Source: a virus
Strand: one strand, 5' to 3'
Length of the DNA: 42,942 nt
Virus record (IMG/VR): IMGVR_UViG_3300021197_001293
Coordinates: 1 to 42,942 of that record
Positions within the stretch are counted from its first letter, which is position 1. Every line of letters begins with the position of its first letter. Made by a program: the position numbers and the translations under genes. A model generated the notes under the pieces. That model was not told where the DNA came from, did not search any database, and saw nothing but the letters and a program-made list of their open reading frames with translations. Shown one piece after another: positions 1 to 42,942 of the stretch.

Positions 1-321
1 ATTAGTGTTAAAGGAAAAAATATTATAGAAGGGGTCAAACAAAAAAAGTCAAACACTAATAATGTATTAAATGTTAATTATGAAATTATAGGTGTAGGCA
101 AACAATTTTTAACCAAAAAAGCAATTAAAGGCATAGAAGATTTATCAAAAGAAGCGATAGACCCAGAAGGGAGAGATTGGAAAAACGCTTTAAACTTGAT
201 GATGTCAGATGGTTTACTTAATATTTTACCTAGAACTAACGATGCTTGGGTAGATTTCGTAAGGCCTTTTTTAAGATTAACAAGAATAGAAAAAGATTTT
301 TATAAAAATAAAAAAAAGTAA
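1..321 (+). CDS. C-terminal fragment of an unknown protein (5' truncated)
   Basis: Frame 1 is open from the first base to a TAA at 319-321, giving 106 codons with the true start outside the window. The residues are Lys/Asn-rich at first. They then read as a probably helical segment (KGIEDLSKEAIDPEGRDW) and an ending with several aromatic and Arg residues (WVDFVRPFLRLTRIEKDFY) before a Lys-rich tail. I do not recognise the family. The next gene starts 4 bases after the stop, so it is probably co-transcribed with it. The uninterrupted frame, the strand and the tight spacing support a real gene. Function is unknown. Confidence 0.65.
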   Translation: MSVKGKNIIEGVKQKKSNTNNVLNVNYEIIGVGKQFLTKKAIKGIEDLSKEAIDPEGRDWKNALNLMMSDGLLNILPRTNDAWVDFVRPFLRLTRIEKDFYKNKKK

Positions 322-325
322 AAAA

Positions 326-769
326 ATGAAACAAAAAAAAGATAATACACAAAAATGTGAATTTGTACTAACTCTAGGAAATAATATAGTATGTCAAAGA
401 TTTTTCTCGGTTAGAAATTTTAACAATAAAGCCCCATACTCTTTAGACCTACATTATGTAATGACAGATGTGGTAAATGGGATAAAAGACAAACTAAAAC
501 AAAAAACTTTATTTTTATTAGACAGTAATTTTAGAGAAAATCTAAATCAAAATAACGTAGATGATGCGGATTTTACGATAACAATTAAAAAAGGCAATAA
601 GGTTATATACACAAGAATTCTACCTGCCGATGTCTATCCCCCTAAAGTTAGATACACTGTAGATATTAGACCACAAATATCTTATATTCTTAGAGAATTA
701 ACAGAAACCCTATCAACAAGAAAACTTATTACTAACTACCAAGATTATTCACTCATTGTGGGTGAATAA
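326..769 (+). CDS. Conserved-looking small phage protein, function unknown
   Basis: This 147-residue protein has a charged Lys-rich N terminus and then an alternating hydrophobic pattern (CEFVLTLGNNIVCQRFF) that suggests beta strands. A helical middle follows, and then another strand-rich part (ADFTITIKKGNKVIYTRIL). There is no signal peptide, membrane segment or catalytic motif that I can see. The ATG follows an A-only leader, as for most genes here. The gap after it (770-796) carries the TATTTATTA motif, so it may close a transcription unit. I do not recognise a family; a small virion or replication-accessory protein are both possible. Confidence 0.75.
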   Translation: MKQKKDNTQKCEFVLTLGNNIVCQRFFSVRNFNNKAPYSLDLHYVMTDVVNGIKDKLKQKTLFLLDSNFRENLNQNNVDDADFTITIKKGNKVIYTRILPADVYPPKVRYTVDIRPQISYILRELTETLSTRKLITNYQDYSLIVGE

Positions 770-771
770 AG

Positions 772-780
772 TATTTATTA
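772..780 (+). promoter_or_regulatory. TATTTATTA motif, candidate phage promoter element
   Basis: The nonamer lies in the 27-base gap before the helicase gene, ending 16 bases before its ATG. The 12-mer AAGTATTTATTA is identical to the one before the gp25-like gene (4514-4525). TATTTATNN recurs in three other intergenic gaps. That it is a promoter is inference; an AT-rich spacer could also contain it by chance. Confidence 0.35.
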
Positions 781-796
781 CTAAATAAAATTATAC

Positions 797-2176
797 ATGA
801 GTGAAACAACAAATTTTGGGTATCTAGGATATACCTTTCAACTAAAACTATTAAATCTAATTATTACTGATAATACTTTTTTTCAGTCCATAATTGATGC
901 AATCACTCCAAAATATTTTGACAACCAATATTTTAGGTTAATCATGCAGTTGATTAAAGAATATTATGAAAAATACCAAACAGCACCATCTTTCGATGCC
1001 ATAGACCAACTAACAAGAATAGAAATATCTTCAGAAATGGCTAGAAAAAATGTTTTTGATATGATAAAAGATATTAAAGACGCTTCATTTGAAGACCACC
1101 TTTTTATTAAAGAAAAGTCTATAAAATTTTGTAAACAACAAGAATTAAAAAAGGCTATTAGAAAAGTAGAAAGTATTATGGAAAAAGGTGAGTTTGAAAA
1201 TTATGACAAATGTGAAGAATATATTAGAGACGCGATTAAAATAGGTGAGGGTGATGTAGGTAGTTTCGAAATTTTTACAGAATTAGAAAAATTACTAGAA
1301 GAAGATTATAGACACCCACTACCTACTGGGATAGATGGGTTAGATAATATTTTAAACGGTGGTCTAGCCAAAGGAGAAATAGGTGTGGTATTAGCACCGA
1401 CAGGTGTGGGTAAAACTACAATGTTGACGAGATTTGCTAATACAGCATTTAATATGGGGTATAACGTTTTACAAATATTTTTTGAAGACAACCCTAAAAT
1501 AATTCAGAGAAAACATTTTACTTGTTGGACAGGGATACCTAATGACAAGTTAAGTGAACACAAAGAAACTGTTTTAGATAAAGCAGATGAAATGAAAAAG
1601 ACTGGTGGTAAATTAATTTTAAAAAAACTACCATCAGATGAAATGACAATGTTACAAATTAAAAACCAAGTAAGAAAAATTATTTCTGAAGGTACAAAAA
1701 TAGACATTGTCCTTATAGATTATATAGATTGTATACTACCAGACCGTTCATTTAATGATGAATGGAAAGGAGAAGGTTCTGTTATGAGAAAATTCGAAGG
1801 TATGTGTCACGAGTTAAATATTGCTGGTTGGACAGCAACACAAGGAAATAGAAGTTCCATATCGTCAGATGTTGTAACTACTGACCAAATGGGAGGGTCA
1901 ATTAAAAAAGCACAAGTGGGACATGTAATTATATCTGTAGCTAAAACTTTACAACAAAAAGAAATGGGGTTAGCTACCATAGCAATCGTTAAATCTAGAT
2001 TAGGGAAAGATGGTGTTATATTTGAAAATTGTAAATTTGATAATGGTACCTTAGAAATTGATACCGAAACAACACAAACCTTCTTAGGTTTTGAGAAAGA
2101 AAAAGTTGATAGGAATCGTGAAAGAGTAGCTCGAGCTCTACAAAGAAGAGAACAAATAATAAATAAAAATAATTAA
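797..2176 (+). CDS. Replicative DNA helicase, DnaB / T4 gp41-like
   Basis: This is a hexameric 5'-3' helicase of the DnaB/gp41 class that unwinds DNA at the phage replication fork. The 459 residues show a helical N-terminal region (about 1-150, DnaB-N-like) and a RecA-type ATPase core. The core opens with TGIDGLDNILNGGL (177-190), then Walker A APTGVGKTT (200-208), Walker B IVLIDYID (304-311) and the polar motif TATQGNR (346-352). The length fits T4 gp41 and DnaB (about 450-475). The C terminus is basic (RNRERVARALQRREQ). The gene sits 14 bases upstream of the ribonucleotide reductase. The likely partner primase is encoded far away at 41153-42067. A RadA/KaiC-like ATPase is the alternative, but the N-terminal domain and context favour the helicase. 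Confidence 0.9.
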   Translation: MSETTNFGYLGYTFQLKLLNLIITDNTFFQSIIDAITPKYFDNQYFRLIMQLIKEYYEKYQTAPSFDAIDQLTRIEISSEMARKNVFDMIKDIKDASFEDHLFIKEKSIKFCKQQELKKAIRKVESIMEKGEFENYDKCEEYIRDAIKIGEGDVGSFEIFTELEKLLEEDYRHPLPTGIDGLDNILNGGLAKGEIGVVLAPTGVGKTTMLTRFANTAFNMGYNVLQIFFEDNPKIIQRKHFTCWTGIPNDKLSEHKETVLDKADEMKKTGGKLILKKLPSDEMTMLQIKNQVRKIISEGTKIDIVLIDYIDCILPDRSFNDEWKGEGSVMRKFEGMCHELNIAGWTATQGNRSSISSDVVTTDQMGGSIKKAQVGHVIISVAKTLQQKEMGLATIAIVKSRLGKDGVIFENCKFDNGTLEIDTETTQTFLGFEKEKVDRNRERVARALQRREQIINKNN

Positions 2177-2190
2177 TAAAAAGCACAAAT

Positions 2191-4095
2191 ATGGAAGTAT
2201 CAAATAAGATTCTGTCGGATATTACTGTCTACATGAAGTACGCAAAATATATACCGGAACTAAATAGAAGAGAAACATGGGATGAACTGGTTACTCGAAA
2301 TAAAAAAATGCATCAAAAAAAATACCCTCATTTAAAAGAAGAAATAGAACAAAAATATAAACTAGTGTACGATAAGAAAGTTTTACCATCGATGAGAAGT
2401 ATGCAATTCGGTGGAAAACCAATTGAAATTAGCCCTAATAGAATTTACAATTGTGCTTATCTCCCTATTGAACATATCGATTCTTTTAGTGAAACAATGT
2501 TTTTATTGTTAGGGGGAACCGGTGTTGGATATTCTGTACAAAAACATCATGTTGCAAAATTACCTTGTATTCAAAAACCATACCCAAAAAGAAAGAAAAG
2601 ATTTTTAATTGGAGACTCAATTGAAGGATGGGCAGATGCTATAAAAGTTTTAATGAAAACCTATATGAATGGTGGGGGTAGTAGAGTAGAATTTGATTAT
2701 TCGGATATTAGACCAAAAGGAGCTAGGTTAATCACGTCAGGTGGAAAAGCACCTGGACCACAACCATTGAAAGAATGTTTAGTTAAAATAGAAGGGTTAT
2801 TAAGTCAAAAAGAAAATGGAGAACAACTTACAACAATTGAAGTACATGATATTGTATGTCATATTGCGGACGCAGTTTTGGCTGGTGGTATTCGTAGAGC
2901 AGCTCTTATTAGTTTGTTTAGTGCTGATGACGATGTTATGATTTCGTGTAAAGCAGGTAATTGGTGGGAATTGAACCCACAAAGAGGTAGAGCAAATAAC
3001 TCAGCTTGTTTAATGAGACATAAAATAACTAAAGAATTTTTTATGGACTTATGGAAAAGAGTTGAGTTATCGGGAGCTGGAGAACCAGGAATTTATTTAA
3101 ATAACGATAAAGACTGGGGAACAAATCCATGTTGTGAGATTGCTTTAAGACCAAATCAGTTTTGTAATCTTTGTGAAGTAAATGTGTCAAACATAGAATC
3201 ACAAGAAGATTTGAATGAAAGAGTAAAAGCCGCATCATTTATTGGAACATTACAAGCAGGATACACTTCATTCCATTATTTAAGAGAAATTTGGCAAGAA
3301 ACAACTGAAAAAGATGCTCTCATTGGCGTATCAATGACAGGGATTGGTTCTGGAAAAGTATTAAAATACGACATGAAAAAAGCCGCTAGTCTAGCCAAAA
3401 GAGAAAATACCAGAGTATCCAAATTAATTGACATTAATCCATCTGCGAGATGTACAACAGTTAAACCAGCAGGAACCACTTCATTAACATTAGGAACATC
3501 ATCAGGTATCCATGCATGGCATAATGATTATTATATTAGAAGAGTTAGAGTTGGTAAGAATGAAGCTATTTATACTTACTTAAAATTAAACCACCCTGAA
3601 CTTGTTGAAGATGAATATTTTAGACCACATGATACAGCTGTAATTAGTATACCACAAAAAGCACCTGAAGGTTCTATTCTAAGAACTGAATCTCCATTTG
3701 ATTTATTAGAAAGAGTAAAGAAAGTAGCTACAGAATGGGTAAGGTCAGGACATAGAAATGGTTCTAACACTCACAATGTGTCTGCAACAATTAGTCTAAA
3801 AGAAGATGATTGGGATAAAGCTGGTGAATGGATGTGGGATAACAGAAAAGATTATAACGGATTATCTGTACTACCTTATAACGGAGGTACATATACCCAA
3901 GCTCCATTTGAAGATATAACAGAAAAAGAATATGACAAAATGATGGAGTCACTTAAAGATGTTGATTTAAGTAAGGTTGTTGAATTAGATGATAATACAA
4001 ACTTAACTGGTGAACTAGCTTGTGCGGGTGGTACTTGTGAAATAGATATTGATTTAAAATCTATAGAAAAAGAAAAAGCGTTGGATGAGGCATAA
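2191..4095 (+). CDS. nrdJ: Class II (adenosylcobalamin-dependent) ribonucleotide reductase
   Basis: It reduces ribonucleotides to deoxyribonucleotides for phage DNA synthesis, using a B12-derived radical and so needing no oxygen or small subunit. The catalytic set is visible. C88 in IYNCAY and C325 in FCNLCEVN are the active-site redox pair. N312-P-C314-C-E316 is the NxCxE thiyl-radical loop. C611-AGGT-C616 is the C-terminal shuttle pair, with the five-residue spacing of monomeric Lactobacillus-type reductases. Other family signatures are GGTGVGYSV (about 108-116), GGKAPGPQPL and VKPAGTTSLTLGTSSG. No NrdB-like gene is seen nearby. At 634 residues it is shorter than the Lactobacillus enzyme (about 740), and I see no N-terminal ATP cone. 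It overlaps the next gene by 11 bases. Class II rather than class I is inferred from these motifs and the missing partner. Confidence 0.9.
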   Translation: MEVSNKILSDITVYMKYAKYIPELNRRETWDELVTRNKKMHQKKYPHLKEEIEQKYKLVYDKKVLPSMRSMQFGGKPIEISPNRIYNCAYLPIEHIDSFSETMFLLLGGTGVGYSVQKHHVAKLPCIQKPYPKRKKRFLIGDSIEGWADAIKVLMKTYMNGGGSRVEFDYSDIRPKGARLITSGGKAPGPQPLKECLVKIEGLLSQKENGEQLTTIEVHDIVCHIADAVLAGGIRRAALISLFSADDDVMISCKAGNWWELNPQRGRANNSACLMRHKITKEFFMDLWKRVELSGAGEPGIYLNNDKDWGTNPCCEIALRPNQFCNLCEVNVSNIESQEDLNERVKAASFIGTLQAGYTSFHYLREIWQETTEKDALIGVSMTGIGSGKVLKYDMKKAASLAKRENTRVSKLIDINPSARCTTVKPAGTTSLTLGTSSGIHAWHNDYYIRRVRVGKNEAIYTYLKLNHPELVEDEYFRPHDTAVISIPQKAPEGSILRTESPFDLLERVKKVATEWVRSGHRNGSNTHNVSATISLKEDDWDKAGEWMWDNRKDYNGLSVLPYNGGTYTQAPFEDITEKEYDKMMESLKDVDLSKVVELDDNTNLTGELACAGGTCEIDIDLKSIEKEKALDEA

Positions 4096-4273
4096 ATTTA
4101 GTAAGGAAATATTATATCACTTTAATTGTGGTAAATGTAATAAATGGTGGTCAATTGCTGACTACCATTTATTTTCTAATAATGTACCAGAAAATGAAAA
4201 AAAGGTACCTATTTTAATAATGTGTCCCCACTGTGGACATAATGAAGAAATAATGGAAAATAAAAATGAATAG
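4085..4273 (+). CDS. Small zinc-ribbon protein
   Basis: The 62-residue protein has two CxxC knuckles, C15-GK-C18 (NCGKCNKWW) and C47-PH-C50 (MCPHCGHNE), about 30 residues apart. This is a classic zinc-ribbon layout. The start overlaps the end of the reductase gene by 11 bases and its own end overlaps the next gene by 8, suggesting translational coupling. It ends in TAG. Its partner (nucleic acid or protein) cannot be read from the sequence. The position beside the reductase hints at a role in nucleotide metabolism, but that is only context. Confidence 0.75.
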   Translation: MRHKFSKEILYHFNCGKCNKWWSIADYHLFSNNVPENEKKVPILIMCPHCGHNEEIMENKNE

Positions 4274-4514
4274 AAAAGACGATTGGATTTCAGAATTACA
4301 TTATAGAGAATTTTTAAAACCTAAACTACAAGGTAAAGATTTTTATTGGGAAAATGGGATGATGGTAATGACAGAAGATTATCACAAAAGAAGAGGTAGT
4401 TGTTGTGGTAATGGATGTAAACATTGTCCATATTGGCCACCACACCAAAAAACAAACACACAACTAAAAGAAGGGAGTAATATTAACCATAGCCCCCAAC
4501 AAACTAATATTTGA
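4266..4514 (+). CDS. DUF5522-like cysteine-motif protein
   Basis: The 82-residue protein has the signature of the DUF5522 family. That is a KDFYWENGMMVMTEDYH strand region (about 24-40) followed by the cysteine box RGSCCGNGCKHCPY (43-56). From family knowledge this domain is widespread in Bacteroidota and also occurs in eukaryotic C1orf53-type proteins. Its biochemical role is not established, and metal binding by the clustered cysteines is plausible. The C-terminal 25 residues are Asn/Gln-rich and look disordered. It overlaps the upstream zinc-ribbon gene by 8 bases and ends in TGA. It was probably acquired from a host, which supports a Bacteroidota host. Confidence 0.8.
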   Translation: MNRKDDWISELHYREFLKPKLQGKDFYWENGMMVMTEDYHKRRGSCCGNGCKHCPYWPPHQKTNTQLKEGSNINHSPQQTNI

Positions 4515-4516
4515 AG

Positions 4517-4525
4517 TATTTATTA
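4517..4525 (+). promoter_or_regulatory. TATTTATTA motif, candidate phage promoter element
   Basis: It lies in the 20-base gap between the DUF5522-like gene and the first baseplate gene, 9 bases before the ATG. It shares 12 identical bases (AAGTATTTATTA) with the site at 769-780. The position at the change from metabolic to structural genes would suit a late promoter, but this is inferred. Confidence 0.4.
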
Positions 4526-4534
4526 TAAAAAAGA

Positions 4535-4996
4535 ATGCCCAATCAAAGATATGGTATAACGTTTCCATTTACTGATAGTAGTGAAGGATTTTTTCTTGGA
4601 CTTAATAAAATACCAGATAGTGAAGTTAGGTCCAATTTAATACACTTAATACTAACACTTAAAGGTACGCGTTATTTTTTACCTGATTTTGGTACTAATT
4701 TGATGAGGTATATTTTTGAACCTATGGATTCAGCAACAAAAACATCTATAGATAATGAGATAAGAGAAGCGGTAGATAAATTTATACCTAATTTAACTAT
4801 AACTAAAGTAGAAGTTAAAACAGCTGAGGATGTTAGACAAGAAGAAAAAGAAGAAATAAATTCACCAGATATGGAAGATAATAGTTTTACCTTTGTTGGT
4901 ACCACAGAAAGAGAATACTCAATAAGAGTTAGAATAGATTTTACATCTGGAGATAACGTATTCCAAACGAAAGACTTCGTAATAATTAATTTATAA
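4535..4996 (+). CDS. Baseplate wedge protein, gp25/GpW-like
   Basis: This is a small sheath-initiating wedge subunit of contractile-tail baseplates (T4 gp25, P2 GpW family). The 153 residues show the family pattern: a leading region with LIHLILTLKGTRYFLPDFGT (about 36-55), then LMRYIFEPMD, then a helix (IDNEIREAVDKFIPNLTI) leading into the beta hairpin ITKVEVK. An acidic insertion (about 107-125, EEKEEINSPDMEDN) interrupts the C-terminal sheet before the last strands. Family lengths are typically 110-150 residues. The gp6/J-like gene starts one base after its stop, matching the usual neighbour order in contractile-tail systems. Confidence 0.9.
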   Translation: MPNQRYGITFPFTDSSEGFFLGLNKIPDSEVRSNLIHLILTLKGTRYFLPDFGTNLMRYIFEPMDSATKTSIDNEIREAVDKFIPNLTITKVEVKTAEDVRQEEKEEINSPDMEDNSFTFVGTTEREYSIRVRIDFTSGDNVFQTKDFVIINL

Positions 4997-4997
4997 T

Positions 4998-6839
4998 ATG
5001 GCAGAAAAACAAATATCGTACACTGAAAGAGATTTTCTAGGGATAAGAAATGAACTATTAAGATTAACTAATACCTATTACCCAGACTTAATACAAAATG
5101 CTAATGACGCATCTATATATTCAGTTTTTTTGGATTTAAACGCTGCAGTAGCGGATAATCTAAACTTTCAAATAGATAGGACATTCCAAGAGACAGTATT
5201 ACAATTTGCACAAGAAAGAAGTTCTTTATATAATTTAGCTAGAACCTATGGTTTAAAAGTTCCAGGTAATAGACCATCAGTAACTGTTGGTGATTTATCA
5301 GTAATTGTACCACCTTTGGGTGATAAAGAAGATTTTAAATATTTGGGGTTATTAAGAGCTGGTTCACAATTTAATGGCGGTGGACAAATATTTGAATTAG
5401 TGGACGACTGTGACTTTTCCTCACCTTATAGTGTAGAGGGAATACCTAATCGTACAAAAATACCAAATTTTGATTCTAATGGTATTCTGGTTAACTATAC
5501 TATAACTAAAAGAGAAGTTTTAGTTAATGGAACCACTAAGATATTTAAAAAAGAAATTTTAGATAGTGACAGTAAACCGTTCTTTAAATTATTTTTACCA
5601 GAAAAAAATATAATATCCGTAACATCCATTATACAGAAAGCAGGATTATCCTATCAGTCACTACCAAATACTTCAGAGTTTATATCACCACTCTCTAATA
5701 AGTGGTATGAGGTAGAAGCTTTGGCTCAAAATGAGGTATTCGTAGAAGACCCATCTACACCACCGGATAACGTTAGTATGAAAGTTGGTAAATATGTTAC
5801 GGCACCTCAGAGATTTGTTACGGAATATACACCTGAAGGTTTTTTCTTTTTAACATTTGGTGGTGGAAACCAAACGTCTCAAGACCTATTAGACGAATTT
5901 AGTTCTAAAGGAGTTAAATTAGATATGTCTAGGTTTATGAATAACATAGCCTTAGGTGATACAGTAAAAGGTAATACAACCTTATTTATTCAGTATAGGG
6001 TTGGTGGTGGTAAAGCATCAAATATAGGTGCTGGAGCAGTTACTAATGTGGGTACTATAGATTTTGTTGTGGCTGGACCAAGTCAACAAATCAATCAAAG
6101 TGTTATTAATAGTTTAGCTGTTAATAATGTAACTTCAGCAATAGGAGGTGCTGACCCCATGAATCAAGAAGAAATAAGAAATTATATATCATTTAATTTT
6201 GCGGCTCAACAAAGAGCTGTAACAATAAATGACTATGTCTCTCAACTAAGAACAATGCCTTCATCATTCGGTGCACCAGCAAAAGCAAGTGCGATGGAAA
6301 TAGAAAATAAAATTAAGTTAAATGTACTATCATACACACCAGAAGGTACACTAACATCTAACGTTAGTTCTACACTTAAAAATAATATAGCCACATACCT
6401 ATCAAATCATAGAATGATAAATGATTATATAATGGTTGGGTCAGCAAAAGTAATTGATTTAAGTTTTGAAATTGATTTGGTTTTAAATAATGATGTAAAT
6501 CAGGGTGAAGTGGTGACTAATGTAATTACAATCGTTGGTGATTATTTTGGTGTTAGTAAAATAGAAATGGGGCAAGATTTATCTTTAGGTGAATTAAGAA
6601 AACAAATAATGAATGAACCTGGTGTCGTCAACATAGTAGATATTAGAGTTTATAATAAAGTAGGTGACCCATATTCACAATCAGTTAGTACACAACCATA
6701 CTCTAACGCTACCACAAAACAAATAGGGTTAATAGATGATACCATTTTCGCACAACCTGATGAAATATTACAAATTATGTTTCCTCAAAAAGACATAGCT
6801 GTAAGAACTAAGAGAAACTCTAAACCCACTTTCTCCTAA
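4998..6839 (+). CDS. Baseplate wedge protein, gp6 / baseplate-J-like
   Basis: This core wedge protein forms the inner baseplate ring (T4 gp6, P2 GpJ, Tri1 of other contractile systems). The 613 residues begin with a helical region typical of the family (SYTERDFLGIRNELLRLTN). Then comes a section ending in NRPSVTVGDLSVIVPP (about 92-107) and a beta-rich middle. The J core follows, with QEEIRNYISFNFAAQQRAV (about 393-411) and INDYVSQLRTMP. The C-terminal pattern is VKIDLSFEIDLVL-like strands, then LSLGELRKQIMNEPGVVNI. The C-terminal 30 residues are basic. Its place right after gp25 agrees with the assignment. The longest intergenic gap in the window follows it. Confidence 0.88.
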   Translation: MAEKQISYTERDFLGIRNELLRLTNTYYPDLIQNANDASIYSVFLDLNAAVADNLNFQIDRTFQETVLQFAQERSSLYNLARTYGLKVPGNRPSVTVGDLSVIVPPLGDKEDFKYLGLLRAGSQFNGGGQIFELVDDCDFSSPYSVEGIPNRTKIPNFDSNGILVNYTITKREVLVNGTTKIFKKEILDSDSKPFFKLFLPEKNIISVTSIIQKAGLSYQSLPNTSEFISPLSNKWYEVEALAQNEVFVEDPSTPPDNVSMKVGKYVTAPQRFVTEYTPEGFFFLTFGGGNQTSQDLLDEFSSKGVKLDMSRFMNNIALGDTVKGNTTLFIQYRVGGGKASNIGAGAVTNVGTIDFVVAGPSQQINQSVINSLAVNNVTSAIGGADPMNQEEIRNYISFNFAAQQRAVTINDYVSQLRTMPSSFGAPAKASAMEIENKIKLNVLSYTPEGTLTSNVSSTLKNNIATYLSNHRMINDYIMVGSAKVIDLSFEIDLVLNNDVNQGEVVTNVITIVGDYFGVSKIEMGQDLSLGELRKQIMNEPGVVNIVDIRVYNKVGDPYSQSVSTQPYSNATTKQIGLIDDTIFAQPDEILQIMFPQKDIAVRTKRNSKPTFS

Positions 6840-6846
6840 ACTTTAC

Positions 6847-6930
6847 TATATTGACCAATAACTTACTTTTAATTTTAATGGTGGAACTATTTATTTTATA
6901 TACACCATAAACCCTTTTTGGGTCAATATA
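6847..6930. repeat. Nested inverted repeats in the longest intergenic gap
   Basis: TATATTGACC at 6847-6856 is perfectly complementary to GGTCAATATA at 6921-6930 (10 of 10 bases). Inside lies ATGGTG (6878-6883) paired with CACCAT (6903-6908). A small hairpin, ACCC-TTTTT-GGGT (6911-6923), overlaps the right outer arm, so the two could form only as alternatives. No U-run follows the small hairpin as in a simple terminator. A regulatory or RNA-processing role is inferred from position, between the gp6-like gene and the 1139-residue gene. Confidence 0.45.
6888..6896 (+). promoter_or_regulatory. TATTTATTT motif, candidate phage promoter element
   Basis: This variant of the recurring TATTTATNA motif lies in the loop of the inverted repeats at 6847-6930, about 45 bases before the ATG at 6942. 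If it is a promoter the transcript would keep the right arm and the ACCC/GGGT hairpin in its leader. It is the weakest match of the five sites (last base T, not A). Confidence 0.28.
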
Positions 6931-6941
6931 TAATGTAAAAG

Positions 6942-9900
6942 ATGTCTAAATCTATTAGAGTAAGAACACAAGTTGGAAAAGACCAAAAAGTAAGTTTTGA
7001 GTTAAAACAAGATTTTGACTTATTAGAAATTTTAAGTTTATCCCTATCACAAAATGATGTTTACACTAGAATGTGTGCTGATTTTGGTGTGGTAGTAGGT
7101 AGAGTAATATCTAATGGAGGTTACGGAATACCCAATGCTAAAGTATCTGTATTCATTCCAATAGATAGAGAAGATGAACAAAACCCCGTAATACAACAAC
7201 TATATCCCTACACCCAACCCTTTGATACAACTCCTGACGGAAAAAGATATAATCTATTATCAAAAGACCCAAATTTTGATTGTCATGTAGCGGTAGGGTC
7301 ATTCCCATCAATAAACGATGTTTTAGAAAAACAAGCAATAGAATATGTTTATGATAAATATTATAAATTTACAGCTAAAACTAATGAAGCGGGTGACTTT
7401 ATGTTATATGGGGTACCAGTAGGAGACCAAACTCTAGTTATGGACGTGGATTTAAGTGATATTGGTTGTTTTTCTATGTTACCAGAAGATTTTAAACAAT
7501 TAGGATTTCCTGATTCTGATTTTGATGGGACTAGATTTAGAACTGATGCAGCGATAGATTCACTACCACAAATTATAGGACAACAAAAATCTATAGATGT
7601 TAGACCATTTTGGGGTGATGAAGAGTTTTGTAGTGCTGCTATAACTAGAGTAGACTTCGACCTTTCAAACTCAGGAATTAAAATACAGCCAACATCAGTT
7701 TTAATGGGTAGTACAGCTACAGATACCGATAAGGAATCTGTTAACAAAAGATGTAGACCAAGAAAACATATGGGGGAACTATGTAGTCTTACAAGTCAAC
7801 CAGGAATAATAGACTGTATTAGATACACACCATTTTTTAAGGAGGATACATCAGCTTTTCCAGAATGGCCTTATGATGGTACTGGTGGTGGTGGTGGACA
7901 AGTCCCAGTAATGGAAAGATTTTATTTTGATGATGGTGGTAGAGTAATTGACGAAACTGGTTCTTTTTTAGTACATGTACCTATGAATTTAGACCATGTT
8001 ATTACAGATGAATTTGGTAATTTAGTTAAGTCTAATGACCCTACTTTAGGGGTGGCTACAAGAGCTAGATGTAGATTTAGAGTTAGGCCAGAATCATCTG
8101 CTGGTACATCTAGACAAAGAAGACGTGGTTCACATTTAGTACCACAAATTAGAGAATTTGGACCACACACAGACACTAATGGTGATTATCCTGAAATAGG
8201 AGAAAATTTGGTTGATGGTGACGGTAATAATAAAAGATATGACCCATATTGTTTTTCTATAGAATATAGTGATTACCATCCTTGGGCTCAGGCAAATTTA
8301 ATACCAGGAGCAAAAGATTTATTTTATGACATGTCATTCAACAGAGTATATACGTACTCTCAATTTCATGACCACGTTAAACACAACGGTAGAAGACAAT
8401 TTATTGGGGTTAAAGAAATATTACCAGAACAAGACCAACAATGTTCTACAAGTGCAATGTTTTTCCCAATCAATAGTGCGGTTAGAAGAGCAAAAACTAT
8501 AATATTTTTAAATCAATTTATTCTATTTTTTGTATATGGGATATATTTGATGATGAGTTCATTAATTGGTATTATCGCTACAGTTTTTGGTATTATAATG
8601 GTGGTAGTCGCCATAGTAATGGTAGTTATATGTATGATACACGACCTACTTAGTGCTTGGGGGTGGCTTGCAAGTATGTTAGGTATAGGACCAGCACCTA
8701 CAATATGTTCCCAATTAACTTGGAGTAGTTCCTGTCAACCCACCTGTACTGTTTTCGGGATACCTTCAGGGTTTATTTTATTCACCTTAAGACAAAAAAA
8801 ATATCCAGAATGTGAAGAGTGTATGTGTAGAACTAATGTACAAGGAATAAATGGTAATGATATGGCATTGTTGGGGCCTGGGTATGGTTGGAGTAACGAT
8901 GATTGTACAGTCTCAACCAATATTTGGGGGATTGAGAGAGATGTGGTTTGTTGCCCCGATTCATATGGTTATGACTCAACAACCTCATTTCCACCAATGA
9001 ACGTTTTAAATAATCCTACCAATGTTAATAATGATTTGGGTGCTGGTGGGGGTTGTTATGTTAAACCAATTTGTATGAATGTAGCATGTCTCGCATTTAA
9101 TACTAATACAGTATTAATAAGAGAATGGTATAGAAGAGAAAAAATATTTTCTGCATTGTGTAATGGTATAATGAATTATTTTTGGGAAAATGCTTGGGTA
9201 AACGGGTTCCTATACCAATTCCAATTTAGAGCTAAACTATCTTATGATGCAGGTAACGATACTTACGCTACACCAGCGACTAGTTACTGTAAAAAAGTAG
9301 TATACTTACACCCTAATGACCATACTTTTTATTATAGGTGTACACCATTTAGATGGCAATCAGCAACCACAGGTAAATTTATTGGTGACACAGATGGTGT
9401 AAAAGGTGGAAATAATAGTGATAATGAACATTCTGCTGGTGATATGGACCGACATCTTTATTTCCCAACTACGATTGTTGACATGGGGTCAAGAAACCAA
9501 TGTATACAACAAATATGTTTAGATGAAAAATTTGCTGAAGAATGTTCAGTAACAGACCAGATAGGTAGTACCTCATTCCAAGATATAACAGACTTGGTTT
9601 CTGACGCTTATAATATGAAAGCCAGACAACAGAATTTACAGTTAGGTGATTTATTTGCTAGACCAGAATCAGAAATTGGTGGTGATATGGCACAAGCTTT
9701 AATGCAAAATTCTATGTTAGGTGTGTTTGGGTATGAAACTAATACAACTACAACATCTTGTGATTGTAGTGTAGCACCAGCCCCAAGCATACCAGCAACA
9801 GGTGATATAGAATATCCTTTACCTAATAATTGGAATGATACTGGTGTGTATGTTGACTACGCTGTTAATGTAAATGCGGGGTACGATATTCAATGGAGAC

Positions 9901-10361
9901 CTCATTTATTTACCGCTGGTACCCCAACCATCATGACAGGTATGGATTTAATAGATTGTTTAGCTTATGAATTATCTGGTAGTTCACAAATAGTACCTTA
10001 TTATCTTTGGAGGGTAGATGGTTCTAGTGGATTCGGTACAGAAAATAATGATTGGCAATACACCACAGGTTCATATCAATCACAAACTTATAATTGGACA
10101 ATACCAGGTACACCATTCATCAATACCGCACCACTACTTATACATTCGGGGGATTACCAAAATAATGTAGGTGCGTTGAATAGTTTACCACAACCTGGAA
10201 CTCCAGGTGACGCATACCCACCTATGACACCAAACACAGGGCCCTCTATGTTGTTCTCACAACCATTATTTTATTATTTTGGGTTGAGGCCAGGAGAAAC
10301 AGCTTATAATAAATTTATTAGATTATATGTGGATGAAGAATTATCTAATAGTGTAATATAA
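6942..10361 (+). CDS. Large tail/baseplate protein with carboxypeptidase-regulatory-like domain and hydrophobic segment
   Basis: The 1139 residues can be divided as follows. An N-terminal part is followed by a beta-sandwich resembling carboxypeptidase-regulatory-like domains (about 48-172): GVVVGRVISNGGYGIPNAKV, then after an insertion NEAGDFMLYGVPVGDQTLVM. A Gly-rich turn (TGGGGGQ) comes near 310. A very hydrophobic stretch at 519-566 is long enough for two membrane helices. A Cys-rich region follows (about 585-720, with PECEECMCR and VVCCPD). The end is beta-rich, with no further motif I recognise. Position after gp25- and gp6-like genes, and the size, suggest a baseplate or tail-tip component. 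I cannot link it to T4 gp7 by motif; the gene at 22728 is a better gp7 candidate. The membrane-like stretch is unusual for a virion protein. Its TAA overlaps the next ATG. Confidence 0.8.
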   Translation: MSKSIRVRTQVGKDQKVSFELKQDFDLLEILSLSLSQNDVYTRMCADFGVVVGRVISNGGYGIPNAKVSVFIPIDREDEQNPVIQQLYPYTQPFDTTPDGKRYNLLSKDPNFDCHVAVGSFPSINDVLEKQAIEYVYDKYYKFTAKTNEAGDFMLYGVPVGDQTLVMDVDLSDIGCFSMLPEDFKQLGFPDSDFDGTRFRTDAAIDSLPQIIGQQKSIDVRPFWGDEEFCSAAITRVDFDLSNSGIKIQPTSVLMGSTATDTDKESVNKRCRPRKHMGELCSLTSQPGIIDCIRYTPFFKEDTSAFPEWPYDGTGGGGGQVPVMERFYFDDGGRVIDETGSFLVHVPMNLDHVITDEFGNLVKSNDPTLGVATRARCRFRVRPESSAGTSRQRRRGSHLVPQIREFGPHTDTNGDYPEIGENLVDGDGNNKRYDPYCFSIEYSDYHPWAQANLIPGAKDLFYDMSFNRVYTYSQFHDHVKHNGRRQFIGVKEILPEQDQQCSTSAMFFPINSAVRRAKTIIFLNQFILFFVYGIYLMMSSLIGIIATVFGIIMVVVAIVMVVICMIHDLLSAWGWLASMLGIGPAPTICSQLTWSSSCQPTCTVFGIPSGFILFTLRQKKYPECEECMCRTNVQGINGNDMALLGPGYGWSNDDCTVSTNIWGIERDVVCCPDSYGYDSTTSFPPMNVLNNPTNVNNDLGAGGGCYVKPICMNVACLAFNTNTVLIREWYRREKIFSALCNGIMNYFWENAWVNGFLYQFQFRAKLSYDAGNDTYATPATSYCKKVVYLHPNDHTFYYRCTPFRWQSATTGKFIGDTDGVKGGNNSDNEHSAGDMDRHLYFPTTIVDMGSRNQCIQQICLDEKFAEECSVTDQIGSTSFQDITDLVSDAYNMKARQQNLQLGDLFARPESEIGGDMAQALMQNSMLGVFGYETNTTTTSCDCSVAPAPSIPATGDIEYPLPNNWNDTGVYVDYAVNVNAGYDIQWRPHLFTAGTPTIMTGMDLIDCLAYELSGSSQIVPYYLWRVDGSSGFGTENNDWQYTTGSYQSQTYNWTIPGTPFINTAPLLIHSGDYQNNVGALNSLPQPGTPGDAYPPMTPNTGPSMLFSQPLFYYFGLRPGETAYNKFIRLYVDEELSNSVI

Positions 10362-12178
10362 TGAGTAATAAAAAAAACATAAGAATTGTTAGGGGCGAAT
10401 CTAGATTTGCTGGTTCACAAAATAAAGATATTAGTTTACAACCTTTATTAACGTCAGAACAACGCCCAATGATTGAGGGGGATAGAAATCTAGTTCTTAA
10501 TCTTAGAGACCAGTTTGATTTTGAAAGAGATTATTCTACAATTTATAGACCATATGGTAAAATAGATGTTTTATATAGTAATAGGATAACAGGTGAAACT
10601 AATGACAATAGAGTTTTGGAGTATATGTATTTTACACCGGATTATATAGGTTGTCCAGATATTACGGTAGCAAGTGTAGGGCAAACTTATTGGAGTGGTC
10701 CACCATGTGTCGGATTACCACCATCTGATTTATTTACTTTTATGCCACCATATAGATATGGTACAGTAAACGCTTCACAGTATAGTAGTTTGGATTCATA
10801 CCAAGATAATTGGGTTGCTTATATATCCTATATTTCAGATTGTGATAGTGGTCAAACTATGAGTTTTAGTGTGGGTGATGGTACAGACGGAATAAATTTA
10901 AATAGTGGTGATGGGATTCCAGCTCGTATACAAGTAATAACTACAAACGGTAAAGAAACAATAAGAATAACAACACCATCACCTCACGGTATATCATCCG
11001 GAGAATTTGTAGAATTACAGAGTAGTGCATCAATCAGTAACTTTGGTGGGGCCACACTAGTCTCAACAGTGCCAATTACTACAGACATAAATAATGTGTC
11101 CGTAACCACCAATAAAAACATATTTAATGTAGATTTTTTGGGTAATGAATTTGCTAATTCAGAAACTCACGTTTTAAATATATACACTAAAGGGATAGAC
11201 ATAACAGCCATACCAACAAATTCTTTTTGTGTCATAAAACGTATAATAAACATAGACAATATTAATGAAACACGTTCTAGATATTGTAGTCACATCCACA
11301 CATTAATAACTAACTCTTCAGATTATACATTGGATAGGACAGGTTTTGAAAATGGTATTTACAATAAAAAAGGTAGGGTTTTTAAGTCTAAAAAAACACC
11401 AGATGGTTATGGTGATAAAACGGTAATCCTAGAAGATTTTAAGTCTTTTTTGTGGAATACAAACATGGATGTGGATGTGGAAGAATTTTTAGACAATCTA
11501 AATAGACCATTAACTGACTTATACCTAACAATATTCCAGACAAATAGAAATCTTATGTGGCATTATGAAGCCCCAGCCAATTCCCCAGCAGGGTACGGAT
11601 GGGATTGGAATTTTAGACATAACGGATTTGTAGACCCATTTGTAAATAACGACACCAACCCAACAAACTTATTTCAAAACACAACTAATGGTTTAGACCC
11701 GTTACCTTTAAGTGGTACAACATATAGAGGTGCCTTTGTTGAGTACAACCCTTTTGAATTAAAGGAAAGGGTAGTTTCTGAAATCAAACACTCTTTAAAA
11801 TTTAATACAGATGCTATGTATGAATTTGCTGGGTACCCAAATACATCTAGTTCACAAGTACATGTAAAATCTATATACAACTATCAACCACATCACAGAA
11901 TACCAATACGTAAACTATCAACAACTATAAGTTATGAAGATAGTCTATTTACAACACCACCATACGCTACCTATTCTTTATCAGAGGGGACTTTTAGGTG
12001 GAGACCAATATTACCTATAGATTTTTTTGAAGATGGGGATAATGGGGTCACTTACCCATATTTAAATGATGCACATTATCCATATTTAAATATAGAATTT
12101 AAAATAGAACCTATAATGTTTGGGTATAGCTCTAGTAGCATAAATGTAGTTTCAGGATTTGTCGATGTCTGCGAATAG
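10361..12178 (+). CDS. Probable tail/baseplate structural protein, function unknown
   Basis: The 605-residue protein starts with a basic stretch (MSNKKNIRIVRGESRF) and is otherwise Asn/Thr/Ser/Tyr-rich with many predicted strands, as in virion proteins. Recognisable features are a WSGPPCVGLPPSD turn (about 111-123), a beta-rich middle (about 165-290), a helix-like segment LEDFKSFLWNTN, and a conserved-looking end with EYNPFELKERVVSEIKHSL and FRWRPILPIDFFEDG. No signal peptide or membrane segment is seen. The ATG overlaps the previous stop (TAATG), implying coupled translation with the 1139-residue protein. In T4 the gp6-gp7 genes are followed by gp8, but I see no motif proving a gp8 match. 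Confidence 0.78.
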   Translation: MSNKKNIRIVRGESRFAGSQNKDISLQPLLTSEQRPMIEGDRNLVLNLRDQFDFERDYSTIYRPYGKIDVLYSNRITGETNDNRVLEYMYFTPDYIGCPDITVASVGQTYWSGPPCVGLPPSDLFTFMPPYRYGTVNASQYSSLDSYQDNWVAYISYISDCDSGQTMSFSVGDGTDGINLNSGDGIPARIQVITTNGKETIRITTPSPHGISSGEFVELQSSASISNFGGATLVSTVPITTDINNVSVTTNKNIFNVDFLGNEFANSETHVLNIYTKGIDITAIPTNSFCVIKRIINIDNINETRSRYCSHIHTLITNSSDYTLDRTGFENGIYNKKGRVFKSKKTPDGYGDKTVILEDFKSFLWNTNMDVDVEEFLDNLNRPLTDLYLTIFQTNRNLMWHYEAPANSPAGYGWDWNFRHNGFVDPFVNNDTNPTNLFQNTTNGLDPLPLSGTTYRGAFVEYNPFELKERVVSEIKHSLKFNTDAMYEFAGYPNTSSSQVHVKSIYNYQPHHRIPIRKLSTTISYEDSLFTTPPYATYSLSEGTFRWRPILPIDFFEDGDNGVTYPYLNDAHYPYLNIEFKIEPIMFGYSSSSINVVSGFVDVCE

Positions 12179-13028
12179 AATACAAATAAAAGCGTCATTA
12201 AAAAATAAAAAAGTTGTTGTGCCTTTAGGTCAAATTTTTGATGAAGTAGGTAGAGAACAACTTTTAGAAATGTATGATGAGATAGAGTTACAAAATAATA
12301 TAAACTATATACAAGATTATGAAACTACTAGATACGCACCTAATTACCCACCTAAATTTGAAATATATTACGAATTTGAATTTTGGGATAGTGCAAATTC
12401 TACCTATGTCAGTGATTTTAATATATTAGATTATAGTAATTCCGAATTAGCAAAAAACGCACAAGCCTTCACTAAAAGTTTTTTTAAATTTGATTTTTTT
12501 GATACACCAGTCAGAGAAGAACAAAAACTACTATTCTCAACAATAATGCCTACCAATAACTGTAGAAAAAAAAGTGTAGTTATAGACCCAGCAGAAGACC
12601 CAGAAGAATATTGGAATCAAAGAAGTGAAGGTATCAACTTACCACAATATGATGTATATACACCAGCTTTCTCTGCTGCATCAGCTCCTGAAGGTGCTAA
12701 TGAAAATTATTATTTACAATGGTTAAAAGATAGAGATTTATTTACTGGTAATACATTTTACATGACCTGTAAATTTTTTAATGGTAAAACTGGCACAGTC
12801 ATCAGAATGTTAAATCAGTTACCATCACCGATACAAGGACAATATAGTTTTGAAGATTTTTTCTATTACCAGATAATTTTAAATATAGAAACTGGTAATA
12901 CAAACCCAAAATATAATTATACAGTACACCCGTATAATTCAGTAGCTGGAGCTACTGGAATAACATTAGCACCAGCAGGTGAAACGGTCTTAGGACCAAT
13001 AAAATTTTATGAATACGTAACTACATAG
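12165..13028 (+). CDS. Probable tail structural protein, function unknown
   Basis: I chose the ATG at 12165 (287 residues, MSANRIQIKAS). An in-frame TTG at 12159 would add only two residues and is a rarer start. The gene overlaps the previous one by 14 bases. The protein opens with a strand-rich segment (IQIKASLKNKKVVVPLGQIF), then an acidic helix (DEVGREQLLEMYDEIEL) and a Tyr/Phe-rich beta region (KFEIYYEFEFWDS). An Asp/Glu/Pro turn (VVIDPAEDPEEYW, about 139-151) follows. There are no catalytic motifs. It is followed one base later by the giant adhesin gene, so it may be a connector for that protein, but that is only context. Confidence 0.75.
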   Translation: MSANRIQIKASLKNKKVVVPLGQIFDEVGREQLLEMYDEIELQNNINYIQDYETTRYAPNYPPKFEIYYEFEFWDSANSTYVSDFNILDYSNSELAKNAQAFTKSFFKFDFFDTPVREEQKLLFSTIMPTNNCRKKSVVIDPAEDPEEYWNQRSEGINLPQYDVYTPAFSAASAPEGANENYYLQWLKDRDLFTGNTFYMTCKFFNGKTGTVIRMLNQLPSPIQGQYSFEDFFYYQIILNIETGNTNPKYNYTVHPYNSVAGATGITLAPAGETVLGPIKFYEYVTT

Positions 13029-13029
13029 T

Positions 13030-16000
13030 ATGGATATACAAAAGTTTACAATACGAAGAAATACCCCGGACACTGGGAGTACTGGAACAATACCCTGTAC
13101 TGGAGGTACAAATTTTTACCCTATAAACCTTAGTACAAATTGTTCGGGAGACACGATGTATAACTCAACAGGTTCTCAAATAATGAGTGCTTTAGATAGT
13201 GGTGTTATGTCTAGTTTTCCGGATGAACTAAAAGATTGTTCACCTACAATCCCATGTGTTATTTTATGGGACGCGGCACTAAGTCCAAACCCAAATAATT
13301 GTTATAATCCAGACGGGTATAGTTATGTTAAATTTAAAGGTTTAGTACTTACTTCTGGAGGAACCTTCTACACTGGTAGTTATAATGATTTAATTACAAT
13401 ATATGATGTTACAAATACAAACATAAATCAACCGTTAAACTCACAAGGTGTTAATGCATTTTGGGGTGAAAGTGTGGAAATATGCAGTTGCTTGGACCCA
13501 CTAGACGACATTTTATATAAGTTACCCCTAACATTAACACAAGACTTCAATGATATAGGGCACTATAGTATTTGGGATGGAAGAATAGACCAACAACAAG
13601 TATTTTCTAATTTTACTTTTACAGCTAACACTACAGGGAATGGTATGAAAATACAAGTATATAATACAACCAACTTTGGTTCGTATAAAGAATTCCAACA
13701 ATCCCCATATAGAATTGATTGGGGTGAATGTGATTGTTCTATACCAGTTAATGCTAACGGTTATCCTTGTTGTGAAGATTTACAATACCCATCATTAACA
13801 AGTGAATATGAATATGTAAATCCATCACAATATAGTATTAAGATAACACATGAAGGTCCATGGGGACCAACGTCTGTTAGTCAAATAATAACGGTACCGA
13901 ACCTAACCTACACCCAGATACTTGCCCAACCATTTTCATCAGCACCACCAACAGGAGCTGGAATGGGTGGAGCTGCGGTAGGAGCAGGGGTAGCACTATC
14001 ACCAACAACACCAGGAGGTAACCCATATCAAGTAAATTTAAGTGGTCCTAACCCAACACCATCAGTAACACCACCACCAATGTTTACCTCAACAGCGTAT
14101 CACGGTACTTACGGTACTATTGGTACACCAAACTATTACCCTTTAGATTCTGGTACTAACATAAATCAATATAGTGGTACCTCTATAGGTTGTTTTGAAC
14201 TTACGGGTATCACAGAAAGTTCAGTAGGTATATTTTCTACATATAGTAATGTACCATCTACAACAGCTCCAGGATTTTTACCTAATGGGTTTGAAAAATT
14301 TGTCACAGTACCTGTTGGTGGTGACGTTATAGACCCATTAACTAACACTATAACAGCAGGTATGATGGGTGAGATATTTGAAGCAAATGCAATATACACT
14401 GGATATACAATATCTTCCGCAAATGGACAAACTCCTATAGATTTTTATGACTTTCCAAATGGAATAACAATTTTTGTAGCTACTAGTTGTGGTTTAAATT
14501 CTTTAGCGTTTGGTGGTGAAGATTGTTTTGAATGTCCCGAAGAAACTTGTGAATTTTGTTTAACTAAAGATGAATATATTGATAGGGTTACACTCACAGT
14601 AGAAACTATAACACCTAATCCACCATCTAACCCACCTAATTGGTCACCTTTTGTAGATTATGTTAAAGGAGATATCGTATATGATGTAACACCTCAGTCT
14701 TGCTGTTGTTATATTGCTGTAACAGATATAACACAAACAAGTAATACTGGAGGTAACAGTCCATTTGCAGGAATACTACCACACCAACTATATCAAGGTG
14801 TCTATATTAATCCTACTGGACCTGATGTACATGTGTGGGAAGGTTGTACACCTGATTGTGTGAGTTGTCCTACAGGAAGTGCTTTACCTTGTGAAGACCC
14901 TTATAATATTTTTAATGCGTATTCACCTATGGGTACTATTGGGATAGCGGGACAGTGGAATAACACACAAGTTTTTAACGCTGGTGAGTTTATATATGGT
15001 CCAGACGGAAATTGTTATAGAGCAATAAATAATGTACCAGCTGGTATCGTACCAACAGCCACTACTAACGTAACAAGTTGGGATTACGTGGGATGTGCAA
15101 GTTGGGTGTGTCCACAAGACTTAACAAATGTTGGTGTTGACGTTTGTGAATTAATTTCAGGGAGTACTCCTAATAGTTTTACTTTCTACGCGGGACCAGG
15201 AGGTTGTCTAACCGCATATAATAATGGTAATTGCCCTGTAGATGATAGATGGCATTGCCCAAACCAATATAATTGTGACACACCTGGATGTATCCAAATA
15301 GATTATACACATCCACAATATAATAATCCTGGTTACCCACTATCAGTTACTTTTTCATCAATGACAGACTGTGAAGACTGGTGTAACCCAATAGCTTGGT
15401 CATGTACAACACCAACAAATACACCATGTTGTTCTGAAGTTTCGTGTGCTGCTTTACCAGATTCAGACTATTATGATATAATGACAAATTATATACTTGC
15501 TACAGCACAAGTAACCGCCACTAATAACCAACTATTCCTAGACCCATTTTATACTTTAAATGATTGTGAAACTGGTGTCCCAGGACAAGGAATATCCGCA
15601 TGTTGTGATTTTACAGCTTGGGAATATTTTTGTGACACAGGGTGTGTACAAATAACAGGTGGTAATTATCCCACTTCTGGTGATTGTGCAAGTGACCCAA
15701 ATAATCTAGGTGGTTTACCAGGTCCTTGTGGTTGGGACTGTTATGACCCCTGGTACCAACCATGTAGTGGTGGTACCGGTTTTCCTGGTAGTACTACTTG
15801 TGTACCTTGTTATACTAATGGTTGTGGGCAATACAATACCTCAGCAGATTGTTGTACCTATTGTAACCCACCATTAACTGACTGTTGGGTTTGTTTAAGT
15901 GGTTCAGCTACACCATGTCAAAATCTAGCACCTTGTCCTACACCATTACCAACTTGGGAGGCGGACTGGGCTATTGACCCAGCACTTGTACCATTAAGTG

Positions 16001-19000
16001 GGTTTGGAGCAAATCCAAATCCTACAGACCCAACCTTAGCTTTACTATATCCAAATGGGTCCTACGCTACTGCACAAGATTGTGATGATAATTGTCCTAC
16101 AGACGGTGGTATAGATTGTTTAGTTAGTTTAACTAATGGTAGTAGTTATGGTAATTGTGCAAATTACCCAAACCCAGTTGCATTACCTAGTGGTTGGGGT
16201 TGGTCACCTGGAGGCCCTTATGATTCTTATTCAGCTTGTTGTATAGCAACAGGTTGTTGTGATATAGAGTGTGATGAAAACTCTTCGATATTTAATCCAA
16301 TGAGTGGATTATATGACCCATCATGGCCATATTGGCCTTGTGTTTACACTCCTGTTGCAGTAGGAAGTGCTAATATACCTTGTAGTCCTTTAGGACCAGT
16401 ATATTGTACATTTACAGAATGTGTGACAGACAATCCAAATGGTTGTATTCCTGACGGAGAAACTTGTGAGTGTGCGTGTGACCCATTTACTGGTGGTGTT
16501 GGTGTAGACCAAGAAGAGTGGGATAGTACATATAATAACTATCAACTATATGATTATGTATCTTGGCAAGTAGGAGCACCTGATGTTTGTTGCTATTATT
16601 GTGACGTACCAATGGGTAGTAATCCTTACGTGGGTCCACCAGCAGGATTTTATGATTGTAATTATTTTATACCTGGAGGACCAGACGCACCAAACGGAAC
16701 ACCAAATGCTTGGATTAGTTGTGGTAGCACCCCAAGTGGAAATACGGTTGGTGGTTGTGACCCATGTCAACAAGTTGATGGGGATACCTATAGTTGTGAC
16801 TTTATTGATGGTTGTGTTCTTAACGTTATACCATGTAATTTTGTTCTAGGTTCAGAAGCAGCTAACAACTGTTATACTGCTAGTACATGTATGGACCACT
16901 GTAAGGCAGGTTGTTTTTGTGATGATAATGGTACACCATCAGACCCTTCGGATGATTTTACAGATTGTGTAATGCAACAGGATGTTATAAATGGAGTAAC
17001 GACCAACTCATCAAGTTGGTACGGGTTTTTAAGTGTGTGGCAGTGTCAACAAGGCATACTAGCACCACCACCAAGTAATTTAGATTGTTGTTCTGGTGCA
17101 ACTAGTAAATTCCATTGTGACGATACTGAATGGTGTAGTTCATTAAATCCTTGTGTAGCACCTGATGGTTGTGGATGTATAGAAGTTTTTCCTGGAGACC
17201 CACTGTATCCTACAGCAGCTTATACTACTTTATCCGACTGTCAACAAAATTGTAAGTGGGCTTGTGACCCCTCATCAACCGGAGGACAATGTCAATTTGT
17301 AGGTAATAATCCATTAAACTTATTTCCGGAACATACTTCAGCTTTTGACTGTTGGTCCAATACAAATAACTGTAACTGTACAGCACCTTCAGTTTATTTT
17401 TGTGATACGAATGCTGGACAATCAGCAACTACTACAAATTGTTTCCCAGAAACTACCATAGTAAGTTGGATTGCTACACCACCTTTCCCAGGATGGACCC
17501 AAAATCAAGTATTTGGACAACAGGGTACTGGTACACCTTATCCAGCTGGTGCTACTGGATTCGCTTCCTTGGGGGACTGTCAAGCAGCTTGTAGATTTTG
17601 TTGTGACACAAATGTTAGTTGTACTTGTGACTTAAACCCGTATAACTTTTCCTGTGCGTTATCTATAGGAGATTGTATAAGTTTACAAGCTCAATATCCT
17701 TGTTGTCCACAAACAACAGAATATTGTTGTGATGAAACATTAGGGTGTATAAGTTTTGTTGGTACGATGCCAGCAAGTTGTGTACACGGACCATTCACAA
17801 CACCAACCCAGTGTCAAGACGAGTGTAATTTCATATGTGGAGAATGTAAACCAGATTTAGGTCCTATAGCACAACCAGACCCATGTCACTGCAGTCTTAT
17901 AACTATACCATTTTATTCAGCAGTACCACCATATGGTGCTTGTACAGCTTATAATACTTTAGCAGACTGTACAGCCAATTCTTACCCATTAGGTGGTACA
18001 GGTTCTAACAATACTACATGTTGTCCGTGTGAAGATTGTAAAACAGCAGGGAGTGTTACATTCCCAGTAATTGACGCCGCTGGTACTTGGTCGTTAAGTA
18101 ACGTTGTAATACCAACGCCAATAGTAGGTAGTGTACTTGCAACCCCAGCATGGACTCCGGCGATAAGTTATAATATAGGTGATGTTGTAATTGACGCTGG
18201 TGGAAGTGGAGGAACATTAACTAGTTGTTGTTTTGTTATGGTGTATGACCAATATGACCACGTTTTACATAGTTTTATGAATCCACACCAATGGTATGAC
18301 GCATACGCGAATGAATTAGCAAATAATACACCTAGTACATTTCCTGGTGGACAACCAAATGGAGGGTACCCAATGTGGGTGCCGTGTGACACCAGTTGTC
18401 CTACCACAGCTGCAACTCCTACGATGTATGAATGTCTTCCAGGGCAACCAATATACACTGGTCCTTGTATGAACGCAACTCTGCAATACCCAATAAATCC
18501 AGTAGGAACAACTGGGTACGGAGCGATGGGTATTAATGCAGGAACCAGTTCCTGGTCGTTTCCTCAAATATTTTTTGATTGGATAGTACAAACTTTCCCA
18601 CCAAATACGGCATTTGCTAGTAAAAAAGCTGTAAGTCCAAACGCTGTCAATGCTTCCTGTCCTAATCCTGACCCTAATCAGTATGGTGGTGCTGGTGGAA
18701 TGTTTCTGACACGACCTAGATGTCATAATCAAAATGTTATATATACCCCAGCAAATGGATGCGGAGGTTTATTTATTGATTGGAATGACGCTATCGCTAA
18801 ATTAAATCTGGTTAATGCAAATCTAAGTTTACCACAAACATTTAATACAGGTATGAATGTACAAGAAGCAAGAGATGAAATGACTAGTTATGGGGAAACA
18901 AATGTCGGGCTTTTCGCTGGATACTCTAGTTGTCAATGTTCACAAGTAGGACCATGTTCTTGTCAACAATGTACTAGTGGACTTAACTGTGTATATCCAA

Positions 19001-20970
19001 ATTTAACATTATGTAATTTAGCAGCAACTGCAACTCCTTGTTGTCAACCACCACAAACAGGATACTATGTTTGTGATACAGGAAATCCAAACCCAGGTAC
19101 TGGAGTTTGTCCTTGTGTGTGGGACGCAAATGCTATTGTGGGGTATAATTCTATCTCAGATTGTACAGGTGACACCACTACATGTTGTTACCAACCAACT
19201 CCAACAATGTGGAAATGTAACCCTTATTCAGCAACTACATCAGGATGGTCAGGTTGGGATGGTTATTTACAACAGATGAATACTCTAGGGGCTACAACGT
19301 TAAATCATTTTACTATAGACGCTGCAGATGCTCAATATCTAGTATCTATGGGGCAGTCTCAAGCATACGCCAATACAATAATAAATGCAGGATATTTCCC
19401 AGATGCACTAACAGCTTTACAAGTGTTTTTTGCTAAAGTTAGAGGGTTGGGTTATGATTTTGATGGTCCTGGTTCTGTATTGAGTGGTGCTCTAATTGGT
19501 GCTTACTGGTATAGTTTTACAAATTATGTTAGTCATGTACAATGTTTTCCATATACAACACAAACAGGATTACAACAATCCCCTGACTGTTTTGCACAAG
19601 TAGCGGATGGTACCTATCGTTTGAAAAGATTATTGGTGGACATTGGCCTCCCATCTATATTTGGTGGTGGTGGTTCTGCTATAGTCTACTTTAGTGACCC
19701 TAATTATTGGTATAATGTTATGACAAATAATAGTCAACCTAACAATTGTTTAAGTAATGCCAGTGTGAATGTAATGTATAGTCCGAGTCAGGCGGGTAGT
19801 CCTCAGTATAGTCCTGATGGGTACTTACTTGACCTTGGATTACTTATTAGTACCATAAATAGTGACCCTAATATACCTTGTAATGGTCCTTCAGCACCTA
19901 CCACAGCACTTGTGGTTAATTCTGAACCAATGTGTGGACCACCATGTGAATGTTACCAACACCCTAGTGGTGTATATAGTTCACTGTCACAATGTGAACT
20001 AGACCCAACAAATTGTTGTGATACAATTATACCAGATAGTTGGGATTGTGTTAATTGTCCGGGGACATGTAATTGTTTAGACCCAGGAACCGGACTAGGT
20101 CAATACCAATCCCTGGGTGCTTGTCAAACTGCTTGTGTAAACCCATTATTAGGTTGTGACGATTGTGATATTACCTTAGCTAATGTTTTAACTTCAACAC
20201 CAATCTATTTGGGTGGATGGGACCCAAACACCCAATATAATTTAAGTGAGTGTGTAGTTTCTGATATTGATAATTGTTGTTATTGTTGTGTACCAGCAGG
20301 ACCTATGCCAAATAGTGCAAACCCATACAGTACTCAAAGTCTACAAACTATGTTATTTCAAGTTGTTGCAGCTTCAGTATGTAAAGATGGCCAAGGAGAC
20401 CCTAACACTATTGTAGGTGTAAATATTGGTGGGGGGATGTGGTTACCGTGTAACATTGATGCTAATAATAACCCATGTGGTACTGGGCCGGCTCAAGAAT
20501 GTGATGATTGTAATGTGACACTAGCTAACGATTTACCAACACCAGTAACTTTCCCACACCAAACAATTAATACAGCATATACTTCTGTACCATTTCAAAT
20601 AGGTCAATGTATATATAATGTAGACCCTACAAAAATCAACGAAAATTGTTGTTGGTGTTGTGGTTGTGAATTTGGTTGGGATAATGTTGATAACAAATGT
20701 GTAGAACCACTTCCTATCGGTCCTGGTGGACCAAGTTTAGCAACAGCTAGGTCTGCACAATATAGTTCAGTAATGCCACCACCTTGTCAAATTGTTAATA
20801 TGGACCCAGGTAGTGGTGACCCTAACACTGGTGATTTTATAGTTAATAATGGTACCTATAATAGTGCGTGGTTACCTTGTGGTGTTAATAGTCTAAATAA
20901 TCCTTGTGGTGGTGCAAATAGTTCATCCTCATCATCCATACAACCGTCCTCATCTATAATACCTTTTTAA
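13030..20970 (+). CDS. Giant cysteine-rich modular protein, probable receptor-binding adhesin
   Basis: This single 2646-residue open frame is the largest gene here. The N-terminal part (about 1-500) is beta-rich with Pro/Gly/Ala stretches (GAGMGGAAVGAGVALSP). Six modules have the carbohydrate-binding CBM5/12-like pattern W...Y..GD.V...CY....W..C, at about 537-606, 641-688, 1162-1231, 1706-1787, 2394-2474 and 2517-2617. Between them are about 17 copies of a small motif, W.C..GC...G.Y.S..DC...C (about 700-2375). The last 270 residues contain a duplicated unit. The end is Ser-rich (SSSSSSIQPSSS). No signal peptide or membrane segment is seen, as expected for a virion protein. The polysaccharide target is unknown. 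CBM-like assignment is by pattern only, and many modules are degenerate. Confidence 0.82.
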   Translation: MDIQKFTIRRNTPDTGSTGTIPCTGGTNFYPINLSTNCSGDTMYNSTGSQIMSALDSGVMSSFPDELKDCSPTIPCVILWDAALSPNPNNCYNPDGYSYVKFKGLVLTSGGTFYTGSYNDLITIYDVTNTNINQPLNSQGVNAFWGESVEICSCLDPLDDILYKLPLTLTQDFNDIGHYSIWDGRIDQQQVFSNFTFTANTTGNGMKIQVYNTTNFGSYKEFQQSPYRIDWGECDCSIPVNANGYPCCEDLQYPSLTSEYEYVNPSQYSIKITHEGPWGPTSVSQIITVPNLTYTQILAQPFSSAPPTGAGMGGAAVGAGVALSPTTPGGNPYQVNLSGPNPTPSVTPPPMFTSTAYHGTYGTIGTPNYYPLDSGTNINQYSGTSIGCFELTGITESSVGIFSTYSNVPSTTAPGFLPNGFEKFVTVPVGGDVIDPLTNTITAGMMGEIFEANAIYTGYTISSANGQTPIDFYDFPNGITIFVATSCGLNSLAFGGEDCFECPEETCEFCLTKDEYIDRVTLTVETITPNPPSNPPNWSPFVDYVKGDIVYDVTPQSCCCYIAVTDITQTSNTGGNSPFAGILPHQLYQGVYINPTGPDVHVWEGCTPDCVSCPTGSALPCEDPYNIFNAYSPMGTIGIAGQWNNTQVFNAGEFIYGPDGNCYRAINNVPAGIVPTATTNVTSWDYVGCASWVCPQDLTNVGVDVCELISGSTPNSFTFYAGPGGCLTAYNNGNCPVDDRWHCPNQYNCDTPGCIQIDYTHPQYNNPGYPLSVTFSSMTDCEDWCNPIAWSCTTPTNTPCCSEVSCAALPDSDYYDIMTNYILATAQVTATNNQLFLDPFYTLNDCETGVPGQGISACCDFTAWEYFCDTGCVQITGGNYPTSGDCASDPNNLGGLPGPCGWDCYDPWYQPCSGGTGFPGSTTCVPCYTNGCGQYNTSADCCTYCNPPLTDCWVCLSGSATPCQNLAPCPTPLPTWEADWAIDPALVPLSGFGANPNPTDPTLALLYPNGSYATAQDCDDNCPTDGGIDCLVSLTNGSSYGNCANYPNPVALPSGWGWSPGGPYDSYSACCIATGCCDIECDENSSIFNPMSGLYDPSWPYWPCVYTPVAVGSANIPCSPLGPVYCTFTECVTDNPNGCIPDGETCECACDPFTGGVGVDQEEWDSTYNNYQLYDYVSWQVGAPDVCCYYCDVPMGSNPYVGPPAGFYDCNYFIPGGPDAPNGTPNAWISCGSTPSGNTVGGCDPCQQVDGDTYSCDFIDGCVLNVIPCNFVLGSEAANNCYTASTCMDHCKAGCFCDDNGTPSDPSDDFTDCVMQQDVINGVTTNSSSWYGFLSVWQCQQGILAPPPSNLDCCSGATSKFHCDDTEWCSSLNPCVAPDGCGCIEVFPGDPLYPTAAYTTLSDCQQNCKWACDPSSTGGQCQFVGNNPLNLFPEHTSAFDCWSNTNNCNCTAPSVYFCDTNAGQSATTTNCFPETTIVSWIATPPFPGWTQNQVFGQQGTGTPYPAGATGFASLGDCQAACRFCCDTNVSCTCDLNPYNFSCALSIGDCISLQAQYPCCPQTTEYCCDETLGCISFVGTMPASCVHGPFTTPTQCQDECNFICGECKPDLGPIAQPDPCHCSLITIPFYSAVPPYGACTAYNTLADCTANSYPLGGTGSNNTTCCPCEDCKTAGSVTFPVIDAAGTWSLSNVVIPTPIVGSVLATPAWTPAISYNIGDVVIDAGGSGGTLTSCCFVMVYDQYDHVLHSFMNPHQWYDAYANELANNTPSTFPGGQPNGGYPMWVPCDTSCPTTAATPTMYECLPGQPIYTGPCMNATLQYPINPVGTTGYGAMGINAGTSSWSFPQIFFDWIVQTFPPNTAFASKKAVSPNAVNASCPNPDPNQYGGAGGMFLTRPRCHNQNVIYTPANGCGGLFIDWNDAIAKLNLVNANLSLPQTFNTGMNVQEARDEMTSYGETNVGLFAGYSSCQCSQVGPCSCQQCTSGLNCVYPNLTLCNLAATATPCCQPPQTGYYVCDTGNPNPGTGVCPCVWDANAIVGYNSISDCTGDTTTCCYQPTPTMWKCNPYSATTSGWSGWDGYLQQMNTLGATTLNHFTIDAADAQYLVSMGQSQAYANTIINAGYFPDALTALQVFFAKVRGLGYDFDGPGSVLSGALIGAYWYSFTNYVSHVQCFPYTTQTGLQQSPDCFAQVADGTYRLKRLLVDIGLPSIFGGGGSAIVYFSDPNYWYNVMTNNSQPNNCLSNASVNVMYSPSQAGSPQYSPDGYLLDLGLLISTINSDPNIPCNGPSAPTTALVVNSEPMCGPPCECYQHPSGVYSSLSQCELDPTNCCDTIIPDSWDCVNCPGTCNCLDPGTGLGQYQSLGACQTACVNPLLGCDDCDITLANVLTSTPIYLGGWDPNTQYNLSECVVSDIDNCCYCCVPAGPMPNSANPYSTQSLQTMLFQVVAASVCKDGQGDPNTIVGVNIGGGMWLPCNIDANNNPCGTGPAQECDDCNVTLANDLPTPVTFPHQTINTAYTSVPFQIGQCIYNVDPTKINENCCWCCGCEFGWDNVDNKCVEPLPIGPGGPSLATARSAQYSSVMPPPCQIVNMDPGSGDPNTGDFIVNNGTYNSAWLPCGVNSLNNPCGGANSSSSSSIQPSSSIIPF
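15250..20150 (+). repeat. Array of about 17 short cysteine-motif repeats within the giant protein
   Basis: The coding sequence repeatedly yields Tyr or Phe, a small residue, two or three variable residues, Cys, three residues, Cys. Examples are AYTTLSDCQQNC, GFASLGDCQAAC, FTTPTQCQDEC, GQYNTSADCCTYC and GQYQSLGACQTAC, usually preceded by a W-x-C or F-x-C strand. Copies diverge at DNA level, so this is an old protein-level repeat rather than a recent tandem array. Four to six cysteines per unit suggest disulfide- or metal-stabilised mini-domains. Confidence 0.75.
20155..20925 (+). repeat. C-terminal duplicated module in the giant protein
   Basis: Two consecutive units share ordered landmarks. 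Unit one has CDDCDITLANVL (from residue 2376), a CBM-like core, GDPNT and WLPCNIDANNNPCG. Unit two has CDDCNVTLANDL (from residue 2491), a CBM-like core, GDPNT and WLPCGVNSLNNPCG. The second is longer because of an inserted Cys/Gly/Pro region (CCWCCGCEFGW onwards). This shows the protein has grown by internal duplication. Confidence 0.75.
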
Positions 20971-20976
20971 TTTAAA

Positions 20977-21555
20977 ATGATTATGGAATATGGGAAACAT
21001 AAAAAATATGAAATAGGGTACATCAAAGTAGATAAAAAAATTTATATGCCTACAGTAGAAAGGTTGGATAAATGGGTTGATATAATATCTAAAAAAAAAT
21101 GGTATAATAATTTTGAATTTTATATTACAGGTTCTTTTACAAGTCACATAATGAAAATAAGACCTTTTTGGCCTACATGGGATGTAGACATGGTTGTAAC
21201 ACAAGAAGAAGGTAAAGAATTGGACTACGATTTAATTAAAAGAGTCTTACTGGAATCTGTTGAGGTTGCTTTAATAGATTGTGATTTTTGGATGGACCTA
21301 AGTTTCCAAAGAAAAAAAGATATATGGGGGTTAAAACCAGGACAATCACTAAATAACGCAGACACTCACATAGTAAAAGCAATCAAATATAGTAATAAAG
21401 GTAAGGTAGAGTTAACTAAAGATTTATGGGAAATACACAGAGAGTTTCCCCTAAAAAAACATATAGCAAGAAATAAGTTTGGTTTTAAATACGGTAAACC
21501 AATTTCAATAAAAGAATATAAAGAAAAATATTATGAACAAAATGTGTCAGTATAA
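20977..21555 (+). CDS. Nucleotidyltransferase-fold protein
   Basis: The 192-residue protein carries the hallmark pattern of the nucleotidyltransferase superfamily. G52-S53 sits in FYITGSFTSH, D69-V-D71 in WDVDMVV, and a third acidic residue D107 in WMDLSF follows on the next strand. From family knowledge these acids bind two metal ions and the enzyme moves a nucleotidyl group to a protein, RNA, or small molecule. The substrate here is unknown. The C-terminal third (about 130-185) is basic and helical. The Met at codon 3 is an equally good start. It lies between adhesin and tail genes, a surprising spot for an enzyme. Fold confidence is moderate; a catalytically dead relative is possible. Confidence 0.7.
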   Translation: MIMEYGKHKKYEIGYIKVDKKIYMPTVERLDKWVDIISKKKWYNNFEFYITGSFTSHIMKIRPFWPTWDVDMVVTQEEGKELDYDLIKRVLLESVEVALIDCDFWMDLSFQRKKDIWGLKPGQSLNNADTHIVKAIKYSNKGKVELTKDLWEIHREFPLKKHIARNKFGFKYGKPISIKEYKEKYYEQNVSV

Positions 21556-21568
21556 ATTATTACTGGGA

Positions 21569-21577
21569 TATTTATAA
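21569..21577 (+). promoter_or_regulatory. TATTTATAA motif, candidate phage promoter element
   Basis: The motif lies in the 33-base gap after the nucleotidyltransferase-like gene, 11 bases before the ATG at 21589. It matches the recurring TATTTATNA consensus. It would begin a unit covering the 73-residue gene and the following tail genes. Promoter function is inferred. Confidence 0.35.
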
Positions 21578-21588
21578 TAAAATAATAG

Positions 21589-21810
21589 ATGGGATTTAAA
21601 AAAATTTTTAGAAATGGTTGTATACCACCTTTAACAAAAGAAGAGGTTTTAATGAATGTTTGTGAAAGACCAGAAACCAGGTCTAACATATTTATTGAAA
21701 GAGGTAAAATAACCGTCTTTGAAAAACCCCAAAGACTAGGACAAACACCAAATTTAGGTGAGTTAGAGTTACATGGATATGGGTTTTATAAAATTAATAA
21801 ACAACCTTAA
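21589..21810 (+). CDS. Small unknown protein in the tail gene block
   Basis: The 73-residue protein begins MGFKKIFRNGCIPPLTKEEV and contains an amphipathic helix followed by IFIERGKITVF strands and a GELELHGYGFY ending. It has two cysteines (C11, C25) with no metal-site spacing. No family is recognised. It starts 33 bases after the previous gene behind a candidate promoter and ends 2 bases before the 302-residue tail gene, so both are probably translated from one message. A small baseplate or tail-completion factor is possible. Confidence 0.65.
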   Translation: MGFKKIFRNGCIPPLTKEEVLMNVCERPETRSNIFIERGKITVFEKPQRLGQTPNLGELELHGYGFYKINKQP

Positions 21811-21812
21811 AA

Positions 21813-22721
21813 ATGGCATTAGGAGCATACGGAATAAAAAGACCAGCTGACGTACTTCCAGACGACGTACAAATTATTGTACACTACACACCAAGTAGGG
21901 ACGCAACCTCTAATTTTGTAGTTTCACAATTACCAGCAAATACCTTATTAACACCACATTACCACCAAAATAATACTGGTGGGGCAAACGGTGTTGAAAT
22001 TCTAGGTGGACTATACGATTTACAATTACCGTCCAACGTATTCGCATCTAAAGGAATTTATACAATTTATATTAGACCAGTAGAGATAAGAACTACTATA
22101 ATAGATTGTGGTATCTTAGCTTCTCTACCAAACGTAAAAGGGCTTGTCTTTGATTTAAATAATGTACCAGCAGCATATAGAAGTAGATTTAAACCCCATT
22201 CTTTAGTGGGTTATAGAATAGAATACTTACAAGCAAATGGAGAAAAAATACATAACTTTTTTAGAATAGTAACATCTAATTTTTATTGTGAACCAGTAGC
22301 AGCAAACCTAACAAACCCAAATCAGGTAGCACCAAGATACGTCTACACAAACACTGAAACAAATTTAATATTTTGTACACTAACACCAACAAGTGCCCCA
22401 TCAAATAATCCTAACGCGATTCCATTTATAGGGCAACCGGGACAAAACGTTATAATTACAAATACATTTTTTAACCCAATTGTTTTAGATGTAGAAATGG
22501 TAGACCATGATTTCGACACTTTAGCTATTGCATTATACGGTAACCAATCTAAATCAATAGACGACGGAATCTACACTCTTTACGACTTTAACCAAAATAT
22601 CTATCAACAATACGATTTATATGAGGTTAGAGACCAATTTAATGACCAATTATACGAAATTAGAGCAAATAGAGGTAACAATATAGATTTTAGTAAGACA
22701 TTTAGTACAATAAACGTTTAA
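21813..22721 (+). CDS. Probable tail/baseplate structural protein, function unknown
   Basis: The 302-residue protein is Asn/Thr/Pro-rich and strand-rich with no catalytic motif. It begins MALGAYGIKRPADVLPDDVQ. Notable segments are LTPHYHQNNTGG (about 50-61), IYTIYIRPVEIRTTIIDCG, a middle helix-poor region ending NPNAIPFIGQPGQNVIIT, and an acidic Tyr-rich C terminus (IYQQYDLYEVRDQFNDQLYE). No signal peptide or membrane segment is visible. It precedes the gp7/tail-protein-I-like gene by 6 bases, so it is likely part of the same wedge complex. Its stop codon lies within CGTTTAACGAG, an 11-mer that recurs at 36940-36950. Confidence 0.77.
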   Translation: MALGAYGIKRPADVLPDDVQIIVHYTPSRDATSNFVVSQLPANTLLTPHYHQNNTGGANGVEILGGLYDLQLPSNVFASKGIYTIYIRPVEIRTTIIDCGILASLPNVKGLVFDLNNVPAAYRSRFKPHSLVGYRIEYLQANGEKIHNFFRIVTSNFYCEPVAANLTNPNQVAPRYVYTNTETNLIFCTLTPTSAPSNNPNAIPFIGQPGQNVIITNTFFNPIVLDVEMVDHDFDTLAIALYGNQSKSIDDGIYTLYDFNQNIYQQYDLYEVRDQFNDQLYEIRANRGNNIDFSKTFSTINV

Positions 22722-22727
22722 CGAGTT

Positions 22728-25700
22728 ATGGCTAGTAATAGATTTAGATATCCACCAGCACCAGGACACGGAGGAGATACCTTTAGTGATAATCTAGTAG
22801 GTAATCAAATAACAGACGGGTCTTCACAAATGACCATGGGTAATTTTTCCATTGGTCAAGAATACACTCGAAGTGTATCCACACCTCAAAAACTAGAAGG
22901 ATTTTCTAATCCAATTACCCTAGAGTCTCTAGATTTTAACGACTTAAAAACAGCACAGGCATTTGTAAAAAATAATTACCAAGTATACATTAATACCGAT
23001 ACAAATAATATAGCCGAATTAGTTTTATATGGTTCATTAAAAAAGAGATTAAGTGTTGCCACCCAAAGTATCATTAATTTTTTTCCCGCAGCTCTATTCA
23101 TTGATGGGGTAAATTCACTTAACCAAAGTGGTAATACCACAGCTTATAATATAAACTACAATAGTGGTACAGACCAAACTACTTTTAATGTAAGTGTAGA
23201 CCACATATCAAATCCATTTGTTATAGAATTTACCTCAAATGGTGAGTTACTTAATACACCTATTAGTAAGGAACAAATTTTAAATAATTTAGAAATGTTT
23301 GGTTATGGAGCTGACACATTAATTAAAGTTGCAGATGGAACAGTATCTAAATTAAGAAACTTAACTACAGAATATAAAAATTATGTTTTAACCCTGGGTG
23401 GGGAAATAAATGCTTTAGAATATAAAATAATAGATTTTAAACCACAAACTGTAACTACAGGTTTTCTAACTTTTACTGTTGATGGTAATCCATTTATAAA
23501 TAATAGTAGTACTACGGATACATTCTTTATTAAACCTAATAGTTTAGAAAGTGACGAAGTATTCAAAAACTTCGATTATGTTGAAAGGTTTTTAATGAAC
23601 AGAGATGTAGTACCTGAATATACAGCAACTTTTAAATTAATAAAAGAATCTAGTGCGGGTGGAACATTTTATAGTAATACTATGATAACTTGGCCTAAAC
23701 AAGACGCTATTAATATAGACATAACTAGTAGTGGGTACACTAATTATCTGACTCAGTTATCTGACTTAGGAAATGAATTAGATGTACAAAAAACTAACTT
23801 AGTTTCTAGATTTTTAACGGCACCAGTACTAAAAGAATTTGATACCACAGACCAAAAAATAGAAAAAACACTACAAATATATGGTAGAAGTTTTGATGAT
23901 ATAAAAACATTTGTAGATGGTATAGCTTATATGACCAATGTAACATATGACAGTAAAAATAACATACCTAACGAATTAATTAAAAACTTTGCAAGAACCT
24001 TAGGGTGGTCAACACCTAACACACTAAATAACAACACATTCCTAGACAACGTATTAGGGGTAACAGCACCAGAATATTCTGGTAGTAGTGTAAGTATGAC
24101 ACCAGCAGAATTAGATATAGAATTATATAGAAGGATACTACTTAACACAGGATACCTATTTAAATCAAAAGGTACTAGGAAATCTATAGAATTTCTATTA
24201 GGTTTAATGGGTGCACCTGAAGCGTTAGTTGAGTTTAATGAGTATATAGTTTTAGCGGACGCAAAAATAAATTTAAATAAATTTTATGATACTTGGGCTG
24301 TTGTTTCGGGTGGGACATATGTAACTAAAACAATAAAATATAGTATACCATTTTCATCTTTTACATATGTTACCGGTACAACCACTAATAACTTTAATTT
24401 TGGGGACTACCCAATAGACGGTTCGGGGTACCCAAAAGTACCACCAACAAACAACAATTTCTTTTTCCAAAGAGGAGCTGGTTGGTTCGAAAGAACAGAG
24501 GAACATAAATCAGATTTAATTATAAATCAAGAAGCCTCAACATTAAGTGGGTGTAATCCTAGTGTAGTAACTAAATTTAATAATTTTACTTGGGGTGGAT
24601 TTTGGTCTACTGGTACACACTCTAACAACCCTAAAGCACCATATTTAGATAGATTTAGAAGATTTCCACATATGTATTTTGGGTATTCCCTAGAAAGAAT
24701 TATAGACGACAAGAAATCTTGGGTAGAAATAGGGGAAGATATATATAGACCAGATTTAGACCCTGATATGGACATTTTCCAAATAAATAACGCACACCAA
24801 AATTTTAAAAACAATGTTTATAGGGAAAAATGTGGACAATTACAAAGAAGAAAAGAAAAATTAATTGCTAAGTTTGAAGAATTAACCGCAGCGGGTACAA
24901 ACCCAAACTGGAGAAAAATACTTATAAGTAGAATTCGATATGTCGAAATGTTTCAAAAAAATAGATGTAAGACAGAAGATGAAACTAGAAGATATAGTTT
25001 TAACGATAGATATTGGAGAAGTGCATACTACCAAACAAGTAACGAAAAACTAATTTTAAATGTTAAAAATGTTGATTTACATTTAAACATAGGACAAGGA
25101 TTGACGTACGATGTTTGGAGACAATCTAGTTTATATAATTGCATGTTTAGTGGGGGTACATTACCACCACCATACCCATCAAGTGGTGGAACTTGGGACT
25201 CAACTAACCCACAAATTAATGCTAAAAAATTAGATTTTAAGTTATTTAGAGATAATTTCTGGAAATATTTTATTGATGTTAAAAATAGAATGACTATAAA
25301 TGACGGTAAAACTGGTGGGTATCCAGTACTACAACAAATGTACCTAGATTATCTAAATAAAAGTTGTGGTGATAATAATAAGTACACCTACACTAAAATG
25401 GTTGATTACGCTCAATCCATGGGTGACTATTGGATAAGGATAGTAGAACAAATGATGCCAGCAACAACACTATGGACTAGTGGTGTTAAAATAGAAAATT
25501 CTGATTTTCATAGAGATAAATTTGTCTATAGATGTTTTTCTATGTCAGGAATATCCTATGATTCTGGGTATACAACTACCTTTACAGTAAATCCTACAGG
25601 ATATACTTCTTTTCCAGCACCACAATTCCAAGCAAGGATGATGAGTTTCAACGCACCACCCGAAGCCCCTCAACCAAATACTATATATTATAATAACATA

Positions 25701-26132
25701 CTAACCGGTAATACAACTAATCCAATATCCACTTATGCTTCTGAATATGATATAAATCAAAAGTCATTAATATCGGGAAGTGAGTTAGTGGTCAAAGAAG
25801 GTAAAATATTAGCTAATGAATTTAACACAAACAAAAGAAAATTTGAATCCGAACCAATCTTTACAAAACAAGGTAGTACAAATAATCTTTTATGTGTGTA
25901 TGGTTTAAAAGAATTTGGTAATCAAGGACTAGGTTGGTTAAAAACCTACAATTTAAATAGTGGTGGAGGACTCACAAGTCCAACCCAACAAGCAACTACA
26001 ACTACACCACCCTCACGTGGTGGTGCCTCGGGTATAAATACAACTTCTAGTGCTGGTTCTTCAGGTGGAGGTGGATATTCATCAAGTGCTGGAGCTGGAG
26101 GTTCTTCAGGCGGAGGTGGTGGAGGATATTAA
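22728..26132 (+). CDS. Large baseplate wedge protein with tail-protein-I/gp7-like core
   Basis: The 1134 residues contain a core (about 370-515) resembling the phage tail protein I family. It has IEKTLQIYGRSFDDIKTFVDG, then NELIKNFARTLGW, then ELYRRILLNTGYLFKSKGTR, then IEFLLGLMGAPEALVEFNEY. From family knowledge this partner of gp6/GpJ (T4 gp7, P2 GpI, Tri2) completes the wedge trimer, and T4 gp7 is of similar size (about 1030). Later parts are strand-rich, with a basic helix at about 705-725 (LQRRKEKLIAKFEELTAAG). The last 55 residues are low-complexity Gly/Ser/Thr, ending GGSSGGGGGGY. The gp6-like partner is about 16 kb upstream, with the giant adhesin between. The assignment rests on pattern and length, so it is moderate. 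Confidence 0.78.
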   Translation: MASNRFRYPPAPGHGGDTFSDNLVGNQITDGSSQMTMGNFSIGQEYTRSVSTPQKLEGFSNPITLESLDFNDLKTAQAFVKNNYQVYINTDTNNIAELVLYGSLKKRLSVATQSIINFFPAALFIDGVNSLNQSGNTTAYNINYNSGTDQTTFNVSVDHISNPFVIEFTSNGELLNTPISKEQILNNLEMFGYGADTLIKVADGTVSKLRNLTTEYKNYVLTLGGEINALEYKIIDFKPQTVTTGFLTFTVDGNPFINNSSTTDTFFIKPNSLESDEVFKNFDYVERFLMNRDVVPEYTATFKLIKESSAGGTFYSNTMITWPKQDAINIDITSSGYTNYLTQLSDLGNELDVQKTNLVSRFLTAPVLKEFDTTDQKIEKTLQIYGRSFDDIKTFVDGIAYMTNVTYDSKNNIPNELIKNFARTLGWSTPNTLNNNTFLDNVLGVTAPEYSGSSVSMTPAELDIELYRRILLNTGYLFKSKGTRKSIEFLLGLMGAPEALVEFNEYIVLADAKINLNKFYDTWAVVSGGTYVTKTIKYSIPFSSFTYVTGTTTNNFNFGDYPIDGSGYPKVPPTNNNFFFQRGAGWFERTEEHKSDLIINQEASTLSGCNPSVVTKFNNFTWGGFWSTGTHSNNPKAPYLDRFRRFPHMYFGYSLERIIDDKKSWVEIGEDIYRPDLDPDMDIFQINNAHQNFKNNVYREKCGQLQRRKEKLIAKFEELTAAGTNPNWRKILISRIRYVEMFQKNRCKTEDETRRYSFNDRYWRSAYYQTSNEKLILNVKNVDLHLNIGQGLTYDVWRQSSLYNCMFSGGTLPPPYPSSGGTWDSTNPQINAKKLDFKLFRDNFWKYFIDVKNRMTINDGKTGGYPVLQQMYLDYLNKSCGDNNKYTYTKMVDYAQSMGDYWIRIVEQMMPATTLWTSGVKIENSDFHRDKFVYRCFSMSGISYDSGYTTTFTVNPTGYTSFPAPQFQARMMSFNAPPEAPQPNTIYYNNILTGNTTNPISTYASEYDINQKSLISGSELVVKEGKILANEFNTNKRKFESEPIFTKQGSTNNLLCVYGLKEFGNQGLGWLKTYNLNSGGGLTSPTQQATTTTPPSRGGASGINTTSSAGSSGGGGYSSSAGAGGSSGGGGGGY

Positions 26133-26140
26133 AAAATAAT

Positions 26141-29100
26141 ATGGAAGAAAAAGTATATAGAACAAAAATAGATTTAAGAGTTTTAGGAGATGAAATAAAA
26201 TTTGTTTTTTTTATGTCCGGAAATGTTAATAGTAGAACTCCTTCTGAAGTAATAAGTAAAAGAGCGTCATTTAATTTTATTTATGATACTAATTACCCAG
26301 TAGATGTTATTGTAGAAATAAAAAGTGGTGTACAAAGAACATTTCTATATTTTGACGAAAAAATACTAAAATATAATAATATAAATAAGTTTATAGGGTT
26401 AAAACCCACACCCATAATTTTAGAAGTTTTTACAAATTCTAAAGGCAATCTTGGGTTTGAAAAAATAAACACCTCAATGACTGGTGCTTTTCTAAGTCAT
26501 AAAAACTATTTTAGTAGTAGTCCTAATAGTGGAGCTATAGAACCTTTTGGTAAAATTATTGGTGGTAAAGCACATGCCTTACAAATGATAATACCAGGTG
26601 TTACATTTAGAAGAAATACAATACATAACCTATCTTTTGATATGGATATTTTCATAGAAAAATGCGGTCAATATGTACATTCACTGGACTTTAAGGTTAA
26701 TTTAGATGATGATAAAATAATTAAAGGTAATATTATAACTATAGAACCTGTAAAACAAATTACAACACCACCACAAACAATAAAATTAGAAACAACTTAT
26801 CTAACACTACACTCTAAAGATTTGTCGGATAGAGAAGTGATATACGACTACAAAAAACAATTAACACCACAAAATTGTTTACCAGAGACTTTAGATTTAA
26901 TTAGTAGTAGAGTTTACGCGGTGAAAAACCCATTAACACCAAACGTTAACTTAAATGATGTAAACCTACCAGCTAACAATTTAATACAAATACCATATAA
27001 TATTTCTAGATTTGTAGAAAACAATGAGGTTAAAGAAAGTAGAAAAGTATTTAAAAATGGAAAATATGTGTACCCATTAAATTGGGCAAGTGAATTACAA
27101 AATAATGAACTTTTTAGTGAAGCTGACAAATGTTACTCTTTAAAATTTTCTACCAAGACACAATTAAAAGCTTTTGAAGAAAAATTAAAAACACAACAAA
27201 TCGGAAGTATAGAAAATTATCCTACAATCAACTCGCAAGGACAAATACAAAATATACCCAGAACTTATTCTAGAATATCACAATGGGTTAACAGAAGTTC
27301 TTTAAATACATTTACAGATGTAAGGTTTACATATACTGTCGATGGTGATATTAACACAATAACTATTTGTCCTAGTAAAGAATGTACTGTAGGCCCCACA
27401 AAAATAGGTTCGGAAGAAGGATTATATACATCAGGTAATGAATACTTACTACCAAACGGAGAAGAATATGTAGGTTTCTACCATGTACACCCAGAAAAAG
27501 GTGCAATGGTTGGAGCAAAACATAGTCCTAAAGCACATGACCTTCTCACAGCTCTGTATACTATAGCACCTATTAGTGCTAACACTGTAACAGATTTTTG
27601 TTTTACAACATACGATAAAAAAGATGAAACAGAATTATACACAGGATTTACAGCTACGACCGGTGACCCTAATATAACTAATAAAACCTATGACCTACAT
27701 TTAAGTGGAGCTTCTTTTTCAGCTAATACGATAGTGCCTATTAGTAATATAGAGAGACAAACAAAAATGAAACTAATCGGTGATACTACTCTAGAATACA
27801 GACCATATACATTTAGTGAAGCTTATGGTAGAAATAATGGGACATTAATTTTTAATGAGTCGGATGTGGACAACTACCTTACTTATTCCGCATTAACTAG
27901 TGGTGTATATAGGTTTACATATAAGGGGTATTTAAATATAAAATATACTGATAGTCAGTGGTGTGAGTACCTAGAAAAAGCATATCCTTCCGGATTTACA
28001 GGTAGTTACCCAGGTAACGATTATGAGATTAAAAGACTTATAAATACCTCCATAATCCAAGCGGGTGATGGTGAAAAAGAAGTTGTAGCAACAGACACAG
28101 ACTTTAAATTTAATGCTGGTGAAAAATATAGAGATTGTACATCTGGGAGAGAAAAAAATATTTGTGGTGATGCACCAGATAATACTGGAATATTAAACTT
28201 TAATTTTACAGCTTCTATAATACAAGGTTCATCGACAGGTGGTACCGGAACAACATTATCTGAGTTTAAAGTTGTAAGAAGTAGAAAAACAGATGGGTTT
28301 GCAAATGATTATTTAACATTAGATGTTGATAAAAATGATTTAACTACTAGTGGTATGAATAGTTGTATATTAAGTTCTATGACATCATCTACCATATTTC
28401 ACAAACAAATACCAGTTACATTGGACACGGGATTAATAAACTTAATTAGTGGACAAACCATACAATTAAAATATGAAACAGATTGGAACTCAACTTCTAA
28501 AGGTGGGTTCTATTACTTATCCGGTGGTGCAACAGCTATAGATATAAATTTAGGTCATAGATTAGATACTAGTGGGAACACTTTAGAATCTCCTTATTAT
28601 CGTGGTATAAAAGCATCTAATGGTGTTAGTAGTAAAAAATTATTCTTTGATTCAACCAAAAAATCACTACCATTTGAGTTTAAAGTTGGTGACACTACAC
28701 AAACAATAGAACTTGATGGTACACTTTATTTGTCAGATAGTGAATGTGGTAACATACGAACACCTTTTGTCGATAATAATACCTTTGGTGGTTTAAATTT
28801 TGTAGATAGTACAGCTCCTGACGGTAAATTGGTTTGGGATATAAGTACAGAAAAACCTACAAATAACTGGCAAAGAATGATAGAAAATAATACAATAAAA
28901 GACTACATGTTAAGTGATAAATCTAATTCACAAATGACCCATATGAAAGAAAACGGGTTATTCTCATTCTACCTACCAACCTATAACAGTTATGAGTACG
29001 GTGCAAAATGTGATTTTAATTTCCCACAATTAAGCCAGTCTTATATTATAGTTAATAACTTTAAAAATTATTACGGTAATACATTATTACATTATATAGT

Positions 29101-30061
29101 AGTCACACCAGACTGTGGTTTTTATAAACCATGTTCTGGAACAAAAGTAGGTACAACTTATGATATTATACATAAAACTACACCAGCTGACTGGAAATTA
29201 GTAAATCTAAATAGAAAATTAAACATCAAAGGTAAAGACGTTAATATAGTTTCTGCTTTTTCACATTACAATCCTGAACCAGAAGTCTTATCTAATAGTA
29301 CTAAATGTAAGTACTACTGCCAATGTGGACAAGAACTCTCCAAAGCATTGAAGTTAGACCCAATATATGGAATAACTAATATATTTCACGATTTAGAAAC
29401 TAAAGAGTGTGATGATTGTTTAAAAAACGCACAAGAATATTGTTTTTCTTTAAATAATAAATGTACAGCACATTTAGTTGGGGACTGTGCAAACGATAAT
29501 ATTTATATGGGACAAGTAATAAACAATTTAAGACCAACTACATTTAACACACCTGTTACCACTACACTATTTGGTGGTTCAGACGTATCTTCTGAAGGTG
29601 GGTATCCATCAGGCCCTAGTGGAAAACCAGGTGTTGTAACAGAAGGAGGCGACCCAAGAGGAGGTGAACCAAGAGGGGGCGACCCAAGAGGAGGTAACCC
29701 AAGAGGGGGAGGTACTTTAGATACTGGAGTTTTTGTTCTTGGTGATAGGCCAACAAATATTGTAAGGTATGGTTGTAAAGAAGGACTGTGTTTTGAAGAC
29801 CCTGATGGGTTGTATACTTCATTTGAAGAATGTGTGGCAAGATGTTCACCACCACCCCCACCACCAACAGGTGGTGATGGACCAGTTAAACCTGCAACTG
29901 ATACAGAAGATGAAACTACAGAAGAAACAAGAAATGGTGGTAAATATGATGGACCAACTGAAGTTAGTGATGTGATAAAAGAAGGATTGTGTAGTGCTGG
30001 TTACTACTGGTGTGAAAGTGTTGGTAGATGCATAAGTGACAAAGAACCTTGTAAAGGATAA
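26141..30061 (+). CDS. Large tail fibre/adhesin-type protein with His motif, Gly-Pro-Arg repeats and Cys-rich C terminus
   Basis: The 1306 residues start with a beta-rich region (about 1-130) that may attach it to the tail. Residues 443-468 hold a striking His motif, with H448-x-H450-P, GAMVGAKHS (H461) and H466-D467. It recalls metal-binding HxH sites of tail fibres, though no metal is proven. The middle (about 500-1000) is beta-rich and Thr/Ser/Gly-rich. After about 1050 come CxC and CxxC clusters (CKYYCQCGQE, ECDDCLKNAQEYC). Next is a Gly-Asp-Pro-Arg-Gly repeat (about 1169-1188). Then YGCKEGLC...LYTSFEECVARC follows, the same small motif as in the giant adhesin. After a Pro-rich linker the end is GYYWCESVGRCI. 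It is probably a virion adhesin; the receptor is unknown. Confidence 0.8.
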   Translation: MEEKVYRTKIDLRVLGDEIKFVFFMSGNVNSRTPSEVISKRASFNFIYDTNYPVDVIVEIKSGVQRTFLYFDEKILKYNNINKFIGLKPTPIILEVFTNSKGNLGFEKINTSMTGAFLSHKNYFSSSPNSGAIEPFGKIIGGKAHALQMIIPGVTFRRNTIHNLSFDMDIFIEKCGQYVHSLDFKVNLDDDKIIKGNIITIEPVKQITTPPQTIKLETTYLTLHSKDLSDREVIYDYKKQLTPQNCLPETLDLISSRVYAVKNPLTPNVNLNDVNLPANNLIQIPYNISRFVENNEVKESRKVFKNGKYVYPLNWASELQNNELFSEADKCYSLKFSTKTQLKAFEEKLKTQQIGSIENYPTINSQGQIQNIPRTYSRISQWVNRSSLNTFTDVRFTYTVDGDINTITICPSKECTVGPTKIGSEEGLYTSGNEYLLPNGEEYVGFYHVHPEKGAMVGAKHSPKAHDLLTALYTIAPISANTVTDFCFTTYDKKDETELYTGFTATTGDPNITNKTYDLHLSGASFSANTIVPISNIERQTKMKLIGDTTLEYRPYTFSEAYGRNNGTLIFNESDVDNYLTYSALTSGVYRFTYKGYLNIKYTDSQWCEYLEKAYPSGFTGSYPGNDYEIKRLINTSIIQAGDGEKEVVATDTDFKFNAGEKYRDCTSGREKNICGDAPDNTGILNFNFTASIIQGSSTGGTGTTLSEFKVVRSRKTDGFANDYLTLDVDKNDLTTSGMNSCILSSMTSSTIFHKQIPVTLDTGLINLISGQTIQLKYETDWNSTSKGGFYYLSGGATAIDINLGHRLDTSGNTLESPYYRGIKASNGVSSKKLFFDSTKKSLPFEFKVGDTTQTIELDGTLYLSDSECGNIRTPFVDNNTFGGLNFVDSTAPDGKLVWDISTEKPTNNWQRMIENNTIKDYMLSDKSNSQMTHMKENGLFSFYLPTYNSYEYGAKCDFNFPQLSQSYIIVNNFKNYYGNTLLHYIVVTPDCGFYKPCSGTKVGTTYDIIHKTTPADWKLVNLNRKLNIKGKDVNIVSAFSHYNPEPEVLSNSTKCKYYCQCGQELSKALKLDPIYGITNIFHDLETKECDDCLKNAQEYCFSLNNKCTAHLVGDCANDNIYMGQVINNLRPTTFNTPVTTTLFGGSDVSSEGGYPSGPSGKPGVVTEGGDPRGGEPRGGDPRGGNPRGGGTLDTGVFVLGDRPTNIVRYGCKEGLCFEDPDGLYTSFEECVARCSPPPPPPTGGDGPVKPATDTEDETTEETRNGGKYDGPTEVSDVIKEGLCSAGYYWCESVGRCISDKEPCKG
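29645..29704 (+). repeat. Four tandem 15-base repeats, unit GGAGGYRACCCAAGA
   Basis: Units at 29645-29659, 29660-29674, 29675-29689 and 29690-29704 differ at a few positions (A/G at base 3, C/T at base 6, G/A at base 7, C/A at base 9). In frame they encode a five-residue GGDPR-type unit (D, E, D, N variants). This is a flexible linker before the Cys-rich end of the 1306-residue protein and a likely place for copy-number change. Confidence 0.85.
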
Positions 30062-30076
30062 AAATAAAATATAATT

Positions 30077-33000
30077 ATGGCAATAGCAACATCTAACGGA
30101 GATATAATGTTAATCAACTATAATGTAGAACACACATTAAGTGGTAAGTGTAATGGGCAAATATGGTCTGTCGACGTTTCCGGTAATACAAGTGTGATTC
30201 CACCATATACTGTTAGTTGGTCTGGTAGTAGTAATAGTTATACAGCAGATACTTTTGATATTATAAATTTATGTGAGGGTTGGTATGAGGCTACTATTAC
30301 CGATTCTCGAGGTAATACTGGTAGTACCGAACTACAAGTAAGTGGATTTACGGTACCATTAATAGAAGCAACATTATCCAATAATGACTGTGTACTAGAC
30401 ACCAATAAACTAGGACAAATTAGTGTTACAACCTCAACAACAACAACATCTAGTTTTAGGTATGACTTGGTTAAAAATGGAAAAGTTGTGGATAGATATT
30501 ATGGTACAACTGCTGATACAACACATATATTTTCTGGTGTGACTAATGGGGTATACACTGTTAGTGTTATTGAAGATAGACCTATGAATACAAACATAGC
30601 ACCTGATAATAGTGGGTGTACACCATATAACTATAACGATGGTAATAATGGAATGAGTACTGCAGGATGGAATCTTAACACCCTTTCCGGTAGTAGTATG
30701 AGCTGGGAACCATATGTACCCAACGCACCTTATGATATGCCATTTAGTTCTGGGTGGGGACCAGCACCAGCGACTTCTGCAGCATACTTTGATACTGGAC
30801 TAGGTGTGGATGGAAAAGTTTATAGTAGTAATCCATATGTGTGGTTTTACACCGGTACAACAGCTAGTAGATTAACAGATAGTAGTGATGATTGGTATTT
30901 AGGTGAAGCCGCCATAGACATGACAGAGGGTGGTAATCTAGGACCAACAACATTAGCAGCAACCGCGGGAAACATAGGAAAATTTTACTATAATACAGTA
31001 ATTCAAAAATATCTATATTGGTGGCCAGCACAGGGAGCTAGTTATGGTTGGAGAACATTAGACCCTAGACAAAATTATGGCATATTTGGTAACCCAGTAG
31101 CAGTTAGTGGTTTAACAGGTACATCTTATGGTGTAACAATAGAAGATGTTAGTTCTAGTGATTACTCAGTTAATTCGGGTGGTACAGTAGCTGTTGGGAC
31201 AGGAATAGTTTTAGAAGGTGGTTCATCACAACTTTATGCTACTAGTGGAAATATTAGTGGGGTTGTGGGTAAACAAAGTTTATGTTCGTACTACAATTAC
31301 ACTTGGGAAGTTACATTTAGAAGTGGGGCAGCTGATGACGATACTATAGGTATTACTCTTGCATCTTTTAGGGATGATAGAGGTAAATATGGACCTACAG
31401 GTGTGACACATACTTTAGACTTAATATTTAATGGTAGCCAAGGTACAACTACAGTCGCTACTAATAATGGTGCTGACGCATATGCATTTAGTAACTATAA
31501 CACACCTAAATTTAGAAATTGTAACGGTGGGTGTAGTGGTGCAGAAACAACTAACTATGGTATAACTACAGTATTGAGTAACACAGCAAGTAAAACACCA
31601 TTTACCACCAGTACCAATTGGAATGTTATGGGCGCAACCAGAATTAGGGTAAATAGATATGGTGATTTTGGTGAATTTTTTACAATTGATTTTACAGATA
31701 CTATGGCTAACGCTTCGGGGGGTGCAATAACAAAAGGTAATGGTGATGCGAATCCATATAATTCTACCTATACTATAGATTTTAATTTATTAGATAAAAG
31801 TACTTGGGTAGGAGATAATGCTTCAGCTCCTTATTGGGTGGATAACTATGCTTTATGTAAGTATTTGGGGTCTAGAGGTATTGGTTTTTTTGCTAGTTCA
31901 CAAGATGATGCCAGATTCTACCATATGCAATTTACCGGTGGTTCTTTTAATGAATATTTAGAAGGACCAATATGTGGTGTGGATGACGGACCAACCGAAA
32001 CCATAGGTATTACAGCTACTACAGCTACAACAGTAAATATAAATAATACTAAATGTAGACCTAAATATAACACAACCCAAAAAGGGGTACCACAAGTAAG
32101 ACCCACAATTAAAGCTTCATTACAAACAATGCCATCACCAGCATTAACTATTAATGGTTTAAGTAGACCTACCACAACAGTATCTACAGAGGTTGGTGGT
32201 AAACCAGCACTAGAAGTTTACAATTTAGAAAACACTAAAGGTAAAAATATACAATTCTATTTTGGTGGTAATAACCAGGATATGATTTTTGAAAATGCAT
32301 ACCCTAAATTTAGAGTATACCCCTATATATTTGAAACTGAACAAGTAGCTCCATTAGCCGATTACGAAGCGATATTTGACACAATGCCAGCTTACATGGA
32401 TAGTGATGTTAAATCCATAATATTTAGTGCTGAAACATTCATGCCATTATCAGGGTTGTCTACAGATACCTCATGGGAATTTATAATAAGACCTAGTTAT
32501 TTATATAAAGATAAAAATTCTACAACAGATACTTGGGTGGATACAGCAGAATACCCAACAAGTAGGGATATAGATGCGGGTAAAGATTTTTACATGGTGG
32601 TACTACAAAACCCACCAGTACCACAAATATATTTAGACGACTTTGATGTACCAATAACAGGTTACGCGGTATTAAGAACTGAAACTTATAAATTAGTAAG
32701 TGGTTCCGGTGATTTACCTGATACGACAGCAACCACGTATACTTCATCTACATTTTACTACACACTGGAATCACCAGTAGCTAGTAGACCTATGGTTAGT
32801 GTTAATGGTGTTGTTTTAAAAGAAGGAAGAAGTGGTACTACAGTACCTGATGGGTATAATGCAGGTGGGATTGCATCAAACGATTATGGTGATTATTATT
32901 TTTATGAAAATACAAGAAGTGTTATATTTCACCCAGAAACAGTACAGAATGGTGATGACCTACAATTTATGTATGATACACAAGGTGGTGCGTATACACA

Positions 33001-33637
33001 ATCTGTAGAAATCCCAGGGACAGTGAGTACCGAATCAACCGATAGAATATATGAAGAAAATGGGTATTATTACGTTAATCTAGAAAAACAATCTGTTGGA
33101 GCGATAACATTGGCAATAAATGGGGTATTACAAAATGATAAAAAAGATTATAGAAAATTTAGTGACACTAAAATACAATTACTAAATGAACCATCAACAT
33201 ATAGTAGTGGTGATGTGTTAGTTTTATTTTACAAAACAATTTATAGGGTAATATCAGCACCTATAACTAAAGACCCTATTGTACCAGTAACATATACAAA
33301 AAATAATAACTTAGAAGAAGAAATAATAGTTAGACTTTTTAATTCTACTGGTAATTTAGTACAAGAACTTAGAGACAAAATAGATATTGATATGTCAGGT
33401 AATATATTTAGAGAATTTAAATTATTACCTCCCGACCCAGATAGTTATTATTACTATGTTTTGGTAAGAAGATACTACCCATTGATTGGGGGACAAACAA
33501 TTACAAGTGAATCACAGACAGACACAATAAACTTTGTTATGGATAGAAACGTATTCTATTCACCACCAAGAAACAATAATTCAACAATAATCTCAAACAC
33601 CTCTAGTGGTAGTATTTCTTCGGGTGGTGGATATTAA
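30077..33637 (+). CDS. Tail adhesin-type protein with SprB-like and lectin-like modules
   Basis: The 1186 residues begin with a SprB-like module (about 21-91): PPYTVSWSGSSNSY, then NLCEGWYEATITDSRGNTGS. This matches the repeat of the Bacteroidota gliding adhesin SprB. A related unit follows (about 91-182), ending with a TNGVYTVSVIEDRP strand. A beta-rich section (about 403-590) with YTWEVTFRSGAADDDTIGI and ASFRDDRGKYGP looks like a lectin-type jelly roll. Two copies of a short unit follow, near residue 905 (MVSVNGVVLKEG) and 1010 (ITLAINGVLQNDKKDY). Each ends with GDxLxxxY, as in many fibre shafts. The tail is Ser/Gly-rich and ends SSGGGY, like the protein at 22728. No signal peptide is seen. 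A host-binding role is inferred. Confidence 0.8.
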   Translation: MAIATSNGDIMLINYNVEHTLSGKCNGQIWSVDVSGNTSVIPPYTVSWSGSSNSYTADTFDIINLCEGWYEATITDSRGNTGSTELQVSGFTVPLIEATLSNNDCVLDTNKLGQISVTTSTTTTSSFRYDLVKNGKVVDRYYGTTADTTHIFSGVTNGVYTVSVIEDRPMNTNIAPDNSGCTPYNYNDGNNGMSTAGWNLNTLSGSSMSWEPYVPNAPYDMPFSSGWGPAPATSAAYFDTGLGVDGKVYSSNPYVWFYTGTTASRLTDSSDDWYLGEAAIDMTEGGNLGPTTLAATAGNIGKFYYNTVIQKYLYWWPAQGASYGWRTLDPRQNYGIFGNPVAVSGLTGTSYGVTIEDVSSSDYSVNSGGTVAVGTGIVLEGGSSQLYATSGNISGVVGKQSLCSYYNYTWEVTFRSGAADDDTIGITLASFRDDRGKYGPTGVTHTLDLIFNGSQGTTTVATNNGADAYAFSNYNTPKFRNCNGGCSGAETTNYGITTVLSNTASKTPFTTSTNWNVMGATRIRVNRYGDFGEFFTIDFTDTMANASGGAITKGNGDANPYNSTYTIDFNLLDKSTWVGDNASAPYWVDNYALCKYLGSRGIGFFASSQDDARFYHMQFTGGSFNEYLEGPICGVDDGPTETIGITATTATTVNINNTKCRPKYNTTQKGVPQVRPTIKASLQTMPSPALTINGLSRPTTTVSTEVGGKPALEVYNLENTKGKNIQFYFGGNNQDMIFENAYPKFRVYPYIFETEQVAPLADYEAIFDTMPAYMDSDVKSIIFSAETFMPLSGLSTDTSWEFIIRPSYLYKDKNSTTDTWVDTAEYPTSRDIDAGKDFYMVVLQNPPVPQIYLDDFDVPITGYAVLRTETYKLVSGSGDLPDTTATTYTSSTFYYTLESPVASRPMVSVNGVVLKEGRSGTTVPDGYNAGGIASNDYGDYYFYENTRSVIFHPETVQNGDDLQFMYDTQGGAYTQSVEIPGTVSTESTDRIYEENGYYYVNLEKQSVGAITLAINGVLQNDKKDYRKFSDTKIQLLNEPSTYSSGDVLVLFYKTIYRVISAPITKDPIVPVTYTKNNNLEEEIIVRLFNSTGNLVQELRDKIDIDMSGNIFREFKLLPPDPDSYYYYVLVRRYYPLIGGQTITSESQTDTINFVMDRNVFYSPPRNNNSTIISNTSSGSISSGGGY

Positions 33638-33670
33638 TATAGAATATAGTGAACAAACTAAAATAAAAGG

Positions 33671-33679
33671 TATTTATGA
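33671..33679 (+). promoter_or_regulatory. TATTTATGA motif, candidate phage promoter element
   Basis: It lies in the 57-base gap before the 807-residue fibre gene, ending 15 bases before the ATG at 33695. It is the fifth intergenic copy of the TATTTATNA pattern. It would start the unit of related fibre genes. Function is inferred. Confidence 0.35.
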
Positions 33680-33694
33680 TTAAAGACAAAAATT

Positions 33695-36118
33695 ATGAGT
33701 TATATAGTTAAAAACAGTACACAAGGAGCTATCGTAGCTCGATTAACAGACGCTGGTAGGAAAAAACTATCAGAAGGTAAATTAAATATTGGACTATTCC
33801 AAGTAGGAGACAGTGAATTTTGTTATGATTGTTACACTAATTCACTAACATTTGCTACTGGTACACATATTTTACAAGCAGAACATAACGCACAAAATCT
33901 CTTAGGTTTTCCAGCAAAAAATAAAGGACATGTTAAATACCCGTTACAAGATGGTATAGCTAGTGGTGATACATTTGGTCCAACAATACCACAACCAGGA
34001 TTCGAAGAAGTTTACAATACAGCAGCTCAAAGAGGATTTTTTAGTGGTACGGGTTGTAACTTTGGTGCAGAAGTAGGGTTTGAATACGTACTGAACTCAA
34101 ATTGGGTAACACCAGCCTCAGCTATGACTGGAGGTGCAACCATGCAAATATTAAGTGCTGGTACAACAAGTCTTTTTGCTGACGAATGTTACACAGATAT
34201 TGATTACACACCCATGCCAGGAGATTTAATTTCGGTAACCTACCAACTATCTGGGGGCACTAGTTGTTTTGAATTAAACTGTGACGCACCTTCACCTACA
34301 CTATTCTACCAAGTTTTAGATAATGGAGGTGTAGCATCCGACCAACAAACTACTACTATAACGTTAACATTAGATAGAAATATAGCTGATTTTAATAACA
34401 GTGCAAATTTAGCATTCCAATCATACTCCGCTGAAACTTTTGCTAGGGTAAGGGTTTATCCTGGGATGTCAGCTGACCCTATGACAACTGATAGTATATA
34501 TGTTACCGCAAATACTTCTACGTATTGGTGTAACGACACACTCTCATTTAATAGTTGTTGTGATGTGTCAGAATTTGACGCTCAAATATGGAATATGAAC
34601 ATTAATTGGACACATACTGTAGCCGGAGTAGACCCGGCAATATACGAAGGGGTAAATCATTATGGGTCAAGTGGATATTCAGGTTCTAAAGAATATTTTG
34701 GTTTAGAGAGCGATAATGGACAAACATTTAGTAATACCGCTTATGACAATTATCAAGATTATTTTGCTGGTACCTGGTATTATGATTCATTTAGTAATGT
34801 TAGAGGGGTTAAACCTTCAGAACAAAAATGTGCTGGATTCATACACTACACCAACTTAAACACCACAGATTTCTATGGTGAAAAATTTGCTTTAGAATCT
34901 GTAGGTTATAACCCAGCAACCACAATAGGTGAAGCACGTAATTTTAAAATGCATTTACCTTGGTTAATGTGGCATAAAAAAACAAGTGTTACCGGTTCTG
35001 GTGCAGGTACGGGAATGGGAGACGAAACGAAATATGGTCAAACTTTTTATGTTGACCCAGTTGGATTTAGTGTTTTCCCAGTAGGTGCTCAACCACACAT
35101 AATGCAATCCAACCTTAATCCTAATATGAATGATGATGGACTAAGATATTATCATTTATGGGATGATAATTCAGGTAGTGGAACAACTAACCCTAATAGG
35201 GTGGGTAAAGTATTCCCAGATTATAAAATGGTGGTAATTGATGATGAAGAATTATTAGCAGCAATGTCGTATAAATCAAATAGAAGTTGGACTTTACCAG
35301 CACCTAAAACAGAAAAATTCCCAGCTGGTACTATGTGTACCACAGGATGTACTGGAGGTGCTGTACAATTCCCTGGTGATACACTTTATATGACATATAT
35401 GTTGGTTAATACTGGAATGACTACTGGATTACACTGTAATTATTATGTTAAAGAAACAAAAGTACCTGGAGAAACCGCTTTTGACGTAGCTTTTACATTG
35501 GGTAGAGAATTCCCTTATTTAATTACTGATGAGTTAGGTACTGGATTTACAGCAACAAAAGTATACATATTAACACAACTAGTTCAAAATGGAAACACAT
35601 TAAATCCAGCAGATTGGCATTATAGAGATGTGACTGCTGAGTTAACAAATCATACTGTGGGAGATAAAATTTCCGCTTCACAACTAGTAGGTCACACTTT
35701 TTATATAACTGAAGATTATACAGCTGGTAGTACTGCAACTTGTCCTTACTGGTCTGCAATGACTTCTTATAACTTAGATAATTTTATAAATATTCCTAGT
35801 GTGACAGAACCAACACACTTACAATTTGGGGATGAATATTTCTTCTATGGGTCACTAGCAACAGATATAATGGCAACAATATATGAAATGAAACATGTAG
35901 TACAATTAGGTAATAATCAGTACACACAATCAACAAATCCAACTTGGGTAGATTATAACTTAGCAAATGCTACTTTACCAGCAGCTAACGCTAGAATAAC
36001 CGAAATTGGTTTATTTGATAATGAAAATGGGAATCCAGATTTAATGGCTATTGCTAAATTGCAGTCACCTATTACAAGAACGGGGACTCAACAATTTACA
36101 ATAACTATTGATTTTTAA
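33695..36118 (+). CDS. Tail fibre-type protein, full-length member of a local paralogous family
   Basis: The 807 residues have a short N-terminal domain (about 1-60) with VARLTDAGRKKLSEGKLN then GLFQVGDSEFCYD. It is shared in pattern with the proteins at 36118 and 36978. The C-terminal domain (about 766-807) has ITEIGLFDNENGNPDLMAIA then a strand-rich end (QQFTITIDF), shared with the protein at 39305. The middle is a Thr/Ser/Asn/Gly-rich beta region. This is the layout of phage tail fibre or collar proteins with a tail-attachment head and a trimerising or tip end. No catalytic motif is seen. Its stop overlaps the next start (TAATG). It is probably a structural fibre; which receptor it binds, if any, is unknown. 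Confidence 0.8.
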   Translation: MSYIVKNSTQGAIVARLTDAGRKKLSEGKLNIGLFQVGDSEFCYDCYTNSLTFATGTHILQAEHNAQNLLGFPAKNKGHVKYPLQDGIASGDTFGPTIPQPGFEEVYNTAAQRGFFSGTGCNFGAEVGFEYVLNSNWVTPASAMTGGATMQILSAGTTSLFADECYTDIDYTPMPGDLISVTYQLSGGTSCFELNCDAPSPTLFYQVLDNGGVASDQQTTTITLTLDRNIADFNNSANLAFQSYSAETFARVRVYPGMSADPMTTDSIYVTANTSTYWCNDTLSFNSCCDVSEFDAQIWNMNINWTHTVAGVDPAIYEGVNHYGSSGYSGSKEYFGLESDNGQTFSNTAYDNYQDYFAGTWYYDSFSNVRGVKPSEQKCAGFIHYTNLNTTDFYGEKFALESVGYNPATTIGEARNFKMHLPWLMWHKKTSVTGSGAGTGMGDETKYGQTFYVDPVGFSVFPVGAQPHIMQSNLNPNMNDDGLRYYHLWDDNSGSGTTNPNRVGKVFPDYKMVVIDDEELLAAMSYKSNRSWTLPAPKTEKFPAGTMCTTGCTGGAVQFPGDTLYMTYMLVNTGMTTGLHCNYYVKETKVPGETAFDVAFTLGREFPYLITDELGTGFTATKVYILTQLVQNGNTLNPADWHYRDVTAELTNHTVGDKISASQLVGHTFYITEDYTAGSTATCPYWSAMTSYNLDNFINIPSVTEPTHLQFGDEYFFYGSLATDIMATIYEMKHVVQLGNNQYTQSTNPTWVDYNLANATLPAANARITEIGLFDNENGNPDLMAIAKLQSPITRTGTQQFTITIDF

Positions 36119-36927
36119 TGGCATTTTTAAATATACATAACAATTCTTTGTCCGGTAATACGATGAGGTTATATTTGTCCGATTATGGAAAAGCAGTATT
36201 AACATCACAGGTTAGTTTACTAGATGCTATACAAAAATTTGGACTATCGGATTCAGATATTGATTATCGTAGATTTGTGGGTAATGGTAGTTGTGTTGAT
36301 AATATATCTGTAACTGGAGATTGTGGTATAACAGGAACTAGTGTTAGTGCATTAACAGGTTCTTGTTTTTATGATTTACCAGATTCTAGGGGTGGGGACC
36401 CTTTAGTATTATCTGGGGATTACGGAACCCTTTCCTCTGTAATGAAAGGACCTAAATTTGAAATAAAAAAAGGTAACATAAAATTTTTTAATAGTAGTAT
36501 AGGGAGTGACTATATACAATCTACATTATGGTCCACCTTCAAACCACCAACAAAACACCAAGAAGTTGAACTACCTTCTTCTGGGACAAAGAGTAGTTGT
36601 TGGTCTATGGGTATGAGTGTTACTAGTTATTTTCCATCTTACTGTACCATATGTGCAGATTTTAATCAAGATGGTTACGTAGATATAAATGACTTTAAAG
36701 CTTTTTTAAGTTTAATGGGTAATAAAAGTACAAATAATGAATTGGTTGGTGATTTTGATGGTGATGGTGTGGTAGGTACCTCAGACCTAAATAGTTTTTT
36801 AAAATGTTTAGGTAATAATGGAGAAAACGTGCTAGAGTATTGTAAAGATGAATTTGTTTTCTGTACATTATGTGAATACTTAGGTAAAGAATCACCATGT
36901 AATGGAGATTGTATAACATGTATTTAA
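36118..36927 (+). CDS. Short paralogue of the fibre family ending in a dockerin-like calcium-binding pair
   Basis: The 269 residues carry the family N-terminal domain (about 1-53: MRLYLSDYGKAVL, then FGLSDSDIDYRRF). They lack the C-terminal ITEIGL domain. Instead, residues 181-224 form two dockerin/EF-hand-like loops. D181-x-N183-x-D185-G-Y-V-x3-D192 is followed 31 residues later by D212-x-D214-x-D216-G-V-V-x3-D223. Each is followed by a helix (FKAFLSLMG and LNSFLKCLG). This matches type I dockerin duplication, which binds calcium and in host systems docks to cohesin. A short Cys-rich tail follows (CTLCEYLGKE, CNGDCITCI). ATG overlaps the previous stop. Calcium-dependent docking to another virion or host surface protein is inferred. 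Confidence 0.8.
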   Translation: MAFLNIHNNSLSGNTMRLYLSDYGKAVLTSQVSLLDAIQKFGLSDSDIDYRRFVGNGSCVDNISVTGDCGITGTSVSALTGSCFYDLPDSRGGDPLVLSGDYGTLSSVMKGPKFEIKKGNIKFFNSSIGSDYIQSTLWSTFKPPTKHQEVELPSSGTKSSCWSMGMSVTSYFPSYCTICADFNQDGYVDINDFKAFLSLMGNKSTNNELVGDFDGDGVVGTSDLNSFLKCLGNNGENVLEYCKDEFVFCTLCEYLGKESPCNGDCITCI

Positions 36928-36977
36928 ATTAAAAGAAATCGTTTAACGAGATAATTATATAATAAGAGAATAAAAAA

Positions 36978-38864
36978 ATGGCATATATAACAAGTGCAAC
37001 AACAACGACATTAGAGTTACAATTAACTGATGAGGGACGTAGACGTGTTTTAGAAAGTAAAAGTCTAACTTCATTATTTGAAAAGTTTGCTATTTCAGAT
37101 GCTGATATAGACTATAGAAATACTCAACAACACGCAGACACTAACGCTACCACTAACGATTCTGCACAACTAGGTTATATACCATATGTTACTGGTAATT
37201 TATTAAATTTTAGAAAACAAATTAATAATGGGTATAGACAAAAAAATATAATATGGGCTTCACCAGAAACTAATACTGTTAATGCTAGGGGGAACGAAAC
37301 AACATATGTAGCTGTCGGAGTAAAAACAACCAACGGAAGTGTTAAATATTATAGAGATAATGTAGAAATAGATGTTTATTTACATGATTATTTTGTACTT
37401 AATAAATTATTAGCATCAAAATATATAGCCGACCACAAAGACATACTATCTTCTAACCCTACAACAATTGAACAAAGTTTAAATAACTACTTCCAAGACA
37501 CATTAAATGTGATTACTAATTCTGATTACAATTCTTTTCTAAATGACCTATCAGAATTTGGTATAAGTCAATACCTAGATTTTTGGGATAATATTAGAGT
37601 ATATAATGGAGCTGATTTTAGTAGTGAAGATGTTAAACTAGTCCCTATGAAAGATTATAGTTATTTTAATGGGTTAGCTTTGGCAGGTGGAGCTTTTATG
37701 GGTAGAGGTGAAAATATGGGTATAAACTTTAGTGGGACCTACCTAAAAGGTTTAAATGTAGCTTCTCCATTTTCTCTTGTATTTTCACCATCACTAGATA
37801 ATGGAAGAACTAGGTATACTAAAGGTTCTGGTTCAGCGGGTATAGGATTTGAAGCTTTCAGCATGGGTTATTTAAATTGTGGAGGTATAAATAATTGGGA
37901 TGAAAGTAGTACAGCCCCATATCCTATGTTTGATATGTTAACAAAAGAAACTGGATGGTCTACAGATATGGTAGATATAACAAATACCTTTATAGGGTTT
38001 GTTTCTAGTGTAGACATGGAGACTAGTGTTGCTAATGAAAATTTAGCAAATCTAGGATACTCAAATATTACAGCAACCCTACCGACAGCAAGAATAGTAT
38101 TAGATATTAATAAAGGTAATGATGCGTCACCAACATATTACCCAATAAAAATGAAAAGATTAAGTCAGGAAGAAGGTAAGTATATTAATATAAACTCACA
38201 ACAAGCTAAAGGTATTAACATAACTAAAACAACTCACCCATCGGATACTTTTGGTTTATTAGTTGGTGGACTAGAGTACACCTCAAACTGGAACTCAAAT
38301 CAAAATGGACTCAGATTTTCTGCACCATATTTTAGAGTGGTACCATCTAAAGATAATGCGATGAGTATTGATTCAGGTAGAGTTGCGGCACAAACTGAAC
38401 CTTACTATACCCTAAGTACTCGTATGATGAAAATGGCTGACGAAATATTTGTTGGTGTAGCGTCACAAAGTAATAACTTTTGGAGGACTGATACATATAG
38501 TGGTGGGTTTAGAAGTGGATTAAGTGGTAGTAGTCTTAATCACTATAATATATCTATACCAGTAACATGGACAGTATACTCTCAAAACTCACCTAGTGCA
38601 GCACCTTGTAAAGTAACTGTCAGATTTAAATTTAATAAAGAAGCTGTTACTGACTCAGTATCATACAACACGGTTTCTTCACAGAATTATTATAGAATAT
38701 ATGATGATGCAGAATTTAAGTTTTATGGTGCTGCAGGAGAAACTAAGACATCATTTTCACCAGACCCAAGAGGATTTGGTTACGCTTCAGGTGCGTCTAC
38801 TACTTGGACAACAAGTGGTGGAGATGCATTATTTAGAAAAGTAATAACAGGACAAGAAATTTAA
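36978..38864 (+). CDS. Fibre-family protein with N-terminal attachment domain
   Basis: The 628 residues start with the shared family domain (about 1-46): LELQLTDEGRRRVLESKSL, then FAISDADIDYRNT. The rest is beta-rich. It has GMGINFSGTYL-like strands near the middle, a run of Asn/Ser-rich turns and a C-terminal portion without the ITEIGL domain. That domain appears two genes downstream (39305). Together the three genes here resemble a full-length fibre split into parts. It follows a 50-base gap with no TATTTATNA motif but with the CGTTTAACGAG 11-mer. Four bases separate its stop from the next start. No membrane segment is seen. It is probably a virion structural protein. Confidence 0.78.
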   Translation: MAYITSATTTTLELQLTDEGRRRVLESKSLTSLFEKFAISDADIDYRNTQQHADTNATTNDSAQLGYIPYVTGNLLNFRKQINNGYRQKNIIWASPETNTVNARGNETTYVAVGVKTTNGSVKYYRDNVEIDVYLHDYFVLNKLLASKYIADHKDILSSNPTTIEQSLNNYFQDTLNVITNSDYNSFLNDLSEFGISQYLDFWDNIRVYNGADFSSEDVKLVPMKDYSYFNGLALAGGAFMGRGENMGINFSGTYLKGLNVASPFSLVFSPSLDNGRTRYTKGSGSAGIGFEAFSMGYLNCGGINNWDESSTAPYPMFDMLTKETGWSTDMVDITNTFIGFVSSVDMETSVANENLANLGYSNITATLPTARIVLDINKGNDASPTYYPIKMKRLSQEEGKYININSQQAKGINITKTTHPSDTFGLLVGGLEYTSNWNSNQNGLRFSAPYFRVVPSKDNAMSIDSGRVAAQTEPYYTLSTRMMKMADEIFVGVASQSNNFWRTDTYSGGFRSGLSGSSLNHYNISIPVTWTVYSQNSPSAAPCKVTVRFKFNKEAVTDSVSYNTVSSQNYYRIYDDAEFKFYGAAGETKTSFSPDPRGFGYASGASTTWTTSGGDALFRKVITGQEI

Positions 38865-38868
38865 AATT

Positions 38869-39303
38869 ATGAACGTAAAAGCATTAGAGTGGTATAGAAA
38901 TAATAGTGACTACACAGAAAATAGTCGAAAGGTAAATAAATTACCAATAGCATATTTTGATAATCAAAATATAAAAGGTGGAAGAAATAGATATCAGGAT
39001 GTTGTATCTACAGGTGGTAACGGAATGGATTTTTATGGTACCCCTGGTGAGTATGGAGCTAGATTTAAAACGTCCAAATATTTATCGGTGATAAGTTCGT
39101 TAGATAAAGGTAAAATAATGTTTGTTGATTATCCAAGTAACGGTAAACTAACAAAAAGAACAGTTTTCCCTGGTATACAAAGTAATGGGAATAATATGAG
39201 TGAGGCTAGTCCTTTTCATATGATAAAACTTTACTTTCCTGGTAGAGCGTCCTTAGCTTTAGACACAAACACTAATTCAGCTAATTATAAAAATTGGAAT
39301 TAA
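38869..39303 (+). CDS. Small structural-type protein within the fibre gene cluster
   Basis: The 144-residue protein begins MNVKALEWYRNNSDYTENSR and contains LPIAYFDNQNIKGGRNRYQD (about 25-44). Later come a Gly-rich DFYGTPGEYGARF segment and a hydrophobic patch (FHMIKLYFPGRASLAL) near the C terminus. I do not recognise a family. It lies between a fibre-family N-terminal gene and a C-terminal gene, 4 and 1 bases away, in a different reading frame from both. It could be the middle piece of a split fibre or a separate small tail protein. It is too short to carry its own attachment and tip domains. Confidence 0.7.
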   Translation: MNVKALEWYRNNSDYTENSRKVNKLPIAYFDNQNIKGGRNRYQDVVSTGGNGMDFYGTPGEYGARFKTSKYLSVISSLDKGKIMFVDYPSNGKLTKRTVFPGIQSNGNNMSEASPFHMIKLYFPGRASLALDTNTNSANYKNWN

Positions 39304-39304
39304 A

Positions 39305-40510
39305 ATGGGAAAACTTAAAAAAATATCAGCAAACGAAAAATTTGTAGAAACTACATTAGTTCCTTGGTCGGGGAACGGTTGGACTACCACAACAGGTACT
39401 TCACTAACATTTACAGCGGTACAAAGAGACCCATCTAATGGGAGACCATTCTCAAACCTATTTTCATCGTTTAACTTACCTACAACTTCAGCACAATGTG
39501 AAACATTTGAATCTTCTTGGGCTAGAAGTGGGTTTAGTGGGTTAAGTCAAGAAAATGTTGTTGTTGTTGATATAGGTGTTAACACATATGGTGAACTTAT
39601 AGATGGAAGAACACTTAAACTAACACTACCTATGGGTGGAACATACCGTGGAGGTGAGGTTGGTAATACCCTAGATTTTTACAGTTCATATTATGAACCG
39701 GAACCATTTTCATCAGACAATTCGATAAACGGAGAGTATTTCGGAGGACCATCGATAAGAAACGAAAATGTAAAAGGTAACCCTAGTCTACACTCAACCA
39801 ATATAGCCTTTTTATTTACAGATGAAATTTTAGGGCCTGAGATGTCTGCCACATCAACAACAATATCTAGTTGGTCTAGTGGTTGGCAACAAGACGTAAT
39901 ACCTAATGGGTATACTGATGGTGGTGTGGATAATTTTAGATTTACCGATACAGTTTCTTCATCAAACACACCTAAAGCATATGCACAATCACAAGATATC
40001 CCAGTAGGAATTTGTTATTTAGATAAAGGATTTATAGTCTTAACAGACCCAACAATAGTACAAAATTTCCTATACTCTGGTTCAGCTTCTGGTACAAGTG
40101 CAACCACAATTGACTATGGTTATACTGGTGTAGAATCAGGATTTACCCAAGTGTTTTTTACGGCAGACACTTCTGGTTCGTGTACTTATTATTCTTTTGA
40201 AAGAGAGATATTGTTAACTATTAATGTCGTCGCCAATTCAGGAGAATTTTTTATAACAGAAAATCAAACGGCTTCTAGTGCAGATGCACCTTATTATGGT
40301 GCGGGAGGTAGTGATACCGGTATACAGTTTATGACACCATTTGGTGAAGTAAACCAAGTATGGGATTTGTCCAGTGTTAGTTCGACCTATATAACAGAAA
40401 TAGGTTTATATGATGCACAAAACAGACTATTAGCTATAGCAAAACCAGATAGACCAATTAAAAAACCTAAAAACACACCAGTAACCTTGACTTTGAAGTT
40501 AAAATTCTAA
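39305..40510 (+). CDS. Fibre-family protein with C-terminal tip domain
   Basis: The 401 residues lack the family N-terminal domain. They end in the shared C-terminal domain (about 355-401: YITEIGLYDAQNRLLAIAKP, then TPVTLTLKLKF), close in pattern to the end of the 807-residue protein. The preceding segment with PVGICYLDKGFIVLTDP (about 236-252) resembles KMVVIDDEE in that protein, so the second half may be collinear with it. The rest is Ser/Thr/Gly-rich beta structure. It starts one base after the previous gene. If the neighbours form one assembly, this would be its distal half. Its receptor is unknown. Confidence 0.78.
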   Translation: MGKLKKISANEKFVETTLVPWSGNGWTTTTGTSLTFTAVQRDPSNGRPFSNLFSSFNLPTTSAQCETFESSWARSGFSGLSQENVVVVDIGVNTYGELIDGRTLKLTLPMGGTYRGGEVGNTLDFYSSYYEPEPFSSDNSINGEYFGGPSIRNENVKGNPSLHSTNIAFLFTDEILGPEMSATSTTISSWSSGWQQDVIPNGYTDGGVDNFRFTDTVSSSNTPKAYAQSQDIPVGICYLDKGFIVLTDPTIVQNFLYSGSASGTSATTIDYGYTGVESGFTQVFFTADTSGSCTYYSFEREILLTINVVANSGEFFITENQTASSADAPYYGAGGSDTGIQFMTPFGEVNQVWDLSSVSSTYITEIGLYDAQNRLLAIAKPDRPIKKPKNTPVTLTLKLKF

Positions 40511-40520
40511 TATTTTAATT

Positions 40521-41117
40521 ATGAAAAATATTGGAAATCGACCTAAAATTTTAGGTTTAGACATATCTACAAAAACTATAGGGTGGGCTTTATTTGACTT
40601 ACAAGATGGGCAACTTTTAGAATTAACCCATTTCTCACCAAAAATCAAACCACCAAAGGAGTGTAAAATAGAAGAAATGTTGGAAAAAACCACTCATTTT
40701 AAAGATAAACTAGCCGACTATACTAAGGTGGGGATTACTCAGGTGGTAATAGAAGAACCACTAATTAATTCAAACAATATTAGAACCGTAGCTACCCTAA
40801 TGAGGTATAATTCATTTATAACAAGAGTAATATATGATGTTTTAGGTATTGTACCAGAATTCATATCTACATACAACTCTAGAAAATTTGCTTTCCCAAC
40901 ACTATTTACTGAAAATAAAAAAGGAAGAAATGTTTTATTTGGTAACTATGAAGTTGGATGTGATAAAAAACAAATAATTTGGCAACATGTTTCTGATAGA
41001 GAACCCCATTTAACATGGGCTTATACCCGTAATAATACACTTAAAAAAGAAAATTACGATATGGCGGATGCTTATACCTGTGTTTTAGGTTCTATGAAAC
41101 AAAAAGGTATTTGGTAA
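40521..41117 (+). CDS. RuvC-like Holliday junction resolvase (RNase H fold)
   Basis: It cuts branched DNA such as Holliday junctions formed in phage recombination and resolves concatemers before packaging, as T4 gp49 does by another fold. The 198 residues show the four acidic positions of the RuvC family. D14 is in ILGLDISTKTIGW, E78 or E79 in VVIEEPL, and D180 and D183 in NYDMADAYTCVLG. The middle is basic and aromatic. The length is close to RuvC (about 170-190). It starts 10 bases after the last fibre gene and begins the right-hand DNA-metabolism group. A general RNase H-like nuclease is the alternative. Confidence 0.85.
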   Translation: MKNIGNRPKILGLDISTKTIGWALFDLQDGQLLELTHFSPKIKPPKECKIEEMLEKTTHFKDKLADYTKVGITQVVIEEPLINSNNIRTVATLMRYNSFITRVIYDVLGIVPEFISTYNSRKFAFPTLFTENKKGRNVLFGNYEVGCDKKQIIWQHVSDREPHLTWAYTRNNTLKKENYDMADAYTCVLGSMKQKGIW

Positions 41118-41152
41118 TTGATTAACCAGTAAAAATTCCATACATTTATCAC

Positions 41153-42067
41153 ATGGAAGACAACCCACTACTATTAGAACTACTACAAGATGTTTTAGGT
41201 GATATAAATTCACATTACCCAAATAAAGGACAAATCTCATTTGATTGTCCAGTTTGTTCCTATGATATTAAAGGGTTAGATAAAGGAGACGGTAAAGGTA
41301 ATTTCGAAGTAAACTACCAACAAGGAGTTTATAAATGTTGGGCATGTTCAGAAACCTATAACACACATGGTTCTTTAAACAAATTATTTTTAAAGTGGGG
41401 TAATAAAAGAAATAAGTCTACTTGGAAATTAATAGGGGGTGATTTTATTAAAACACAAAAACGAACCTACGAAGACGTAACACTACCAAACGAATATATA
41501 TCTTTTACTAAAGGAAATAAATTAACCATACCCTATAGGGAAGCTTATAATTATTTAAGAAAAAGAAATATAAGTGATGAACTTATAACAAAATATTCTT
41601 TAGGTTATACCACAGAAGGTAAATATAGGGGTCGAATTATAGTCCCTTCTTTTGACGAAAATGGTGACATCAACTATTTTGTTTCTCGTTCTTATGTTGG
41701 CCATAAGAATAAATATAAAAATCCTGAAGCAGAAAAAGATAAAATTATATTTAATGAACACCAAATAAACTGGGAAGAAAAAGTTTATCTAGTGGAGGGT
41801 GTTTTTGATATGTTTTTTGTTAATAATTCGATACCGGTATTAGGTAAAAATGTTAGTGATAAACTTTGGGGTAAATTATATGATAATTGTAAAGATAATA
41901 TTGTGATATGTTTAGATGGAGATGCCTGGAAAGACGCGGAAAAATTATATCGCAAACTAGATGGTGGAAAATTAACCGGTAGAATCAGACTAATAAAGTT
42001 ACCTAAAGATAAAGATGTTGGTGAATTAGGTGGCCTAAAAGGACTAAAAGAAATAAAACTATTATAA
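41153..42067 (+). CDS. DNA primase, zinc-finger plus Toprim (gp61/DnaG-like)
   Basis: It synthesises RNA primers at the replication fork and likely works with the helicase encoded at 797-2176. The 304 residues have an N-terminal zinc-binding domain, C32-PV-C35 and C62-WA-C65, and a middle linker. The Toprim fold follows, with E215 in YLVEGVFDMFF and the D255-G-D257 pair in VICLDGDAWKDAEKL. The C-terminal part is short and basic, with no helicase domain, as in separate-subunit phage systems. Length is close to T4 gp61 (about 340). The PD-(D/E)XK nuclease begins directly after the stop. The gap before it (41118-41152) holds no clear motif. Confidence 0.88.
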   Translation: MEDNPLLLELLQDVLGDINSHYPNKGQISFDCPVCSYDIKGLDKGDGKGNFEVNYQQGVYKCWACSETYNTHGSLNKLFLKWGNKRNKSTWKLIGGDFIKTQKRTYEDVTLPNEYISFTKGNKLTIPYREAYNYLRKRNISDELITKYSLGYTTEGKYRGRIIVPSFDENGDINYFVSRSYVGHKNKYKNPEAEKDKIIFNEHQINWEEKVYLVEGVFDMFFVNNSIPVLGKNVSDKLWGKLYDNCKDNIVICLDGDAWKDAEKLYRKLDGGKLTGRIRLIKLPKDKDVGELGGLKGLKEIKLL

Positions 42068-42841
42068 ATGAAAATAATTAAAGAATTAGCAAAGTTTAAC
42101 AATATAAAGTTTCACGATAAAGAACATATCTATTACCTAGATGGGGTTAAAACAAAATCAGTAACATCGGTAATATCAAACTATAAACACCCTTTTGATA
42201 AAGATTACTGGTCACAAAAAAAAGCAGATGAAAGAGGAATCACAAAAGAAGAAATACTAAAAGAATGGAAATATAAGGCAGATTTTTCTTGTGAAAAAGG
42301 TTCTGCTTTTCACGAGTACGCTGAAAATTTCTTAACAAATAAATTATTTCCATTTCCAGAATATAAAATTACCGAAGCTTTAGGTAGTGTGGAAAATATG
42401 TTAGAATGTAAACAAGCTGTTAATAAATTGACAAAAATGTTTACTGAGTTTTACGAAACATCTTTTGGTAAACTAATACCTGTTAGGGCGGAGATTGTTG
42501 TTGGTGATAAAGATTGGGGTGTGACAGGAATGATTGACCAGTTATTTTATAATGAAAAATCTAAAAAATTAGAAATATGGGATTGGAAAACAAATAAAGC
42601 TATAAATAAAAAAAATAAATGGCAACAATTTAAGGAACCATTATCTCACCTAGACGTTTGTGAATTAAATACGTATTCTTTACAGTTATCTTTTTATAAA
42701 TTAATAGTGGAAAGAAATACTGAGTTAGAACTTGGGGACTGTTATATAGTATGGTTTAATGAAAATAACGAGACATACAAAATTATGAAATGTTATGATT
42801 TTAGAGAAGAAATTTTAAAAATAATGAATAAAGATGGGTAA
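42068..42841 (+). CDS. PD-(D/E)XK nuclease (RecB/Cas4-like)
   Basis: The 257 residues show the core of this metal-dependent DNase superfamily. GSAFHEYAE has H82. GMIDQLF has D157. LEIWDWKTNK has D172 and K174. LNTYSLQLSFYKLIVE has Q206 and Y210. This order (H, D, DxK, QxxxY) is the RecB/Cas4-type arrangement. Enzymes of this kind degrade or process DNA ends in recombination. No iron-sulfur cysteine set of the Cas4 type is evident. The ATG directly follows the primase stop, so the two are likely co-translated. A role in recombination beside the resolvase and primase is plausible; the exact substrate is not shown. Confidence 0.87.
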   Translation: MKIIKELAKFNNIKFHDKEHIYYLDGVKTKSVTSVISNYKHPFDKDYWSQKKADERGITKEEILKEWKYKADFSCEKGSAFHEYAENFLTNKLFPFPEYKITEALGSVENMLECKQAVNKLTKMFTEFYETSFGKLIPVRAEIVVGDKDWGVTGMIDQLFYNEKSKKLEIWDWKTNKAINKKNKWQQFKEPLSHLDVCELNTYSLQLSFYKLIVERNTELELGDCYIVWFNENNETYKIMKCYDFREEILKIMNKDG

Positions 42842-42942
42842 AGAAAAAATAAAAGTAAAAATAAAAGATATTCATTGTGATATTAATCCATCATCAATCT
42901 TTTATAGTTGGAGGAGACTAAGAAAAAGCATAAACACCAACG
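42834..42942 (+). CDS. N-terminal fragment of an unknown protein (runs off the window)
   Basis: ATG at 42834 opens a frame that stays open to the last base (36 codons), overlapping the nuclease stop by 8 bases. The residues begin MGKEKIKVKIKDIHCDINPS and continue with a basic Trp/Arg-rich stretch (YSWRRLRKSI). No family can be named from this length. The overlap and the strand agree with the tightly packed operon, which supports a real gene. Confidence 0.6.
   Translation, partial: MGKEKIKVKIKDIHCDINPSSIFYSWRRLRKSINTN

Follow-up and report, generated by a model that had tools for sequence, protein, structure and literature searches.

Here we ask what is encoded by a giant cysteine-rich gene in a stretch of viral DNA of 42,942 nucleotides (hereafter, the window). 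The gene had been described earlier, from the letters alone, as a single frame of about 7.9 kb, and this frame proved exact in position, strand and length:

13030–20970, + strand: candidate giant adhesin gene, an open frame of 2646 amino acids with 197 cysteines

The cysteine share of the product is 7.4%, compared with 0–4.8% in the 21 other window frames that were counted. No match to the 2646-residue protein was found in PHROGs up to E 0.1, and the Pfam search returned CBM_5_12 alone (E = 1). We consider it likely that the product is a baseplate-associated host-recognition adhesin of uncultured, contractile-tailed phages, in which exchangeable cassettes are carried on a disulfide scaffold; we read the contigs of the family as marine. 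Host-recognition adhesins are familiar proteins; as far as our searches show, what is new is a probable disulfide mini-domain that carries exchangeable inserts, and no report of the giant protein or its repeat was found among the literature matches listed.

An N-terminal anchor in a baseplate block

The protein begins with a domain of 535 residues that is conserved between distant relatives and includes a PKD-like stretch. The features of this region and of the conserved gene block around it are as follows:

4535–4996, + strand: putative gp25-like baseplate gene, so named for its position ahead of gp6, an order shared with Flavobacterium phage immuto
4998–6839, + strand: gp6-like baseplate wedge gene (phrog_6, E 2.6e-16)
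6942–10361, + strand: 1139-residue protein with 32 cysteines, in the conserved block by synteny
10361–12178, + strand: 605-residue protein, in the conserved block by synteny
12159–13028, + strand: 289-residue protein directly upstream in the window, with a relative upstream in 54 of 54 loci
13030–14634, + strand: N-terminal anchor domain, residues 1–535, 38–50% identical between distant relatives
13711–13902, + strand: PKD-like stretch of the anchor, residues 228–291 by alignment, with WGDG in relatives and WGEC in the window
21813–22721, + strand: 302-residue protein downstream, present in 37 of 54 loci

Sub-threshold PKD matches were found near the equivalent of residues 228–291 in two relatives (L105, E 0.0017; L111, E 0.0024). 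A scan of viral contigs with seven anchors gave 55 loci. The complete frames of the family range from 540 to 2991 residues (leaving out L113, with 377 residues and an unclear start) and keep the anchor throughout. The anchor is also present in short forms of 540–644 residues, in which the profile of the cysteine repeat finds nothing at 10 bits. Synteny was counted over 54 loci (L069–L122), some of whose contigs are duplicates: gp6 lies upstream of the adhesin in 53 of them, and the 17 loci without the downstream 302-residue gene are pieces too short to reach that far. The protein thus combines a constant N-terminal anchor with a variable distal part and is encoded in a tail and baseplate block, both of which are features of tailed-phage receptor-binding proteins. 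We propose that the conserved N-terminal domain would anchor the giant protein on the tail baseplate, and that the remainder would form a disulfide-hardened string made up of CBM5/12-fold modules together with small mini-domains closed by disulfides.

Directly after the adhesin gene (20977–21555) lies a 192-residue protein that looks nucleotidyltransferase-like by eye; tblastn did not find it in many of the loci that reach that far, for example L073. Further downstream, a cysteine-rich protein of 269 residues (36118–36927) includes a dockerin/EF-hand-like pair just below the Pfam cut-offs; L111 and L112, which are shorter forms of the adhesin, show similar weak matches.

No match was obtained when the giant protein, two of its shorter forms and a second repeat protein were compared by tblastn with 50,697 phage records, or when named phages were searched with the DNA around the terminase of a relative, G001. 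By gp6 and by the G001 terminase, the nearest named phages include, each at less than 30% identity, immuto (Flavobacterium), Microcystis phage Mel-JY01 and a 484-kb phage that is uncultured; the G001 terminase is 27% identical to that of immuto. A pattern search of genome contigs for bacterial relatives matched 22 stretches, none of them a true relative. From the distant phage relatives, we would guess that the host belongs to the Bacteroidota. The ribonucleotide reductase of the window (2191–4095) is 68% identical to that of Mel-JY01 and 62–63% identical to those of Vibrio and Oceanospirillum phages; compared with this 68%, gp6 is 28% identical between Mel-JY01 and the window, and the reductase has possibly been transferred.

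CBM5/12-like modules

The earlier note had counted six modules with the pattern W...Y..GD.V...C...W..C, and all six were recovered by a profile at E 1.6e-6 to 1.1e-22, values that are partly by construction, as the profile was seeded with these same six modules before one round over relatives. It also picks up non-seed modules in relatives, such as three in L014 (E 8e-15 to 2e-16). The modules, as delimited by the profile, are:

14635–14859, + strand: CBM5/12-like module 1, residues 536–610
14950–15099, + strand: CBM5/12-like module 2, residues 641–690
16516–16731, + strand: CBM5/12-like module 3, residues 1163–1234
18148–18399, + strand: CBM5/12-like module 4, residues 1707–1790, for which a structure was predicted
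20215–20460, + strand: CBM5/12-like module 5, residues 2396–2477
20575–20889, + strand: CBM5/12-like module 6, residues 2516–2620, hypervariable

For module 4, a small three-stranded CBM5/12 fold was predicted (pLDDT 81, pTM 0.73; input stack of 43 modules), in keeping with the CBM-like fold that had been expected. Among the 37 structures listed for this model in the structural alignment, chitinases, chitin deacetylases and chitin-binding domains account for 30, many of which represent one of a few proteins more than once; the Z scores are middling, 5.8 at best. The remaining seven are phage or injection-system chains, including 9b45, 8fqc, 9rkv and 5jsd. Foldseek matches of the model were weak (best E 2.2), and the sole PDB sequence match up to E 10 comprises two stretches of chitin oligosaccharide deacetylase (E 0.51).

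The modules have in common with CBM5/12 (PF02839, ChtBD3-type) the W...Y..GD.V motif and the small predicted three-stranded fold, but they differ in having extra cysteines (CCY...W..C) and long loops and in scoring below the Pfam cut-off of 26.2 bits, the window reaching 9.9 bits and the best relative scanned (L111) 19.2 bits. In CBM5/12, an exposed aromatic pair of the Y.A.WW type forms the chitin-binding site. This pair is absent from the six window modules when judged by eye. The CBM5/12 identity proposed earlier therefore holds for the predicted fold, and it holds neither at the Pfam cut-off nor for the aromatic pair. We read the modules as CBM5/12-fold units with putative sugar binding.

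These results bear on the original interpretation of the protein as a multivalent fibre that binds chitin-type polysaccharide through its six modules, with the cysteine repeats as spacers. The mostly chitin-related fold matches and the deacetylase sequence match speak for it, whereas the failure of every module to reach the Pfam cut-off and the missing ligand pair speak against it, and in the phage chains of similar fold the role may be structural. We regard this interpretation as unlikely, also in view of where relatives differ (see below).

A four-cysteine mini-domain

The second element of the protein had been described as about 17 copies of Y.S..DC...C. Taken literally, this motif occurs 0 times in the 2646 residues. 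Relaxed to [YFH].[ST]..xC followed by a second cysteine, it occurs eight times (shuffle mean 0.24), and the half-motif without the second cysteine occurs 17 times (mean 1.5 and maximum 4 in 300 shuffles). Repeat profiles, of whose ten seeds two come from the giant protein itself, find eight or nine copies at 8 bits and seven at 10 bits, compared with 0–0.05 in the shuffled protein (20 shuffles). Bias-corrected scoring misses the repeats of a 2948-residue relative (L060), and uncorrected scores were therefore used, with shuffled controls. A loose four-cysteine scanner was much less convincing, with 12 matches (one listed twice) against 3.4 in shuffles. A recurrent cysteine repeat is thus real, in seven to nine copies by profile and 17 relaxed half-motifs, although its literal form is not. 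The copies outside the long insertions described below, together with a single copy in another long protein, are:

15763–15867, + strand: cysteine mini-domain, residues 912–946, 12.9 bits
17152–17256, + strand: cysteine mini-domain, residues 1375–1409, 16.6 bits
17257–17373, + strand: cysteine mini-domain, residues 1410–1448, 39.4 bits
17533–17604, + strand: C-terminal half of a cysteine mini-domain, residues 1502–1525, 25.8 bits
19063–19188, + strand: cysteine mini-domain, residues 2012–2053, 50.9 bits (profile seed)
20038–20142, + strand: cysteine mini-domain, residues 2337–2371, 51.7 bits (profile seed), for which a structure was predicted
29762–29857, + strand: single four-cysteine mini-domain in the other long protein (26141–30061) of the same block (profile seed)

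Across 37 units from the window, its relatives and other long proteins, four cysteines are invariant (37/37). Nearly all units start with aromatic-x-Cys, followed by the second cysteine, mostly G.[YF].S, and an end resembling C-x3-C. The number of cysteines is even in 33 of the 37. The units were hand-chosen as complete, and both the invariance and the even counts partly reflect that choice. In the 210-kb relative L060, a 1740-residue protein (L060:16480–21699) combines mini-domains with a Hint domain (PF07591, E 1.5e-21), which perhaps serves self-cleavage or splicing.

The structure predicted for a single repeat is a compact domain (pLDDT 88.2, pTM 0.58), with a hairpin formed by residues 4–7 and 14–16 and a helix at 28–34, and so the recurring compact domain that had been anticipated was obtained. 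As had been noted, the repeat belongs to no family that can be named: it has no good Pfam match, the best for one repeat being a weak match to a CCCH finger (E 0.015), and Foldseek against the PDB gave nothing better than E 6. Of four chains that were re-aligned to the model, three reached a Z of at least 2 and all three are protease inhibitors: 3t62, which is titled Kunitz, and 2uuy and 1toc, which we take to be Kunitz-type (Z 2.3–2.6 over 32–35 residues, 1.9–2.5 Å). The Kunitz domain has six cysteines in three disulfides and an N-terminal inhibitory loop. The predicted mini-domain faintly resembles Kunitz/BPTI in its hairpin and C-terminal helix, and F.S..DC...C also occurs in BPTI. It differs in its length of about 30–40 residues, in its four core cysteines, the only invariant ones, and in being too short for the N-terminal half with its inhibitory loop. 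PF00014 is not among its Pfam matches, and the repeat profile gives BPTI 3.8 bits, less than the 7.6 bits reached by the highest-scoring of 200 shuffled BPTI sequences. True membership of the Kunitz family was rejected on these two sequence tests. Two predicted viral proteins in BFVD match the model well for so small a structure (probability 1.00 and 0.99, TMq 0.76 and 0.78, identity 43% and 35%, Foldseek E 0.031 and 0.34), and the mini-domain may thus occur in other viral proteins.

The repeat had been called a disulfide or metal mini-domain, and the cysteine pattern in orthologs favours the former. In seven orthologs, 134 of the 137 window cysteines in gap-free columns of residues 1–1800 are invariant (98%), the next residue being tryptophan with 78%. 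The columns that change do so in neighbouring pairs (1118 and 1126; 1375 and 1381; 1723 and 1732), the two members of a pair sharing a single pattern of gain or loss; three further changing columns at the cut end of the alignment were set aside. Changes in neighbouring pairs point to disulfides; as the three pairs sit on few branches, this is an indication that falls short of statistical proof. The mini-domain would consist of a β-hairpin and then a helix, closed by two disulfides (probably Cys1–Cys4 and Cys2–Cys3) and in some units by a third.

Alternatively, the mini-domains could be metal sites of the ββα Cys4 zinc-finger kind, perhaps folding in the reducing cytoplasm. Four cysteines on a hairpin and a C-x3-C helix do recall a zinc finger, as does the weak CCCH match. 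However, a Cys1–Cys2 stretch of any length (4–376 residues; see below) is ill-suited to a zinc knuckle, additional cysteines come in pairs both in the 33 even units and in the orthologs, and all three chains listed in the structural re-alignment are protease inhibitors, one titled Kunitz and two taken to be Kunitz-type. Disulfide-rich virions also exist, in the phages Milano and 7-7-1 (PMC10811340, PMC12796354). The free Cys1–Cys2 length and the paired cysteine changes in particular weaken the zinc finger, which we hold to be improbable.

Insertion slots and probable exchange of inserts

Between Cys1 and Cys2, the mini-domain has an insertion slot whose length ranges from 4 to 376 residues, a feature that the earlier note had not seen. 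The window has two long slots, each followed by the second half of its mini-domain:

18427–18930, + strand: cassette slot 1 of a mini-domain, 168 residues that begin at Cys1 (YEC) and end ahead of Cys2 (CQC)
18937–19044, + strand: C-terminal half of the mini-domain holding insert 1, residues 1970–2005, 9.6 bits
19210–19932, + strand: cassette slot 2, in the next mini-domain, 241 residues that begin at Cys1 (WKC) and end ahead of Cys2
19936–20019, + strand: C-terminal half of the mini-domain holding insert 2, residues 2303–2330, 34.8 bits

In the four-cysteine scan, the window has long gaps of 178 and 244 residues and the 2948-residue protein of L060 has gaps of 376, 144 and 174, whereas the long gap measures 251 residues in L002, 173 in L013 and 162 in L014; the remaining units listed for the five proteins have ordinary gaps of 4–43 residues. 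Most inserts show little or no sequence relationship to one another. The slot-2 inserts of the window and L012 are alike (BLAST E 9e-40), and the other insert–insert E-values are 7e-3 to 3e-5, computed without composition correction. We propose that the hairpin turn is an open socket that would take either a few residues or a whole domain of about 140–380 residues, and that the inserts on the turns would be the parts that meet the host. Recombination at the turn would swap whole inserts around a constant frame, so that the phage changes what is bound. As exchange at this point spares both cysteine strands, any domain with close ends could be accepted.

The loci L001 and L002 illustrate such a difference. 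Their proteins are 99% identical in the anchor and only 21% identical in insert 1. The DNA is 95–100% identical over 3.2 kb upstream and on to about residue 1785 (with one 150-bp block at 87%), falls to 40–48% in insert 1 and returns to 93–95%; it is 72–97% identical over slot 2 and on to residue 2465, drops once more in the C-terminal module and reaches 95–99% for 1.8 kb past the gene, the last four blocks (0–19%) being the end of the L002 slice. Identity breaks off immediately after FEC-IEGG and resumes immediately before PCYCQ, the two points flanking the predicted hairpin turn. A pattern scan places the L002 insert in its own contig only, with one distant relative, L092; this makes a chimeric assembly a possible source of the L001/L002 difference.

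Insert 1 was excised for 21 of the 22 giants (proteins of more than 2300 residues; all except L095), leaving out the duplicates L071, L093, L099 and L104 and the truncated L089. Insert-1 clusters cross the anchor tree of the 21 giants: L072 (the contig of L002) groups with L092, to which its insert is closest (44% over 164 residues, E 1.6e-23; anchors 38%), and L075 (the contig of L012) groups with L079, L082, L083 and L098, its insert matching the L083 insert at 50% identity, with 41% between the anchors. Their respective sisters, L073 and L076, carry the insert-1 type of the window. Well-supported branches of the anchor tree force at least two origins each for insert types B and C, whereas clusters D and F say little, as the cuts for L077, L084, L086 and L090 are far too long (785–798 residues). 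Over all types, the tree requires 9 changes, compared with a minimum of 7 and a shuffled mean of 14.2; types thus mostly follow the anchor lineage and exchange is occasional.

Among 21 pairs with an anchor identity of at least 0.80, which overlap and are not independent, 17 contain a low-identity segment and four contain none. This segment falls in slot 1 in 12 of the 17, in slot 2 in three more and only elsewhere in two; several of the 21 pairs also differ in the C-terminal module. Module 6 (20575–20889) is a second hypervariable place, at which L001 and L002 differ too. That the segment lies in slot 1 or 2 in 15 of the 17 pairs also counts against the chitin-type fibre, a point tempered by the variation of module 6. 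Chitin binding as the main function is weakened by the missing ligand residues and by variation that often falls in the inserts.

It could also be argued that the protein is a structural whisker, rod or head decoration, the C-terminal diversity of which reflects drift or recombination with no role in host recognition. Binding of a receptor or ligand by the adhesin is putative, and a single mini-domain occurs in another long protein of the block, both of which suit such a structural role. By contrast, the gene sits in the baseplate block, the anchor is constant while the distal parts vary, and a whole insert is replaced in-frame within a background of 95–100% identity. A purely structural role seems to us quite unlikely, and we favour the host-recognition adhesin.

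The T-even gp38 adhesins carry hypervariable loops on a polyglycine sandwich (PMC12892980) and so show variable receptor-binding parts on a constant scaffold, as would the giant adhesin. In the latter, however, the scaffold would be made of disulfide mini-domains, and inserts of about 140–240 residues take the place of loops within a 2600-residue chain that has its own anchor. The Agrobacterium phages Milano and 7-7-1 have disulfide-rich virions, in which tail, baseplate or capsid proteins are stabilized by many disulfides; many of the disulfides reported for these phages link neighbouring subunits, whereas those of the adhesin would lie inside small repeated domains (PMC10811340, PMC12796354). 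Tentaclins and other receptor-binding proteins are reported to be diversified by DGR systems (PMC10743442) and resemble the giant adhesin in being diversified, whereas the adhesin varies by replacement of whole inserts. No reverse transcriptase (PF00078) was found in the six records searched, which are possibly fragments, and DGR diversification was tentatively set aside on this result.

More tentatively, and with slightly less than even confidence, we suggest that a Kunitz-like hairpin and helix, minus the inhibitory half, serves in an uncultured phage group as a general socket in the manner of an antibody framework, whose hairpin turn takes up unrelated domains in several giants of one phage, these domains being traded among lineages to alter host recognition. 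The 55 loci make up a wide adhesin family of uncultured phages with a defined place for the exchange of whole inserts. If our reading is true, changes of host range in ocean phages could be followed by sequence-level markers, and the mini-domain would be a compact scaffold of natural origin with a hairpin turn that accepts large insertions.

Two features of the inserts were noticed by eye. The stretch SW....I..L is common to several of them. The 376-residue insert in the 2948-residue protein of L060 (gene at L060:7601–16444), for which Pfam gave no match, has at its start a strand and a D-[ST]-[ST]-S motif, reminiscent of a von Willebrand A domain, and a second stretch of the same protein resembles this insert.
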